64,000 nucleotides of DNA from the NCBI RefSeq assembly GCF_900221005.1, contig NZ_OBQI01000002.1, positions 310,001 through 374,000 of the forward strand, written 5' to 3'. The first letter of the stretch is position 1; each line of letters starts with the position of its first letter. The stretch comes from Blastococcus aggregatus. Lineage in GTDB: Bacteria > Actinomycetota > Actinomycetes > Mycobacteriales > Geodermatophilaceae. Both the position numbers and the translations under genes were made by a program. The notes below the pieces were generated by a model. It did no database searches, was not told the origin of the DNA, and was given only the letters and a program-made list of their open reading frames with translations. Positions 1 through 64,000 of the stretch are shown here, piece after piece.

Positions 1-32
1 ACCCGCAGGGGGACGGGCGGGGCGGCGGTCAC
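1..32 (-). CDS. hom: Homoserine dehydrogenase, N-terminal fragment (partial)
   Basis: Only the first ten codons are inside the window. A GTG at 30-32 overlaps the lysA stop (GTGA overlap), and the peptide reads [10 protein letters not shown], a plausible actinobacterial homoserine dehydrogenase N-terminus. The order argS-lysA-hom is well known in actinobacteria (Rv1292-Rv1293-Rv1294 in Mycobacterium tuberculosis). The identification rests on this context and the overlap, not on any domain. Confidence 0.5.
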
Positions 33-1522
33 GAACGGGCTCCCGCGGCGTGCTCGGGGGCCGGCTGGTCGGGCGCCGGGGACGGCGCGGGCCTGTCTGC
101 GAGGACGGCATCGAGGGCGAACACGTCCGACAGTGTCTGCCGTCGCACGATCTCCGTCGCAACGCCGTCCCGTACCGCGACCACCGGCGGCTTGAGCAGG
201 TAGTTGTAGTTGCTCGCCATCGACCAGCAGTACGCGCCGGTGGCGGCGACCGCCAGCAGGTCGCCGGGGGCGACGTCGGAGGGCAGCCACAGGTCGCGCA
301 CGAGGATGTCGCCGCTCTCGCAGTGCTTCCCGACGACCCGGCACAGCGCCGGGGGGGCGTCGGAGGTGCGGTTGGCCAGCACGCAGGTGTAGTCGGCGTC
401 GTAGAGCGCGGTGCGGATGTTGTCGCTCATCCCGCCGTCGACCGAGACGTAGTTGCGCACCGGCGGGGTGCCCGGGCCGCCGCCGGCACCGAGGCGGACA
501 GGCTTGATCGTGCCGATCTCGTACAGCGTGACCGTGCCCGGGCCGGCGATCGCGCGACCCGGCTCGACCGCCAGTCGCGGCACCGGCAGCCCGAGTGCGG
601 CGCACTCCGCAGCGACGACGGTCCGGAGCTTCGCCGCGACGTCGCCGGGGCTGACCGGGTCGTCGTCGGCCAGGTAGGCGATGCCGAAGCCGCCGCCGAG
701 GTTCAGTTCCCCCAGCAGCTCGCCGGTCGCCTGGTGGATCTGGCCCATCAGGCCGACGACGCGGTGCGCGGCCGCCTCGAAGCCCGCGGTGTCGAAGATC
801 TGCGAGCCGATGTGGCTGTGCAGGCCGGCCAACCGCAGCGCCGGCTCGCGGATGACCCGCACCGCGGCGGTCAGGGCGTCGCCGGTGGCCAGCGAGAAGC
901 CGAACTTCTGGTCCTCGTGCGCGGTGGCGATGAACTCGTGGGTGTGCGCCTCGATGCCGACCGTGGCGCGGATGAGCACCGGCACCGGCGCCCCGCCGGC
1001 GGCGACGCGTGCGGCGGCGAGCGGCGCCAGCCGGTCGATCTCGTCGAAGGAGTCGAGCACCACGTGCCCGATCCCCGAGTCGACCGCGAGCCGCAGCTCG
1101 ACGAGCGACTTGTTGTTGCCGTGCAGCGCGATCCGCTCGGCCGGGAAGCCGGCCGCCAGCGCCAGGGCCAGCTCGTTGCCGCTGCAGGCGTCGAGGTGCA
1201 GGCCGTCCTCGGCGATCCACCGGGCCACCTGGCCGCAGAGGAACGCCTTGGAGGCGTAGTGCACGTCGGCGCCGTGGAACGCGGTCGCGAAGTCGGCCGC
1301 GCGGCTCCGGAAGTCGCCCTCGTCGAGGACGAACAGCGGCGTGCCGTGCTCGCGGGCCAGGTCGGTGACCGCGCGGCCGGCCAGGTGCAGCTCGCCGTCC
1401 ACCCGGGTGGCCGACCGCGGCCAGACGTGCGCGTCGAGGGCGCCCAGCTCCGCCGGCGGTGCGCCGGCGCCCGTCGGCTGCTGGATGCTGCCGTGCAGCG
1501 GACCGGCCGGGTGCGCTCTCAC
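29..1522 (-). CDS. lysA: Diaminopimelate decarboxylase
   Basis: PLP enzyme that decarboxylates meso-diaminopimelate to L-lysine, the last lysine step, in the cytoplasm. The 497-residue product has the fold type III signature: YASKAF with the PLP lysine near residue 92, an HIGSQ phosphate-binding stretch mid-protein, and the C-terminal HCESGD motif that supplies the active-site cysteine to the partner subunit. The GTG start overlaps the argS stop (ATGTGA), so the two are translationally coupled. An upstream in-frame start would lie inside argS. The N-terminus is somewhat longer than in E. coli, which is usual for actinobacterial LysA. Confidence 0.93.
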
Positions 1523-3180
1523 ATCCGCTCCGGGGCGGTCACGCCGAGCACGTCGAGGCCGTTGCGGAGCACCGTCGCGGTGGCGGCGCACAGCCACAGG
1601 CGGGCGGTGGTCAGCGACGTCGCCTCCTCGTCACCGCGCGGCAGCACGCGACACGAGTCGTAGAAGCGGTGGTAGGTGCCGGCCAGCTCCTCGAGGTACC
1701 GGGCCACCCGGTGCGGTGCGCGCAGCTCGGCGGCGGAGGCGAGCACCCGGGGGAACTCGCCGATCGCGCGGAGCAGGTCGCTCTCCCGCGGGTGTGCCAG
1801 CGCCGCGACGTCGACGTCCGCGGCCTCGCCGAGGGGCAGGCCCAGATCGGCGGCGTTGCGCAGCAGCGAGGAGATGCGCGCGTGCGCGTACTGGACGTAG
1901 AAGACCGGGTTGTCGTTGGTCTTCCGGCTCCAGAGGTCGGCGTCGATGTCGATCTGCTGGTCCACCGAGGCGCGGGCCAGCGCGTAGCGGGCCGCATCGA
2001 TGCCGACGGCGTCGACCAGGTCGGTGAGCAGCACGAAGTTGCCCTTGCGCTTGCTCATCCGGACCGGCTCGCCGTCCTTGACCAGGTTGACCAGCTGGCC
2101 GATGAGGATCTCGAGGTGGTGCTCGGGGTCGTCGCCGGTGGCGGCCACCAGCGCCTTGTAGCGGCCGACGTAGCCGGAGTGGTCGGCGCCCAGCATGATC
2201 ACGACCCGCTCGAACCCGCGCGCGCGCTTGTCGAGGTAGTAGGCGCAGTCGGCGGCGAAGTAGGTGGGCTCCCCGCCGGCCTTCACCAGCACGCGGTCCT
2301 TGTCGTCGCCGAACGTCGTCGTCCGCAGCCAGACGGCGCCGTCGGCCTCGAAGACGTGCCCCTGCTCGCGCAGCCGGCCGACCGCCTTCTCCAGCGCTCC
2401 GGACTCGTGCAGGGTCCGCTCGGAGAAGAACCGGTCGTAGTGGACGCCGAAGCCGTCCAGGGTGCTGCGGATCTCGGCGACCATGGCGGCGACGCCCCGG
2501 TCGGCGAAGACGGTGAGCTGCTCGTCGTCGGGGAGCTCGAGCAGGCCCGGGTTCTCCGCCACGACCTGCTGCGCGACGGTCTCGACGTAGTCGCCCTGGT
2601 AGCCGTCCTCCGGCACCGGGCGGCCGTGCGCGACGGCCTGCAGGCTGCGGCCGAACCGCTCGATCTGCGCGCCGGCGTCGTTGACGTAGTACTCGCGGCT
2701 GACCTGGGCGCCGGTGGCCTCGAGCAGCCGGCCCAGGGCGTCACCGACGGCGGCCCACCGGGTCGAGCCGAGGGTGACCGGGCCGGTGGGGTTCGCGGAG
2801 ACGAACTCGAGGTTGAGCTTCTGGCCCGCGAAGGCGTCGGTGCGGCCGTAGGCAGCGCCCGCCGTCACCGCCCGCACCGCGAGGCCGCCCAGCGCACCCT
2901 TGGCCAGGGTGATGTTGAGGAAGCCGGGACCGGCGACGTCGACCGTCGCGATGCCCTCGTGCGCCCGCAGCTCCTCGGCGAGCACCTCGGCGACCTGGCG
3001 GGGCGGCCGGCCGGCGGGCTTGGCCAGCCGGAGGGCGACGTTGGTGGCGTAGTCGCCGTGCTCGGGGTTCTTGGGCCGCTCGATGACGACCTCGTCGGGC
3101 ACCTCGACGGGCAGCGCGCCGCGGTCGACGACCGCGCCCACGGCGGTACGGACGACGTCCTGCAGCTGCTCCGGTGTCAC
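1519..3180 (-). CDS. argS: Arginyl-tRNA synthetase
   Basis: Class I synthetase charging tRNA-Arg; 553 residues, a normal length. An N-terminal Arg-tRNA synthetase domain (about 1-90), catalytic Rossmann domain with the KMSKS-type sequence VRMSKRKGN, and C-terminal DALR anticodon-binding domain are visible. The HIGH position, normally NPTGPxHxGH/G, reads [13 protein letters not shown], so the first histidine is replaced by threonine (residues 136-139). The GTG start is chosen because the alignment begins there and a TACGCT hexamer (3187-3192) sits 6 nt upstream, suggesting a leaderless mRNA. It is the first gene of an argS-lysA-hom operon. Confidence 0.94.
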
Positions 3181-3301
3181 CGCACGAGCGTACTGACCGC
3201 GCCCGCGGCGCTCGCCGCCCCTGCCCGCCGGATGCAGGGAACGCCCAGGTTCGCGACCTAGACTCGCGGCCGCACCGTGCACCCGCACCAGAGGAGTGGC
3301 C

Positions 3302-4114
3302 TTGGCCAAGGACCGAAAGCCCGACGACGCCCGCCCCAGCGGCGGCGCCACCCGGTCCGGAGGCGGCAACCCCCACCGCGCCCGTCCCACCGGCAAGAGC
3401 GGCCGGACGCGCCCGCCGACACAGGTGGTGGCCAACGCGCACAAGCGCCCGTGGGCCCTGATCGCCGGGGCCGTGGCGGTGGTCGTCTTCGCGGCGGCCG
3501 TCATCACCTACGCCGTGGTGCAGGTCAACGAGGCGAACGCGGACAAGCTGGCCTCGATCGAGGAGATCTCCGGCGTCGAGGCGGCCGAGTACTCCCCCGG
3601 CCAGGACCACGTCACCACCGAGGTGGACTACACCGAGACGCCTCCGGTGGGCGGCCCGCACGACGGCAACTGGGCCGACTGCACGGGCACCGTCTACGAC
3701 GTCGACATCCGGCACGAGAACGCGGTGCACAGCTTGGAGCACGGCGCGGTCTGGATCACCTACGACCCGGAGGCGCTGTCCGACGCCGACGTCGACACGC
3801 TGGCCGACCTGGTGGACGGCGAGTCCGGCCGGATGCTGTCGCCGTACGCCGGTCTCGGGACCCCGATCAGCCTGCAGGCCTGGAACCACTCGCTGACCGT
3901 GGACAGCGCCTCCGACGAGCGGATCGAGCAGTTCGCGGACTTCATGACCTACCAGCGCTCCCCCTACGGCGACGGTGACGACCGCAACGCGCTCGCCTTC
4001 CCCGAGCCCGGCGCCTCCTGCGAGAACCCGGCGTTCGCCGCCGCGCCGCTCGTCGAGGGCGAGGTCAGCACCCCGATCGGCCCGAGCGACATGCCGACCG
4101 AGGACCAGGGCTGA
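3302..4114 (+). CDS. DUF3105 membrane-anchored protein
   Basis: 270-residue protein with a basic disordered N-terminus (1-50), one transmembrane segment at about 51-73 and an extracytoplasmic DUF3105 domain with the family's [11 protein letters not shown] and HSLEHGAVW stretches. Function of the family is unknown; conserved His and Cys residues outside the membrane make metal or redox handling possible. TTG at 3302 is preferred over GTG at 3296 because GAGGAG (3291-3296) lies 5 nt before the TTG and overlaps the GTG. A TAGACT -10-like hexamer at 3259-3264 would give a leader of about 30 nt. It is 4 nt upstream of the DUF305 gene, so the two form an operon. Confidence 0.85.
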
Positions 4115-4118
4115 GCAC

Positions 4119-4775
4119 ATGACGGGCCCTTCCGGAGGCCGCGCGCTGCGCACCGCCCTGCTCGCCGTCATCGGCGTGGGGCTGCTCCTGCTCGGCGGCG
4201 GCCTGGCGGTGGCGCTCGGCATCGGCGGCGGCCCGGACACGCCGTCGGCCGACTCGGTCGACGCCGGCTTCGCCCGCGACATGGGCGCGCACCACCTGCA
4301 GGGGGTGGAGATGGCGAACATGGTGGCCGAGCGCAGCACGGATCCCGAGGTCCGCCAGATCGCCTTCGACATCTCCGCCACGCAGACCAACCAGGCCGGC
4401 CGCATGCAGGGCTGGCTCGCCCTCTGGGGCGTGCCGCAGAGCGGCGGGGACACGATGGCGTGGATGTCGTCCGGCGACACCGGCGCACACGGCCACGACA
4501 TGGCCGACGGCGGCCTGATGCCGGGCATGGCGACCTCGGCGGAGCTGGCGAACCTGCGCGGGCTGACCGGCACCGCGTTCGACGTCGAGTTCCTCCGGCT
4601 GATGATCCGGCACCACCAGGGCGGGTTCGAGATGGCCGAGTACGCCGACGAGCACGCCGGCCTGCCGGCCGTGCGCAGCCTGGCCCAGGCGATCGCCGGG
4701 GCGCAGTCGGCGGAGACGCGGACGATGGCCGCGATGCTCACCGCCCGCGGTGGCACTCCCCTCCCGGCGCCCTGA
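4119..4775 (+). CDS. DUF305 family secreted/membrane protein
   Basis: 218 residues with one N-terminal transmembrane segment or signal anchor (about 11-34) and two DUF305 repeats, each with the double-histidine signature (DMGAHHLQGVEMA and MIRHHQGGFEMA). DUF305 is a ferritin-like helical family; the cyanobacterial member CopM binds copper. The methionine- and histidine-rich centre fits a metal-binding role. It follows the DUF3105 gene by 4 nt, and the pair is often seen together in actinobacteria. The metal is inferred from the family, not visible in the sequence. Confidence 0.88.
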   Translation: MTGPSGGRALRTALLAVIGVGLLLLGGGLAVALGIGGGPDTPSADSVDAGFARDMGAHHLQGVEMANMVAERSTDPEVRQIAFDISATQTNQAGRMQGWLALWGVPQSGGDTMAWMSSGDTGAHGHDMADGGLMPGMATSAELANLRGLTGTAFDVEFLRLMIRHHQGGFEMAEYADEHAGLPAVRSLAQAIAGAQSAETRTMAAMLTARGGTPLPAP

Positions 4776-4831
4776 GGCCCTCCGCCCGTCCGCTCGTCCG
4801 CGGCTGATAGGTTCTCCACCGAACGAGACGA

Positions 4832-4903
4832 GCCCCCGTAGCTCAGGGGATAGAGCACTGCCCTCCGGAGGCAGGGGCGCAGGTTCGAATCCTGCCGGGG
4901 GCA
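4832..4903 (+). tRNA. tRNA-Arg (CCG anticodon)
   Basis: A 72-nt cloverleaf: acceptor GCCCCCG pairing with CGGGGGC, D-stem GCTC/GAGC, anticodon stem CTGCC/GGCAG with loop CTCCGGA (anticodon CCG), and T-arm GCAGG TTCGAAT CCTGC. The discriminator is A and CCA is not encoded. It reads the CGG codon, frequent in this GC-rich genome. Confidence 0.96.
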
Positions 4904-4970
4904 CTCTCTCTTCCACTTCCACCGCGGGGCAGTGACGGACATCTCCTCCCGCTGCACTAGGTTCCGCGGC

Positions 4971-5867
4971 ATGGAGAGCAACGGCATCGAGAAGGCCACC
5001 GTCGGCGACATCGAGCTGGCCTACGAGACCTTCGGCGACCCGGCGGACACCCCGCTGCTGCTGGTGAGCGGGCTGGGCTCGCAGATGATCAGCTACGCCG
5101 AGGAGCTCTGCGCCGGCCTGGCCGCGCGCGGCCTGTTCGCCATCCGGTTCGACAACCGGGACGTCGGCCTGTCCACCCACCTGCACTCCGCCGGCATCCC
5201 CCGCCTCGGCGACGTCCGCCGCGGGGACCGGTCGAGCGTCCACTACGAGCTGGCCGACATGGCGGCCGATGCCGCCGGGCTGATCGAGGCCCTCGGTCTG
5301 GACTCGGCGCACCTGGTCGGGGTCTCCATGGGCGGCATGATCGCCCAGCGGGTCGCCATCACGTACCCGGAGCGGGTCCGCAGCCTCACCTCGATCATGT
5401 CCACCACCGGGGACCGGTCGGTGGGCGGCGCGTCCGAGGCGGCCCAGGGCGTCCTGTACGCACCGCCGGCACAGGACCGGGAGGGAGCGATCCAGCGCCA
5501 GCTCGAGACCTCACGGGTCATCGGCTCCCCCGGTTTCCCGCTCGACGAGGAGGCGGTTCGCGCCCGGGCCGGCCTCGCCTACGACCGGGGGCACGACCCG
5601 GCCGGGGTGGCGCGCCAGATGGCCGCCATCGTCACCAGTCCCGACCGGACCGCCGACCTCGGCCGGGTGGCCGTCCCCACCCTGGTGATCCACGGCTCGG
5701 ACGACGCCCTGGTGAACGTCTCGGGCGGCCGGGCCACCGCGGCCGCGGTCCCGGGCGCCGAGCTGGTGGTCATCGACGGCATGGGCCACGACCTGCCGCG
5801 CCCGCTGTGGCCGGAGATCACCGACCGGATCACCGCCCTGATCAGCCGCGTCGAGGGGCGGGTCTGA
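4971..5867 (+). CDS. Alpha/beta hydrolase
   Basis: 298-residue hydrolase with the oxyanion region VSGLGSQ, the nucleophile elbow GVSMGGM and a C-terminal catalytic His in GMGHDLP, with an Asp in HGSDDALV. It belongs to the broad esterase/aclacinomycin-methylesterase-like group; substrate unknown. ATG at 4971 is preferred because TAGGTT (4958-4963) lies 7 nt before it with no Shine-Dalgarno, the leaderless pattern seen throughout this window. Transcribed alone, just after tRNA-Arg. Confidence 0.85.
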   Translation: MESNGIEKATVGDIELAYETFGDPADTPLLLVSGLGSQMISYAEELCAGLAARGLFAIRFDNRDVGLSTHLHSAGIPRLGDVRRGDRSSVHYELADMAADAAGLIEALGLDSAHLVGVSMGGMIAQRVAITYPERVRSLTSIMSTTGDRSVGGASEAAQGVLYAPPAQDREGAIQRQLETSRVIGSPGFPLDEEAVRARAGLAYDRGHDPAGVARQMAAIVTSPDRTADLGRVAVPTLVIHGSDDALVNVSGGRATAAAVPGAELVVIDGMGHDLPRPLWPEITDRITALISRVEGRV

Positions 5868-5879
5868 CCGCACGAGGGC

Positions 5880-6650
5880 TCAGCTGGTGAGCATCCCGCC
5901 CTCGACCGGGATGGTCGTGCCGGTGACGTAGCCGCCGGCGTCGCTGACCAGGAAGATCAGCGCGGCGGCGAGCTCCTCGGGGTGGCCCTTGCGGCCCACG
6001 AGGATGCGGTGCATCTGCGAGTCGATGTACTCGTCGGGGTACTGCTCGGTCATCTCCGAGACGAAGAAGCCCGGGGCCAGCGCGTTCACCCGGATGCCCT
6101 TGCGTCCGGTCCACTGCTGGGCGAGGTCTCGGGTCAGGCCGATCAGGCCCGCCTTGCTCGCGGCGTAGGCGGCCTGCGGCAGCCCGGCCGTGGTCAGGCC
6201 GAGCATGCTGGAGATGTTGACGATCGAGCTGCCCGGCTGCATCACCCGCCCGCAGGCCTGGGCCATCCAGTAGCAGCCGTTGAGGTTGACGTCGATCACC
6301 GAGCGGAACTGCTCGGGGGTCTCGCGGGTCGCCGGGAACGCGGTCCCGATCCCGGCGTTGTTGACCAGGATGTCGACCCGCCCGAACTCGGCCATGGCGG
6401 CCTCGACGAGGGCCGTGCAGTCCTCCGGCACGGAGACGTCGGTGCGGACGGCGAGCGCGCGCCGTCCCGTGGCCTCCACGGCCTGAGAAGTCTCGGCCAG
6501 CCGGTCGACCCGGCGCGCACCGAGGACGACGTCGGCACCGGCCTCGGCCAGCGCCCGCGCGAACACCGCCCCCAGGCCCGAGGAGGCCCCCGTGACGACG
6601 GCGACGCGGCCGTCGAGGCGGAACATGTCCAGGATCGTCCGGTCGGTCAC
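5880..6650 (-). CDS. Short-chain dehydrogenase/reductase (glucose 1-dehydrogenase/FabG-like)
   Basis: 256-residue NAD(P)-dependent oxidoreductase. The TGASSGLG cofactor-binding motif is near residue 20, NNAG near 95, catalytic Ser in NISSML and the YAASK catalytic Tyr/Lys near 160. The end, DAGGYVTGTTIPVEGG, is typical of classical SDRs. Substrate cannot be assigned. A GTG start follows TAGGTT (6657-6662 on the minus strand) by 6 nt, so the mRNA is probably leaderless. Convergent with the upstream hydrolase gene, 12 nt apart. Confidence 0.88.
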   Translation of the reverse strand: MTDRTILDMFRLDGRVAVVTGASSGLGAVFARALAEAGADVVLGARRVDRLAETSQAVEATGRRALAVRTDVSVPEDCTALVEAAMAEFGRVDILVNNAGIGTAFPATRETPEQFRSVIDVNLNGCYWMAQACGRVMQPGSSIVNISSMLGLTTAGLPQAAYAASKAGLIGLTRDLAQQWTGRKGIRVNALAPGFFVSEMTEQYPDEYIDSQMHRILVGRKGHPEELAAALIFLVSDAGGYVTGTTIPVEGGMLTS

Positions 6651-6669
6651 CGGGCGAACCTAACCCAGC

Positions 6670-8307
<1,638 letters not shown>

Positions 8308-8338
8308 GCCGCCCAGGGTGCCATCCGCTCGCGCGGGG

Positions 8339-9412
8339 TCACTCCAGGTCGAAGGAGTCCTCGTCGTAGCCGCTCTCGTCGGGGGCGAAGTCGTCGGGGG
8401 CGAAGTCGTCGGGGGAATCGTCCGCCCGCCGCCGGCGGACCAGCCAGGGCTGCAGGTGGTCGTACCCGCGCACCGACACCCGCCGCAACGGGCGCACCCG
8501 GTACTCGGGCAGGTCGCGGATCCGCTGGGCGAGCTCCCGGTCGACGAGGAAGGTGCCGGGCCGCGCGATCGAGGTGAGCCGGCTGGCGAGGTTCACCACC
8601 GGCGAGTAGATGTCGCCGAGCCGGGTGAGCACCGCTCCGTAGGCGGCGCCGACCCGGAGCAGGGGGCGCTCGGGCGCGGTCCACGCGTCCGGCAGCGCCA
8701 GGCCGATCCCGGCGGCGTCCGCCGGGGAGGCCGCGGTGAACAGCACGCCGTCGCCGACGGTCTTCACCACCCGGCCGTGGTGGCGGGCGATGACCTCCGC
8801 GGCGATGCTCTCGAAGTCCTCGACCATCGCCCCGAGCTCCCGCCCGCCCATCCCCCGGCTGCGCGAGGTGTAGCCGACGAGATCGGCGAAGCCCACGGTC
8901 AGCTCCCGGCGGTCGCCCTGGCCCACGGCGGTGGCCAGCCGTCCGGCGTTGGCCGCCAGGTGCCGGCGCCACACGTAGTCCTGCACCTGGCGGAGCTTGG
9001 GCAGCAGCGCCCGGGCGGCCTCGACGGCGTCGTCCGGGGAGACCGCCCGCCCGCCGGGACCGGCGCTGCGGGCCAGGGAGTCGGCGAGCATGTCGGTCTG
9101 CCAGTCGGCCAGCCGGGACAGCGACTGCCCCATCGCCCGCGCGATCGAGGCCTCCGTCGCGGGGTCGACGAAGCCGGAGTCGATCAGGGTGGTGAGCACC
9201 GCCAGCGCCTCGACGTCGGCGTCGGTGAAGGCGGGGTCGTCGTCGGCTGCGTCCGGGAAGCCCAGCGCCCGCCAGAGCCGCTGCGTCCGCTCCGGCGCGA
9301 TCCCGGACATCGCGGCGACCTGCAGCCGGGTGTACCGGCGCGGACCGTCGAGCAGCAGCCGCTCCAGCGCGTCCCGGGCGTCGGTGCCGGGGGGCGGGCC
9401 GGGCTCGTCCAT
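8339..9412 (-). CDS. Class III adenylate cyclase with Rv1264-type N-terminal regulatory domain
   Basis: 357 residues. The C-terminal cyclase homology domain (about 168-330) keeps both metal aspartates (D177 in VGFADLVGYT, D221 in VGDGVLF), the adenine-selecting pair K217 and D267, and the transition-state Asn/Arg in NLASRL. The N-terminal helical region (1-150) resembles the pH-responsive autoregulatory domain of mycobacterial Rv1264. Likely makes cAMP. The extreme C-terminus carries a tandem DDFAP repeat (see findings). It begins 13 nt after the universal stress protein gene, so the two are probably co-transcribed. Confidence 0.87.
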   Translation of the reverse strand: MDEPGPPPGTDARDALERLLLDGPRRYTRLQVAAMSGIAPERTQRLWRALGFPDAADDDPAFTDADVEALAVLTTLIDSGFVDPATEASIARAMGQSLSRLADWQTDMLADSLARSAGPGGRAVSPDDAVEAARALLPKLRQVQDYVWRRHLAANAGRLATAVGQGDRRELTVGFADLVGYTSRSRGMGGRELGAMVEDFESIAAEVIARHHGRVVKTVGDGVLFTAASPADAAGIGLALPDAWTAPERPLLRVGAAYGAVLTRLGDIYSPVVNLASRLTSIARPGTFLVDRELAQRIRDLPEYRVRPLRRVSVRGYDHLQPWLVRRRRADDSPDDFAPDDFAPDESGYDEDSFDLE

Positions 9413-9425
9413 GACCAGCCCTGGC

Positions 9426-9890
9426 TCAGCCGGTGGTGTGGACGACGAGCACGTCGCACGTCGAGCGGCGGGTGGCGTCGGCCGGCACCGAGCCGAGCAG
9501 CCGGCCCTTGATCCCGTTCAGGCCGCGGTTGCCGACGACGAGCAGGTCGGCGTCCTCGCGGCGGACGACGTCGAGCAGCGCCTCCACCGGCGAGCCCTGG
9601 ACCGCGACGGTGCGCACGTCCTTCGCCCCGGCCGCCCCGGCCCGTTCGGCGGCGGTGCGCACGGTGTCCTCGGCCGGGTGCGAGCCGACGACCTGGTAGG
9701 CCTCGTCCCGCAGCACGTCCTGCGCGCGGGAGAGCTCGCGGTCGTCGGCCTCGGTCGGCAGGTAGGCGCAGGCGATCACCAGGGTCGCCCCGGTGGCACC
9801 GGCGATGGCACCCGCCCGTGCCACAGCTCGCAGGGACGACTCGGAACCGTCCGTGCCGACGACGACCGTGCGGTAGGCGCTCTCGCTCAC
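9426..9890 (-). CDS. Universal stress protein (UspA family)
   Basis: 154-residue single-domain Usp. The N-terminus YRTVVVGTDGSESS and the ATP-binding signature GNRG-(9)-GS near residues 120-134 place it in the ATP-binding subclass. GTG at 9890 is chosen because TAGAGT (9898-9903, minus strand) is 7 nt upstream and the family usually starts a few residues before the first strand. An alternative GTG at 9899 overlaps that hexamer. Operon with the adenylate cyclase gene; a Usp-cAMP link is notable because mycobacterial Usp proteins can bind cAMP. Confidence 0.88.
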   Translation of the reverse strand: MSESAYRTVVVGTDGSESSLRAVARAGAIAGATGATLVIACAYLPTEADDRELSRAQDVLRDEAYQVVGSHPAEDTVRTAAERAGAAGAKDVRTVAVQGSPVEALLDVVRREDADLLVVGNRGLNGIKGRLLGSVPADATRRSTCDVLVVHTTG

Positions 9891-9969
9891 GGCGCGCACT
9901 CTATGTGACCGTGTGCCGGGGGTCACCCGGAACCGGGGACTGCACTCGAGCGGGAGGGGACGACGCCGC

Positions 9970-11196
9970 GTGCCCGCGACGAGCACCGACGGGCCCGACG
10001 CGCGGCTGCGGCGCGCCCGGACAGCGGTCGGTGCCTGCTTCTTCGTCAACGCCGTCCTCTACGCGAACCTGGTCCCCCGCCTCCCGGAGCTCAAGGCGGA
10101 GCTCGGTCTCAGCAACACGGCGCTCGGTACCGCGCTCGCCGCCCAGCCGCTGGGCGCGCTGCTCGCCGGGCTGACCGTCGCGCCGCTGATCTCCCGCCTC
10201 GGTTCGGCGCGCGTGGCCGGCGTCGGGCTTCCGGTCCTGGCGGCGGCGATCTGGACGGCGGCGGCAGCTCCGCAGTGGGGCGTGCTCGCCGGCGCCCTGC
10301 TGGTGGCCGGCGCGGTGGACGCCGCCGTCGACGTCGCCCAGAACGCGCAGGGCTTGCGCGTCCAGCGGCGCTACGGCCGCTCGATCATCAACGCCTTCCA
10401 CGGCACCTGGAGCGTCGGCTCGCTCGCCGGCGGGCTGGTCGGGGCGGCCGCTGCCGGCCTCGGCGTCCCGCTGTCCCTCCACCTCGGGGTGGTGGCCGTG
10501 CTGTTCGGCGCCCCCGCGCTGCTCGGTGCCCGCCTGCTGCTCCCCGGCTCCGACGACGGCCCGGGGGCGACCCCCTCCCCCGGCGCGACACGGCGTCCCC
10601 GCGCGCGAGCGCGGGCCGGCGTCGGCCTCGCGGCGCTCGGCGCCCTGGCGGCCTGCGCCGTCGTCGTGGAGGACGCGGGCAGCTCCTGGAGCGCCCTCTA
10701 CCTGCGCGTCGAGCTGGACGCCGCACCGGCCGTGGCGGGGCTCGGCTTCGTCGCCCTCTCGCTGGCCATGACCCTCGGCCGGTTCACCGGCGACCGCGCC
10801 GTCGACCGCTTCGGCCGGCGCCGGGTCGTGCAGGCCGGAGGGCTCCTGTCGGCCGTCGGGCTCGGTGCGGCGCTGGCGCTGCCGTCGGTGCCCGCCACGC
10901 TGGCCGGCTTCGCGCTGGCCGGGCTGGGCGTGGCCACGCTCGTGCCGGCGGCGTACTCGGCGGCCGACGAGCTGCCCGGGCTGCGGCCGGGTCTGGGCCT
11001 CGCGCTGGTGAACGTGCTGCTGCGCATCGGCTCCCTCGTCGTCCCGCCGCTCATCGGCGTCGTCGCCGACGCGACGAGCCTGCGCGTCGCGCTGCTGGCC
11101 GTCGTCGTGGCGGGGCTGGGCACGGCGCTGCTCGCCCGGTCGCTGCCCCGCCCGGCGGTCGACGCACCTCGGCGGCACGCCACCGGGCCGGGATAG
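9970..11196 (+). CDS. Major facilitator superfamily transporter
   Basis: 408-residue integral membrane protein with about twelve hydrophobic segments and a central cytoplasmic loop rich in Pro and Arg. It resembles the YbjJ/FucP-like branch of MFS carriers (LPELKAELGLSNTALGTAL near the N-terminus). Substrate unknown. GTG at 9970 is preceded by GGGAGGGG (9952-9959). It is divergent from the Usp gene, so the two share a short control region. Confidence 0.85.
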   Translation: MPATSTDGPDARLRRARTAVGACFFVNAVLYANLVPRLPELKAELGLSNTALGTALAAQPLGALLAGLTVAPLISRLGSARVAGVGLPVLAAAIWTAAAAPQWGVLAGALLVAGAVDAAVDVAQNAQGLRVQRRYGRSIINAFHGTWSVGSLAGGLVGAAAAGLGVPLSLHLGVVAVLFGAPALLGARLLLPGSDDGPGATPSPGATRRPRARARAGVGLAALGALAACAVVVEDAGSSWSALYLRVELDAAPAVAGLGFVALSLAMTLGRFTGDRAVDRFGRRRVVQAGGLLSAVGLGAALALPSVPATLAGFALAGLGVATLVPAAYSAADELPGLRPGLGLALVNVLLRIGSLVVPPLIGVVADATSLRVALLAVVVAGLGTALLARSLPRPAVDAPRRHATGPG

Positions 11197-11259
11197 TCCT
11201 GGTCGCAGGCGTCCGGTGCGATTGGATGGGGTGCCTTCCCCGACGACGAGGAGTACGCC

Positions 11260-12230
<971 letters not shown>

Positions 12231-12234
<4 letters not shown>

Positions 12235-12986
12235 CCCGGCTCGTCCGCGCCGAGTGGACCAAGCTGTTCACCACCCGCGTCTGGATCGGCATGTTGGCGG
12301 CAGGCGTCCTGCTCACCGCCGGGTTCGCGGTGCTGATGACCGCCTTCGCCGGCAACGCCGACAGCGGGATCGCTCCCGTCGGCACGGCGGAGTTCGAGCA
12401 GACGGCCCTCGCCCAGGCCTCGGGCGCCACCATCCTCACGCTGATCCTCGGGATCATCGGGGCGACGCAGGAGTACCGGCACCGCACGGCGACGCCGACC
12501 TTCCTCACCACCCCCCGCCGCGGCTCGGTCATCGTCGCCAAGCTGATCGCCTACGCGCTCGCCGCGGTGCCCTTCGCCGTCGTCGTGGTCGCGGTCAACT
12601 ACCTCGTCGTCGCGGTGTACGCCGGTGCGCGCGGCGCTGCTCCCTCGCTGACCGGGGACAACCTCGAGGTGATGACCACCTCCGGGCTCGCGCTGGTGAT
12701 CTACGCCGTGATCGGAGTGGGTCTGGGCGCCCTGATGCGCAACCAGGTCGGCGCCATCGTGGCCGCCCTGGTCTACCTGTTCGTCGTGGAGGGCGTCATC
12801 CGGTCCATCCCGGCCACCTCCGGCGCCTACAAGTGGCTGCCGGGCGGCGGCCTGGAGGCCATGACCGCGACGTTCGACGGGCCCGACCTCCTGGGCGCCT
12901 GGCAGGGCGGCCTGCTCCTGATCGGCTACGGACTCCTGGCGGCGCTGCTCGGCACCCTCCTGGCGGTCCGGCGCGACATCGTCTGA
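12231..12986 (+). CDS. ABC transporter permease (ABC-2 type)
   Basis: 251 residues with about six hydrophobic helices. The N-terminal amphipathic stretch [16 protein letters not shown] is typical of ABC-2 permeases, as is the [10 protein letters not shown] cytoplasmic loop after the second helix. The ATG overlaps the ATPase stop by 4 nt, so the pair makes one exporter. Homologues next to such ATPases include antibiotic or lipid exporters and Na+ extrusion systems; the substrate is unknown. Confidence 0.9.
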
Positions 12987-13056
12987 CCCGCCCGGCGGCT
13001 CCGGCGGGCGCCCGACGCGGCCGCCGTCACACCCGGTCGCCTCACCCGCACGGGCG

Positions 13057-13112
13057 TAGACTGCCCGTTCAGCCGTTCATGCCCCGAAGACGCAGCCCAG
13101 AGACGAAGAAGG
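13057..13112 (+). promoter_or_regulatory. Candidate kgd promoter and ribosome binding site
   Basis: TAGACT at 13057-13062 fits an actinobacterial -10. GAAGAAGG at 13105-13112 is a plausible ribosome binding site 11 nt before the GTG at 13124. An ATG at 13079 is in frame but has no ribosome binding site and lies too far from the hexamer for leaderless initiation. Confidence 0.45.
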
Positions 13113-13123
13113 CACTCGACCCC

Positions 13124-16100
13124 GTGTCAAGCGAGAACTCAACCCGGCCCTCCGCCCAGTCCCCGGTGACGGGCTTCGGTACCAACGAGTGGCTGGTCGA
13201 GGAGATGTACCAGCAGTACCAGTCCGACCCGTCGAGCGTGGACCAGGCCTGGCACGAGTTCTTCGCCGACTACCGGCCGGGCAGCCCGGTCGACGGCGGC
13301 GTCCGCGAGAGCGCCCCGGCGCCCGCCGCGGCTGCGCCCGCACCGGCCGCGAAGGCACCGCAGGCGGCTCCTCCCGCCGCCCCCACGCCGTCCCGGCCGG
13401 AGCCGAAGTCCGAGGGGACCGTCGTCGCGCGCGCCGCGGACCGGGCCGACCAGCAGCAGCCGGCCGCCCCCGCCCCGAAGCCGGCGAAGCCGTCCACCCC
13501 CGCACCGGCGACGGGCGCGAAGCAGTCGCCGCTGCGCGGCGCTGCCGCGGCGGTCGTGAAGAACATGAACGCCTCGCTGACCGTGCCGACGGCCACGAGC
13601 GTGCGCGCGGTGCCGGCCAAGCTCCTGGCCGACAACCGCATCGTCATCAACAACCACCTCAAGCGGGCGCGCGGCGGCAAGATCTCCTTCACGCACCTCA
13701 TCGGCTACGCGCTGGTCCGGGCGCTGGACGACTTCCCGAACATGAACAGCGCGTTCGCCGAGGTCGACGGCAAGCCGGTCCACGTCCAGCCCGAGCACGT
13801 CAACTTCGGCCTGGCCATCGACCTGCCGAAGCCCGACGGCTCGCGGTCGCTGGTCGTCGCCTCGATCAAGGCCGCCGAGGAGATGGACTTCGCCGGCTTC
13901 TGGGCCGCCTACGAGGACATCATCCGCCGGGCGCGCGCCAACAAGCTGACGATGGAGGACTTCTCCGGCACCACGATCAGCCTGACCAACCCCGGCACCC
14001 TCGGCACCAACCACTCGGTGCCGCGGCTGACCGCGGGCCAGGGCGCGATCCTCGGCGTCGGTGCGATGGAGTACCCGGCCGAGTTCCAGGGGATGAGCCC
14101 CGAGGCGCTCACCGAGCTCGGCATTTCCAAGATCATCACGCTCACCTCGACCTACGACCACCGCGTCATCCAGGGCGCGGAGTCCGGCGACTTCCTGCGT
14201 CGACTGCATGCGCTGCTCCTGGGCGAGGACGGCTTCTACGACGACGTCTTCCGCTCGCTGCGGATCCCCTACGAGCCGGTGCGCTGGATGCCGGACGCGC
14301 GGGTGAGCACCGAGGGGCAGATCGACAAGGAAGCCCGGGTCATCGAGGTCATCGAGTCCTACCGGCGCAACGGCCACCTCATGGCCGACACCGACCCGCT
14401 CGAGTTCAAGGTCCGCACCCACCCCGACCTCGACATCCGCGAGCACGGCCTGACCCTGTGGGACCTCGACCGCAAGTTCCCGGTCGGCGGGTTCGCCGGC
14501 GAGCGGATGATGGCGCTGCGGGACATCCTCGGCGTGCTGCGCAACTCCTACTGCCGCACGGTCGGCGTGGAGTACATGCACATCACCGACCCCGAGGAGC
14601 GCGAGTGGCTCCAGGAGCGGGTCGAGGTCGCGCACGAGCAGCCCGACCGCGAGAAGCAGAAGCACGTGCTCGGCCGGCTCAACGCCGCCGAGGCGTTCGA
14701 GACCTTCCTGCAGACCAAGTACGTCGGCCAGAAGCGCTTCAGCCTCGAGGGCGGTGAGTCGCTGATCCCGGTCCTCGACGAGGTCCTGATCGCCGGCACC
14801 GACCACGGCCTGGACGAGGTCGCGATCGGCATGCCGCACCGCGGCCGGCTCAACGTGCTGGCCAACGTCCTCGGCAAGAGCTACGCCAAGATCTTCGGCG
14901 AGTTCGAGGGCAACATCGACCCCGGCACGGTCCAGGGCTCCGGCGACGTGAAGTACCACCTCGGCGCCGAGGGCACCTTCAAGAACCCGTTCAAGGACGG
15001 CGCCGAGATCTCCGTCTCGCTGGCCAGCAACCCCAGCCACCTGGAGACGGTCAACCCCGTGCTCGAGGGCGTCGTGCGCGCCAAGCAGGACATGATCGAC
15101 AAGGGCGACCACGGCTTCACCGTGCTGCCGGTCCTGCTGCACGGTGACTCTGCGTTCGCGGGCCAGGGCGTGGTCCAGGAGACGCTGAACCTCTCCCAGT
15201 TGCGCGGCTACCGCACCGGCGGCACCGTGCACGTCGTCGTCAACAACCAGGTCGGCTTCACCACCAGTCCGGCGTCGGCCCGGTCGAGCCTCTACTCGAC
15301 CGACGTCGCGCGGATGATCGGCGCTCCGGTCTTCCACGTGAACGGCGACGACCCCGAGGCCTGCGTGCGGGTGGCCCGGCTGGCCGTGGACTACCGCCAG
15401 ACGTTCAAGAAGGACGTCGTCATCGACCTGGTCTGCTACCGCCGCCGCGGGCACAACGAGGGCGACGACCCCTCGATGACCCAGCCGCTGATGTACGACA
15501 TCATCGATCGCAAGCGCTCCGTCCGGAAGCTCTACACCGAGGCGCTGGTCGGCCGGGGCGACATCACGCTCGAGGAGGCCGAGGAGGCCCTCAAGGACTA
15601 CCGCGGACAGCTCGAGCGGGCCTTCGCCGAGACGCACGACTCGAAGGACTCCTCCGGCCCCGAGCCGGTCATGGACCCGCGCACCGCGCACGAGTCGCAG
15701 CTCCCCACCGCGATCACCCCCGAGGTGCTCAAGGCGATCGGCGACGCCCACGTATCCTTCCCGCCGGACTTCACCCCGCACCCCAAGCTCAAGAAGATGC
15801 TCGAGCGGCGGGCGGCGATGGTGACCGAGGGCGGCGTCGACTGGGCGATGGGCGAGCTGCTGGCCTTCGGGTCGCTGCTCATGCAGGGCGTGCCCGTCCG
15901 GCTGGCCGGGCAGGACTCGCGCCGCGGCACGTTCGTGCAGCGGCACTCGGTCCTCATCGACCGGGAGACCGCCGCGGAGTACACGCCGCTGGCCAACCTC
16001 TCCGACGACCAGGCCAAGTTCTTCGTCTACGACTCGCTCCTGAGCGAGTACGCCGCACTCGGCTTCGAGTACGGCTACTCGGTGGCCGACCCGAAGGCCC

Positions 16101-16876
16101 TGGTGCTGTGGGAGGCGCAGTTCGGCGACTTCGTCGACGGCGCCCAGATGGTGATCGACGAGTTCATCAGCTCCGGCGAGGCGAAGTGGGGCCAGCGCTC
16201 CGGCGTCGTCATGCTCCTGCCGCACGGCCTGGAGGGCCAGGGCCCGGACCACTCCAGCGGTCGCATCGAGCGGTTCCTGCAGCTGTCGGCGGAGAACAAC
16301 ATGACCGTCGCCAACTGCACGACGCCCGGCAACTACTTCCACCTGCTCCGCCGTCAGGCGCTCTCGGACGTGCACCGGCCGCTGGTGGTGTTCACCCCGA
16401 AGTCGCTGCTGCGGGCCAAGGTGGCGGTCAGCCCGGTCTCCGACTTCACCGACCAGGGCTTCCGGCCCGTCCTGCCCGACCCGGGCGTGGGCGGCAAGGC
16501 GCTGGACGGCTCGGCCGTGCGCCGGGTGCTGCTGTGCAGCGGCAAGGTCGCCTACGACCTGATGGCCCAGCGGGAGTCCGAGGGCTCCGCGGACGTGGCC
16601 GTCGTCCGGGTCGAGCAGCTCTACCCGCTGCCTGCCGGGCAGATCGCCGAGGCGCTCGAGCAGTACCCGAACGCCGAGGACGTGGTGTGGGTGCAGGAGG
16701 AGCCGGCCAACATGGGCGCCTGGCAGTTCATGGCCGTGAACCTCCCCGAGCACCTGCCCTCGGGCCGGACGTTCCGGCGGGTCAGCCGGCGCGCGTCGGC
16801 CAGCCCGGCGGTCGGCTCGGCGAAGGTGCACGACGTCGAGCAGCGTCAGCTGGTCGCCGAGGCCCTCGCGAAGTAG
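13124..16876 (+). CDS. kgd: Multifunctional 2-oxoglutarate decarboxylase / dehydrogenase E1 / succinyltransferase
   Basis: 1250-residue TCA-cycle enzyme. The N-terminal helix [18 protein letters not shown] leads into a Pro/Ala-rich linker (about 55-145). Next is an E2-type acyltransferase domain (about 150-370) with the [10 protein letters not shown] active-site region but no lipoyl domain. The thiamine-diphosphate E1 part follows (about 400-1240), with [24 protein letters not shown] and GHNEGDDPS. This fused architecture is specific to actinobacteria (Rv1248c), where it is the E1o subunit working with the pyruvate-dehydrogenase E2/E3 and is inhibited by unphosphorylated GarA. The start follows the mycobacterial N-terminus. 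Confidence 0.95.
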
Positions 16877-16882
16877 CCGACC

Positions 16883-17071
16883 GTGTACTTCACCGACCGG
16901 GGGCTCGAGGAGCTGGCACAGCGGCGGGGCGAGGAGGAGGTCACCCTCGCCTGGCTGGCCGACCAGCTCCAGGCGTTCGTCGACCAGCACCCCGACTTCG
17001 AGGTGCCCGTCGAGCGGCTGGCCACCTGGCTGGCCCGCGGCGGCGCGGACCCCGACGCCGAGGACGACTGA
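16883..17071 (+). CDS. Small DUF6104-type protein downstream of kgd
   Basis: 62-residue acidic protein beginning MYFTDRGLEELAQRRGEEEV and ending in an Asp/Glu-rich tail. I recognise this as a small conserved actinobacterial family (DUF6104) of unknown function. The GTG start lies 6 nt after the kgd stop, so it is almost certainly co-transcribed. A role as an accessory of Kgd is suggested only by position. Confidence 0.82.
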   Translation: MYFTDRGLEELAQRRGEEEVTLAWLADQLQAFVDQHPDFEVPVERLATWLARGGADPDAEDD

Positions 17072-17133
17072 GGTAGCACCGCCGCCGGGCGCGCCTCCGT
17101 CACAGGTCGCGTTCGGCGAAGCACGCTGGGTGG

Positions 17134-17847
17134 ATGCTCGGTCACTCCCACGCGCTCTCCGGCCTGGCGGCGGGTGCCGCGACGCTGCCGTGGGCTCCGG
17201 TCCACGGCACCGTCGCGCAGATGTCCTGGATCGCCGCGGCGGGCGGCTTCGCGATGCTCCCCGACCTCGACCACCGCGGGTCGACCGTCTCGGACATGTG
17301 GGGCCCGGTCACCGACGTCCCCTCCGGGCTCGTCGGCAACGTCACCGGCGGGCACCGCTGGGGCACGCACGACGCCGTGCTGGCGCCGCTGGCCCTCGGC
17401 GGGCTGGCGATCCTGGCGGCGGACGCCTACTGGTCGAGCCTGCTGCTCATGGCGCTGGCCATCGGCCTGGCCCTGCGCGCGCTGCACTTCGTCATCCCAG
17501 GCACCACCGAGACGACGATCGTGGGCAACATCGTCCTGTCCTGGGCGGGCGCCTGGTGGCTGCTGGAGCACAGCCCCGCACCTACCTGGCTGCCCTGGGC
17601 GGTGGCCCTCGGGGTGCTCACCCACATCGCCGGCGACGCCCTCACCACGGCCGGGGTCCCCTTCCCGGTGCTCTGGCTGCTCCGGCGCACCCGGATCGCG
17701 TTCTCGCCGATGCGCACCGGCACCGTGTTCGAGAAGGTCGTGCTCGTGCCGCTGTTCCTGGCGGCCACGGTGGCGTTCATCTGGATCAACACCGACATCC
17801 GGGACACCTTCGACCCGATCGTCGACCGGTTCGTCAGCGCCGGCTGA
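17134..17847 (+). CDS. Metal-dependent hydrolase, YdjM/DUF457 membrane family
   Basis: 237 residues with four to six hydrophobic segments. The family signature is complete: LGHSHALSGLA near the N-terminus, FAMLPDLDHRGST, GGHRWGTH, and GDALTTAGVPFP near the C-terminus. These His/Asp residues probably bind a metal at the membrane face. The E. coli relative YdjM is LexA-controlled; I see no LexA box here. Convergent with the malic enzyme gene (12 nt apart). Confidence 0.87.
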   Translation: MLGHSHALSGLAAGAATLPWAPVHGTVAQMSWIAAAGGFAMLPDLDHRGSTVSDMWGPVTDVPSGLVGNVTGGHRWGTHDAVLAPLALGGLAILAADAYWSSLLLMALAIGLALRALHFVIPGTTETTIVGNIVLSWAGAWWLLEHSPAPTWLPWAVALGVLTHIAGDALTTAGVPFPVLWLLRRTRIAFSPMRTGTVFEKVVLVPLFLAATVAFIWINTDIRDTFDPIVDRFVSAG

Positions 17848-17859
17848 GCGCCGGCCGCG

Positions 17860-19053
17860 TCAGACCGTGACGTGCTGCTCCCGGGCGCAGGCGGCAACGG
17901 CCTCGGCGACGGCGGTCGCCACCCGGCGGTCCAGGGGGCTCGGCACGATGTAGTCCGGCCGCAGGTCGTCCCCGACGACGTCGGCGATCGCGCCGGCGGC
18001 GGCCAGCTTCATCTCCTCGGTGATGCTGGTGGCCCCGGCGTCGATGGCCCCGCGGAAGACACCGGGGAACGCGAGCACGTTGTTGATCTGGTTCGGCAGG
18101 TCGCTGCGCCCGGTGGCGACGACGGCGGCGTGCCGGGCGGCCATCGTCGGGTCCACCTCCGGGATCGGGTTGGCCAGGGAGAAGACGATCGAGTCGTCGG
18201 CCATGTCCGAGATCGCCGACTCCGGCACCGTGCCACCGGAGAGCCCCAGGTAGACGTCGGCGCCCGCGAGCGCGTCGGCCATCGTCCCGGCGTGACCGGA
18301 CTGGTTGGTGTGCTCGACCAGCCACTGCTTGCTCGCGGTCAGGTCGCTCCGGCCGGCGTGCAGCACGCCGCGGGAGTCCGCCACCACGAGCTCCCCGACG
18401 CCCGCCTCGAGCAGGATCTTCGTGCAGGCCACGCCCGCGGCCCCCGCACCGGAGACGACCACCCGCAGGTCACCCGGCGTCCGCCCGGTCACCCTCGCCG
18501 CGTTGCGCAGCGCGGCGAGCACGACGATCGCCGTCCCGTGCTGGTCGTCGTGCATGACCGGGATGGACAGCCGCTCGCGGAGCCGCGCCTCGATCTCGAA
18601 GCACCGGGGCGCACTGATGTCCTCGAGGTTGATGCCGCCGAAGGAGGGGGCGATCGCGACGACGGTCTCGACGATCGCGTCCACGTCGGTGGTCGACAGC
18701 ACGATCGGCACCGCGTCGAGGCCGGCGAACTCGGCGAACAGGCAGGCCTTGCCCTCCATGACCGGCAGGGCGGCCTTGGGGCCGATGTTCCCCAGCCCCA
18801 GGACGGCGGTGCCGTCGGAGACGACCGCGACCACCCGGGATGCCCAGGTGAAGCGGCGGGCGAGCTCCGGCTCGGCGGCGATGGCGCTGGAGACCCGCGC
18901 GACGCCGGGCGTGTAGGTCAGCGAGAGGTCGGCGATCGACTCGATCCGGCGGGTCGGCACCACGGAGAGCTTGCCGCCCTCGTGCACCGCGAACGCCGGG
19001 TCGTCGGCGAAGCGGTCGGTCCGGTCGTCGTGCCCACGCCCATTGCCGCTCAT
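17860..19053 (-). CDS. NAD(P)-dependent malic enzyme
   Basis: 397-residue short bacterial malic enzyme (malate to pyruvate and CO2). Tyr and Lys catalytic regions lie in [12 protein letters not shown] and [11 protein letters not shown], the metal-binding region in [14 protein letters not shown], then [10 protein letters not shown], and the dinucleotide motif GAGAAGVA starts the Rossmann domain. It lacks the phosphotransacetylase tail of the MaeB type. ATG at 19053 follows TACGCT (19063-19068, minus strand) by 9 nt. Confidence 0.92.
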
Positions 19054-19107
19054 GGGTGCAGAAGCGTAACGGGGGCCGCAGGAGCTCTCTTCGCTACCGT
19101 GCCCTCC

Positions 19108-19710
19108 GTGGAGACCCGCGAACTCGCCGTGCCCGACAGCTTCGCCTTCGACCTGGTCCCCCACGGGGACGAGCGCGGCAGTTTCACCGAGTGGTACCGC
19201 GCCGACGTCCTGTCCCAGACAGTGGGACACCCGCTGACCCTGGCGCAGGCCAACCACAGCGTCTCCGCGCGGGGCGTGCTGCGCGGCGTCCACTTCGCCC
19301 TGGTCCCGCCGGGGCAGGCCAAGTACGTGTACTGCCCGGCCGGGCGGGTGCTCGACGTCGTCGTCGACGTGCGGGTCGGTTCGCCCACGTTCGGGGTGCA
19401 CGACGCAGTGGTCCTCGACAGCGCACAGCCGCGCGCCGTCTACCTCGCCGAGGGCCTCGGGCACGCGTTCGTCTCCCTGGCCGACGGGAGCTCGCTCACC
19501 TACCTGGTGTCCAGCGGCTACGACCCCACGCGGGAGTTCGGCATCCATCCGCTGGACCCGGCGCTGGGCCTGCCCTGGCCGGCCGACCTCGAGTTCGAGC
19601 TGTCCGCGAAGGACCGCGCGGCACCCACGCTCGCGGAGGCGCAGGCGCAGGGCCTGCTGCCCACCTACGCCGAGAGCACCGCCCGCTACGCCGCGCTGCG
19701 CGGCGCCTGA
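19108..19710 (+). CDS. rfbC: dTDP-4-dehydrorhamnose 3,5-epimerase family protein
   Basis: 200-residue RmlC-like cupin. GDERGSFTEWYR, QANHSVSARGVLRGVHF with the catalytic His, YVYCPAGRVLDV and ELSAKDR are in family order. It would make dTDP-4-keto-L-rhamnose, a precursor of cell-wall rhamnose, but rmlA, rmlB and rmlD are not nearby, so a related 3-epimerase role is possible. GTG at 19108 is preferred (MET-REL start) because TACCGT (19095-19100) lies 7 nt upstream; GTG at 19099 overlaps this hexamer. Confidence 0.85.
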   Translation: METRELAVPDSFAFDLVPHGDERGSFTEWYRADVLSQTVGHPLTLAQANHSVSARGVLRGVHFALVPPGQAKYVYCPAGRVLDVVVDVRVGSPTFGVHDAVVLDSAQPRAVYLAEGLGHAFVSLADGSSLTYLVSSGYDPTREFGIHPLDPALGLPWPADLEFELSAKDRAAPTLAEAQAQGLLPTYAESTARYAALRGA

Positions 19711-19711
19711 C

Positions 19712-20083
19712 TCACCCGCCCGGGGGCGCCGGCGGCAGCCGGCCCGGTCGCGGCCACAGCCGGGCCACCACGCGGCCCACGACCACCGCGGGGCCGAACG
19801 CCCGGCTGTCGTCGGTGACGAACGGGTTGTCGCCCTGCACCCAGTGGCCGCCCTCGACGGCGTGGTGCACCCGCTTCACGACCAGCAGCCCCGGCCGGGC
19901 GGGGAACCGGGCGACGACGACGTCCCCCGACCGGACCCGCGCCGGATCCCGCACCCACCGGGCCAGCACCTGATCGCCGTCGCGCAGGGTCGGCGACATG
20001 GACGGTCCGCGCACCCGGATCCGTGTCCACACCGCGTCCAGGGCCTGAACCCCCAGGTCGTCCCCGCTGTCGCCCGTCGTCAC
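19712..20083 (-). CDS. sodX: Nickel superoxide dismutase maturation protease (S26 type)
   Basis: 123-residue signal-peptidase-like enzyme that removes the N-terminal extension of Ni-SOD to expose His1. Catalytic Ser28 sits in RVRGPSMSP and the general-base Lys70 in LLVVKRV; a WVQGDNP box follows. No membrane anchor is evident, as for SodX. It is divergent from sodN with starts about 50 nt apart. GTG at 20083 is the start that avoids running into the sodN region. Confidence 0.87.
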   Translation of the reverse strand: MTTGDSGDDLGVQALDAVWTRIRVRGPSMSPTLRDGDQVLARWVRDPARVRSGDVVVARFPARPGLLVVKRVHHAVEGGHWVQGDNPFVTDDSRAFGPAVVVGRVVARLWPRPGRLPPAPPGG

Positions 20084-20089
20084 CCGGAG

Positions 20090-20128
20090 TAGGGTCGCAG
20101 ACGAACCGACCCACGACACCGGAGGCAA
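20090..20128 (+). promoter_or_regulatory. sodN promoter -10 and ribosome binding site
   Basis: TAGGGT at 20090-20095 is a -10-like hexamer and GGAGG at about 20122-20126 lies 6-7 nt before the sodN ATG. The transcript would have a leader of about 30 nt. The -35 region lies within the start of the divergent sodX. Confidence 0.5.
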
Positions 20129-20132
20129 TTCC

Positions 20133-20534
20133 ATGCGCCTGTTCCGCATGTTCTCCGCCGTGGAGGCCACCGCGCACTGCGACCTCCCCTGCGGCGTCTA
20201 CGACCCGGCCCAGGCCCGCATCGAGGCGGAGTCCGTCAAGGCCATCCAGGAGAAGTTCCAGGGCAGCGACGACGAGGTCTTCAAGATGCGCTGCGTGCTC
20301 ATCAAGGAGCAGCGCGCCGAGCTCGTCAAGCACCACCTGTGGGTGCTGTGGACCGACTACTTCAAGGCCCCGCACTTCGAGAAGTACCCGCACCTGCACG
20401 ACCTGTTCAACAAGGCGACCAAGCAGGCCGGCGCCGCGGGCGGCAAGGGCAGCATGGACCCGGCCGAGGGCCAGAAGCTGCTCGACTACATCGCCGAGAT
20501 CGACAAGATCTTCTGGGAGACCAAGGCTGCCTGA
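20133..20534 (+). CDS. sodN: Nickel-containing superoxide dismutase
   Basis: 133-residue precursor that dismutates superoxide. After a 14-residue propeptide (MRLFRMFSAVEATA) the mature protein begins HCDLPCGVYD, the nickel hook: His1 amine and imidazole, Cys2 and Cys6 thiolates. The remaining four-helix bundle matches the family in length. Maturation needs the divergently encoded SodX. Nickel-SOD is common in Streptomyces and related actinobacteria and often replaces Fe/Mn-SOD when nickel is available. Confidence 0.97.
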   Translation: MRLFRMFSAVEATAHCDLPCGVYDPAQARIEAESVKAIQEKFQGSDDEVFKMRCVLIKEQRAELVKHHLWVLWTDYFKAPHFEKYPHLHDLFNKATKQAGAAGGKGSMDPAEGQKLLDYIAEIDKIFWETKAA

Positions 20535-20564
20535 CGCGGTCCACCTCCACCTGACGCTCGCGCC

Positions 20565-20579
20565 GCTTACGCCGTAAGC
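20565..20579. repeat. Perfect palindrome GCTTACGCCGTAAGC
   Basis: GCTTAC-GCC-GTAAGC forms a 6-bp inverted repeat with a 3-nt spacer in the gap between sodN and the SpoIIE-type phosphatase gene. The CTTAC...GTAAG form resembles operators of TetR-family repressors. No TetR gene is nearby. Confidence 0.5.
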
Positions 20580-20596
20580 TCGCCGCGAAGACACCG

Positions 20597-20628
20597 CTGC
20601 CGGGCCGCCCTCGCGGGTGGCCCGGCAG
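20597..20628 (+). terminator. sodN terminator hairpin
   Basis: CTGCCGGGCC and GGCCCGGCAG form a 10-bp perfect stem around a 12-nt loop, followed by TCGTCTGTCC. It lies 63 nt after the sodN stop and before the phosphatase promoter. Confidence 0.75.
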
Positions 20629-20680
20629 TCGTCTGTCCTCCGCCCCTCGGCGCAATCGCGCGTGCGCCTAGGGTCTGCCC

Positions 20681-21946
20681 ATGCGCGGGTCGGAGGACAT
20701 GGTGATCGACGTCGGCGCACTGCTGCAGAAGGTGGAGGCGGCGCCCCCGATCGAGGCCGTCGAGGTGGTCGCGGCCGAGCTCGGCGCCATGGTGGGCGCC
20801 CGCACGGTCGCCCTGCTCATCACCGACTTCACCGGCCGGGCCGTGGTCCGCCTCACCTCCGCCGACCCGGTCTCCGGAGCCCGCAGCCACGGCGTCGAGC
20901 AGGCCGAGACGCTCCCGCTGGAAGGCACCCGGTACGAGCAGGTGCTGCGCACGCAGCGCGCCGACGTCGAGGTGGTGGACGACGGCGCCCGCATGATCGT
21001 CCCGGTCACCGACCGCGGGGACGCCATCGGCCTGCTGGAGATGGAGCTGCCGAAGATCCCGTCGGAGGCGGAGGTCGTCGACATCTGCGGCGCCGGCCAC
21101 GCCCTCGCGTACGTGGTCATCGCCGCCCGCCGGTACACCGACGTCTTCGAGTGGGGGCAGCGCTCGGCGCCCTTCGCCCTCGCAGCGGAGATCCAGCGCC
21201 GCCTGCTGCCGGCCTCCTACACCTGCGAGGCCGGCCAGTTCACCCTCGCCGGCTGGCTGGAGCCGGCCAGCGCCGTCGGCGGCGACACGTTCGACTACAC
21301 GCTCGAGCGCAACCGGCTGCAGATCTCGATCACCGACGCCGTCGGCCACCAGGTGGAGGCCGCGCTGCTGGCCACCCTGCTGGTGGGCAGCCTGCGCAAC
21401 GGCCGCCGGCGGGGGCTGGACATCGGCGCCCAGGCCGCCTACGCCAACGACGCGCTGGCCGAGAACTCCCCGCCGGGCCGGTTCGTGACCGGTCAGCTGA
21501 TGGACATCGACCTCCGCACGGGCACCGCGCTGGTCGTCAACGCCGGGCACACCCTCCCGCTGCGGCTGCGCGACGGGGCGGTCGAGGAGGTCGACCTCCG
21601 GGTCGAGGCGCCGTTCGGTGTCCTCCCGGGCAAGACCTTCGAGGTGCAGCCGTTCCCGCTCGAGCCCGGGGACCGGATCGTCTTCCTGACCGACGGCATG
21701 CTGGAGCGCAACGCCGCGGCCTTCGACGTGGCGGCCGCGCTGGCCCACAGCGCCGCCCTCCATCCCCGCGAGGTGGTGCAGGACCTCGGGGCGGCTGTGC
21801 TCCGGGCCACGGGAAACGACCTGCGCGACGACGCCACGATGGTCTGCCTCGACTGGTACGGCGGGCCGCCCCGCGAGCGCCGCACCGAGTACGGCGCCGA
21901 CCCCGCGCGGGCCTCGGCGCCCGGATCCGCAGCGCGCACGGACTGA
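20681..21946 (+). CDS. PP2C-type serine/threonine phosphatase (SpoIIE domain) with sensor N-terminus
   Basis: 421 residues. An N-terminal GAF-like region (about 10-155) precedes a SpoIIE/RsbU phosphatase domain (about 190-405) with metal aspartates in VGGDTFDY, ITDAVGH and DDATMV. Such proteins dephosphorylate anti-anti-sigma factors in partner-switching pathways; no partner genes are adjacent. ATG at 20681 follows TAGGGT (20669-20674) by 6 nt, suggesting a leaderless mRNA. Confidence 0.88.
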   Translation: MRGSEDMVIDVGALLQKVEAAPPIEAVEVVAAELGAMVGARTVALLITDFTGRAVVRLTSADPVSGARSHGVEQAETLPLEGTRYEQVLRTQRADVEVVDDGARMIVPVTDRGDAIGLLEMELPKIPSEAEVVDICGAGHALAYVVIAARRYTDVFEWGQRSAPFALAAEIQRRLLPASYTCEAGQFTLAGWLEPASAVGGDTFDYTLERNRLQISITDAVGHQVEAALLATLLVGSLRNGRRRGLDIGAQAAYANDALAENSPPGRFVTGQLMDIDLRTGTALVVNAGHTLPLRLRDGAVEEVDLRVEAPFGVLPGKTFEVQPFPLEPGDRIVFLTDGMLERNAAAFDVAAALAHSAALHPREVVQDLGAAVLRATGNDLRDDATMVCLDWYGGPPRERRTEYGADPARASAPGSAARTD

Positions 21947-21977
21947 CCCGGTGCGCGGCCGGTACCGTTCAGCCACG

Positions 21978-22643
21978 ATGCGCATCGACCGGGCCGGGTG
22001 GCCTTTCCTCACCGGACCGCTGATCCCCGCCGCCGCTCTCGCGGCCCTGGGACGCCGCACCGGACGACGGGGCCTCCGTGCGGCCGCCTGGCCGCTGCTG
22101 GGGCTGTCCGCCTACATGGCGCTGTTCTTCCGCGACCCCGACCGGCGGTGCGACCACGAGCCCGCCGGGCCGGACGAGGTGCTCTCCCCCGCCGACGGCG
22201 TCGTGATGGTCGCCGGCGAGCCGCAGGAGGGCGTGGCCCCGGAGGGAGCCTGGCAGCAGGTCAGCGTCTTCCTCTCCGTCGTCGACGTGCACGTCAACCG
22301 GTCGCCCTACCGCGGCGAGGTCGTCGAGAGCTCCTACCGCCCGGGCAGCTTCCTGGCCGCCTACCGGCGCGAGTCGGCGCACCGCAACGAGCGCAGCGAG
22401 CTCTGGCTGCGCGACGGCGAGCGCACCGTGGTCTTCCGGCAGATCGTCGGCGTCCTGGCCCGCCGGATCGTGACCCGCACCGGGGTCGGCCGGCAGCTGG
22501 CCACCGGCGAGCGCATGGGCCTGATGAAGTTCGGCTCGCGGATGGACGTCTTCGTTCCCCCCGAGTGCGAGCTCACCGTGACGAAGGGCCAGCGCGTGCG
22601 GGGCGGCGAGACCGTCATCGCGCGCTGGCCCGCCTCCCGCTGA
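21978..22643 (+). CDS. psd: Phosphatidylserine decarboxylase (proenzyme)
   Basis: 221 residues. Short archaeal/actinobacterial-type Psd that forms phosphatidylethanolamine. It has N-terminal hydrophobic segments, the LSPADGVV motif, DVHVNRSPYRG, and the self-cleavage site in MKFGSRMDVF, where the Gly-Ser bond breaks to make the pyruvoyl group. ATG at 21978 is preferred with TACCGT (21963-21968) 9 nt upstream. Eight nucleotides separate it from pssA, which makes its substrate; the same pair occurs in mycobacteria. Confidence 0.93.
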   Translation: MRIDRAGWPFLTGPLIPAAALAALGRRTGRRGLRAAAWPLLGLSAYMALFFRDPDRRCDHEPAGPDEVLSPADGVVMVAGEPQEGVAPEGAWQQVSVFLSVVDVHVNRSPYRGEVVESSYRPGSFLAAYRRESAHRNERSELWLRDGERTVVFRQIVGVLARRIVTRTGVGRQLATGERMGLMKFGSRMDVFVPPECELTVTKGQRVRGGETVIARWPASR

Positions 22644-22651
22644 GGCCACCG

Positions 22652-23449
22652 GTGCCGACGCGGCGCACCGCCACCGTCGAGTTCGTCCGGGGCTCGGTCA
22701 AGGGATCCCGCCGACGCGCGCTGGCGACCCTCCCCAGCCTGTTCACCCTGGCCAACATGGGCTGCGGCTTCGGGGCGATCCTCGTCTCGATCCGCGGCGA
22801 GCACGGGCTGGCCGCCGTCCTCATCGGCCTGTCGGTGCTCTTCGACATCCTGGACGGCGCGGTGGCCCGGAAGGTCGGCGCCGTCACCCCGTTCGGCCTG
22901 CAGTTCGACTCGCTGGCCGACCTGGTCTCCTTCGGCCTGGCTCCCGCACTCGTGGCCTTCACGCTGTTCTCGGAGGGCCGGGACGAGTGGGACGTGCTGG
23001 GCTGGGTGGCCTGCTTCCTGTGGGTGGCGTGCGCCGCGATCCGGCTGGCCCGGTTCAACGTCACCATCGACCCGACCGCCGACAAGCGGTACTTCATCGG
23101 CATGCCCAGCCCCGGCGCGGCAGGGGTCGTGCTGGCGTCGGTGTTCGCGTTCGGGGACCAGATGCAGGGCCGGGACCGGCTCTGGGTGCTGCTGGTCATG
23201 GCCGTGCCGGCGCTGCTGATGGTCAGCAACGTCCGGTACCGGTCCTTCCGTTCCCTGGTCAGCCCGCGCAGCGGCCGGCCCTACGGCCCGATCGCGGTCG
23301 CGGTGCTGCTCGTCGTCGCCTTCGCGTGGACCCCCGTCGTCACCGGGATCGTCCTGGCCTACGGCTACCTCTTCGCGCCGGTCCTCGTGCCGGCGCTGTC
23401 CCCGCTGGCCCGGCTCGTGCCGGCCGCCCTGAAGGAGGCGCTGTCATGA
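22652..23449 (+). CDS. pssA: CDP-diacylglycerol-serine O-phosphatidyltransferase
   Basis: 265-residue membrane enzyme making phosphatidylserine from CDP-diacylglycerol and serine. The CDP-alcohol phosphotransferase motif is complete across residues 65-90 (D65, D68-G, A-R, G82, D86, D90). Six to eight hydrophobic helices follow. The GTG start is served by GAGG immediately after the psd stop. Its end overlaps the start of the next gene (ATGA), so psd-pssA-acetyltransferase form an operon. Confidence 0.93.
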   Translation: MPTRRTATVEFVRGSVKGSRRRALATLPSLFTLANMGCGFGAILVSIRGEHGLAAVLIGLSVLFDILDGAVARKVGAVTPFGLQFDSLADLVSFGLAPALVAFTLFSEGRDEWDVLGWVACFLWVACAAIRLARFNVTIDPTADKRYFIGMPSPGAAGVVLASVFAFGDQMQGRDRLWVLLVMAVPALLMVSNVRYRSFRSLVSPRSGRPYGPIAVAVLLVVAFAWTPVVTGIVLAYGYLFAPVLVPALSPLARLVPAALKEALS

Positions 23450-23926
23450 GCGTGCGGCCGATCCGTCCCGACGACGTCCCCGCGGCGGTGGGGCTGGTGC
23501 GCGAGCTCGCCGACTACGAGCGCGCCCTGTCCGAGGTGCGCCTCACCGAGGAGCAGCTCACCGCCTGCCTGTTCGGCGAGGCGCCCGCGCTCTTCGGCCA
23601 CGTCGCCGAGGACGACGACGGCCGGGGTCGTCGGCGTCGCGCTGTGGTTCCTCAACTTCTCCACCTGGCGGGGCACCCACGGCATCTACCTCGAGGACCT
23701 CTACGTGCAGCCCGGGCACCGGGGACGGGGGTTCGGCCGCGAGCTGCTCCGCACCCTGGCCGCGGTCTGCGTGCAGCGCGGCTACTCGCGCCTGGAGTGG
23801 TCGGTGCTGGACTGGAACACCCCGTCGATCGAGTTCTACCGGGCGGCCGGCGCCACCCCGATGGACGACTGGACGGTCTTCCGGCTGACCGACGACGCCC
23901 TGGCGACCTTCGCCCGCCCGCGGTAG
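23446..23926 (+). pseudogene. GNAT acetyltransferase, frameshifted
   Basis: Two reading frames join into one 159-residue acetyltransferase resembling diamine (spermine/spermidine) N-acetyltransferases. Frame 1 from ATG 23446 gives MSVRPIRPDDVPAAVGLVRE up to EDDDG. From about 23621 the homology continues in the +1 frame: GVVGVALWFLNFSTWRG, then the acetyl-CoA motif VQPGHRGRGFGRELL and LEWSVLDWNTPSIEFY. The shift falls at a GAC repeat (23611-23625), and removing one base restores the protein. This is either a true pseudogene or a sequence error. It is translationally coupled to pssA. Confidence 0.85.
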
Positions 23927-23974
23927 GTGCCGCTCCGCGGGCCGGGCGGCTCCCCCCGGCATAGCGTTGCCGGC

Positions 23975-24757
23975 GTGACCACCGAGCGCGTGCCCGCGGA
24001 GTGCTGGCTGACCGACATGGACGGCGTCCTGGTCCACGAGGAGAAGGCGCTGCCCGGCGCGGCCGAGTTCCTGGAACGGCTCGTCGACCGCGGCCGCCGC
24101 TTCCTCGTCCTGACCAACAACTCGATCTTCACCCCGCGCGACCTCGCCGCCCGCCTGGCCCGCACCGGGCTGCACGTCCCGGAGGAGTCGCTCTGGACCT
24201 CCGCGCTGGCCACCGCGGACTTCCTGCACACCCAGCTCCCCGGCGGGTCCGCCTACGTCATCGGTGAGGCCGGCCTGACCACCGCCCTGCACGAGGTCGG
24301 CTACGTCATGACCGACACCGATCCCGACTACGTCGTCCTCGGCGAGACGCGCACGTACTCGTTCGAGGCGATCACGCGGGCGATCCGCCTCGTCGGCCGC
24401 GGGGCACGCTTCATCGCCACCAACCCGGACGTGACCGGACCCTCGCCGGAGGGCCCGCTGCCGGCCACCGGGTCGGTCGCGGCGATGATCACCCGCGCCA
24501 CCGGGGCCGAGCCCTACTTCGTCGGCAAGCCGAACCCGATGATGTTCCGCAGCGCGATGAACCGGATCGAGGCCCACTCGGAGTCCACGGTCATGGTGGG
24601 CGACCGCATGGACACCGACGTCGTCGCCGGCATCGAGGCCGGGCTGGACACGATCCTGGTGCTCTCGGGGTCCACCGCGGCCGCCGACGTCGCCCGGTTC
24701 CCGTTCCGTCCCGGCCGGATCCTCGACTCGATCGCCGACGTCATCGACCTGGTCTGA
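23975..24757 (+). CDS. HAD-superfamily phosphatase, subfamily IIA (NagD/PGP-like)
   Basis: 260 residues. The DxD nucleophile motif is in WLTDMDGVLV, motif II in LVLTNNS, the Lys in VGKPNPMMF and motif III in MVGDRMDTDVVAGIEAG. The class IIA cap lies between motifs II and III. These enzymes hydrolyse p-nitrophenyl phosphate, nucleotides or glycerol phosphate; the substrate is unknown. GTG at 23975 follows TAGCGT (23962-23967) by 7 nt, suggesting leaderless translation. Confidence 0.9.
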   Translation: MTTERVPAECWLTDMDGVLVHEEKALPGAAEFLERLVDRGRRFLVLTNNSIFTPRDLAARLARTGLHVPEESLWTSALATADFLHTQLPGGSAYVIGEAGLTTALHEVGYVMTDTDPDYVVLGETRTYSFEAITRAIRLVGRGARFIATNPDVTGPSPEGPLPATGSVAAMITRATGAEPYFVGKPNPMMFRSAMNRIEAHSESTVMVGDRMDTDVVAGIEAGLDTILVLSGSTAAADVARFPFRPGRILDSIADVIDLV

Positions 24758-25228
24758 TCAGCGGTCGAGGTAGGCCAGCCGGGCCTCGGGCGTCATGAGC
24801 AGGTAGAGCACCGCGGCGACCAGCGCCAGCACGGGGACGCCGATGTCCGGGCGGCCGGCCTGGAACGCCGCGACGATGCCCGAGGCGCCGAAGAAGACCT
24901 GCAGGGCGATCACCGGGCCGCGCGCCCAGCCCGCCAGCCGGCGCAGCCCGGCCGCCGCGGCGCCGAGGACGCCCGCGACGAGCCCGACGAGCACGACCTC
25001 GGCCAGCGCACGGGGCACGCTCTCCGGGTCGCCGGTGACGGTGAGCCACAGCAGCACGAGCGCCAGGACGACGAACCCGGCGGCCTCGACGGCGACCAGC
25101 GCGGCCGCCTGCCGCACGGATCGGGGCGCGACCGGGCGGGGTGCCTGCGGCCGGGCCGCGGGCGCGGGCGTGACCGCGCCGAAGAGTCGGTCGGCCAGCC
25201 GGCGCGGCTGCGGCGTCTGCTCGGTCAC
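24758..25228 (-). CDS. Hypothetical four-helix membrane protein
   Basis: 156 residues. A polar, Pro/Arg-rich N-terminus (1-50) is followed by four hydrophobic helices, with a short C-terminal TPEARLAYLDR tail. I recognise no family with a known role. The GTG start is 7 nt from TAATCT (25236-25241, minus strand), the clearest -10-like hexamer here. Convergent with the HAD gene, with no gap. Confidence 0.75.
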   Translation of the reverse strand: MTEQTPQPRRLADRLFGAVTPAPAARPQAPRPVAPRSVRQAAALVAVEAAGFVVLALVLLWLTVTGDPESVPRALAEVVLVGLVAGVLGAAAAGLRRLAGWARGPVIALQVFFGASGIVAAFQAGRPDIGVPVLALVAAVLYLLMTPEARLAYLDR

Positions 25229-25321
25229 GCCCGCGAGATTACGCGGCGCCGCCGGCCGGTCCGCCCCGTTGCCGGGTGCACCTCCCACGCCGGCCCGGGG
25301 TCCGCAGTTAGCCTGGAGTTC

Positions 25322-26281
25322 ATGCGCGCGCTCGTGGTGGTCAACCCGGCGGCGACGAGCACCACGGCCAAGATGCGCGACGTCCTCGTCGGCGCGCTCG
25401 CCAGCGAGCTCAAGGTCGACGTCGCCGAGACCACGCACCGCGGCCACGGCCGGCAGCTCGGCGCCCTCGCGGCGGCCGACGGCCTGGACCTCGTGGTCAC
25501 CCTCGGCGGTGACGGCACGGTGAACGAGGTGGTCGACGGCCTGCTCGAGAACGGGCCCGGCGGGCATCTGCCCACGCTGGCCGTCGTGCCGGGTGGCTCC
25601 ACGAACGTCTTCTCCCGCGCGCTGGGCCGGTCCCGGGACCCGGTGGAGGCCACCGCGGAGATCCTCGCCTCGGTGCGGGCCGGCCGGACCCGGACGGTCT
25701 CCCTGGGCACGGCCAGCGCCACCGGCACCGGCACCGAGGCCGGGTGGACGGCGCCCCGCTGGTTCGTCTTCGCGGCCGGGCTCGGGTTCGACGCCGAGGT
25801 GATCGCGCGGGTGGAGGCGCAGCGCGCCCGCGGACACCGGTCGACGGGGGCGTTGTACGTGCGGGAGGCGACCACGGCGTTCCTCCGGGGCCGGGAGCGG
25901 CGTCGCCCGGCGATGACCCTGCGGACTCCCGGTGAGGCCGCGGTCGAGGAGCTGTTCCTCTGCCTGGTGTCCAACGTCAGCCCGTGGACCTACCTGGGTG
26001 CGCGACCGGTGAACCCGTCCCCCGAGGCGTCGTTCGACACCGGCCTGGACGTCTTCGCGCTCGGTCGCACGGACCCTGTCGCGATGCTGCGCGTGCTGCG
26101 GCAGGCGCTCGCCGCCCAGCCGCGGCTCCGCGGCCGTGGGCTGTACCGCAGGCACGACCTGGCCGAGCTCGAGCTGACCGCCGACCGCCCTCAGGGATGG
26201 CAGGTCGACGGCGAGCACCTGGGCACGGCGACCGGCCTGCGCCTGCGGTCGGTGCCGTACGCGTTGCGCGTCGTCTCCTGA
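25322..26281 (+). CDS. Diacylglycerol kinase-like lipid kinase (DagK/LCB5 family)
   Basis: 319 residues. The N-terminus VVVNPAATS and the nucleotide-binding loop TLGGDGTVNEVVDG, then VPGGSTNVFSRALG, are the diagnostic motifs. The C-terminal beta-sandwich ends in WQVDGEHLG. Substrate may be diacylglycerol or another lipid. ATG at 25322 is 7 nt after TAGCCT (25309-25314); GGAG between them is too close to serve as a ribosome binding site, so the mRNA is probably leaderless. Confidence 0.9.
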   Translation: MRALVVVNPAATSTTAKMRDVLVGALASELKVDVAETTHRGHGRQLGALAAADGLDLVVTLGGDGTVNEVVDGLLENGPGGHLPTLAVVPGGSTNVFSRALGRSRDPVEATAEILASVRAGRTRTVSLGTASATGTGTEAGWTAPRWFVFAAGLGFDAEVIARVEAQRARGHRSTGALYVREATTAFLRGRERRRPAMTLRTPGEAAVEELFLCLVSNVSPWTYLGARPVNPSPEASFDTGLDVFALGRTDPVAMLRVLRQALAAQPRLRGRGLYRRHDLAELELTADRPQGWQVDGEHLGTATGLRLRSVPYALRVVS

Positions 26282-26353
26282 CCTCGCGTCGCAGGAAAGG
26301 CCGGCGAATGCAAGGCCCCTCGCCCTGCCGAGTGGCGGGCCTATCACGACCGT

Positions 26354-26369
26354 GGTGAGCTTGCTCACG
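26354..26369. promoter_or_regulatory. CRP-like operator upstream of whiB1
   Basis: GGTGAGCTTGCTCACG is a near-perfect palindrome matching the CRP pattern GTGA-N6-TCAC. In Mycobacterium tuberculosis the CRP protein Rv3676 binds similar sites upstream of whiB1, so the position fits known regulation. It lies about 225 nt before the whiB1 ATG and 36 nt before the TTGACA. Confidence 0.6.
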
Positions 26370-26396
26370 CGGGGGTCGGCGCTGGCCTGGTTTCGC

Positions 26397-26424
26397 TTGA
26401 CAGGCGCTCCCCGCGTGAAAGCAT
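26397..26424 (+). promoter_or_regulatory. Candidate whiB1 promoter
   Basis: TTGACA at 26397-26402 is a consensus -35, with AAGCAT at 26419-26424 as the best -10 candidate (16-nt spacing). The -10 is weak, so activation by a factor such as CRP would make sense. Confidence 0.35.
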
Positions 26425-26586
26425 CGCTGCAGGAACGCAACCTGCCGGTAACACACAGCAGGCAGTCGCTGCCGTCGAGGCGCTGGGAATCCCGGTGTCA
26501 TCCCGGCCGCGTCGGCCCGGCCGCAGGCCGGACCGGGTTCAGCGACTGACGTAGAAACCGTAGACGACACCGAGGAGAACACCGCC

Positions 26587-26838
26587 ATGGACTGGCGCCA
26601 CCGCGCGCTCTGCCGGGACGAGGATCCGGAGCTGTTCTTCCCGATCGGGACGGCCGGCCCCGCCGTCGTCCAGATCGAACAGGCCAAGGCCGTGTGCCAG
26701 CGCTGCCCCGTCGTCCAGTCGTGTCTGGACTGGGCGCTGAGCTCTGGCCAGGACTCCGGCGTCTGGGGCGGTCTCTCCGAGGACGAGCGGCGGGCCCTCA
26801 AGCGCCGCCAGGCTCGCACCCGGGTCCGCACCGCCTGA
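26587..26838 (+). CDS. whiB1: WhiB1-type [4Fe-4S] transcription factor
   Basis: 83 residues, nearly identical in layout to mycobacterial WhiB1: MDWRHRALCRDEDPELFFP, a CxxC...C cluster (Cys9, Cys37, Cys40, Cys46), the GVWGG turn and a basic tail. WhiB1 holds a nitric-oxide-sensitive [4Fe-4S] cluster and binds region 4 of the primary sigma factor; it is essential in mycobacteria. The ATG is preceded by CGAGGAGAA. The neighbouring pdtaS gene is convergent, as in M. tuberculosis (Rv3219/Rv3220c). Confidence 0.95.
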   Translation: MDWRHRALCRDEDPELFFPIGTAGPAVVQIEQAKAVCQRCPVVQSCLDWALSSGQDSGVWGGLSEDERRALKRRQARTRVRTA

Positions 26839-26882
26839 CCGCAGAGCACCATCCGGCCGCATCGCGGCCACACCGATCGCCT

Positions 26883-26916
26883 CGAGGCCGGTCCGGGATC
26901 TCCCGGACCGGCCTCG
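26883..26916. terminator. Bidirectional terminator between whiB1 and pdtaS
   Basis: CGAGGCCGGTCCGGGA and TCCCGGACCGGCCTCG form a 16-bp perfect inverted repeat with almost no loop. It sits between the convergent stops of whiB1 and pdtaS and can fold on either strand. There is no U-run, as usual in actinobacteria. Confidence 0.85.
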
Positions 26917-26930
26917 GCGCGTTCCCGGGA

Positions 26931-28418
26931 TCAGCGCCGCGGCAGCCCCGCTCCGGGCAGCGTCAGCACCACCTCGGTCCCCCGCCCGCCCGGCGGCACG
27001 CCCATGTGCAGGCTGCCGCCGAGCTCGCTCACGACGAGCGTCCGGACGATCTGCAGGCCGAGCCCCTCGCTGACCGACGGGTCGAACCCCACCGGCAACC
27101 CTCGGCCGTCGTCGCGCACCCGGACGAGCAGGTCGTCCCCCGTGCGCTCGGCGAGCAGCTCGATCACCCCCGGCTCGCCCTCGGGGAACGCGTGCTCGGC
27201 GGCGTTGTGCAGCAGTTCGGTGACCGCGAGCACCAGCGGTGTGGCCGTGGCCGCCGGCAGCTCGCCGAACGAGCCGGTGCGCCGGGTGCGGGCGGCCGGC
27301 CCCACCGAGGTGAGGTCGCCCAGCATCGGCAGCACCTGGTCGAGCACCTGGTCGACGTCGACGACGTCCTCCCGGCTGCCGGCCAGCGTCTCGTGCACCA
27401 CGGCGATGGAGGCCACCCGGCGCACCGACTCCTCCAGGGCGTCGCGCGCGGCGGGCACGGTCATGCGGCGGGCCTGCAGCCGCAGCAGCGCGGCGACGGT
27501 CTGCAGGTTGTTCTTCACCCGGTGGTGGATCTCGCGGATCGTCGCGTCCTTGCTCAGCAGGGCGCGGTCGCGGCGGCGGACGTCGGTCACGTCCCGGACC
27601 AGCACCAGCGCGCCCGCCTCGCCGCCGGGCGCCTGCAGGGGCAGGGCGCGGACGAGCATCGTGGCCGACGCCGCCTCGACGTCCATCGGGCCGGGGAAGC
27701 GCCCGGCGACGGCCGCCGCGATCCCGGCCGCGACCTCCTCCCCCGCCACCCGCTCCCGCGCCGCCGCCCGCGTCACCTCGCCCAGGTCGCGGCCGACGAC
27801 GTCGCCGGCGACGCCGATCCGCCGGTAGGCCGACAGCGCGTTCGGGCTGGCGTAGACCGCCCGTCCTCGGCCGTCCAGGCGCACCAGCCCGTCCCCGACC
27901 CGGGGGCTCATCTCCGCGTCCTGCAGCTTCTCCGGCGGGAAGGTGCCCGCGGAGACCATCAGGCAGAGGTCGGCGGCGATGTCGAGGTAGGTGTGCTCGA
28001 GGGTGGAGGGCGCGCGGGTCACCGCGAGGTTGGTGTCCCGGGCCAGCACGGCGACGACGACGCCGTCGTGGCGGACCGGGACGACCTCGCGGCGGCGGGG
28101 CGCGGGCCCCGACCAGTCGGGAGCACCCTCGGTGACCGGCCGGCCCTCGAGGTAGGCGACCTCGAAGGGATGGGCGTCCTCGCCGGCGACCTCCACCCCC
28201 ACCAGGTCCTCGGGGCGGCTGGTGGGCGCGGTGAGCGGCCGCACCTGGGCGACGCACCACCACGAGCCGCCCGGCTGCGGCAGCGGCACCCACAGCGTCA
28301 GGTCGGCGAAGGAGAGGTCGGCCAGCAGCTGCCAGTCGGCCACCAGCCGGCGGCAGTGGTCGATCTGCGCGGGACCGGAGGCAGTGCCACGGGTGAGGCG
28401 CTCGGAGAGGCTGTTCAT
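26931..28418 (-). CDS. pdtaS: Sensor histidine kinase PdtaS
   Basis: 495-residue cytosolic kinase. A GAF-like N-terminal domain (about 1-150) and a PAS domain (about 155-275) precede the HisKA_2 box REIHHRVKNNLQTVAALL and a HATPase_c domain with NAAEHAFP and the GLGLQIV G-box. Its partner in mycobacteria is the RNA-binding antiterminator PdtaR, not in this window. The order whiB1-pdtaS-biotin carrier matches Rv3219-Rv3221c. ATG at 28418 follows TACGCT (28429-28434, minus strand) by 10 nt. Confidence 0.92.
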   Translation of the reverse strand: MNSLSERLTRGTASGPAQIDHCRRLVADWQLLADLSFADLTLWVPLPQPGGSWWCVAQVRPLTAPTSRPEDLVGVEVAGEDAHPFEVAYLEGRPVTEGAPDWSGPAPRRREVVPVRHDGVVVAVLARDTNLAVTRAPSTLEHTYLDIAADLCLMVSAGTFPPEKLQDAEMSPRVGDGLVRLDGRGRAVYASPNALSAYRRIGVAGDVVGRDLGEVTRAAARERVAGEEVAAGIAAAVAGRFPGPMDVEAASATMLVRALPLQAPGGEAGALVLVRDVTDVRRRDRALLSKDATIREIHHRVKNNLQTVAALLRLQARRMTVPAARDALEESVRRVASIAVVHETLAGSREDVVDVDQVLDQVLPMLGDLTSVGPAARTRRTGSFGELPAATATPLVLAVTELLHNAAEHAFPEGEPGVIELLAERTGDDLLVRVRDDGRGLPVGFDPSVSEGLGLQIVRTLVVSELGGSLHMGVPPGGRGTEVVLTLPGAGLPRR

Positions 28419-28466
28419 GGTGCCGCCGAGCGTAGAGACCAGCGGCGGGCTCCTACGCTGCTCGGT

Positions 28467-28973
28467 GTGGTCGACGTCCCCGCCCCGCCCGCCGTCCGGA
28501 TCGAGCCCGCCACCCCGGCGGACCACGCCGACATCGCCGAGCTGACCGTCGCGGTCTACGTGGGGGGCGGCCTGGCCGGCCCCGACTACGGGGCGGAGCT
28601 CGCCGACGTGGCGCGCCGGGCGGAGCTGGCGGAGCTGCTCGTCGTCCGGGACGGGGACGGGCGCCTCGTCGGCAGCGTCGCCCTGGTCCTCGACGGCGAG
28701 TTCGGCGAGGTGACCGAGTCCGACGACGAGGCCGCGGTGCGCATGCTGGTCGTCGACCCGGCGGCCCAGGGGCAGGGCATCGGGGCGCTGCTGATGACGG
28801 AGTGCCTCCGGCGTGCGCGGGCTGCCGGCAAGCACCGCATGGTGCTGTCCACGAGCACGGTCATGACCGCGGCGCACCGGCTCTACGAGCGGCTGGGCTT
28901 CACCCGGCTGCCCGAGCGCGACTGGTCCCCGGTGCAGGGCGTCGACCTGCTGGTCTACGCGCTCGACCTCTGA
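28467..28973 (+). CDS. GNAT N-acetyltransferase
   Basis: 168 residues. The fold runs from VRIEPATPADHADIAELT through MLVVDPAAQGQGIGALLM, the acetyl-CoA pyrophosphate loop (QGQGIG), to RLYERLGFTRLPER. Substrate unknown. GTG at 28467 is 7 nt after TACGCT (28454-28459) without a Shine-Dalgarno. It is divergent from pdtaS and the two -10 hexamers are about 20 nt apart. Confidence 0.88.
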   Translation: MVDVPAPPAVRIEPATPADHADIAELTVAVYVGGGLAGPDYGAELADVARRAELAELLVVRDGDGRLVGSVALVLDGEFGEVTESDDEAAVRMLVVDPAAQGQGIGALLMTECLRRARAAGKHRMVLSTSTVMTAAHRLYERLGFTRLPERDWSPVQGVDLLVYALDL

Positions 28974-28974
28974 C

Positions 28975-29973
28975 TCACCGGTCCAGCCAGGCGAACCCGA
29001 AGCCCCCGCTGCCGCTCCCCGACCCGAACGGTCCTCGGTCGCTGCGCACGACGGAGCACGCCGCGTCGTCGACGGTCACCGCGCGGCGGGTGCCGGTGCG
29101 GTCCTCGACGACCGCGGTGCGGACGGGTGCGGGGCCGGCGACGCACTCGGCGACGCCGCCCGTGATCGCGTGCACGCCGATGCGGACCCGCTCGGCCTCC
29201 TCGCCGGTCAGCTGCCGGACCTCCGGCTCGCCGCCCGCGACTCCGGCCGGCCAGGTGCAGACGATCCCCCGCTCCGCGGTGAGCGGCATGACCATCGGCG
29301 AGCGCTCGCCCAGCAGGTAGCCGGTGTCGACCTCGGCCGACGGCCCGTCGACCGAGACGCTGTCGGGATCACCCGGGTCGTCCGGGCAGACGAGCGGTGC
29401 GCTGCTCGGGGCGTCCTCGAACGCATCGGCGTGCTGGCGACCGAATGCGGCCATGAGCAGCCCGTACACCCCGAGCCCGTCGGGCCCGCCGACCCCCTGG
29501 CCGTCGTACACGCCCAGCCCGTCGGGCCCGTCGATTCCCTGGCCGGCTCCGAACCACCCGGTGCAGTCGGGATCGGTGCGGCCGGTGATCGTCGCGACCG
29601 CGCCGTCGGCGTAGCCGATCTGGACCTCGTAGCTGCGGCCCCCCGCCAACGCCGCGCACGGCCAGCCCACGGGGGCGTCCTCGGCCTCCCGCTCCGCGAG
29701 ACCGGCGAGGAGATCCAGGTGCGTGGTCAGCGCATCGGAGGGCACCTCGGCGGGGATCGTGGCCCGTTCCGGTCCGGGGCAGAACCGGGCCCACACCGGC
29801 GTCCCGTCGACGCCGTCCCGCGTGGCGTCGGCCGCGTCGAGGCACTCCGCCGGGGCCTCGGCGGCCTCCTCGCGTTCCCCGTCCGAGGACGTGCACGCAG
29901 TCAGCGCCAGGACTGCGAGCGTCACGAGGACGCCTCCCGCCCGCCGGCGGCTCCCGGACCCCTCGATCGTCAC
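28975..29973 (-). CDS. Hypothetical lipoprotein
   Basis: 332 residues. The signal peptide ends in the lipobox LTACTSS (Cys near residue 27), so it is probably lipid-anchored outside the membrane. The exported part has eight or more cysteines and a tandem repeat GPDGLGVY in the middle (see findings). No enzymatic family is recognised. It is the third gene of a minus-strand run beginning with the degenerate biotin carboxylase, 76 nt after the biotin carrier. Confidence 0.8.
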   Translation of the reverse strand: MTIEGSGSRRRAGGVLVTLAVLALTACTSSDGEREEAAEAPAECLDAADATRDGVDGTPVWARFCPGPERATIPAEVPSDALTTHLDLLAGLAEREAEDAPVGWPCAALAGGRSYEVQIGYADGAVATITGRTDPDCTGWFGAGQGIDGPDGLGVYDGQGVGGPDGLGVYGLLMAAFGRQHADAFEDAPSSAPLVCPDDPGDPDSVSVDGPSAEVDTGYLLGERSPMVMPLTAERGIVCTWPAGVAGGEPEVRQLTGEEAERVRIGVHAITGGVAECVAGPAPVRTAVVEDRTGTRRAVTVDDAACSVVRSDRGPFGSGSGSGGFGFAWLDR

Positions 29974-30049
29974 GTCGCGCTCCCGTCAGTCGTCCGTCGA
30001 CAGGAAGACGCATCGAGCACGTCCCGGCGCTGCACCCGCCGGGGCACCG

Positions 30050-30274
30050 TCAGTCGAACGCGACGGTGGCGATGAGGTCGCCCTCCTGGAGGACCTCGCC
30101 CTCGACGACGTGCATCGCCTCGACGGTGCCGGCGAGCTCGGTGAGGACGGGGATCTCCATCTTCATCGACTCGAGGATGACCAGCGTGTCACCGGCAGCG
30201 ACCTGCGCGCCGGCGGTGACCAGCACCTTCCAGACGCTGGAGACCATCTCGGCGTGGATCTCCTCGACCGCCAC
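30050..30274 (-). CDS. Stand-alone biotin/lipoyl carrier protein (TB7.3-like)
   Basis: 74 residues forming one biotinyl domain. The biotinylation site ESMKMEIPV is canonical, with Lys near residue 38. It is the orthologue of mycobacterial TB7.3 (Rv3221c), an abundant small biotinylated protein of uncertain function. GTG is preceded by GAGGAGG. Unusually, it lies 68 nt downstream of a degenerate biotin carboxylase gene, which suggests the two proteins interact. Confidence 0.92.
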   Translation of the reverse strand: MAVEEIHAEMVSSVWKVLVTAGAQVAAGDTLVILESMKMEIPVLTELAGTVEAMHVVEGEVLQEGDLIATVAFD

Positions 30275-30342
30275 CGGGCCTCCTCTCGCGCGGGCCGCAC
30301 CGGGATCCCGGGGGCTGCGGTCATCCTGGCACGACGTGCGGC

Positions 30343-31392
30343 TCAGGTGCCCGGCACGGCCTCACCGGCGGCGAGCCGCCGCAGCACGGCGCGGACGTCG
30401 GACCCGTCGTGCGGCACCCCGAGCTCCGGCAGCCCTGACAGCACCTGGCTCGCGGCGCGGGCCGCGGTCGCGGTGTCGTCGGCGGCGGCGCTGACCGTGG
30501 CCAGCAGCGCGTCGTACCAGCCGTCCAGCCGGTCGCCCGGTTCGTAGCCGCCGACGGCCACGAGGTCCACCCCCGCCTCCGGGCGGGGCTCGGGACGTCC
30601 CGTTCCCGGCAGCCGTCCGGCGATCCGGCCCGCCTCCCCGGGAGGCAGCGTGGAGCGCAACTGCACCGCGACCGCGGACCGCCACGGCGACGACGCCGGA
30701 TCGCCGGCGTCGTTCCGGGCCGGGACCGCGCTGCGCAGGGCCAGCTCGACGGCGTCGACGCCGTGCGCCCGCTCGAGGACGGCGATGTCGAGGGAGAAGC
30801 CGGCGGCCACCTCGGCCAGCTCGCCGTCGGGCGAGATGCCGACCGTGACCAGCCCGCGCCAGCCGACCTCGGCCAGCCGGCCGGCCGCGGCCGGGACCGT
30901 CGCCCGCCCGTCCGGGGTCCAGGACACCCGGGCGATGCCTGCGGCCCGGTCGCGCGAGACCGGCGTCGGGAAGCGGAGTCCGTCGGCGGTCACCCAGGCG
31001 AGCAGACCGCGCTCGCTGGCCGGCTCCACGCCGTCGCCGCCCAGCCGCTCCAGGACGTCGGGGTCGGGGCCCACCCAGAGCAGGCCCGCTTCGCGCACCG
31101 CGGCGGCCAGCCGGGCGTTGCCCGCCAGCGCCGGCGGCACCGGCAGGACGGCGGTGACGCCGCTGCGCCGCGCGGCCTCGACGATGCGGTCGACGGCGAG
31201 GTAGGACTCGGTGGCGGGCGCGGGACCCAGCAGGACGGCCTCGTCGGCCAGCCGCACGTGCCGGGCCGAGCGCTCGGCCTCGGAGTGCACCGCGACGGCC
31301 TTCACGCCCAGGCGCGCGCACGAGGCGATGACCCCGCACGCGGCCGGCCCCCGGCCCGCGACGAGCACGCTCTCGATCCCCAGGTGTGCCAC
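30343..31392 (-). CDS. Degenerate biotin carboxylase-like protein
   Basis: 349 residues, about 100 fewer than AccC. The N-terminal preATP-grasp domain is clear (SVLVAGRGPAACGVIASCAR, then VAVHSEAERSARHVRLADEA and ESYLAVDRIVEAARRSG), and the C-terminal domain is recognisable near WYDALLATVSAAADDT. The ATP-grasp core is shrunken: the Gly-rich loop GGGGxGM, the ATP lysines and the RxQVEHxVTE catalytic strand are missing, replaced by AEVAAGFSLDIAVLERAHGV. It therefore cannot be a normal biotin carboxylase. It is encoded just before a stand-alone biotin carrier. GTG at 31392 has an AGGAGGAG ribosome binding site. Confidence 0.78.
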   Translation of the reverse strand: MAHLGIESVLVAGRGPAACGVIASCARLGVKAVAVHSEAERSARHVRLADEAVLLGPAPATESYLAVDRIVEAARRSGVTAVLPVPPALAGNARLAAAVREAGLLWVGPDPDVLERLGGDGVEPASERGLLAWVTADGLRFPTPVSRDRAAGIARVSWTPDGRATVPAAAGRLAEVGWRGLVTVGISPDGELAEVAAGFSLDIAVLERAHGVDAVELALRSAVPARNDAGDPASSPWRSAVAVQLRSTLPPGEAGRIAGRLPGTGRPEPRPEAGVDLVAVGGYEPGDRLDGWYDALLATVSAAADDTATAARAASQVLSGLPELGVPHDGSDVRAVLRRLAAGEAVPGT

Positions 31393-31446
31393 GGCTCCTC
31401 CTGCGTTCCCCCCGCCCGGCGCATGCGCACCGCCGCCCCGTGAGAG

Positions 31447-31475
31447 GCTGGAGCCGTCAGCTTGGCGGCTCCGGC
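31447..31475. repeat. Hairpin in the divergent region before bL37
   Basis: GCTGGAGCCG and CGGCTCCGGC (one G-U pair) form a 10-bp stem with a 9-nt loop, between the degenerate carboxylase and bL37 genes. It could act in the leader of the minus-strand operon; function unknown. Confidence 0.4.
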
Positions 31476-31560
31476 TACGCCGCGCACGATACGTGCGCCG
31501 TCGCGCCGGGCCACGAATCCCCGGGTCCCGCGGCCCACCGGCAGAGAGAGGAGGGCAGCG

Positions 31561-31635
31561 ATGTCCAAGCGTGGACGCAAGCGTCGCGCTCGCAAGAAGA
31601 GCGGCGCCAACCACGGCAAGCGCCCCAACGCTTGA
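31561..31635 (+). CDS. Ribosomal protein bL37 (24 aa)
   Basis: MSKRGRKRRARKKSGANHGK continuing RPNA: a 24-residue, extremely basic peptide. It matches the actinobacterial large-subunit protein bL37 seen in the Mycobacterium smegmatis ribosome structure. AGGAGGG lies 6 nt before the ATG, and a strong terminator follows about 30 nt after the stop. Easily missed by gene finders because of its length. Confidence 0.88.
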   Translation: MSKRGRKRRARKKSGANHGKRPNA

Positions 31636-31666
31636 GCTCGCGCTCTCGTCGAGAGCTGCGAACGCT

Positions 31667-31706
31667 CGAAGGCCCCGTTCCCGCTGCTGCGGGTACGGGG
31701 CCTTCG
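31667..31706 (+). terminator. Terminator after bL37
   Basis: CGAAGGCCCCGT pairs perfectly with ACGGGGCCTTCG (12 bp) and an inner CCCGC/GCGGG stem caps it. It is 31 nt after the bL37 stop and 44 nt before the rshA stop, so it may serve both convergent transcripts. Confidence 0.85.
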
Positions 31707-31750
31707 TCGTCGTCAGGAGGGCAGACATGGCCATTCCTGCCCGGGCGGTG

Positions 31751-32080
31751 CTAGTCGCCGGAGCGCTCCACGGTGATCCGCTCGACGGTGACCTGCGTGC
31801 CGTCCTCCTCGAAGGAGACGCTGGTCAGCTGCATCTTGATCCGCTCGCGGAGCGAGGGAGGCGGGACGTCGCCACCGCAGCGGCGGCGGACGAGGGCCTT
31901 GAACTCCTGTTCGATGCCGAACTCGCGCAGGCACGAGGAGCAGTCCTCGAGATGCTCGGCGATGACCGCGCGGCGGTCGTCGTGCGTCTCGTGGTCGAGG
32001 AACTCGAACACGTGCGTCAGCACGTCGTCGCAGGAGTTGATCTCGATCGGCTCGCCGGCCCGAGAGACGTCGTCGGCCAT
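31751..32080 (-). CDS. rshA: Zinc-binding anti-sigma factor RshA/RsrA
   Basis: 109-residue redox-sensitive anti-sigma factor for SigH. It carries the ZAS motif HLEDCSSC (His43, Cys47, Cys50) plus Cys17. Oxidation makes a disulphide, releases zinc and frees the sigma factor to induce thioredoxin and mycothiol genes. Its ATG shares one base with the sigH stop (TGATG), coupling translation, the usual arrangement for sigH-rshA. Confidence 0.95.
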   Translation of the reverse strand: MADDVSRAGEPIEINSCDDVLTHVFEFLDHETHDDRRAVIAEHLEDCSSCLREFGIEQEFKALVRRRCGGDVPPPSLRERIKMQLTSVSFEEDGTQVTVERITVERSGD

Positions 32081-32769
32081 CAGGAGCTCGCCTCCTCACC
32101 GGCTCCGGCACGGACGAATCCGCGCTCGCGGGCATAGTCGGCCAGCAGCTTCTGCAGCCCGCGGCGACCGCGGTGCAGCCGGGACATCACCGTGCCGATG
32201 GGCGTGCCCATGATCTCGGCGATCTCCTTGTAGGCGAACCCCTCGACGTCGGCCAGGTAGACGGCCAGCCGGAAGTCCTCCGGCAACTGCTGCAGGGCCT
32301 CCTTGATGTCGGAGTCCGGCAGGTGGTCCAGCGCCTCGATCTCGGCCGACCGCAGCCCGCTGGAGCTGTGCTCCTCGGCGGCGTACAGCTGCCAGTCCTG
32401 CACCTGGTCGGTGGGGTACTGCTGCGGCTGACGCTGCTTCTTGCGGTAGCTGTTGATGTAGGTGTTGGTCAGGATCCGGTACAGCCACGCCTTGAGGTTG
32501 GTGCCCTCGGCGAACTGGTGGAAGGCCGAGTAGGCCTTCACGAACGTCTCCTGGACCAGGTCCTCGGCGTCGGCCGGGTTGCGGGTCATCCGCAGGGCGG
32601 CCGGGTAGAGCTGGTCGAGGAACGGCAGGGCGTCGCGCTCGAAGCGGGCGTCCCGTTCGGCACGGGTCTCGGCGACCTCCGTGCGGCTGCCGCCCTCGCG
32701 CGCCTCGGGGACCTCCACCGGCGCGGCGGGGATCTGACCGGGCTCGTCGATCACGGGCTCCTCGGGCAC
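32080..32769 (-). CDS. sigH: ECF sigma factor SigH/SigR
   Basis: 229 residues. A Pro/Glu-rich N-terminal extension (about 1-40) precedes region 2 ([20 protein letters not shown]) and region 4 ([20 protein letters not shown], then [16 protein letters not shown]). It directs the response to disulphide and heat stress. GTG at 32769 has GAGAGGAC upstream; some homologues start at an internal site when unstressed. A SigH-type promoter lies about 130 nt upstream, so it is probably autoregulated. Confidence 0.94.
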
Positions 32770-32907
32770 CGACCGTCCTCTCTGGGCTCCCCGGACACGG
32801 GGCGCCACATCGGTCGATCCTAGCCGCGCCGCATCCGGGCGGCCTGGCGGCCGTCGGGGCGCGACCCGCGGGCGGACGTTGGAGACGGTGCTGCTCACGG
32901 CCGGTGC

Positions 32908-32935
32908 AACGCCGACCGACTGCGCCCCGATTCCC
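32908..32935 (-). promoter_or_regulatory. SigH-dependent autoregulatory promoter
   Basis: On the minus strand GGGAAT (32930-32935) and GTT (32908-32910, in GCGTTGC) are separated by 19 nt, matching the SigH/SigR consensus GGAAT-N18/19-GTT. It points at sigH, whose GTG is about 130 nt downstream. SigH autoregulation is established in mycobacteria and Streptomyces; the assignment here is by pattern. Confidence 0.65.
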
Positions 32936-32975
32936 GGCCACTGCCGGAAAGGTCGTGCCACCTAGGCTCCCGGCC

Positions 32976-33449
32976 GTGGCGTCCACCCCCGCGGTGCGGG
33001 CACTGGAGAAGGCTGCCGTGCCGCACACCCTCCACCCCTACGAGGTCGGGAACGTCGGCGAGGCGGGCTACGGCGAGGCGGCCGCCGCGGCGCTCGGAGC
33101 CGATCCCCGGCGACTGCTCAAGACGCTGGTGACCCGCGTCGACGGAGCGCTCACCGTCGCCGTCGTCCCGGTGAGCGGCAGCCTCGACCTCAAGGCACTG
33201 GCCGCGGCCGCCGGCGGCCGGAAGGCCGTCATGGCCGAGCCCGCCGATGCGGAGCGCGCCACCGGTTACGTGCGCGGCGGGATCAGCCCGCTCGGCCAGC
33301 GGAAGGCGCTCCCGACGGTCGTCGACGAGCGCGCGCTGGACTTCGCCACCGTCCTGGTGAGCGCCGGTCGGCGGGGGCTCCAGGTGGAGCTGCCGCCGGC
33401 CGACCTCGTCCGGCTGACCCGCGCCCGCACCGCCCCGATCGGCCACTGA
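32976..33449 (+). CDS. YbaK/EbsC-type aminoacyl-tRNA deacylase
   Basis: 157 residues of the YbaK family, which hydrolyse mischarged Cys-tRNA(Pro). The key Lys is in RLLKTLV, and the GGRKAVMAEPADAERATGYV and GGISPLGQRKALPTVVDE blocks are typical. GTG at 32976 is 7 nt from TAGGCT (32963-32968), so leaderless. It is divergent from sigH. Confidence 0.92.
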   Translation: MASTPAVRALEKAAVPHTLHPYEVGNVGEAGYGEAAAAALGADPRRLLKTLVTRVDGALTVAVVPVSGSLDLKALAAAAGGRKAVMAEPADAERATGYVRGGISPLGQRKALPTVVDERALDFATVLVSAGRRGLQVELPPADLVRLTRARTAPIGH

Positions 33450-33480
33450 CCTCGCGACCGACGGGGGCGACGCACGAGGG

Positions 33481-35016
33481 TCAGGGGCGGCCGTACGGCG
33501 TCAGCAGTTGGTCGACCGGGGCGTGGTCGTCGGTGAGGACGTCGGCGTCGCCGACGAGGTCGTCCAGGTCGGCGCCCGAGGCAACCCGCCAGGCCAGGTC
33601 GTGGTCGCTCATCGCGGCGGCGATCGCCTCGGTGTCCAGCGGCTGCTGCGAGGCGACCGCGATGACGTTGCCGCCGTCCTCCCCCGTGAGGACCGGCACC
33701 CGGGCCAGCAGGACCACGTGCTCGAACACCGCGCGCAGGGTGGCGAGCTCGGCGCGGACGAAGCCCAGCGGCGGGTGGTCGATCAGGTTCACCGCGTAGA
33801 CGCCCTCGTCGGCCAGCGCGCGGTCGACCAGCCGCAGCGCCTCCCGGGTGGTCAGCTGCCACGGCACGGACAGACCGCCGAAGGCGTCCCCGACCACCAG
33901 GTCGCGCTCCCCCTCCGGCTCGTCGGCCAGCCCGACCCGGCCGTCGGTCACCCGCACCTGCAGGTCCGCCGAGGTCTCCAGGCCCAGCTGCTCCCGGTCG
34001 ATCGCGACGACCCCCGGATCGACCTCGAGCACCAGGCTGCGCGTGCCGGGGCGGACCTCGGCCAGGTAGCGCGGCAGCGTCAGACCGCCGCCGCCGACGT
34101 GCAGCGCCGACACGGGCTCGCCGTCCGGGAACGAGGCGTCGGCGACCGCGGCGATGGCCCGCACGTACTCGAACTCCAGGTGGGTGGGGTCCTCGAGGTC
34201 GACGTAGGAGTGCCGGAGGGTGTCGAGGATCAGCACCCGGCCCGACTCCCGCTCGGGATCGGCCACCACCCGGGCGCAGTGGTAGGCCGTCTCCTCCTCG
34301 CACGGGGTGGGCGCGACCGCCGCGAGCAGCGCACCGGCCACCGCGAGGACGGCCAGGCCCACCGGCACCCGGCCGCCCCCCCGGCGCAGCCGCAGCCCGA
34401 GGACGAGGCCGGCGACGACCGTGACCGCGCCGGTGCCGACCAGGATCACGCTGCTCGGGAGGATCGCGATCAGCAGGAACCCGGTGACGAACGTGGCCGC
34501 GATCGCGCCGAGCGTGCCGATGCCGGACAGGCGGCCGACCACCGCGCCGGTCTCGTCGAGGTTCGACAGCTGCAGCTTCACCACCATCGGCGGGACGGCG
34601 GAGAGCAGCGCTGCAGGCACCACGATCGCGACCGCGGCCAGCAGGAGCACCGCGCCCGCGTCCGCTCCGTTCACCCACGAGCCGGTGAAGCGCACGAGCG
34701 GCAGGACGGCGATGACCAGTGCGCCGCCGGCCACCATCAGCGGGGCGATCAGCCGCCGCGGGTCGACGCGGTCGGCCATCGCACCACCGGTCCACGCCCC
34801 GAGCGCGATCGCGGCCAGGGCGAAGCCGATGACGGCGGTGCTCGTCTGCAGTGTCACGCCGACGTAGGGCGCGATGAGCCGCAGCCCCACGATCTCCATC
34901 ACGAGGACGGCGCCGGAGCTCAGGAAGGTGACGGATGCGGCCACCCACGCGGGCAGCGGGCCCCCCGCCGGGGACCCCGTGGCGGCCGGTCCGGTGGTCG
35001 TCTCGACTCGGGACAC
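33481..35016 (-). CDS. Fused membrane/spermidine synthase-like protein
   Basis: 511 residues. Six to eight transmembrane helices (about 25-240) are fused to a cytoplasmic methyltransferase-fold domain (about 270-500) resembling spermidine synthase: LHVGGGGLTLPRYL, LVLEVDPGVVAID, VVGDAFGGLSVPW. The GGGGL box replaces the usual GGGDG, so polyamine synthesis is doubtful; such fusions have unknown substrates. It starts 1 nt after the SRAP stop, so they form an operon. Confidence 0.85.
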   Translation of the reverse strand: MSRVETTTGPAATGSPAGGPLPAWVAASVTFLSSGAVLVMEIVGLRLIAPYVGVTLQTSTAVIGFALAAIALGAWTGGAMADRVDPRRLIAPLMVAGGALVIAVLPLVRFTGSWVNGADAGAVLLLAAVAIVVPAALLSAVPPMVVKLQLSNLDETGAVVGRLSGIGTLGAIAATFVTGFLLIAILPSSVILVGTGAVTVVAGLVLGLRLRRGGGRVPVGLAVLAVAGALLAAVAPTPCEEETAYHCARVVADPERESGRVLILDTLRHSYVDLEDPTHLEFEYVRAIAAVADASFPDGEPVSALHVGGGGLTLPRYLAEVRPGTRSLVLEVDPGVVAIDREQLGLETSADLQVRVTDGRVGLADEPEGERDLVVGDAFGGLSVPWQLTTREALRLVDRALADEGVYAVNLIDHPPLGFVRAELATLRAVFEHVVLLARVPVLTGEDGGNVIAVASQQPLDTEAIAAAMSDHDLAWRVASGADLDDLVGDADVLTDDHAPVDQLLTPYGRP

Positions 35017-35017
35017 G

Positions 35018-35764
35018 TCAGAAGAGCGCCGGCTGGTCGGCCGGCTCCGCCACCGTCTCGGCCCGCTCGGTCAGCGCGCGCCCGTTGTTCGCGACGTTGT
35101 TCACCGCGGTGCTCACCGGACGCAGCTCGAGGCCCTCGACCACCTCGGGCGGCGTGGGCTCCACCAGCTGCTCGAGATCCTCCCGGGCGGGGTCGAGCCA
35201 GTCCGCCCAGCGGTCACGCGGCAGGACCAACGGCATCCGGTCGTGGATCTCGTGCAGCGCCCCGACGGCGGGCGAGGTGACGACCGTGCAGGTGTAGAGC
35301 CGGTCCTCGCCCCGGCCCCACACCTCCCACAACCCGGCCAGCGCCAGCACCGAACCGTCCTGCGGGGTGATGAAGTACGGCTGCTTGCCGGGGCGGTCCA
35401 GCCGCTTGGCCCATTCGTACCAACCGTCGGCCGGCACCAGGCAGCGCCGCGTGCGGGCCGCCGTCCGGAAGGCAGGTTTGTCGGTCAGCGACTCCACCCG
35501 GGCGTTGATCATGCGGTTGCCGATCGACACGTCCTTGGCCCAGGACGGGACCAGGCCCCAGCGCACCGCGCGCAACTCGCGGTGGCCGCCGCCGGTGAGC
35601 GCTCCCTCGGCGTCGCGCTCCTTCTTCCAGCGGACGACGTGCACGTCCTTGGTGGGCGCGACGTTGTAGTCCGCGGGCACGGGCGGCTGCCCGCCGGCGG
35701 GCACCGCCTCGAACTCCAGCGCCAGGTCCTCGGGCTTGCGACTGGCGGCGTAGCGACCGCACAC
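35018..35764 (-). CDS. SOS response-associated peptidase (SRAP/HMCES family)
   Basis: 248 residues. The invariant Cys2 of MCGRY, Asn in YNVAPT, Glu in DGWYEWAK and His in HDRMPLVL are all present. SRAP proteins form a DNA-protein crosslink with abasic sites in single-stranded DNA. A GTG start is preceded by GAGGAG, and TAGAGT (35801-35806, minus strand) could be its -10. Mycobacterial Rv3226c occupies the equivalent place beside aroA. Confidence 0.95.
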   Translation of the reverse strand: MCGRYAASRKPEDLALEFEAVPAGGQPPVPADYNVAPTKDVHVVRWKKERDAEGALTGGGHRELRAVRWGLVPSWAKDVSIGNRMINARVESLTDKPAFRTAARTRRCLVPADGWYEWAKRLDRPGKQPYFITPQDGSVLALAGLWEVWGRGEDRLYTCTVVTSPAVGALHEIHDRMPLVLPRDRWADWLDPAREDLEQLVEPTPPEVVEGLELRPVSTAVNNVANNGRALTERAETVAEPADQPALF

Positions 35765-35900
35765 GGGCGTCTCCTCGAACCGGATCTGCTGACCTCCCGC
35801 ACTCTAGGTCCGTCCCCTGACACCGCGCCCGACCGTGACAGCGGGCGGCGTTTGGGGTACCCCTCTGGTCGAACAGCCGACGAGAGACGAGGATCACCGC

Positions 35901-37346
35901 GTGACCGTGACGCAGAACGCCCCCGCAACCACCAGCGCCTCCCGGCGCTACGCGACCGTCAACCCCTTCACCGGCGAGACGGAGAAGGAGTTCCCCTTCA
36001 CCGAGACGTCGGAGATCGACGGCATCATCGGCAAGGCGCACAGCGCCTACCAGGAGTGGCGTGACCGCTCCGTCGAGGAGCGCGCCGCCGTCGTCCAGAA
36101 GGCCGCCGAGCTGCTCGACGAGCGGATCATGGACTTCGCCGCCCTCATCACCAAGGAGATGGGCAAGCGCCGCGACGAGGCCGTCGGCGAGCTGTTCCTC
36201 TGCTCGATGATCCTGAAGTACTACGCCGGCAACGGCCCGAAGTTCCTCGAGCCGACCTCGATCGAGCCGATGATGGGCGGCGGAGAGGCCGTCATCGAGA
36301 CGCGCCCCGTCGGCGTGCTGCTGGCCATCGAGCCGTGGAACTTCCCCTTCTACCAGGTCGTCCGCGTGGCCGGCCCGAACCTGGTGCTGGGCAACACCGT
36401 CATCCTCAAGCACTCGGAGATCACCCCGCAGTGCGCCGTGGCGATCGAGCAGCTCTTCCGTGACGCCGGCGCCCCCGAGGGCGCACTGATCAACACCTTC
36501 CTCAAGATCGAGGACGTCGAGCAGGTCATCGCCGACCCCCGCATCCAGGGCGTGACGCTGACCGGCAGCGAGCGGGCCGGCTCCTCGGTCGCCGCGCTGG
36601 CGGGCAAGCACCTCAAGAAGTCGGTGCTGGAGCTCGGCGGCAGCGACCCGTTCATCGTCCTCGACGGTGAGAACCTGGAGGCGACCGTCAAGGCGGCCAC
36701 CGCCGGGCGCATGGGCAACACCGGGCAGGCCTGCACCGCCTCCAAGCGGCTGATCGTCACCGAAGACGCCTACGAGCCCTTCGTCGAAGGCCTCAAGCAG
36801 GCATTCGGCATCTTCGCCCCCGGCGACCCCGCTGACCCGGCGACGTCGCTCGCGCCGCTGTCCAGCGAGAAGGCTGCCCAGGACCTGCAGGCGCAGATCC
36901 AGGACGCCATCGACAAGGGCGCCACCGTCGTCGCGGGCGGCCAGCGCCCCGAGCACGCGGGCGCGTTCGTGTCGGCCACGATCCTCACCGACGTCACCCC
37001 CGACATGCGGGCCTACCGCGAGGAGCTCTTCGGCCCCGCGGCCGTCGTCTACAAGGTGAAGGACGCCGCCGAGGCGGTCGCCCTGGCCAACGACAGCGAC
37101 TTCGGCCTCGGCGCCACCGTCATGGGCAGCAACCCCGAGCAGGCGCGGTCGGTGGCCGAGCAGCTCGAGGCGGGCATGGTCTGGATCAACCAGCCGACCG
37201 GCTCCTCCCCCGAGCTGCCCTTCGGTGGCATCAAGCGGTCCGGCTACGGCCGCGAGCTCTCCGAGCTGGCCATGTTCGAGTTCGCCAACCGGCGTCTGCT
37301 GCGCACGGTGCCGGTCAAGAAGACGGACAAGCCGCAGGCCGGCTGA
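35901..37346 (+). CDS. NAD(P)-dependent aldehyde / succinate-semialdehyde dehydrogenase
   Basis: 481 residues. NAD-binding region EPWNFPFYQV, catalytic Glu in LELGGSDPF, catalytic Cys in NTGQACTASKR and the FGGIKRSGYGRE C-terminal motif are canonical. The sequence is closest to the GabD-type succinate-semialdehyde group by eye, which with Kgd could form the alternative route from 2-oxoglutarate to succinate. GTG at 35901 has GAGACGAGGA upstream. Confidence 0.9.
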   Translation: MTVTQNAPATTSASRRYATVNPFTGETEKEFPFTETSEIDGIIGKAHSAYQEWRDRSVEERAAVVQKAAELLDERIMDFAALITKEMGKRRDEAVGELFLCSMILKYYAGNGPKFLEPTSIEPMMGGGEAVIETRPVGVLLAIEPWNFPFYQVVRVAGPNLVLGNTVILKHSEITPQCAVAIEQLFRDAGAPEGALINTFLKIEDVEQVIADPRIQGVTLTGSERAGSSVAALAGKHLKKSVLELGGSDPFIVLDGENLEATVKAATAGRMGNTGQACTASKRLIVTEDAYEPFVEGLKQAFGIFAPGDPADPATSLAPLSSEKAAQDLQAQIQDAIDKGATVVAGGQRPEHAGAFVSATILTDVTPDMRAYREELFGPAAVVYKVKDAAEAVALANDSDFGLGATVMGSNPEQARSVAEQLEAGMVWINQPTGSSPELPFGGIKRSGYGRELSELAMFEFANRRLLRTVPVKKTDKPQAG

Positions 37347-37388
37347 GCACGTGCACGGAGGTGCGGCGCGGGCGGGCAGACTGATCAC

Positions 37389-38669
37389 GTGAGTGATGTC
37401 TGGTCCGCGCCGCACCACCCGGCGCCCGTCGACGCCGTCGTCCCCCTGCCCGGGTCCAAGTCGCTGACCGCCCGGGCCCTGGTGCTCGCCGCGCTCGCCG
37501 ACGGGCCCAGCCGTCTGGTGCACCCCCTGAGGGCGCGCGACACCGACCTCATGGCCGGCGCGCTGCGCGCCCTCGGGGTGGGCATCGAAGACGACGGCGA
37601 CGACTGGCTGGTCACCCCGGCCCCGATGCGGGGTCCGGCCACGGTGGACGCCGGGCTGGCCGGCACCGTCCTGCGGTTCTTCCCTCCGGTGGCCGCGCTC
37701 GCCGACGGCCCGGTCACCGTCGACGGCGACCCCCGCCTGCACGACCGCCCCAACGCCGGCCTGCTCGACGGGCTGCGTGGGCTCGGCGTCCGGATCGACG
37801 ACGCCGGCCGCGGCCGAGCGCCGTTCACCGTGCACGGCACCGGCCGGGTGCGCGGGGGTGCGGTGGAGGTCGACGCCAGCGAGTCCTCGCAGATGGTGTC
37901 CGGCCTGCTGCTGGCCGCCGCCCGCTTCGACGAGGGCATCGACCTGACGCTGGCGGGCGCGCTGCCGTCGCTGCCGCACGTGGACATGACGGTGGCGACC
38001 CTGCGCGAGCACGGCGTGGAGGTGGCCGCCACGGACCGCGGCTGGCGGGTGGCCCCCGGGCCGATCGCCGCGCTCGACCGCGTCCTCGAACCCGATCTCT
38101 CCAACGCCGCTCCCTTCCTGGCCGCGGCCCTGGTGTGCGGCGGGCGGGTGACCGTGCCCGACTGGCCCGCGGTCACCACGCAGCCCGGCGCCCAGCTCGA
38201 CCGGCTGCTGACGCTGATGGGAGCCGAGGCCGAGCGGACCCCCGAGGGCCTGCGGGTCACCGGCACCGGCTCGATCCGGCCCCTCGTCGCCGATCTCGGC
38301 GAGGTCAGCGAGCTGGTGCCGGTACTGGCCGCGCTCGCCGCCCTCGCGGACGGCCCCTCTCGGTTCACCGGTGTCGCCCACATGCGCGGGCACGAGACCG
38401 ACCGGCTCCAGGCCCTCGACGAGGTGCTCACCGCCGTCGGGGCGACCGTGCGCCAGCTGCCCGACGGGCTGGAGATCGAACCCGGCCCGCGGCGACCCGC
38501 CCGCCTGGACTCCTACGCCGACCACCGCATGGTCATGGCCGCCGCCGTGCTGGGCCTCGCGATCGACGGCGTCGAGGTCGCCGACCCGGGAGCGGTGACC
38601 AAGACGCTGCCCGACTTCCGCGAGCGGTGGGCGCGGCTGCTCGGCGACGCGGTCGGAGCGCACCGCTGA
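37389..38669 (+). CDS. aroA: 3-phosphoshikimate 1-carboxyvinyltransferase (EPSP synthase)
   Basis: 426 residues; sixth step of the shikimate pathway. PLPGSKSLTARALVLAALAD binds both substrates, GLAGTVLRF forms the PEP loop, DASESSQMVSG and EVSELVP carry catalytic residues, and MRGHETDR and YADHRMVM complete the site. The -10-like CAGACT (37377-37382) is 6 nt before the GTG. It precedes rsgA, as in mycobacteria (Rv3227-Rv3228). Confidence 0.95.
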   Translation: MSDVWSAPHHPAPVDAVVPLPGSKSLTARALVLAALADGPSRLVHPLRARDTDLMAGALRALGVGIEDDGDDWLVTPAPMRGPATVDAGLAGTVLRFFPPVAALADGPVTVDGDPRLHDRPNAGLLDGLRGLGVRIDDAGRGRAPFTVHGTGRVRGGAVEVDASESSQMVSGLLLAAARFDEGIDLTLAGALPSLPHVDMTVATLREHGVEVAATDRGWRVAPGPIAALDRVLEPDLSNAAPFLAAALVCGGRVTVPDWPAVTTQPGAQLDRLLTLMGAEAERTPEGLRVTGTGSIRPLVADLGEVSELVPVLAALAALADGPSRFTGVAHMRGHETDRLQALDEVLTAVGATVRQLPDGLEIEPGPRRPARLDSYADHRMVMAAAVLGLAIDGVEVADPGAVTKTLPDFRERWARLLGDAVGAHR

Positions 38670-38695
38670 GCGGCCACCAGCGCGACGCCCGGCGG

Positions 38696-39685
38696 ATGGA
38701 CGAGGACGACGTCCGCATCCGCCCGGGCCGGCGGGGTTCCCGCCCGCGCACACGCACGCGGCCCGCCCACGACGACGCCGTTCCGGGGCTGGTCATCGCC
38801 GTCGACCGCGGCCGGATGACCGTGCGCGTCGACGGCCCGGACGGCGCCGTGGACGTGACCACCATGCGCGCCCGGGAGCTCGGCAAGCACGGGGTCGTGG
38901 TCGGCGACCGCGTGCGGGTGGTCGGCGACACCAGCGGGCGCACCGACAGCCTGGCGCGGATCGTCACCATCCAGGAGCGGACGACGTCGCTGCGCCGCAC
39001 CGCCGACGACACCGACCCCACCGAACGCATCGTGGTCGCCAACGCCGATCTGCTGGTGATCGTCACCTCCGTCACCGACCCCGAGCCTGCGCTGGGATTC
39101 CTGGACCGCTGCCTCGTCGCTGCGTACGCCGGTGGCCTGGAACCGCTGCTGTGCCTGACCAAGACCGACCTCGCGTCCGCGCAGCCGCTGCTGGACCGGT
39201 ACGCCGGCCTGCGGCTGGACGCGGTGCCCATGTCGCGTGAGCAGCCGCTGGACGAGCTGCTCGGCCACATCCGCGACCGGATGAGCGTGTTCGTCGGTCA
39301 GTCCGGGGTGGGCAAGTCGACGCTGGTCAACCGGCTCGTCCCGGACGCGCTGCGGGCCGTCGGCGACGTCAGCAAGATCGGCAAGGGGCGGCACACGTCG
39401 TCCTCGGCCGTGCTGTTCGACCTGCCCGGCGGCGGCACGGTCATCGACACCCCGGGCATCCGGTCGTTCGGCCTGGCCCACGTGACGGCCAAGGACGTCC
39501 TGTCGGCGTTCGACGAGATGGCCGACGTCGCCGCGGACTGCCCGCCCGGCTGCGGCCACACCGCCGAGGACCCCGACTGCGCGCTGGACGCCTGGGCCGC
39601 GGCCGGTCCTCCGGAACGCCAGGAGCAGCTCGCCGCGCTGCGGGTGCTGCTGGGCGCCGTCGGTCAGGTCGGCCCCGGCTACTGA
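38696..39685 (+). CDS. rsgA: Ribosome small-subunit-dependent GTPase A
   Basis: 329 residues; circularly permuted GTPase assisting 30S maturation. OB-fold (about 35-100), G4 TKTDLA, G1 GQSGVGKSTLVN, G3 DTPG in that permuted order, and the zinc-binding tail CPPGCGHTAEDPDCAL. The N-terminus DEDDVRIRPGRRGSRPRTR is typical of actinobacterial forms. 26 nt after aroA, probably co-transcribed. Confidence 0.95.
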   Translation: MDEDDVRIRPGRRGSRPRTRTRPAHDDAVPGLVIAVDRGRMTVRVDGPDGAVDVTTMRARELGKHGVVVGDRVRVVGDTSGRTDSLARIVTIQERTTSLRRTADDTDPTERIVVANADLLVIVTSVTDPEPALGFLDRCLVAAYAGGLEPLLCLTKTDLASAQPLLDRYAGLRLDAVPMSREQPLDELLGHIRDRMSVFVGQSGVGKSTLVNRLVPDALRAVGDVSKIGKGRHTSSSAVLFDLPGGGTVIDTPGIRSFGLAHVTAKDVLSAFDEMADVAADCPPGCGHTAEDPDCALDAWAAAGPPERQEQLAALRVLLGAVGQVGPGY

Positions 39686-39687
39686 CC

Positions 39688-40224
39688 TCAGACCTCGACG
39701 GTGCCCCCGCTGCGCCAGTAGACGCCGGCCTCGCGGGTCAGGAAGCCCTCGTCGACGAGGTAGCGGCGCAGCGCTGCGGTGTCGGGATGCCAGACGGCCA
39801 GCAGCACGTTGACCTCGCGCTCGGGGTAGCGGACCCCGGGTTCGAACACGCGCACCAGGTGGTCGAGGACGACCAGCCGCTTGCTGCGCTGCGCCGGGAT
39901 CGAGGTGAGCCGGCCGGCGCGGACGAACGCCGACAGGACGGCGTCCTGGGCCGGGTCGTCGGACAGCGGCTCCGGGGGCGGGGCGGCCTCGGCAGCGGCC
40001 CGGGCGGCGACGCCGAACTGCTCGGTGCGCAGCGCGAGCGCGTGCCCGTCGCGGAGCACCAGCCCGCCCCGGGCCAGCCGTCGGGCCGCCAGGGCGACAT
40101 CCTTGAGCGGGAGCCCGGAGGCCGCCGCGACCTGCTCGATCGTCTCGGCGCCCAGGGCCAGCGCGGCGACCACCTTCAGCCGCGCGGGGTCGGCCAGCAG
40201 CCCGGCGATCGTCGCGGCGTCCAC
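39688..40224 (-). CDS. DUF2087 domain protein with winged-helix N-terminus
   Basis: 178 residues. The N-terminal ArsR-like helix-turn-helix (ADPARLKVVAALALGAETI, then ASGLPLKDVALAARRLARGG) is followed by a DUF2087 domain (about 100-178; FEPGVRYPEREVNVLLAVWH). Probably a transcriptional regulator; target unknown. GTG at 40224 follows TACGGT (40231-40236, minus strand) by 6 nt. Confidence 0.85.
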   Translation of the reverse strand: MDAATIAGLLADPARLKVVAALALGAETIEQVAAASGLPLKDVALAARRLARGGLVLRDGHALALRTEQFGVAARAAAEAAPPPEPLSDDPAQDAVLSAFVRAGRLTSIPAQRSKRLVVLDHLVRVFEPGVRYPEREVNVLLAVWHPDTAALRRYLVDEGFLTREAGVYWRSGGTVEV

Positions 40225-40313
40225 GTCCCGACCGTATCCAGCCGTGCGACAACGACGCCTCCGACGGCGCGCGGTGAGCGGGACCCCCTGCCTCCCCACT
40301 AGGTTCGGTGCTC

Positions 40314-41114
40314 ATGACATCGGGCCGGGGCTTCTCAGAGGACATGCGGCTGGCACACGTGCTGGCCGACCAGGCCGACTCGATCAGCATGGAGCGCTTC
40401 AAGGCGCAGGATCTGCAGGTCGAGACCAAGCCCGACCTGACGCCGGTGACCGACGCCGACCGGGCGATCGAGGAGCAGCTGCGGATCTCGTTGAGCCGCG
40501 CGCGCACCCGTGACGCGGTCATGGGCGAGGAGTTCGGCACCACCGGGCACGGCTCCCGCAAGTGGGTGCTCGACCCGATTGACGGCACCAAGAACTTCGT
40601 ACGGGGCGTGCCGGTGTGGGCGACCCTGGTCGCGCTCATGGACGGCGACGAGGCGGTCGTGGGCCTGGTCTCGGCGCCGGCGCTCAACCGGCGCTGGTGG
40701 GCCGCGAAGGGCGTCGGCGCGTGGACCGGCCGCCGGCTGGAGAACGCCACCCGCTGCACCGTCTCGGGGGTCAGCACGCTGGGCGACGCGAGCCTGTCCT
40801 ACTCCAGCCTGTCCGGCTGGGAGGAGCGCAACGCCCTCGACGGCTTCCTCGACCTGACCCGGTCGGTGTGGCGCACCCGGGCCTACGGGGACTTCTGGAG
40901 CTACATGCTGCTCGCCGAGGGCGCGGTCGACATCGCCTGCGAGCCCGAGGTGTCGCTCTGGGACCTCGCCGCCGTCGACGTCATCGTCCGCGAGGCCGGG
41001 GGCCGGTTCACCGACCTCTCCGGCACCCCGGGGCCCGCGGGCGGCAGCGCGCTGGCCACGAACGGCGCGCTGCACGACGCCTCACTGCGCACCCTCGGCA
41101 CCGCGACCGGCTGA
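40314..41114 (+). CDS. hisN: Histidinol-phosphatase, inositol monophosphatase family
   Basis: 266 residues. Metal and substrate motifs VMGEEFG, DPIDGTKNFVRG and SLWDLAAVDVIVREAGG are present. The family includes actinobacterial HisN, which dephosphorylates histidinol phosphate; an inositol or nucleotide phosphatase cannot be excluded. ATG at 40314 is 8 nt after TAGGTT (40300-40305). Confidence 0.88.
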   Translation: MTSGRGFSEDMRLAHVLADQADSISMERFKAQDLQVETKPDLTPVTDADRAIEEQLRISLSRARTRDAVMGEEFGTTGHGSRKWVLDPIDGTKNFVRGVPVWATLVALMDGDEAVVGLVSAPALNRRWWAAKGVGAWTGRRLENATRCTVSGVSTLGDASLSYSSLSGWEERNALDGFLDLTRSVWRTRAYGDFWSYMLLAEGAVDIACEPEVSLWDLAAVDVIVREAGGRFTDLSGTPGPAGGSALATNGALHDASLRTLGTATG

Positions 41115-41137
41115 GCCCCGCGGCCGGACCGCGGGGC
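41115..41137. terminator. Terminator between hisN and the small basic protein gene
   Basis: GCCCCGCGG and CCGCGGGGC form a 9-bp perfect stem with a CCGGA loop right after the hisN stop. It lies between convergent genes. Confidence 0.75.
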
Positions 41138-41144
41138 GGCCGGA

Positions 41145-41339
41145 TCAGAGGCCGGTGCCGGTCCCGGTGCCCGTGCCGCCCTTGCCGCCGCCCTGGAGCC
41201 GGCGGCGCGCCTCGTCGATCTTCGCCTTCGTCTTCGGGTCGTTGGCGAACTGCTGGGCCTTCTCGGTGGCCTGCTTGATCGCCTGCTTGCCCTTGGGGCT
41301 GTTCGCGAGCTGGACGACCTTGTTGAACAGCGACGCCAT
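41145..41339 (-). CDS. Small lysine-rich hypothetical protein
   Basis: 64 residues, helical and rich in Lys, Ala and Gln (LANSPKGKQAIKQATEKAQQ), ending in a Gly-Thr repeat (GTGTGTGTG). I recognise it only as a small conserved actinobacterial type. ATG at 41339 has GAGGAGG 9 nt upstream. Confidence 0.75.
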   Translation of the reverse strand: MASLFNKVVQLANSPKGKQAIKQATEKAQQFANDPKTKAKIDEARRRLQGGGKGGTGTGTGTGL

Positions 41340-41429
41340 GACGGCCCGCCTCCTCTTCCGTGCCTGCGGGCCGGTGGACCGGCCCGTCTCGTGGTCCAAC
41401 GGTCGCAGCACCGGACCCGTTCCGCCGGG

Positions 41430-42824
41430 TCAGCGGCTCCCGTCGGCCCACCGCCGGGCGGCCTCGGCCAGCCGGGGGTCGGGACGCGGCTCCACGAGCG
41501 GACCGGCCGGTCGCTGCGGCTCGACGTCGGCACCCACCCCGCAGGCGGCGAGCACCGCGGCACCGATCGCCGACGCGCTGCGCAGGGGCAGGTGCCGGAC
41601 GGGGCGGCCCAGGACGTCGGCCAGCACCTGCTGCACCACCGGCGCCCGCACTCCTCCCCCGGTGAGGACGACGTGCTCGACCCCGCCGGGGACGTCGAGG
41701 GACCGCGCCGCGGCCCCGACGGCGAACGCCACCCCCTCGACCGCCGCCCGGGCCAGCTCGGCCCGGGTCGTGCCGGCGCCCAGGCCGGTCCAGCCGCCGC
41801 GGTCGTCGGCTCCGGCGACGCCCCCGCGCTCACCGGTGAGGAACGGCCGGAACAGCGCTCCCCCGGCGCCGGGGGCGGCGGCCGCCGCGGCGTCGAACAG
41901 CTCCGCCCAGCTCAGCCCCAGCACGCCACGGACCCAGGCCCACGCCGAGCCGCCGTTCTGCAGCGCCGCCATCGCGTACCAGCCGCCGGTCACGTCGGCG
42001 TAGGTGTGCGTGACGGCGTCGGCGGCCGGTCGCGGCGCCGCCCCGGGCCGGAGCACCTGGGCACCGGTGCCCAGGTTGACCTGCAGCCCGGCGGTCGTCC
42101 CGGCCGCCAGCAGCGCCAGCGGGGTGTCGGCACCGCCCACGACGACGGGCACCTCGGCGCCGGCGATCGGCGTCGTCCCGACCACCTCGGTGCCCGGCCG
42201 CACGTCGGGCAGCAGGTCCGCCGGCACCCCGGCGGCCTCCGTCGCCGCGCCCGACCAGCGGTCGGCGACGACGTCCCAGAGCAGCGTGGCCGAGGCGTCG
42301 CTGCGGTCGGTCACCAGGGGGCCGCCCGGCAGGAGATCCGCCCGCAGCGCGTCCTTGGGCAGGAGCACGGCGGCGGCGCCGGCCACGGCTCCCGGCTCGT
42401 GCGCGGCCAGCCAGGCGAGCACCGGCCCGGTCATGCCGGCCGCGAGGGGGTTGGCCAGCGCCGCCCGCTCGCCGTCCGGCAGGCCCCGCCAGCGGTCCAG
42501 CTCGGCGGCGGCCCGGGCGTCGGGCCACAGCACCGCCGGGCGCACCGGCCGTCCCGCCGCGTCGACGAGCACGGTGCCGTGCATCTGCCCCGACAGGCCG
42601 AGCGCCCGGACCCGCCGCCCGGAGAGCGCCGCTCCGACCTCGGCGAGCGCCGCGTCGAGGGCCGCCCGCCACACGCGCACGTCGATCTCGGCCCGGCCCG
42701 GCTCCGGGCGGTCGTAGGCGTACTCCCGCTCGGCCTGGGCCACGACGAGCCCGGCGCCGTCGAGCGCGACCAGCTTCAGCCCGCTGGTGCCGACGTCGGC
42801 GCCGAGGAACACCGCCTCCGTCAC
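41430..42824 (-). CDS. FGGY-family carbohydrate kinase (xylulokinase-like)
   Basis: 464 residues. Phosphate motif GADVGTSGLKLVALD, the LSGQMHGTVLVD substrate region typical of xylulokinase, ATP motif LQVNLGTGAQV and the C-terminal LTGGGVRAPVVQQVLADVL are present. Xylulokinase is the best guess from the SGQMHG motif, but no xylose isomerase or sugar transporter is nearby. GTG start; 10 nt after the hydrolase gene, in one operon with it and the aldo/keto reductase. Confidence 0.86.
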   Translation of the reverse strand: MTEAVFLGADVGTSGLKLVALDGAGLVVAQAEREYAYDRPEPGRAEIDVRVWRAALDAALAEVGAALSGRRVRALGLSGQMHGTVLVDAAGRPVRPAVLWPDARAAAELDRWRGLPDGERAALANPLAAGMTGPVLAWLAAHEPGAVAGAAAVLLPKDALRADLLPGGPLVTDRSDASATLLWDVVADRWSGAATEAAGVPADLLPDVRPGTEVVGTTPIAGAEVPVVVGGADTPLALLAAGTTAGLQVNLGTGAQVLRPGAAPRPAADAVTHTYADVTGGWYAMAALQNGGSAWAWVRGVLGLSWAELFDAAAAAAPGAGGALFRPFLTGERGGVAGADDRGGWTGLGAGTTRAELARAAVEGVAFAVGAAARSLDVPGGVEHVVLTGGGVRAPVVQQVLADVLGRPVRHLPLRSASAIGAAVLAACGVGADVEPQRPAGPLVEPRPDPRLAEAARRWADGSR

Positions 42825-42834
42825 GACCGGCCCG

Positions 42835-43626
42835 TCACGAGCCGCCGTCGTCCCCCAGGAAGCCGACGAGGGCACCGGTGAACTCCGGCGTCCGGACGGC
42901 GCCCAGGTGGTCGCCCGGGACCGTCACCAGCCGGGCGCCCGCGACGGCGTCGGCGAGCACCTGCGGCCGGGCCGCGAGCGGGTCGGCGACGCCGGCGATC
43001 ACGAGCGTCGGCGCCGCGATGTCGCCCAGCGGCAGCGGCTCGGTGTTGACCGCGCGGACGTGCGCGGCCAGCGCCAGCCGGTCGGCACCGGTGCTGTCGG
43101 CGAAGGTGCGGAAGGCCGCCGCCATCGGGTCGGGGATCGACGCCGGGTCCTCGGTCTCGAGCGCGGACGCCAGCGCCGTGGTGCGGACGGCCCGCGTGTC
43201 CAGGCCGCCCCGCTCCACCACGCCGGCCCCGATGCCGCCGACCACCAGCCGGCGCACCCGGGGGTCGGTGCCGGCCAGCACCAGCGACACGATCCCGCCC
43301 ATGGAGTACCCGGCCAGGTCGAACCGGTCCAGCTGCAGGGCGTCGGCGACGGACCCGAGGTCCCCGGCCATGGCCCGCTCCCCGTAGCGGTCCGGGTCGT
43401 GCGGCTTGTCCGAGGCGCCGTGCCCGCGGGCGTCGACGGCGACCACCTCGCGGCCGTCGGCCAGCAGCGCGGCCACCACACCGCTCTGCTCCCAGTTCCG
43501 CAGGCTGTCCGCCGCGAACCCGTGCTGCAGCACGACCGGCGGCCGGTCCCCCGGCGCGCCCCAGCGGTGCACGGCCAACTCGACGCCGTCCCGGCCGCGG
43601 ACCCGGCTGGTCGCCGGCGGGCTCAC
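42835..43626 (-). CDS. Alpha/beta hydrolase
   Basis: 263 residues. [11 protein letters not shown] forms the oxyanion hole, [11 protein letters not shown] the second strand, GYSMGGIVS the nucleophile elbow, and GDHLGAV carries the catalytic His. Substrate unknown. Its GTG overlaps the stop of the aldo/keto reductase gene (GTGA). Confidence 0.87.
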
Positions 43627-44630
43627 GCGGAGCGCTCCGGGCTGTCGCCGTAGGCGTAGCCGCCGTCGGGGTATCGAGTGCCCTCGGCCACCCCGGGCGG
43701 CGCGATCGCGTCCAGTCGCGCCAGGTCGTCGGCGGTGAGCTGCACGGCCGCGGCGCCCGCGTTCTCCTCGAGGTAGCTGCGCCGCTTGGTCCCCGGGATC
43801 GGGACGACGTCGTCCCCCTGGGCCATGACCCACGCCAGCGCCAGCTGGCCGGCCGAGACCCCCTTCTCGGTGGCCATCTCCCGGACCGCCTCGACCAGGC
43901 GCAGGTTGGCCTGGAACGCCTCCCCCTGGAAGCGCGGCTGGTTCTTGCGGAAGTCGTCGTCGTCGAAGTCGTCGGGGCTGGTGATCGCCCCGGTCAGGAA
44001 CCCGCGGCCCAGCGGGCTGAACGGCACGATGCCGATACCGAGCTCCCGGGCGACCCCGAGCACCTCACCTTCCAGGTCGCGGGTCCACAGCGACCACTCG
44101 CTCTGCAGCGCCGCGATGGGGTGCACGGCCGCCGCGCGCCGGATCGAGGCCGCGCTGGCCTCGGACAGGCCGAGGTACCGGACCTTGCCCTGCTGCACGA
44201 GCTCGGCCATCGCGCCCACGGTGTCCTCGATCGGCACCTTCGCGTCGACCCGGTGCTGGTAGTAGAGGTCGATGACGTCGACGCCCAGCCGCCGCAGGCT
44301 GGCCTCGGCGCGGGCGTGCACGTTCTCGGGCCGGCCGTCGATGCGCATCCGGCCGCGGTCGTCCCGCGAGATGGAGAACTTGGTGGCCAGCTGCACCTCG
44401 TCCCGGCGGCCGGCGATCGCCTCGCCGACGAGCTCCTCGTTGTGCCCGTCGCCGTAGACGTCCGAGGTGTCGAGGAAGGTGATCCCGAGGTCGAGGGACC
44501 GGTGGATCGTCGCGACGGACTCCGTCCGGTCGGCGGCGCCGTAGCTCTGGCTCATGCCCATGCAGCCGAGGCCGAGGGCGGAGACGGTCAGGCCGCCGAG
44601 GGTGCGGGTGCCGGGTGCGGGAGAGGTCAT
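43623..44630 (-). CDS. Aldo/keto reductase
   Basis: 335 residues. The TIM-barrel motifs are [30 protein letters not shown] with catalytic Asp and Tyr, KFSISRD (Lys), and YYQHRVD. It belongs to the AKR group reducing aldehydes with NADPH, close to pyridoxal or plant-like reductases. First gene of a three-gene minus-strand operon with the hydrolase and sugar kinase. Confidence 0.9.
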
Positions 44631-44724
44631 GACCGCATCTTCGTCCCGGTGACCAGCGCGAGCACCTCTGATGGGATGGTGGACGACGGGCCGCGGTGGT
44701 CGGGGCCCGCCGAGGAGGCACGCC

Positions 44725-46131
44725 GTGCAGTACGCCGAGTCCGTCATCGACCTGGTCGGGAACACCCCGCTGGTGCGGCTGTCGTCGGTCACCCGGCACC
44801 TGGGCCCCGACGCACCGCTGGTGCTGGCCAAGGTCGAGTACCTCAACCCCGGCGGCTCGGTGAAGGACCGGATCGCGGTCCGCATGGTCGACGCCGCGGA
44901 GGCCAGCGGTGAGCTGAAGCCGGGCGGCACGATCGTGGAGCCCACCAGCGGCAACACCGGCATCGGCCTGGCCCTCGTGGCCCAGCAGCGCGGCTACAAG
45001 TGCATCTTCGTCTGCCCCGACAAGGTCGGGCAGGAGAAGGTCAACGTGCTCCGGGCCTACGGCGCCGAGGTCGTCGTCTGCCCCACCGCCGTCGATCCCG
45101 CCGACCCGCGCTCCTACTACTCGGTCTCCGACCGGCTCAGCCGCGAGACCCCCGGCGCGTGGAAGCCCGACCAGTACTCCAACCCGAACAACCCGCGCTC
45201 GCACTACGAGACGACCGGGCCGGAGATCTGGGCGCAGACCGACGGCCGGATCACCCACTTCGTCACCGGGGCCGGCACCGGCGGGACGATCAGCGGCGTC
45301 GGCCGCTACCTCAAGGAGGTCTCCGGCGGCCGGGTGCAGATCATCGGCGCCGACCCCGAGGGCTCGGTCTACTCCGGCGGCACCGGCCGCCCGTACCTGG
45401 TCGAGGGCGTCGGCGAGGACTTCTGGCCGACCACCTACGACCGGGACGTCGCCGACGAGATCATCGCCGTCTCCGACGGCGACTCCTTCGCCATGACCCG
45501 GCGGCTCGCCCGCGAGGAGGGCCTGCTCGTCGGCGGCTCCTGCGGCATGGCGGTCGTGGCGGCGCTGCGGGTGGCCGAGCGGCTGACCAAGGACGACGTC
45601 CTCGTCGTGCTGCTGCCCGACGGCGGCCGCGGCTATCTCAACAAGATCTTCAACGACGCCTGGATGGCCGACTACGGGTTCCTCGAGGCCTCCGCCGGCG
45701 AGACCGTCGGCGAGCTGCTGCGCGCCAAGTCGGGCGAGACGCCGACGCTGGTGCACACGCACCCCAACGAGACCGTCCGCGACGCCATCGACATCCTCCG
45801 CGAGTACGGCGTGAGCCAGCTGCCGGTCGTCCGCGCGGAGCCGCCGGTGACGGCGGGCGAGGTCGTCGGCTCGATCGACGAGAAGACGCTGCTCGACGCG
45901 CTGTTCGCCGGCAAGGCCTCGCTGGCCGACCGGGTCGAGAAGCACATGTCCCCTCCCCTGCCGATCGTCGGCTCCGGCGAGGCGGTCAGTGCCGCGGTGG
46001 CCCAGCTGGGCGGCGCGGACGCGCTGCTCGTGCACGTCGACGGCAAGCCCGCGGGCGTCGTCACGCGGCAGGACGTGCTGGGTCACCTGGCCGGGCTGGC
46101 CCCGGTCGGCGCGCCTACGGTCGAGCGATGA
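44725..46131 (+). CDS. cbs: Cystathionine beta-synthase
   Basis: 468 residues. Catalytic PLP domain (1-330) with Lys in [22 protein letters not shown] and GTGGTISG, then two CBS domains (about 340-465). Condenses serine and homocysteine into cystathionine. GTG has GAGGAGG upstream. The stop overlaps the metB start (ATGA), giving a transsulfuration operon as in mycobacteria (Rv1077, Rv1079). Confidence 0.95.
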
Positions 46132-47348
46132 GCCGCGAGAACGACGCCCGAGCGAGCATCGCAGCGAGCGCCGGCGAGCGAGGAGCGGAACGAGGGCGGA
46201 GTCGAGCCATCGAGCACGGCTTCAACACCCGCGCGATCCACGCGGGCCAGGACCCCGACCCGGCGACCGGCGCGGTCATCCCCCCGCTGCACCTGACCAC
46301 GACGTACAAGCAGGACGGCGTCGGCGGACTGCGCGGCGGCTACGAGTACTCGCGCAGCGGCAACCCGACCCGCGACACGCTGCACGCTGCGCTGGCCGCC
46401 CTCGAGGAGGGCACGACGGCGCTGGCGTTCGCCTCGGGCCTCGCCGCCGAGGACACCCTGCTGCGCACCACGTGCCGGCCCGGCGACCACGTCGTCCTGG
46501 GCGGCGACGCGTACGGCGGCACCTTCCGGCTGATCTCCCGGGTGCTGTCGGAGTGGGGGCTGGAGCACACCCCCGTCGACCTGTCCGACCCCGATGCGCT
46601 GCGCGCCGCGATCCGCCCGACCACCCGCGTGGTCTGGTGCGAGACGCCCAGCAACCCGCTGCTGAACATCACCGACATCGCGGCGACGGCGGCCATCGCC
46701 CACGAGACCGGCGCGCTGCTGGTCGTGGACAACACCTTCGCCTCCCCCTACCTCCAGCGGCCGCTGACCCTCGGCGCCGACGTCGTCGTGCACTCCACGA
46801 CGAAGTACCTGGGTGGGCACTCCGACGTCGTCGGCGGGGCGCTGGTCACCCGGGACGCCGGCCTCGGCGAGCGGCTGACCTACAACCACAACGCGATGGG
46901 CGCCGTCGCCGGGCCCTTCGACTCGTGGATGGTGCTGCGCAGCCTCAAGACGCTCGGCGTGCGGATGGACCGGCACTGCGCCAACGCCGCCCGGATCGCC
47001 GAGTTCCTCGTGGCGCACGACGCCGTCGCCACGGTGCTCTACCCCGGCCTGCCCGACCACCCCGGGCACGAGGTCGCCGCACGCCAGATGTCCGGCTTCG
47101 GCGGGATGATCTCCTTCCGGCTGCGCGCCGGCGAGGAGGCGGCCCTGCGGGTCTGCGAGCGGACCGAGCTGTTCACGCTCGCGGAGTCGCTGGGGGGCGT
47201 CGAGTCGCTCATCGAGCACCCGGGCCGGATGACCCACGCCAGCGCCGCCGGCTCGCCGCTGGAGGTGCCGGACGACCTGGTGCGCCTCTCCGTCGGCATC
47301 GAGGACGTCGACGACCTGCTCGCCGACCTCGAGCGCGCCCTCGGCTGA
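46128..47348 (+). CDS. metB: Cystathionine gamma-synthase/lyase
   Basis: 406 residues. Fold type I PLP enzyme: YSRSGNPTRDTL, FASGLAAED, DNTFASPYLQRP, the PLP Lys in HSTTKYLGGHSD and the SLGGVESLIEHP end. The normal N-terminus (GFNTRAIHAGQ) is preceded by an Arg/Ala/Glu-rich extension of about 27 residues, encoded by a GAGCGAG-rich repeat (see findings). ATG at 46128 lies within the end of cbs; TACGGT (46116-46121) is 6 nt before it, so an internal promoter is also possible. Confidence 0.93.
   Translation: MSRENDARASIAASAGERGAERGRSRAIEHGFNTRAIHAGQDPDPATGAVIPPLHLTTTYKQDGVGGLRGGYEYSRSGNPTRDTLHAALAALEEGTTALAFASGLAAEDTLLRTTCRPGDHVVLGGDAYGGTFRLISRVLSEWGLEHTPVDLSDPDALRAAIRPTTRVVWCETPSNPLLNITDIAATAAIAHETGALLVVDNTFASPYLQRPLTLGADVVVHSTTKYLGGHSDVVGGALVTRDAGLGERLTYNHNAMGAVAGPFDSWMVLRSLKTLGVRMDRHCANAARIAEFLVAHDAVATVLYPGLPDHPGHEVAARQMSGFGGMISFRLRAGEEAALRVCERTELFTLAESLGGVESLIEHPGRMTHASAAGSPLEVPDDLVRLSVGIEDVDDLLADLERALG
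46150..46205. repeat. GAGCGAG-rich low-complexity element inside metB
   Basis: The DNA runs as variants of CGAGCGAG, GCAGCGAGCG, GGCGAGCGAGG and AACGAGGGCGGAG. It encodes only the dispensable-looking MetB N-terminal extension. Elements like this are scattered in several actinobacterial genomes; no second copy is seen in this window. Confidence 0.5.
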
Positions 47349-47352
47349 CGCC

Positions 47353-47913
47353 GTGACGCCGGGGTACGTCGTCCGCCCCGTCCGGGCGCACGAGTGGCGG
47401 GAGGTCAGGACGGTCCGGCTGGCCGCCCTGTCCGACGAGGTGGCGGCGATGGCGTTCCTCGAGTCGTACGCCGACGCCGCGACGAGGCCGGACGAGTTCT
47501 GGCAGGACCGTGCCCGGCGGTCCTCGCTCGACGCCGGCGAGGACGCCTCCGCCCGCCAGTTCGTGGCGGTCGCCGACGACGGCACCTGGGTGGGGACCGC
47601 CGTGGCGCTCGTCGAGCGCGTGGGCGACGTCGACATCGGCGGCGCGGCGGTGACCGAGCCGGTCGGCCACGTCGTGGCCGTCCACGTGGCGCCCGGCCAC
47701 CGCGGGCAGGGGCTGCTGGCCGAGCTGTTCACGGCGGCCACCGACTGGCTGCGCGGTCAGGGGCTCCCCCGCGCCCGGCTCTTCGTGCACGTCGACAACG
47801 CCCGGGCGCAGCGGGCCTACGAGAAGTGCGGCTTCCGCTCCACGGGCACGCTGATCACGACCGTGGCGGGCACCGAGCGCGAGATGGAGAGGGACCTCAG
47901 CGGGGAGCGGTGA
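47353..47913 (+). CDS. GNAT N-acetyltransferase
   Basis: 186 residues. VRPVRAHEWREVRTVRLAAL at the start, HVVAVHVAPGHRGQGLLAEL as the acetyl-CoA loop, and NARAQRAYEKCGFRSTG near the end. Substrate unknown. GTG start 4 nt after metB, so likely in that operon. Its end overlaps the convergent map gene by 17 nt. Confidence 0.87.
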   Translation: MTPGYVVRPVRAHEWREVRTVRLAALSDEVAAMAFLESYADAATRPDEFWQDRARRSSLDAGEDASARQFVAVADDGTWVGTAVALVERVGDVDIGGAAVTEPVGHVVAVHVAPGHRGQGLLAELFTAATDWLRGQGLPRARLFVHVDNARAQRAYEKCGFRSTGTLITTVAGTEREMERDLSGER

Positions 47914-48667
47914 GGATGCGCGGGCCGTCCTCTGTGACGGCGACGGTGTGCTCGACGTGGGCGGCACGGCTGCCGTCGGCGCTGCGCAGCGTCCAGCCGT
48001 CGGCGTCGACCCGGTAGTCGTCGCTGCCCCCGGCCAGGAACCACGGCTCGATCGCGATGACCAGACCCGCCCGCAGCTTCACGCCACGGCCGGCCCGCCC
48101 CTCGTTCGGCACCGACGGCGCCTCGTGCATCGAACGCCCGACCCCGTGCCCGCCCTGGTCGGTGTTGATGCCGCACCCGCCGGCCCGGCCGACGGCGCCG
48201 ATGGCGGCGGAGATGTCGCCGATCCGGTTGCCGACGACGGCGGCCGCGATGCCGGCCGCCAGCGCCCGCTCGGTGGTCTCCACCAGCGCGACGTCCTCGG
48301 GCCGGGGGGTGCCGATCGGGTAGGTCGTCGCCGCGTCACCGACCCAGCCGTCCAGCACCGCGCCGGCGTCGACGCTGAGCAGGTCGCCGTCCTCGAGCAC
48401 CTCGGGGGTGGGGATGCCGTGCAGGGCCACGTCGTTCACCGACAGGCAGAGCACCCCCGGGAAGGGCGGAGTCGTGGACAGGGGCGCGTACCCGAGGAAC
48501 GGCGAGGTCGCCCCGGCGTCGGCCAGGACGTCCCGGGCGATGGCGTCCAGCTGGGTGAGCCGGACGCCGAGCTCGGCCGCGGCCCGCACGGCGGCGTGCA
48601 TGTCGGCGACGACCGCGCCGGCGGCACGCATGGCCTCGATCTCGCCGGGCGTGCGCAGCTCGATCAC
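47897..48667 (-). CDS. map: Methionine aminopeptidase, type I
   Basis: 256 residues; removes the initiator Met. Metal ligands are visible: Asp in LLSVDAGAVLDGWVGDAA, His in GGHGVGRSMHE, Glu in IEPWF and VEHTVAV. Short form without the zinc-finger extension. GTG at 48667 with GAGGAG 6 nt upstream. Confidence 0.94.
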   Translation of the reverse strand: MIELRTPGEIEAMRAAGAVVADMHAAVRAAAELGVRLTQLDAIARDVLADAGATSPFLGYAPLSTTPPFPGVLCLSVNDVALHGIPTPEVLEDGDLLSVDAGAVLDGWVGDAATTYPIGTPRPEDVALVETTERALAAGIAAAVVGNRIGDISAAIGAVGRAGGCGINTDQGGHGVGRSMHEAPSVPNEGRAGRGVKLRAGLVIAIEPWFLAGGSDDYRVDADGWTLRSADGSRAAHVEHTVAVTEDGPRILTAPR

Positions 48668-48723
48668 GGTGTTCTCCTCGCAGCAGCTTCCGGTCAACAC
48701 TGTCCCGGTATTACTATCACGGC

Positions 48724-48993
48724 ATGGTCCGACCGCCCCTGACACCCGAGGAACGGGAGCGCGGCCGCCGGCTCGGTGCCCTGCTGCGACAGGCCCGTGC
48801 CGACCGGACGCCGGCCGAGGTGGCGGCGAGCTCGGGCGTGAGCCTCGAGGTGCTGCGCAAGATCGAGTCCGGGCGCGTGCCGACGCCGACGTTCTTCACC
48901 GTGGCCGCGCTCGCGAACGCGCTCGGCCTCCCGCTGGACGAGCTGGTCGGGCAACTGGCCGACCCCGCCGACCGGACGGCACTGACCGCCTGA
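48724..48993 (+). CDS. Small XRE-family helix-turn-helix regulator
   Basis: 89 residues forming one HTH domain: LGALLRQARADRTPAEVAAS, SGVSLEVLRKIESGRVPTPT. Resembles a Cro/CI-type DNA-binding domain without a sensor domain. ATG is 6 nt after TACTAT (48712-48717). Divergent from map, so it could regulate map or itself. Confidence 0.87.
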   Translation: MVRPPLTPEERERGRRLGALLRQARADRTPAEVAASSGVSLEVLRKIESGRVPTPTFFTVAALANALGLPLDELVGQLADPADRTALTA

Positions 48994-48994
48994 G

Positions 48995-49303
48995 TCAGGC
49001 CGGCGGCTCGGCGGTCAGCACGGTGGTGAAGTGCTCGACGACCGGGAACGGGTCGTAGAAACCGTGCAGCAGCGCCTTCCACTCCTGGTAGGCGGCACTG
49101 CCGCGGAAGCCCTCGGTGTGGTCCTCCAGCCGGTCCCACTCCACGAGGAGCAGGTAGCCGTCGTCGCGCTCCAGGCATCGCGACAGCCGCAGCCCGCGGA
49201 AGCCGGGCGAGGCGGCGATCAGCTGCCGGGCGCGGGCGAAGGCCGACTCGAAGGCCGCCTGCTCCGCCGGCCGTACCGTCAGCAGCGCGTGCTCCAGGAT
49301 CAC
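48995..49303 (-). CDS. ABM-domain monooxygenase-like protein
   Basis: 102 residues of the antibiotic biosynthesis monooxygenase fold (ILEHALLTVRPAEQAAFESA at the start, LLLVEWDRLEDHTEGFR mid-protein). Small dimeric alpha-beta barrels, sometimes cofactor-free oxygenases or haem-degrading. GTG at 49303 is 7 nt after TACCGT (49311-49316, minus strand). Confidence 0.85.
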   Translation of the reverse strand: MILEHALLTVRPAEQAAFESAFARARQLIAASPGFRGLRLSRCLERDDGYLLLVEWDRLEDHTEGFRGSAAYQEWKALLHGFYDPFPVVEHFTTVLTAEPPA

Positions 49304-49343
49304 GGCGCCGACGGTACGGCTCGCGGTGCGGGGACGGGGTGGC

Positions 49344-49634
49344 TCAGTTCTCGGAGCCGGCGACCAGGTCCGCGTAGTCCTCGTGCTTGCCGATCCAGCC
49401 GCGCACGAACGAGCACTGCGGGACGACCGACCCACCCTGCCCGCGCACGTCGTCCAGGGCGGCGCGGACGAGGGTGCTGCCGAGACCGGACTCCCCGGCG
49501 TCCGGGTCCACCTCCGTGTGCGTGAACACGAAGGTGGACCCGTCCCGCTGGTAGTCGGCGTGGCCGAGCAGCCGGTCGCCGTCGCGGATCTCGTAGCGGC
49601 TGGCGTCCGGGGCGTTCGTGACCGTGGGTTCCAT
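49344..49634 (-). CDS. Short GNAT-type acetyltransferase (YjdJ-like)
   Basis: 96 residues, the minimal GNAT form. HTEVDPDAGESGLGSTLVRA carries the acetyl-CoA loop, and the CSFVRGWIGKHEDYADLV end is diagnostic of this family. Substrate unknown. ATG start. Confidence 0.87.
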   Translation of the reverse strand: MEPTVTNAPDASRYEIRDGDRLLGHADYQRDGSTFVFTHTEVDPDAGESGLGSTLVRAALDDVRGQGGSVVPQCSFVRGWIGKHEDYADLVAGSEN

Positions 49635-49666
49635 GGTCAGCCCCTACCCGCGCGCGGCCGCTTCGA

Positions 49667-49861
49667 TCATTCGGCCAGGGCCAGGGCCCGAGCGGGGCAG
49701 GACTGCACCGCGTCGCGCACGGCGTCGAGGTCGTCGGGGCCGGGCTCCTCCCGGTGCACCTGCAGCACGCCGTCGTCGTCGAGCTCGAAGACCTCCGGGG
49801 CCAGCGACTCGCACACCCCCGAGCCCACGCAGCGGTCCCGGTCGACCTGCACCCGGCTCAT
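49667..49861 (-). CDS. [3Fe-4S]-type ferredoxin
   Basis: 64 residues. Only three cluster cysteines occur: CVGSGVC (Cys11, Cys17) and CPARAL (Cys56), the pattern of 3Fe-4S ferredoxins serving P450s. Its ATG overlaps the P450 stop by 4 nt, so it is the likely electron donor of that enzyme. Confidence 0.93.
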   Translation of the reverse strand: MSRVQVDRDRCVGSGVCESLAPEVFELDDDGVLQVHREEPGPDDLDAVRDAVQSCPARALALAE

Positions 49862-51156
49862 CGCTGCCCCGTGAGCCGCGCCGGCAGCCGCTTGAGGCCG
49901 TTGACGAAGGACGAGCGCAGCCGGGCCGGCTCGCCGGTGATCTCCAGGTCGGGGCAGATCTCGAACAACCGGCGGAAGGTCACCGCGAGCTCCCGGCGGG
50001 CCAGGTGCGCGCCGAGGCAGAAGTGCGGGCCGTGGCCACCGAAGCCGACGTGCGGGTTGGGATTGCGGCTCAGGTCCAGCTGGTGCGGGTTCTCGAACAC
50101 CTCCGCGTCGCGGTTGGCCGCGGCGTAGAAGAGCAGGAACTTGTCACCCTCCTTGAAGGAGTGGCCGTTGAGCTCGCCGTCCTGGGTGGCGGTGCGGCGC
50201 ATCCAGGTGACGGGGCTGACCCAGCGGACGATCTCCTCGACCGCGGTCTTGTCCATCGACGGGTCGGCCATCCAGCGGGCGCGCTGCTCCGGGTTCTCGG
50301 ACAGCGCGAGGAGGCCCTGCGCGATCGCGGTGCGGGTGGTCTCGTTGCCGGCCACCAGCAGCAGGATGAAGAACGAGGCGATCTCCTGGTGGGTGAGCTT
50401 CTCCCCCTCGACCTCGCTGTTCACCAGCGCCGTCGTCAGGTCGTCGGTGGGGTTCTCGATCCGCTCGGCGGCCAGGCGGCCCATCAGCTCGGCCATCGCC
50501 ATGCCGGCCTCGAGCAGCGCGGTCAGCGGGTCGGCCTCGTCGGTGAGCTCGGGGTCACCACCGGAGAGGATCGTGTTCGAGGCGTTCAGCACGAGGAGGC
50601 GGTCCTCCTCGGGGACCCCCATCATGTCGCAGATGATCCGCAGCGGGATGGGGGCGGCGATGTCGGCGACGACGTCGAGGGTCCCGTCGCCCGCCTCGGC
50701 CTTGGCCCGCGCCTCGGCCAGCACGTCGTCGACGATGCCGACGACGGAGTCCACGACCTGCTCCAGCATCCGCGGGGTGAAGGTCTTGGCGACGATCCGC
50801 CGGATCCGGGCGTGCCGGGGGTCGTCCATGCTGATCATCGAGCCGTAGAACTCGCTGAGGTCGGCCGGGATGTCCTGGATCGAGACCGCGCCCTGGCCCG
50901 AGCAGAAGATCGCCGGCTCGGAGCTGATGGCGTCGAGGTCGGCGAGCCGGGTGACGGCCCAGTAGCCGGGCCCGGCCTCCATCCCCTCCATGGTCGGCTC
51001 GGCGAACCAGGCGAAGGGGCGCTCGGCGCGCAGCTTGTCGAAGACCGCGTGCCGGACCGCCGGAGGCTCCGCCCAGAAATCGCGGTCGGAGAGGTCGATC
51101 GCCTCGATGTCGAGCTCCGGGGAGTCGACGGGGCCGGCGGGGGTGTTCACGGACAC
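49858..51156 (-). CDS. Cytochrome P450
   Basis: 432 residues. I-helix AGNETTRTAIAQG, K-helix EEIVRW, and haem loop FGGHGPHFCLGAHLARRE with Cys ligand. The sequence resembles the CYP124/125/142 clade that hydroxylates the terminal carbon of sterol side chains and branched lipids; this is judged by eye. GTG at 51156 has GAGG 6 nt upstream. Operon with the 3Fe-4S ferredoxin. A palindrome upstream may be an operator. Confidence 0.9.
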   Translation of the reverse strand: MSVNTPAGPVDSPELDIEAIDLSDRDFWAEPPAVRHAVFDKLRAERPFAWFAEPTMEGMEAGPGYWAVTRLADLDAISSEPAIFCSGQGAVSIQDIPADLSEFYGSMISMDDPRHARIRRIVAKTFTPRMLEQVVDSVVGIVDDVLAEARAKAEAGDGTLDVVADIAAPIPLRIICDMMGVPEEDRLLVLNASNTILSGGDPELTDEADPLTALLEAGMAMAELMGRLAAERIENPTDDLTTALVNSEVEGEKLTHQEIASFFILLLVAGNETTRTAIAQGLLALSENPEQRARWMADPSMDKTAVEEIVRWVSPVTWMRRTATQDGELNGHSFKEGDKFLLFYAAANRDAEVFENPHQLDLSRNPNPHVGFGGHGPHFCLGAHLARRELAVTFRRLFEICPDLEITGEPARLRSSFVNGLKRLPARLTGQR

Positions 51157-51187
51157 GGGGCGCCTCACTGTCGGGCAGAGAAAAACG

Positions 51188-51199
51188 GTCAGCGCTGAC
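51188..51199. promoter_or_regulatory. Palindromic operator candidate before the P450 gene
   Basis: GTCAGCGCTGAC is a perfect 12-bp palindrome. GACAGT (51167-51172, minus strand) is a candidate -10, so the palindrome would overlap the -35 region, a position suited to repression. Confidence 0.4.
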
Positions 51200-51213
51200 G
51201 CTAAATGAGCGGA

Positions 51214-51261
51214 GGGGTGACGCACAACACTCGGGGCACCCGAAGTGCTGTGCGTCACCCC
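51214..51261 (-). terminator. Terminator after the SNF2 helicase gene
   Basis: GGGGTGACGCACA pairs with TGTGCGTCACCCC (13 bp), with further pairing inside. It begins 9 nt beyond the helicase stop. Confidence 0.85.
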
Positions 51262-51269
51262 CGGGCTGC

Positions 51270-53402
51270 TCAGCGGGCGGACGGCTCCGAGAGGGCCGCG
51301 GTGAGCAGGGCCACGAGCGCCTCGAGCTGCACGTCGGTCGACGACGACACCTCGTCCGAGCCGTCCAGCGCCCGGGCGGCGAGCCCGGCCTTGCTGTCGA
51401 TGAGCTCGGCGATGCGGGCGTCGATGGTCTGCGCGGCGATGATCCGCCACGCGGTGACCGGCTCGGTCTGCCCGATGCGGTGGCTGCGGTCGATCGCCTG
51501 CGTCTGCTCCGCGTCGGTCCAGGAGAGCTCGGCCAGCACGATGTTGGAGGCCACCTGCAGGTTCAGCCCCACGCCCGCCGCGGTCAGCGAGCACACCGCG
51601 ATCGAGACCTCGGGGTCGTTGACGAAGGCGTCGATGTTCCGCTGGCGGGCCGACGGCGTCTGGTCCCCGCGGATGGACGCGTACCGGATGCCCTGACCGG
51701 CGAACGACTCCTCGGCCACGTCCATGACGTCGACGTGCTTGGCGAAGAAGACGACCTTGCCGGCGCTGCGTGCGAGCTGGGCGGCGTAGTCGGCGGCGAG
51801 TCCGGCCTTCGCCTGGCCGATGCGCCGCATCATGCCGAACACGTTCTCGCCGGTCGTGGACGACGACGCGTCCTTGAGCTCCCACCCGGCCACCTTGCGC
51901 ACCAGGTCGGCGTCGATGCCCTCCACCACGGTGGCCGACTCGCGGGCGGCGAGCGCGCTCTCGTAGCGCTTCACCAGCCGGCGGGCGAGCTCGCGCTCGG
52001 CGGCGCGGATCGAGCGGCCGGCCTTGTCGTCGAGCTCGACGGGGAGGTCGGCGATGCGGCGTGCCGGGATGTCGGCGGCGACGTCGACCTTGCGACGGCG
52101 GACGATGCCGAGGTCGATCACGCACTTCCGTGCCGCGGGGTAGAAGCCCGGGTCGGCCGGCGTCAGACCGGTCGCCTCGAGCGCGTCCATCAGCTCGCCC
52201 AGCGGCTTGCTGTCGTCGATCCAGCCGAGGAACTGCCAGATGGCCCGGAAGTCGTCGATGTCGTTGATCAGCGGGGTGCCGGTGAGCGCCATCAGCAACG
52301 GCCGCGCGGTGCGCGAGCGGATCCGCTCGGAGAGCTGCAGCACGTGCTGGGACCGCTGCGAGGTCTTGTTCTTGATGAAGTGCGCCTCGTCGACCACCAT
52401 GCCGCGGAACCCGAACTCCCCGAGCCAGCCCACGTGCCGGTCGAGCACCTCGTAGTTGACGACGACGATGTCCGCGAAGCCGTCGACGGTGTCCCCGTTG
52501 CCCTGCACGACGGTCGCCTTGCGGTGCGGCGTCCAGCGGCCGGCCTCGCGGGCCCAGTTGGTCTTGACCACGTTGGGCACCACGACGAGCAGCGGATAGG
52601 CGTCCGCGGCCTCGGCGGCGAGCAGCGCCTGCGCGGTCTTGCCCAGGCCGGGCTCGTCGGCGAGCAGGAACGTGCGGTGGCCGGCCGCGGCGCCGGCGAC
52701 GAGCTGGCCCTGGTGCGGCATCAGCTCCGAGCCCGCCGGGGTGAAGCGGTCGGTCGGGAACGGCAGGTCCATGCACGCCGGAGCTCCGCCGCCGGCGCGC
52801 TCGAAGGAGTTGAGCAGCGGAGCCATCAGCTCCCACCCGGCGAGCCGGTGCGGGCGGGGCGCGCTCTGCCGCGCGGCCTCGAAGTCCGGTGCCAGGAAGG
52901 GGTTGGCCAGCTGCCGGGACACCACCGACTGGGGGACGACGCGGCGCTCGGGAGCCGCGGGCGTCTCGACCGGCGCCGCGACCGGGGCCTCCACGGGCTC
53001 CGGCTCGATGCCGGCCGCACGCAGCATCTCCAGCCGGAGCGCACGAGCGGAGTCGGAGACGACCGCGTCCTCGCCGAGCAGCGCCAGGAGCCCGGCGTCG
53101 CGGACCGCGGTGCGCGCCAGGATCGTCGCGATGCCGTCCAGCCGCTTGAGCTGCTCGGTCCGGTGGCTCGGGCTGCCCTCCTGGTCGGAGCGCACCCGGG
53201 CGCGCTCCTCGCGGGCGACCAGTGCGACGGCCTGGAACTTGGTCCGCACGCTCGCCGTCACCGAGCCCCGCTGGACGGCCGCCTCGACCTCGCGCACGGC
53301 GCGGGCCAGCACGGCGATGACGTCCTCCGGACCGCGGGCACGCCGCTGGTTGCGCGCGGGCGTGCGGCGAGCCCCCGTCTGGGGCTGGCCTCGTCGAGCC
53401 AC
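51270..53402 (-). CDS. SNF2-family DNA-dependent ATPase/helicase
   Basis: 710 residues. An N-terminal region of about 240 residues without a recognised domain (Arg-rich, with a Pro/Val/Ala linker) precedes the ATPase. Motif I is DEPGLGKTAQALL, Ia VVVPNVVKTNW, II VVDEAHFIKN, III LMALTGTPL, and V-VI AGVGLNLQVASN and QAIDRSHRIGQ. Acts on DNA or nucleoprotein. GTG at 53402 with GAGGAGG upstream. Single-gene transcript; not in an obvious defence cluster. Confidence 0.88.
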   Translation of the reverse strand: MARRGQPQTGARRTPARNQRRARGPEDVIAVLARAVREVEAAVQRGSVTASVRTKFQAVALVAREERARVRSDQEGSPSHRTEQLKRLDGIATILARTAVRDAGLLALLGEDAVVSDSARALRLEMLRAAGIEPEPVEAPVAAPVETPAAPERRVVPQSVVSRQLANPFLAPDFEAARQSAPRPHRLAGWELMAPLLNSFERAGGGAPACMDLPFPTDRFTPAGSELMPHQGQLVAGAAAGHRTFLLADEPGLGKTAQALLAAEAADAYPLLVVVPNVVKTNWAREAGRWTPHRKATVVQGNGDTVDGFADIVVVNYEVLDRHVGWLGEFGFRGMVVDEAHFIKNKTSQRSQHVLQLSERIRSRTARPLLMALTGTPLINDIDDFRAIWQFLGWIDDSKPLGELMDALEATGLTPADPGFYPAARKCVIDLGIVRRRKVDVAADIPARRIADLPVELDDKAGRSIRAAERELARRLVKRYESALAARESATVVEGIDADLVRKVAGWELKDASSSTTGENVFGMMRRIGQAKAGLAADYAAQLARSAGKVVFFAKHVDVMDVAEESFAGQGIRYASIRGDQTPSARQRNIDAFVNDPEVSIAVCSLTAAGVGLNLQVASNIVLAELSWTDAEQTQAIDRSHRIGQTEPVTAWRIIAAQTIDARIAELIDSKAGLAARALDGSDEVSSSTDVQLEALVALLTAALSEPSAR

Positions 53403-53491
53403 TGCTCCTCCTCGTGACTGCCGGCACGCTCGCCCCGGCGGAGCGCGCAGGAGAGCGCGCGCCGAGGCGGTGCCGACGTCGGCCGAACGAA

Positions 53492-53526
53492 GAACGGCCC
53501 CCACAGTGCGACTGTGAGGGCCGTTC
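53492..53526 (-). terminator. Terminator after initiator tRNA copy 1
   Basis: GAACGGCCC and GGGCCGTTC form a 9-bp stem extended by CACAGT/ACTGTG. On the minus strand it is followed by TTCGTTCGG, and it starts 6 nt beyond the tRNA 3' end. Confidence 0.8.
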
Positions 53527-53531
53527 CAACG

Positions 53532-53608
53532 TGGTAGCGGGGACAGGATTCGAACCTGTGACCTCTGGGTTATGAGCCCAGCGAGCTACCGAGCTGCTCC
53601 ACCCCGCG
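53532..53608 (-). tRNA. Initiator tRNA-fMet (CAT), copy 1, with encoded CCA
   Basis: 77-nt cloverleaf with acceptor CGCGGGG/CCCCGCT. The 1-72 pair is a C-U mismatch and three G-C pairs flank the anticodon loop (GGGCTCATAACCC), both initiator hallmarks. T-stem is ACAGG/CCTGT. The 3' CCA is encoded, unlike copy 2. Confidence 0.96.
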
Positions 53609-53761
53609 TCGGTAGTTGTCACTGTACACGCGTCCCGGCGGTCCGGCTCCGGGGGTGGCGGCAGGCACCGGAGTGAGTGGTGGGACGGGCCCGTCGCGCC
53701 CGCCCCCGGGGTGCACGCGCGCCTTCCGGCCGGGATCGTTCTCCAGACCTACAGTCCGCTC

Positions 53762-54211
53762 GTGACCGGGAACCCGGAGGTGATCCTCTTCGCCGGCGAC
53801 CCCCAGCCGGTGGAGATCCACCACCGCGGCCTGTGGTTCGCAGGCTCGCTGCTCGGCTGGACGCACGTCGAGGGCCGCGTGCTCGCCCGCGTCCGCTGCG
53901 TCGTCGACGGGCTGCGGCACTCGACGTGGAAGGACCTCGACGAGCTGCGGCTGCCGGACCCGGCGCACCCGCCGCGCCGCGAGAGCTTCCCGGCTGCTGC
54001 CTCGCCGTCCGGGGCCGACGACCGGGACGACGACGCCACCCGTCCGCACGCCCTGCTGGCCGGACAGCACGCCCGCCCGCAGAAGCCTCGCTACGCCCGG
54101 ACCCCTCCCCCGGCCCGCGCGACCGGCATCGGGCTCGCGGCGGTTCCGCGCCCGGCCCTGTCGTCGAACCCCAACCGTCGGCGGCACAGCGACGAGCTCA
54201 GTCCGGTCTGA
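53762..54211 (+). CDS. Hypothetical protein with disordered C-terminus
   Basis: 149 residues. The first 75 look folded (GNPEVILFAGDPQPVEIHHR; WFAGSLLGWTHVEGRVLARV). The rest is Pro/Ala/Arg-rich and probably disordered. I recognise no family. GTG at 53762 is 6 nt after TACAGT (53750-53755). Confidence 0.75.
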   Translation: MTGNPEVILFAGDPQPVEIHHRGLWFAGSLLGWTHVEGRVLARVRCVVDGLRHSTWKDLDELRLPDPAHPPRRESFPAAASPSGADDRDDDATRPHALLAGQHARPQKPRYARTPPPARATGIGLAAVPRPALSSNPNRRRHSDELSPV

Positions 54212-54213
54212 TC

Positions 54214-54229
54214 AGGGCTGCTAGGCCCT
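54214..54229. terminator. Short hairpin between convergent stops
   Basis: AGGGC and GCCCT form a 5-bp stem with a 6-nt loop across the ends of two convergent genes. Weak as a terminator. Confidence 0.35.
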
Positions 54230-55102
54230 CAGAAACCCGAGGATCCGGCGGTTCACCTCGGCCCGCTGCTCGAGGTGCAGGAAGTGGCCGGCGCCGTCGA
54301 CCACTCCGGCCTCCGAGCCCGGCGAGAGCGCGGCACGCACCGCGTCGACGACGTCGGCACCCATGCACCCGTCCTGGGCGCCGTGGAGGTAGAGCGTCGG
54401 CTGCGGGGGGACCCCGCTGACGGCCTGCTGCTCCGCGGCCAGGTCGGGCGACTGCCGGCTCGGGTCGAAGAGCGCCCGGTAGTACCCGAGCGCCGCGGCC
54501 AGGTTCTCCGGCGTCCCGAGGGCGGCGCGGACGAACGCGAGGTCCTCGGTCGCGTCGTAGCCCGGTGACCAGTCCGCCCACAGCCGCCCGATGAAGGCGA
54601 GGTCGTCGGCCGCGACGAGGACGTCGGCGAGCGGGTTCTGGAAGAAGTACATGTAGAACGACCGCTTGATCTGGTCGTAGGTGAAGAACGAGCCGGCCAG
54701 CGCGGGGCCGACCGGGACGGCCATCGCCACGACCTTCCGCCAGCGCTCCGGGGCGCCGACCGCCGCGCCGTAGGTCGCCTGGGCGCCCCAGTCGTGGCCG
54801 ATCAGGACCGCCCGCTCGTCGCCCCCCAGCGCCTCGTGCAGCGCGACGGCGTCCCGGGCGAGCGCGCCGGTCTGGTACCGCCCGTCGGCGGGGACTGCGG
54901 TCGGCGCGTAGCCACGGGAGAACGGCGCCACCGCCCGGAAACCCGCCGCCGCCAGCTCCGGGAGCAGGTGCCGGTAGGTGTGCGCGGTGTCGGGGAACCC
55001 GTGCAGGCACAGCGCCAGCGGCCCGTCCTCCGGCCCCGCCGTCAGATAGGTGAACGAGAGGCCGCCGGCCTCGACCTGCTTCTCGACCGTCTCGGTAGCC
55101 AC
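54221..55102 (-). CDS. Alpha/beta hydrolase (epoxide hydrolase-like)
   Basis: 293 residues. HGFPDTAHTYRHL is the HGxP oxyanion motif and GHDWGAQ carries the Asp nucleophile, as in epoxide hydrolases and dehalogenases. The His is in GAGHFLHLEQ. An aspartate nucleophile with Tyr-rich cap favours an epoxide hydrolase. GTG is 6 nt after TAGGTT (55109-55114, minus strand). Last gene of the oxygenase cluster, possibly hydrolysing a product of the FAD enzyme. Confidence 0.85.
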   Translation of the reverse strand: MATETVEKQVEAGGLSFTYLTAGPEDGPLALCLHGFPDTAHTYRHLLPELAAAGFRAVAPFSRGYAPTAVPADGRYQTGALARDAVALHEALGGDERAVLIGHDWGAQATYGAAVGAPERWRKVVAMAVPVGPALAGSFFTYDQIKRSFYMYFFQNPLADVLVAADDLAFIGRLWADWSPGYDATEDLAFVRAALGTPENLAAALGYYRALFDPSRQSPDLAAEQQAVSGVPPQPTLYLHGAQDGCMGADVVDAVRAALSPGSEAGVVDGAGHFLHLEQRAEVNRRILGFLRA

Positions 55103-55111
55103 CGCGCCAAC

Positions 55112-56695
55112 CTAGATCAGCTCGCCCCCCGAGCGCTGCTCGCGCATGCCCACCTCCGGGCGGGTGACCGGGCCGGCCCCGATCCGTCGCAGCCAGCCGG
55201 TCAGGGCCGGGTCGCCGGCGTCCCCGACCGAGCAGCCGACGTGCCCGTCGGGCCGCAGCGCCAGTGCGCCGGTGCCGGGCGAGCTGTCCACCCGGTGGAC
55301 GTGGACCAGCGGGGAGCCCCACGCCGGCTCGGGAGCGTCCCGGTCCAGCAGGAGGTGGACACCCGGCCGAGCGATGAGAGCGTGCAGGTGCACCTCGCGG
55401 CCGCCACTGACGACGGTCGCGTCCGGCAGCCGGTCGCCCGGGCGGGGACGACCGCGCCGCGGCGGGTCGCCGACAGCCGACACCGGGCTGCCGCGGTATC
55501 CGGCGTCCAGACGGGCCAGGAGCCGGGCACCCTCGGCCACGAGCCGGCGCCGGCGCAGGAGGAACGGCACGAGCGGCGCCCCCAGGGGCGCGACCCGCCC
55601 CCGCAGCAGTGCCGCCGTGCGGCCCGTCGACGACTCGGCCCAGAACAGCAGGTGGGTCAGCGCCAGCACCTGCTCGACGGCCGGCCGGCGCTCGACGTCG
55701 TAGGACCCCAGGAGCGACTCCGACGCGGTCGCCGCCTGCGCCAGCGCCAGCTTCCAGCCGAGGTTCGTCGCGTCGTGGAGTCCGGCGTTCATGCCCTGGC
55801 CGCCCGCCGGCGACGAGGCGTGCGCGGCATCGCCGGCCAGGAACAGCCGGCCCCTCCGGAACCGGGTGGCCGTGCGGTGCTGCAGCCGGATGCTGCTCGA
55901 CCAGGCGACCGCGGTGATGCGCGCGGCGAGCCCCGCATCCGCGAGCAGCCGCCGCAGCTCCGGCAGCGGCACGGGCGGGCCGGGCCGGCCCGGCTCCGGT
56001 GTCGTCGCCGAGCACGGGCGGGTGGCGAGCAGGCGCCACGGGGCCCGCTCCCCCAGCGCGAACACGAACACCAGCCCGCGCCGTCCGGCGACGACGTGCG
56101 CCACACCGGGCTCGAGATCCCCGTCGAGGTCGACGTCGGCCAGCACGACCTCCCGGTCGTAGGTGCCGCCGCGCCAGCCGATCCCGGCGGCCTCCCGGAC
56201 GGTGCTGTCCACGCCGTCGCAGCCCGCCACCGCCGCCGCCCGGAGGTCCCCGTGGCCGGACGGGCCGCCGAGCTCGACGACGGCGGTGTCCCGCCCGTCG
56301 CGGACCGCCCGCACCTCGACCCCCCGCTCCACGCGGACACCCCGGGCCGCCAGCGCCTCCTCGAGCACGGTCTCCACGTCCATCTGCCGCACCAGGGTCA
56401 GGTGCGGGAATGCGGTGTCGGGCAGGTCGAGCGAGGCCAGCTCCACCGGCACGGCGCGAGCGCCGAGGTGCAGCCGGGCGCGCGGGGCGGTGTCGGCCCG
56501 GTCCAGCAGGGCCGCGGTGACGCCCAGCGGACGGAGCAGCTCGAGCGTGCGGGCGTGCACCATCAGGGCGCGGGAGGGGCGGAACCGCTCGGTGCGCCGC
56601 TCCACGATCCGGACCGCCGCACCGTGATCGGCCGCCTGGAGGGCGAGCGCCAGCCCCACCGGCCCCGCTCCGACGACCGCGACGTCGGTGCTCAT
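55112..56695 (-). CDS. FAD-dependent aromatic monooxygenase (UbiH/TfdB type)
   Basis: 527 residues. The FAD motif VVGAGPVGLALALQAADHG opens the protein, CDGVDSTVRE is the DG motif, and RLFLAGDAAHASSPAGGQGM binds the FAD phosphate. The C-terminal thioredoxin-like domain (about 400-527) places it with phenol-hydroxylase-like or polyketide-tailoring enzymes. Substrate unknown. Its ATG overlaps the stop of the upstream gene. Confidence 0.88.
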   Translation of the reverse strand: MSTDVAVVGAGPVGLALALQAADHGAAVRIVERRTERFRPSRALMVHARTLELLRPLGVTAALLDRADTAPRARLHLGARAVPVELASLDLPDTAFPHLTLVRQMDVETVLEEALAARGVRVERGVEVRAVRDGRDTAVVELGGPSGHGDLRAAAVAGCDGVDSTVREAAGIGWRGGTYDREVVLADVDLDGDLEPGVAHVVAGRRGLVFVFALGERAPWRLLATRPCSATTPEPGRPGPPVPLPELRRLLADAGLAARITAVAWSSSIRLQHRTATRFRRGRLFLAGDAAHASSPAGGQGMNAGLHDATNLGWKLALAQAATASESLLGSYDVERRPAVEQVLALTHLLFWAESSTGRTAALLRGRVAPLGAPLVPFLLRRRRLVAEGARLLARLDAGYRGSPVSAVGDPPRRGRPRPGDRLPDATVVSGGREVHLHALIARPGVHLLLDRDAPEPAWGSPLVHVHRVDSSPGTGALALRPDGHVGCSVGDAGDPALTGWLRRIGAGPVTRPEVGMREQRSGGELI

Positions 56696-57258
56696 GCCAC
56701 GGCGCGCGACGGCGGCCGCAGGACGGACGGGCCGCTCCCGTCGGCCGGGGGGACGACGACGTCGGCCCGACGCACTCCCGGGACGACGAGGTGGTGGATC
56801 GAGCCACCCTCGCTGACCGCTGCCAGCACCCACCACAGCGCCCGCGCGTACGCATCCGCCCGCTCCGGCCCGTCGTACTCGTACACGCCGCGGTAGACGC
56901 CGCATTCGTCCGCCGCGATCCACCACTTGGTGACCAGCCCGGGGAAGCCGGCGAACAACGGCAGGTTGAGCCAGCTCTCGGCCCGGAACAGCGCGTGCGC
57001 CCGGCCGCGTACCCACCGCAACCGGAACTCCACGACCAGCACGCACACGTCGGTGGCCGGCGGGCGCTCGATCACGGTCTCCCGGTACACCCAGGACGAC
57101 GACCCGCCGGCGAACCGCAGCCGGGTACCCACCGCGTGGCGCGGGTGGTGGACGCGGCCGCGCACCAGCAGCCAGGCGGTGACGACGACCGACCGCGCCA
57201 GCGCCGGGGCGGCCGCCCGGAGCGGCAGCCGGCCCGCGGCGGGGGCTGGGCTCGTCAC
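56692..57258 (-). CDS. YdhR-like hypothetical protein
   Basis: 188 residues. The middle (FRAESWLNLPLFAGFPGLVT; KWWIAADECGVYRGVYEYDG) resembles the ferredoxin-like dimeric fold of YdhR-type putative monooxygenases. GTG at 57258 is an estimate; the frame stays open upstream to 57333. Coupled to the FAD monooxygenase (ATGA overlap). Confidence 0.72.
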   Translation of the reverse strand: MTSPAPAAGRLPLRAAAPALARSVVVTAWLLVRGRVHHPRHAVGTRLRFAGGSSSWVYRETVIERPPATDVCVLVVEFRLRWVRGRAHALFRAESWLNLPLFAGFPGLVTKWWIAADECGVYRGVYEYDGPERADAYARALWWVLAAVSEGGSIHHLVVPGVRRADVVVPPADGSGPSVLRPPSRAVA

Positions 57259-57339
57259 GGACCGAGCCTGCCCGTGGTCCGGCCGGGACGACCGGGTCGA
57301 AGGGCCCCTGCCGGCAGTGCCGGAGCGCCGCAACCCCGG

Positions 57340-58113
57340 CTAGGACGAGGAGAGCACCCGCCGCGGGTGGCGGCCGTCCACGTAGCCGAGGAACGGCGGG
57401 TGGATGTTGTAGCCCAGCAGCTCCTGCAGCCGCTCGGGCAGCTCGCTCGCGATCTCCCTGGGCACGGCCAGGGTGTGGTTCTCCTGCGGTCGGAGCCAGG
57501 AGGCGGCGTACTCGAGGATGACGCCGAGCCGCGGCCGGTCCGTGCTGTTCGCACCCCCGCCGTGGATGAGGTTCCCGACGTAGATCAGCACCGAGCCCGC
57601 CGGCATGACCGCCGCCGTCGTCTCCTCCTCCGTGGCGGTGCGGCCCGCCTCCCAGCGGTGGCTCCCGGGCACGAACCTCGTCGCGCCGTTCTCGACGGTG
57701 AAGTCGTCGAGCGGCCACATGGTGTTGACGACGACGTCCTTCCCCGTCCGGGGCAGCGGGTAGACGTCGTCGTCGCGGTGCAGCACCTGCGCCACCTCGC
57801 CCGGTCCGATCTGGATGCCGACCGGCGCGCTGAACTGGTAGTGGCCCAGCACGTGGTCGAGGACGCCGAGCACCAGCGGATGGGTGCCGGGCGCGTCGAA
57901 CCAGCGGGTCTTGGCGAACAGCGCGTAGATGCGCTGCGTGGAGAAGCCCTCGAAGGAGTTGCGCCCCGTCGACGTCTCCGCGAGCACCCGCTGGAGGTCC
58001 GCCCGGGCGCCGGCCACCCACTCGGCGTCCATCAGTCCCTCGATGAGCACGTAGCCGTCACGGTCCACGGCCTCGACGGCTTCCTCGATCGTTGCGTCTC
58101 GCGTCAGCGCCAT
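57340..58113 (-). CDS. Phytanoyl-CoA dioxygenase family protein
   Basis: 257 residues; Fe(II)/2-oxoglutarate oxygenase. The facial triad is His112, Asp114 (LHRDDDV) and His184 (LIHGGGAN), with an Arg at 193-195 for 2-oxoglutarate. ATG at 58113 has GGGAG upstream. Starts the minus-strand oxygenase cluster; substrate could be a lipid or polyketide. Confidence 0.88.
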   Translation of the reverse strand: MALTRDATIEEAVEAVDRDGYVLIEGLMDAEWVAGARADLQRVLAETSTGRNSFEGFSTQRIYALFAKTRWFDAPGTHPLVLGVLDHVLGHYQFSAPVGIQIGPGEVAQVLHRDDDVYPLPRTGKDVVVNTMWPLDDFTVENGATRFVPGSHRWEAGRTATEEETTAAVMPAGSVLIYVGNLIHGGGANSTDRPRLGVILEYAASWLRPQENHTLAVPREIASELPERLQELLGYNIHPPFLGYVDGRHPRRVLSSS

Positions 58114-58201
58114 TGCTGCTCCCGGAGGTCCGATGCGCGTGCCGGCAGGTCGAGGCGGACCGTATCCGACCACGGGCGGCGACGGGGCCGGGAACGACGA
58201 A

Positions 58202-58229
58202 GGGCCCGGTCACCGTGGTGACCGGGCCC
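58202..58229 (-). terminator. Terminator after initiator tRNA copy 2
   Basis: GGGCCCGGTCACC and GGTGACCGGGCCC form a 13-bp perfect stem with a GT loop, 10 nt after the tRNA 3' end on the minus strand, followed by TTCGTCGTTCC. Confidence 0.85.
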
Positions 58230-58239
58230 GACGTGTGAG

Positions 58240-58313
58240 TAGCGGGGGCAGGATTCGAACCTGCGACCTCTGGGTTATGAGCCCAGCGAGCTACCGAGCT
58301 GCTCCACCCCGCG
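58240..58313 (-). tRNA. Initiator tRNA-fMet (CAT), copy 2, no encoded CCA
   Basis: 74-nt cloverleaf with the same C-U 1-72 mismatch and GGGCTCATAACCC anticodon arm as copy 1. It differs at a single T-stem pair: GCAGG/CCTGC in place of ACAGG/CCTGT, a compensated change. The 3' end runs into CTCA, so CCA must be added enzymatically. Confidence 0.96.
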
Positions 58314-58341
58314 TCGGCAGGACCACCTTACCAGGCGGGCG

Positions 58342-58375
58342 GGAGGGGGCGACGCCGGTGGGCGCCGCCCCCTCC
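58342..58375 (-). terminator. Terminator after the UPF0182 gene
   Basis: GGAGGGGGCG pairs with CGCCCCCTCC (10 bp) 8 nt beyond the UPF0182 stop. Confidence 0.7.
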
Positions 58376-58382
58376 CCCTCGC

Positions 58383-61346
58383 TCAGCCGCCGGGTGTCGC
58401 CGTGGCGCCGGCGGCCTGCTGAGCCGCGCGGTAGGCCTCGACCGCGGTCTCCAGGTCCTCGAGCGCCTGGCCCTGCTGGGCGAAGCTGCCGCTGCGCTGC
58501 GCGTCGGCCAGGGCGTCCAGGGCGGCGTCCAGATCGGTCACCGCCTGCTCGAGATCCGGGCTGGGCGCGGCGCCGTCCCCGCCCTCCGGAGTCGGCGCGG
58601 GCTCCTCGGGAGCAGGTTCTTCGCCGTCGTCCTCGGGGGTCGTGGCCGGCGTCTCCCCGCTGTCGGTCGCCACCTCACCGGCGCCTGCGCCGAACACCTG
58701 GTCCAGCGCCTCGGCCAGCGTGTCGGCGTACCCGACCTGCCCACCGAAGTTGACCAGCACCTTCCGCAGCAGCGGGAAGGAGTTGTCCGACGTCCCCTCC
58801 ACGTAGAGCGGCTGGACGTAGAGCAGCCCGTCCTCGCCGATGGGCAACGTGAGCAGGTTGCCGAAGACCGCCTGGCTGTTCTGGCTGTTGAACAGGGTGA
58901 GGTCCCGGGCGACCTGGTCGAAGGTGTTGAACGACTGCTGCACCTGCTGCGGACCGCGGAAGGGAGTGCTCCCCGGCAGTTGCAGCACTTGGATCTTCCC
59001 GTACCGCTCCGGGTCCGGATCGCTGGAGGCGGACACGAACGCCGACAGGTTCGGTCGCTGGAACGCGTTCAGCGCGCTGGTCAGCTGGAAGCTCGCCTCC
59101 GGGTCACCCGGCCGCTGGGCCAGGATGTAGTACGGCGGCTGGTCCTCCTCGACGTCCTGCGTGGGGTCGTCCGGGATCTGCCAGCGGTCGCTGCCCTCGT
59201 AGAACGAGATCGGCTCGTCGACGTGGTAGCGGGTCAGGATGTCCCGCTACACCTTGAACAGGTCCTCCGGGTAGCGGACGTGCTCGCGCAGCTCGTCGGG
59301 GATGTCCTCGTAGGGCTGGACCACACCCGGGAACGCCTTCATGTACGTCTGGAGGACCGGGTCCTCGCGGTCCCACTCGTAGAGCGTCACGGTGCCGTCG
59401 TAGGCGTCGACCGTGGCCTTCACCGAGTTCCGGATGTAGTTGAACGTGTCGTTGGGCAGCGCGGTGGTGCCGGTGCCGGTCAGCGCGTCGGCCGCGGCCT
59501 CGCCCAGCTCCATCTGCTCGGAGTAGGGGTAGGAGTCCGAGGTGGTGTAGCCGTCGAGGATCCAGACCGTCCGGCCGTCGAGGACCGCGGGGTACGGGTC
59601 GCCGTCGACCTCCAGGAACGGAGCCGCCTTCTCCACCCGGTCCCGCGGGTCGCGGACGTAGAGGACCTTCGACTCGTCGTTGACCGCGCTGGAGAGCAGG
59701 AAGTTGCGCTCCCGGAAGTAGGTCGCGAACGTCAGCTGGCGGAAGAAGCTGCCGACCGACACCCCGCCCTCGCCGTCGTAGGTGTTGTTGAGCTGCCGGT
59801 CCTCGGAGCCGCCCTCAGGCAGGTCGGACTCGCGGGGTGCGGTGCCGTCGGGGGCGCCGACGACGGAGTAGTCCTCGATCAGCTCGCCGTAGTAGATCCG
59901 GCTCTGCTCGACCTCGATGTCACCCCGGACCGGGAGGTCGAGGGTGGTGAAGTTCGGCTCCCCACCGTCGGAGCCGGCCACGACCTGGTTCGCGGGCGCG
60001 GCGACGAAGCCGTGCCCGTGCGTGTAGACGGTGTGCCGGTTGATCCAGGTGCTCTGGTTCTCCGACAGCGCGGAGCTGTCGAGCTCGCGCACCGCCACGA
60101 CGTAGTCCCGCAGCTCGCCGTCGACGGTGTAGCGGTCGACGTCGAGCTTCTCCGGGAAGCCGTACCAGTTCCGGATCTGCTGGCGGGCGGTGAAGGTGTC
60201 GGCCAGCACGTTCGGGTCCAGGAGACGGGCGTTCGGGATCGTCTCGGTGTCCCCGCGGAGCTCGGCCAGGGCGACCTCCGGGTCGGCCTCCTCGCCGGTC
60301 GTCTCCTGCGCGTAGTTCACGTACTCGATCTCGTCGAGGCCGTAGGCCTGCCGCGTCATCTCGATGGCGCGCTCGATGTAGGGCGCCTCCTTCTCGTTCG
60401 CGCTCGGCTTGACCACGAACTGCTGCACGATCGCCGGGTAGGCCACGCCGATGACCAGGCTCGAGGCCAGCAGCAGGACCAGCGCGGCGGCCGGCAGCAG
60501 GAAGTTGCGGACGACGATGTTGGCGAAGAACGCGATCGCGCAGACCACGGCGACGAAGACCAGGATCGTCTTGGGCACCAGCAGCGCGTTGACGTCGGTG
60601 TAGCTGGCGCCGGTGAACACGTCACCGCGGTTCGAGTAGACGAGCCCGTAGCGGTCCAGCCAGTACGCGATCGCCTTGAGCGCCACGAAGACGCCCAGCA
60701 GGACCGAGATCTGGACCCGCGCCGCCGCGGTCAGCTTCTGCCCCGGCGTCTGCAGCCGCAGGCCACCGAACACGTAGTGGGTCAGCAGCGAGCCGATCAG
60801 CGCCAGGATCACGATGGCGAACCCGAAGCCGAGCACCAGCCGGTAGAACGGGTACTCGAAGACGAAGAAGGACAGGTCCAGGCCGAACTGCGGGTCGGTC
60901 TGCCCGAAGTCGGTGCTGTTGCGGAAGGTCAGCCAGGTCTCCCAGCTGCCCTGGGCGGCGAAGCCCGCGAACAGCCCGAGGACGACGGCGACGGCGGTGA
61001 GGACCAGCCCGGCGCGCGGCTCCAGCGACTGGCGGTAGCGCTCGAGGTTCTGCTGCTCGAGCGACATCGGCCGGAAGGTCGGCCGGAAACGGTAGGCCAG
61101 GTAGATGGCCAGCGCGGTGAGACCGCCGGTCGCCACCCCCGCCACGGCGAACAGGAGGGCCCGGCTCTGCAGCTCGGTCCAGAAGACCTCGGTGTAGCCG
61201 GTCTCGTCGAACCACAGGTAGTCGACGTAGACGTTGGTCAGCGTGCCGATCGCGGTGAAGAGCACGAGCAGCACGGCGATGGCGCCGAGGGCCAACTTCG
61301 CGCGCCGCGACAGCGTCGGCACCGGCACGGGGGGCCGCATGGCCAC
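58383..61346 (-). pseudogene. UPF0182 membrane protein, interrupted by an in-frame amber codon
   Basis: 988 codons, the usual length for the family. The protein has seven N-terminal transmembrane helices (about 18-330), a large extracytoplasmic domain and an acidic Glu/Pro C-terminal tail. Translation stops at a TAG (59247-59249, codon 700), after YPEDLFKV. The same frame then continues with intact homology, RDILTRYHVDEPISFYEGSD. No frameshift is needed: one base change (CAG to TAG) explains it. GTG start with AAGGAG upstream. The neighbours (YlbL-like protease and DUF2342) match mycobacterial Rv3193c-Rv3195. Confidence 0.9.
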
Positions 61347-61503
61347 GAGCGGTCTCCTTCAGTTACGGGTCGTCAGGTGCGGATGCTCCGGTGCAGCAGT
61401 CACGACCGCGGCACCGATGACGGGGAGACGCCCGACCCTCGGCGCTCCCCCGCTCATCCCAGCACAACGCGCCACGGGCCCCGGGGTTCCCGGGGGTCGC
61501 GGC

Positions 61504-62526
61504 TCAGCAGCCGGCGGGGGTCCGCCCGGCGCGGAGGTCGGCCAGGGCGGTGAGCGCGTCGTCGAGGGTGGCGACCCGCGCGAGCGGGAAGCCCGGGTCC
61601 GCGGCGGCCAGCGCCTCGTCGCAGTTCGCGGCGGGCACGAGGAAGAGATCGGCGCCGATGTCGCGGGCGGCCACCATCTTCAGCGGGATCCCACCGATGG
61701 GGCCCACCTCGCCCTCGAGGTCGATCGTGCCGGTGCCGGCGACGAGCGCGCCCCCGGTCAGGTCCTGGTCCCCGACGAGATCGAGGATGCCCAGGGTCAG
61801 CATCAGCCCGGCCGAGGGGCCACCGACGTCCTCCACCTGGATGTCGACGTCGAACGGCGCGAGCGGCTGCTCGAGCACGCTGACCCCCAGCGCCGAGCCC
61901 TCGCCCTCCTCCGCCGCACGGGTGGTGACCGTGGTGGTGCCCGGCCGGCCCAGCCGCGTGTAGCCCACCGTCACCGGGGTCTTCGGCGGGATCGACGTGA
62001 GCACCGAGTCCAGGGCGGCGAAGTCGGGGGTGGGGCGGCCGTCGACCGAGTCGAGCCCGTCGCCCTCCTCGAGGAGGGACTCCGAGGGCGAGCCCTCCGG
62101 AACCGCCCGGACGACGACCTTCACGGGATAGCCCAGGTGACCCAGCGCCACCGACTCGGCCGCCTGCTCGGAGGTGACGAACGCCTGGCGGTTGAGCTGA
62201 CGGGTCTCCTCCTCGGTCCGGTCGGGCGGGTACACCGACTCCTCCGGGACGACGGCGACCTCGTCGTCGAACCAGCCGCGGACCGCCTGCACGAGGCTCA
62301 GCCCGCCCCGGCTGACCCCCACGGTCGTGAGGTTGAGGTTGCCCTCGACGTCGTTCCGCTCGCGGCCCTCGACGGCGATGATCGGCTCGCCGTCGATGTC
62401 GCCCAGCGTGTCGTAGGTCGGCCCGGGCACCTGGGCGACGTACGGCACGGGCAGCGTCGTGCCGAGCACGCCGAACAGCACCAGGAGGAAGCCACCGGCG
62501 CTCAGGACGGCGATGCGACGGGTCAC
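61504..62526 (-). CDS. PDZ / Lon-like serine protease (YlbL family)
   Basis: 340 residues. One N-terminal transmembrane helix, a PDZ domain (about 120-210) and a Lon-type S16 protease domain with the catalytic Ser in DVGGPSAGLM and Lys in GIPLKMVAARD. Membrane-anchored and facing out. GTG at 62526 is 8 nt after TAAGCT (62535-62540, minus strand). Confidence 0.92.
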   Translation of the reverse strand: MTRRIAVLSAGGFLLVLFGVLGTTLPVPYVAQVPGPTYDTLGDIDGEPIIAVEGRERNDVEGNLNLTTVGVSRGGLSLVQAVRGWFDDEVAVVPEESVYPPDRTEEETRQLNRQAFVTSEQAAESVALGHLGYPVKVVVRAVPEGSPSESLLEEGDGLDSVDGRPTPDFAALDSVLTSIPPKTPVTVGYTRLGRPGTTTVTTRAAEEGEGSALGVSVLEQPLAPFDVDIQVEDVGGPSAGLMLTLGILDLVGDQDLTGGALVAGTGTIDLEGEVGPIGGIPLKMVAARDIGADLFLVPAANCDEALAAADPGFPLARVATLDDALTALADLRAGRTPAGC

Positions 62527-62629
62527 GACGGGCCAGCTTAGGGCCCGCCCCGCACCCTGCGACGGAGGATGCGCTGTCGGCGGAGCGCTCCCGGCCCCCC
62601 GTCGAAGATCACGCGTCTACCGTGGACCC

Positions 62630-63976
62630 ATGAGCGACGTCCCCTTCGGCTTCGGTCCCTCCGACCGCGATCCCGAGCGCCGTGACGGCGGCGGGAGCAA
62701 CCCCGGCGGTGACCCGTTCGGGCTGGGCGCGCTGTTCGGGGGTGTCGCCGGTGGCGGCAACCCCGAGGACGTGCTGGGCAAGATGCCGCTCTTCGCCGAG
62801 CTGCAGAAGCTGATGAGCTGGTCGGGCGGCCCGGTGAACTGGGACCTCGCCCGGCAGAGCGCCATCAGCCAGCTCGGCGTCGGTCACCAGCCCTCCTCGG
62901 ACGGCGAGCGCACCGCCGTGGCCGAGGCGCTGCGGCTGGCCGACCTGTGGCTGGACCAGGTGACCGAGCTGCCGTCGGGCATCGAGCGGACGGCGGCCTG
63001 GTCGCGGGTCGAGTGGGTGGAGCAGACCCAGCCCGCGTGGGGCGCGCTGATCGATCCGCTGGCCGAGCGCGTCGTCGCCGCCATGACCAGCGCCCTTCCG
63101 CAGGAAGCGGCCATGTCGTTCGGCCCCATCGCCGGGATCATGGGCCGGATGGGCGGGCTGATGTTCGGCGCCCAGGTCGGTTCGGCGCTCGGCAAGCTCG
63201 CCGACGAGGTGCTCACCAGCACCGACGTCGGCCTGCCGCTCGCCCCGGCCGGCACCGCCGTGCTGGTGCCGCAGAACGTGGCCGAGTTCGCCGCGGGCGT
63301 GGACCGCCCGGCGGACGAGGTCCGACTGTTCCTCGCGCTGCGCGAGGCCGCCGCCCAGCGCCTGTTCGCGCACGTCCCCTGGCTGCGGCAGCAGCTGCAG
63401 GACGCCGTCCACGCCTATGCCCGCGGCATCACCATCGACCGCGACGCCATCGAGCGCGGCATCTCCGAGGCCATGTCCGGAGGCGGGCTCGAGGGCCTGG
63501 ACCCCAGCGACCCGGAGAGCATCCAGCGACTGCTCGGCAGCGGGCTGCTCGAGCCCGAGGAGACCCCCGAGCAGGCGATGGCGCTGCGGCGGCTGGAGAC
63601 GCTGCTGGCACTGGTGGAGGGCTGGATCGACACCGTCGTCGCCGCCGCCGCGAAGGACCGGCTGCCGGGCCACTCGGCCCTGGCCGAGACGATGCGGCGG
63701 CGGCGCGCCACCGGCGGCCCCGCCGAGCAGACCTTCGCCACCCTGGTCGGGCTGCAGCTGCGTCCCCGGAGACTGCGCGACGCGGCCACGGTCTGGGCCG
63801 CGATGACCCAGCAGCACGGCGCCGAGGACCGCGACCGGCTCTGGAACCACCCCGACCTGCTGCCGACGTCGGACGACCTGGACGAGCCGATGGACTTCGT
63901 CGCCCGTCAGGGCATGGACGACGAGCTGCGGGCGCTCACCGCGGACGACGCCGAGCCGGACGAGCCCCAGGACTAG
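62630..63976 (+). CDS. Zincin-like DUF2342 protein
   Basis: 448 residues, soluble. A Gly-rich N-terminus leads to the conserved VNWDLARQSAISQLG region and ALREAAAQRLFAHVPWLRQQ. Recalled homologues read REAAHQRLF at this place, so a likely metal His is replaced by Ala here. Function is unknown (a metallopeptidase fold and an F420-related label have both been given). ATG at 62630 is 6 nt after TACCGT (62618-62623). Divergent from the YlbL gene. Confidence 0.88.
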   Translation: MSDVPFGFGPSDRDPERRDGGGSNPGGDPFGLGALFGGVAGGGNPEDVLGKMPLFAELQKLMSWSGGPVNWDLARQSAISQLGVGHQPSSDGERTAVAEALRLADLWLDQVTELPSGIERTAAWSRVEWVEQTQPAWGALIDPLAERVVAAMTSALPQEAAMSFGPIAGIMGRMGGLMFGAQVGSALGKLADEVLTSTDVGLPLAPAGTAVLVPQNVAEFAAGVDRPADEVRLFLALREAAAQRLFAHVPWLRQQLQDAVHAYARGITIDRDAIERGISEAMSGGGLEGLDPSDPESIQRLLGSGLLEPEETPEQAMALRRLETLLALVEGWIDTVVAAAAKDRLPGHSALAETMRRRRATGGPAEQTFATLVGLQLRPRRLRDAATVWAAMTQQHGAEDRDRLWNHPDLLPTSDDLDEPMDFVARQGMDDELRALTADDAEPDEPQD

Positions 63977-64000
63977 TCGACGACGTCGGCGTCCGGCTCG

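Follow-up and report, generated by a model that had tools for sequence, protein, structure and literature searches.

What is left for a biotin carboxylase (BC) to do once its ATP-grasp core has gone, and what does its place beside a biotin carrier mean? Two adjacent minus-strand genes in the 64,000-nt stretch of Blastococcus aggregatus DNA analysed here (the window) raise this question: a 349-residue BC homologue, called pseudo-BC below, and a short stand-alone carrier encoded 68 nt downstream of it.

A biotin carboxylase homologue without its lid

The pseudo-BC gene (30343..31392, minus strand) has a GTG start with GGAGGAG in front. Its product opens with a BC N-terminal domain (residues 6-119, 31036..31377, PF00289, E 2.5e-28), continues with a shrunken central part without the lid (residues 120-225, 30718..31035), delimited by alignment and built of strands and helices in the AlphaFold model, and closes with a remnant of the BC C-terminal domain (residues 239-340, 30373..30678), identified by a sub-threshold PF02785 hit, by alignment and by a structure match. 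Within this remnant GDRLDGWYDALLATV aligns with GDTVTPFYDPLLAKL of intact BC, and in structure comparison the model superposes up to residue 437 of E. coli BC. AlphaFold predicted a confident, compact BC fold spanning 330 residues and missing the lid subdomain, for which Foldseek returned 5mlk_B as best match (E 5.1e-25); a PHROGs search gave no match.

The losses concentrate in the central part and the active site. No ATP-grasp family matched pseudo-BC in the profile search; the glycine-rich GGGGxGM loop and K116 have no counterpart in the four family members aligned, in which the K159 position is T; R292, Q294, E296 and R338 of BC are replaced in pseudo-BC by G, S, D and Q; and GFSLDIAVLE lies opposite RLQVEHPVTE of intact BC. 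Where catalytic motifs stood, the family has VLPVPPALAGN, LERLGGDGVE, GWRGLVTVG and GVPHDG. Profiles, alignment and AlphaFold thus agree with the initial annotation, which held that the outer BC domains are kept while the core with GGGGxGM and RxQVEH is lost: pseudo-BC is a BC homologue that lacks the ATP-grasp lid along with almost every catalytic residue. Because of these losses, biotin carboxylation by the known mechanism would not be expected of it.

The neighbouring carrier (74 aa, 30050..30274, minus strand) scored 108.4 bits against NF004547 (cut-off 75) and carries the biotinylation motif ESMKMEIPV (30146..30172), whose target Lys38 is encoded at 30161-30163. Its score and the lysine in ESMKM class it as a TB7.3-like carrier, and the initial description of a TB7.3-like protein with an intact motif 68 nt behind the carboxylase homologue was accurate. 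LESMKMEIP is present in all 79 Geodermatophilaceae carriers compared.

On the other side of pseudo-BC, the 50S ribosomal protein bL37 (24 aa, 31561..31635, plus strand; NF047428, 52.3 bits, cut-off 30) is transcribed divergently. Upstream landmarks are an RsrA-type anti-sigma factor (31751..32080, minus strand; TIGR03988, 88.1 bits) and a SigH-type sigma factor (32080..32700, minus strand, start approximate; TIGR02947, 361.4 bits). Downstream lie a GNAT acetyltransferase (28500..28973, plus strand, start approximate; PF00583), a PdtaS-type histidine kinase (26931..28400, minus strand, start approximate; PF12282 GAF_PdtaS) and a WhiB-family regulator (26587..26838, plus strand; PF02467), for which the name WhiB1 was the initial annotation's own. 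Between carrier and GNAT gene, a hypothetical 332-aa protein with a lipoprotein-like start (28975-29973, minus strand) hit nothing in Pfam or NCBIfam at E <= 1 and was matched in 4 of 81 Geodermatophilaceae loci, in some only over a short stretch. A TCTCACG element in the divergent bL37/pseudo-BC region (31393-31560) is invariant across 12 aligned loci and is possibly part of a promoter or operator; no sigma-70-type motif was matched in 28900-32100.

This neighbourhood had been taken to hint at a stress link, a suggestion that found no support, as gene order is the sole tie of pseudo-BC to sigH. The oppositely oriented bL37 separates rsrA from the pseudo-BC gene, and three loci that carry a BC and a carrier (L161, L164, L174) have no sigH in the stretch read. 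A scan for the SigH-type motif GGAAY-N15-19-GTT found one match within 24000-38000, which precedes sigH itself (32934, minus strand) and not pseudo-BC, and six across the whole 64 kb, a distribution that provides no evidence for SigH control. SigH stress regulation of pseudo-BC, with nothing beyond gene position behind it, was dropped. What stands of the initial interpretation is a dead BC beside a carrier without a BC of its own.

Conservation and selection in Geodermatophilaceae

Pseudo-BC was found in all 39 Geodermatophilaceae genomes (8 genera) of an order-wide sample of 249. The match is near full length in 38 of them (E <= 2.6e-125); in the remaining one (G233) it is confined to residues 4-223 and falls in a short open frame. 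Outside the family the best match reached 2e-32, and the matches listed lie mostly in the N-domain.

For a closer comparison, 81 loci were assembled from the window and the best 80 of 131 relatives, which belong to Blastococcus, Geodermatophilus, Modestobacter, Klenkia, Goekera, Trujillonella, with some records named less precisely; a single record is titled Bacillus and marked unverified. Residues 6-335 are open in 81/81 loci, with at least 320 of these 330 residues covered in each, and the aligned codons hold no stop before residue 348; some copies end a few residues short of the window's copy. Across the 81 sequences 94 of 322 domain columns are invariant, and the N-terminal domain is the best conserved part (41/114). 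The carrier lies beside pseudo-BC in 79/81 loci, so that the co-occurrence and adjacency expected by the initial annotation are conserved. One exception is at a contig end (L061). The other, Geodermatophilus TF02-6 (L050), lacks the carrier: about 100 nt separate the pseudo-BC and GNAT matches, with the carrier gap at 1600-1730, the locus contains no N, the pseudo-BC frame stays open, and no close carrier was found elsewhere in that genome (G176) among the matches listed (best E 4e-9).

Median dN/dS (NG86) of pseudo-BC was 0.31 (N-terminal domain 0.21, middle 0.25, C-terminal domain 0.35), against 0.14 for the carrier, 0.30 for RsrA, 0.24 for PdtaS and 0.07 for SigH, all values being affected by partial saturation of dS at this G+C content. 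These values indicate that pseudo-BC is kept by selection, though more loosely than the carrier. Homology to an enzyme, loss of catalytic residues and maintenance by selection, the features of a pseudoenzyme, thus appear together in this family.

Intact carboxylases in the same slot and a proposed ancestral pair

In other families an intact BC of about 448 residues adjoins the same carrier (L115 and L116 in f9, L117 in f3), and in L121 (G006, f7, 4001-5680) BC and TB7.3-like carrier form one 560-codon open frame. The N-domain of such BCs is up to 61% identical to that of pseudo-BC. A class-wide search with the L115 BC, scoring up to four candidates per genome, gave a clear orthologue in 51 of 394 genomes among the matches listed (52 matches, E <= 1e-169), a count that omits one orthologue broken off at a contig end (G369, 5e-150); the next matches were at 1e-152 and weaker, that incomplete orthologue among them. 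In 47 of the 51 genomes (48 matches) a TB7.3-like carrier follows on the same strand within 5.5 kb, the gap being below 150 nt in 28 of the 48. An adjacent carrier is missing in G256 (contig end), in G015 and G028 (f16), and in G587, where no carrier was found among the matches listed. Within the order sample, adjacency was checked in 32 of 70 genomes with a match and was seen in six; G122, outside these six, has a divergent carrier of its own next to the BC.

In 14 of 17 intact BC-carrier loci read with wide flanks (L115-L117, L121, L161-L166, L169-L175), SigH and RsrA lie upstream in the same orientation, the three without sigH-rsrA in the stretch being L161, L164 and L174; all three have the GNAT gene downstream, and L161 and L164 also have PdtaS. 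An enoyl-CoA-hydratase family gene stands between BC and carrier in 7/17 (L161-L164, L170, L171, L175) and also in L202, whose BC is degenerate. Carboxyltransferases share the crotonase fold, and this protein might be a partner of the carboxylase pair.

Since intact BCs occupy the same slot in other families, pseudo-BC is a former BC changed in place, which gives the gene an ordinary origin. By gene order and alignment, pseudo-BC is a pseudoenzyme that arose in its present slot out of a stand-alone BC subunit and was then kept by selection. On whether lids were lost once or repeatedly, tree and gene order disagree. Degenerate, lidless BCs outside Geodermatophilaceae were single examples of differing extent (L120 and L196 in f12, L202 in f10), f12 comprising two genomes only; L202 was matched in 5 of 24 f10 genomes at E <= 1e-20 and at full length in G009 itself only. 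The tree, which included an outgroup from the Blastococcus genome itself and left out several intact BCs, grouped L120, L196 and L202 with the Geodermatophilaceae pseudo-BCs (97/97), a grouping that carries a long-branch warning; the Geodermatophilaceae stem is itself long. AU tests gave p 0.033 for f10 with L202, 0.089 for Geodermatophilaceae with f12 and without L202, and 0.003 for Geodermatophilaceae with the intact f9 sequences. The gene order of L202, bL37-BC-ECH-M24-carrier, matches the surroundings of an intact BC from the same family (L175).

To what kind of enzyme the old pair belonged is suggested by 23 loci, of 10-17 kb each, in which a stand-alone BC stands away from the TB7.3-like carrier or which are related to such loci (f16 and a few other families; gene labels taken from L167). 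HMG-CoA lyase is present at 18/23 and a close carboxyltransferase at 17/23, with one more at 27% identity; in 22/23 no biotin motif is seen, L122 alone having a carrier of its own. Lyase and carboxyltransferase are both missing at four (three in f4, one in f15). L167, L168, L254-L265 and L271-L273 combine BC, HMG-CoA lyase and carboxyltransferase, with no biotin carrier motif in 11.7-17 kb. A BC without a carrier domain needs a free carrier, for which the TB7.3-like protein is the obvious candidate; two genomes with lyase and carboxyltransferase, G015 (L206) and G020 (L199), have it behind sigH-rsrA. HMG-CoA lyase acts after 3-methylcrotonyl-CoA carboxylase (MCC) in leucine breakdown, and on this ground we propose a split MCC-type enzyme; the gene order suggests that the orphan carrier was its third subunit. 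Of 20 further carrier loci, picked for having no intact BC alongside, 18 showed no BC remnant on the stretch read (a 26% BC match overlapping sigH in L211 was set aside), indicating that the carrier can do without a BC beside it.

Four BCs of the B. aggregatus genome carry GGGG and RLQVEH motifs; each has a carboxyltransferase alongside and is closely followed by an MKM-type biotin domain. Three are AccA3-type fusions with the domain in the BC's own frame. In the fourth, on C11 (195000-197000, L277), BC and biotin domain lie in different frames, as two genes or a frame break. The window's carrier is the fifth MKM-type domain of the genome and the only one without a BC carrying GGGG and RLQVEH. 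In one of the four clusters, an acyl-CoA dehydrogenase shares 74% identity with its counterpart in the f16 BC cluster (L275), so the BC of this B. aggregatus cluster may have taken over the old function; a search of six regions of the genome turned up no HMG-CoA lyase, which makes the take-over a weak step. Two carboxyltransferase genes (C7:454859-456124 and C4:636148-637563), whose surrounding 17 kb contain no BC, are possible partners of the orphan carrier.

A proposed partner without catalysis, and its relation to known systems

Considering these results together, the most likely reading, to which we give about even odds (roughly 0.5), is that the old BC body has been kept as a carrier-binding, non-catalytic partner derived from a split MCC-type pair. 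The ancestral genes would have encoded two subunits, BC and carrier, of a split methylcrotonyl-CoA-type carboxylase with its carboxyltransferase elsewhere. In Geodermatophilaceae other BCs with their own carrier domains may have taken over, leaving the old BC free to lose its lid while body and position next to the carrier were kept; much change at the base of the family would then have been followed by selection on the protein. The body would still bind the biotinylated carrier and serve as a scaffold, docking or holding subunit, with the carrier either working with another carboxylase or being kept from it. The holder, sensor or delivery role of the initial annotation is possible. A more specific version, in which the free biotinyl carrier docks on pseudo-BC and is directed by it to one carboxylase or another, and the TB7.3-like carrier is the missing third split-MCC subunit in actinobacteria, is tentative and appears doubtful as a whole.

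Several findings weigh against a partner. R16 and R19, which we take from the E. coli literature to be BC dimer residues, are not kept throughout Geodermatophilaceae; the mirror-tree signal is unspecific (partial r 0.28 for the carrier, 0.56 for SigH, 0.38 for PdtaS); TF02-6 has an open pseudo-BC and no carrier; carrier loci exist without any BC alongside; and 4/23 BC loci lack lyase and carboxyltransferase.

An unlikely alternative is that an AccA-type subunit pairs, through its BC domain, with pseudo-BC and has its activity altered by it, with or without the carrier. BC domains dimerise via their N- and C-terminal domains, which are what pseudo-BC keeps, the genome offers four BCs with catalytic motifs, and pseudo-BC survives without a carrier in one lineage; however, the erratic R16/R19 count against this pairing as well, and gene order links pseudo-BC to the carrier and to none of the four BCs.

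Less probable is a relic, a BC made redundant by other BCs and eroding slowly, with high G+C content and weak residual constraint helping to keep the frame. The initial annotation had named intact-core homologues at the same locus as the mark of a decayed gene. Such copies do exist in other families, degenerate copies of differing extent occur as well (L120, L196, L202), and carrier loci without a BC alongside were common in the set read. Yet decay does not follow, since the frames open in all 81 loci, the 94 invariant domain columns and a dN/dS near 0.31 (0.21 in the N-terminal domain), with a confident, compact fold, are signs of purifying selection that weaken this reading.

Rather improbable, too, is a new small-molecule or protein binder with a reshaped active-site cleft, unrelated to the carrier: the family-specific motifs in place of the catalytic ones and the long stem branch would fit, but the conserved gene order with the carrier speaks against it and no independent ligand hint was found. 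Least probable of all is that the BC step has vanished, the carrier shuttling carboxyl groups between carboxyltransferases, as in propionibacterial transcarboxylase, with pseudo-BC as a structural mount; it would explain a carrier that persists where the BC is dead or missing and the BC-free surroundings of the C7 and C4 carboxyltransferases, but the locus itself has no carboxyltransferase.

Pseudo-BC counts as a pseudoenzyme from a known family, for which the role of non-catalytic partner is a plausible candidate; the literature searched, with most subscription papers outside its scope, yielded no description of a BC pseudoenzyme. It would offer a clean case of an enzyme turned partner protein, kept in every sampled member of Geodermatophilaceae and open to comparison with intact relatives in the same chromosomal slot, and would give the TB7.3-like carrier a testable function, as free carrier for stand-alone BCs that have HMG-CoA lyase and carboxyltransferase and no carrier domain.

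E. coli-type AccC (PDB 3rv3, 3g8c, 4hr7) has about 450 residues, whereas pseudo-BC has 349, no lid and replacements at nearly all catalytic positions. Stand-alone BCs of other actinobacteria (L115, L117, L149 and others) share its slot; their aligned rows, unlike that of pseudo-BC, show lid and catalytic motifs. AccA3-type BC-BCCP proteins (PDB 5mlk, 9yx1) share its BC fold but have lid, catalytic residues and their own carrier domain. TB7.3 (Rv3221c) of M. tuberculosis belongs to NF004547, as does the window's carrier, and the accessible part of one source calls it a putative carrier subunit (PMC3048393). The order sigH-rsrA-carrier-pdtaS-whiB was checked in an f8 genome (L201), which, unlike the window, has no BC or pseudo-BC beside the carrier.

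The closest parallel is BADC of plants, which is homologous to the carrier but lacks the biotinylation motif; the available part of the source describes it as inhibitory and, for later work, as a glue in assembly (PMC11926652). BADC is a carboxylase-subunit homologue that lost a catalytic feature and was kept as a partner, as proposed here for pseudo-BC, but in BADC it is the carrier that cannot be biotinylated, whereas in the window a dead carboxylase stands beside a carrier that retains its motif. The analogy is one of architecture and claims no kinship in sequence; drawn so, a pseudo-BC partner would be the mirror image of plant BADC, which supports or damps acetyl-CoA carboxylase.
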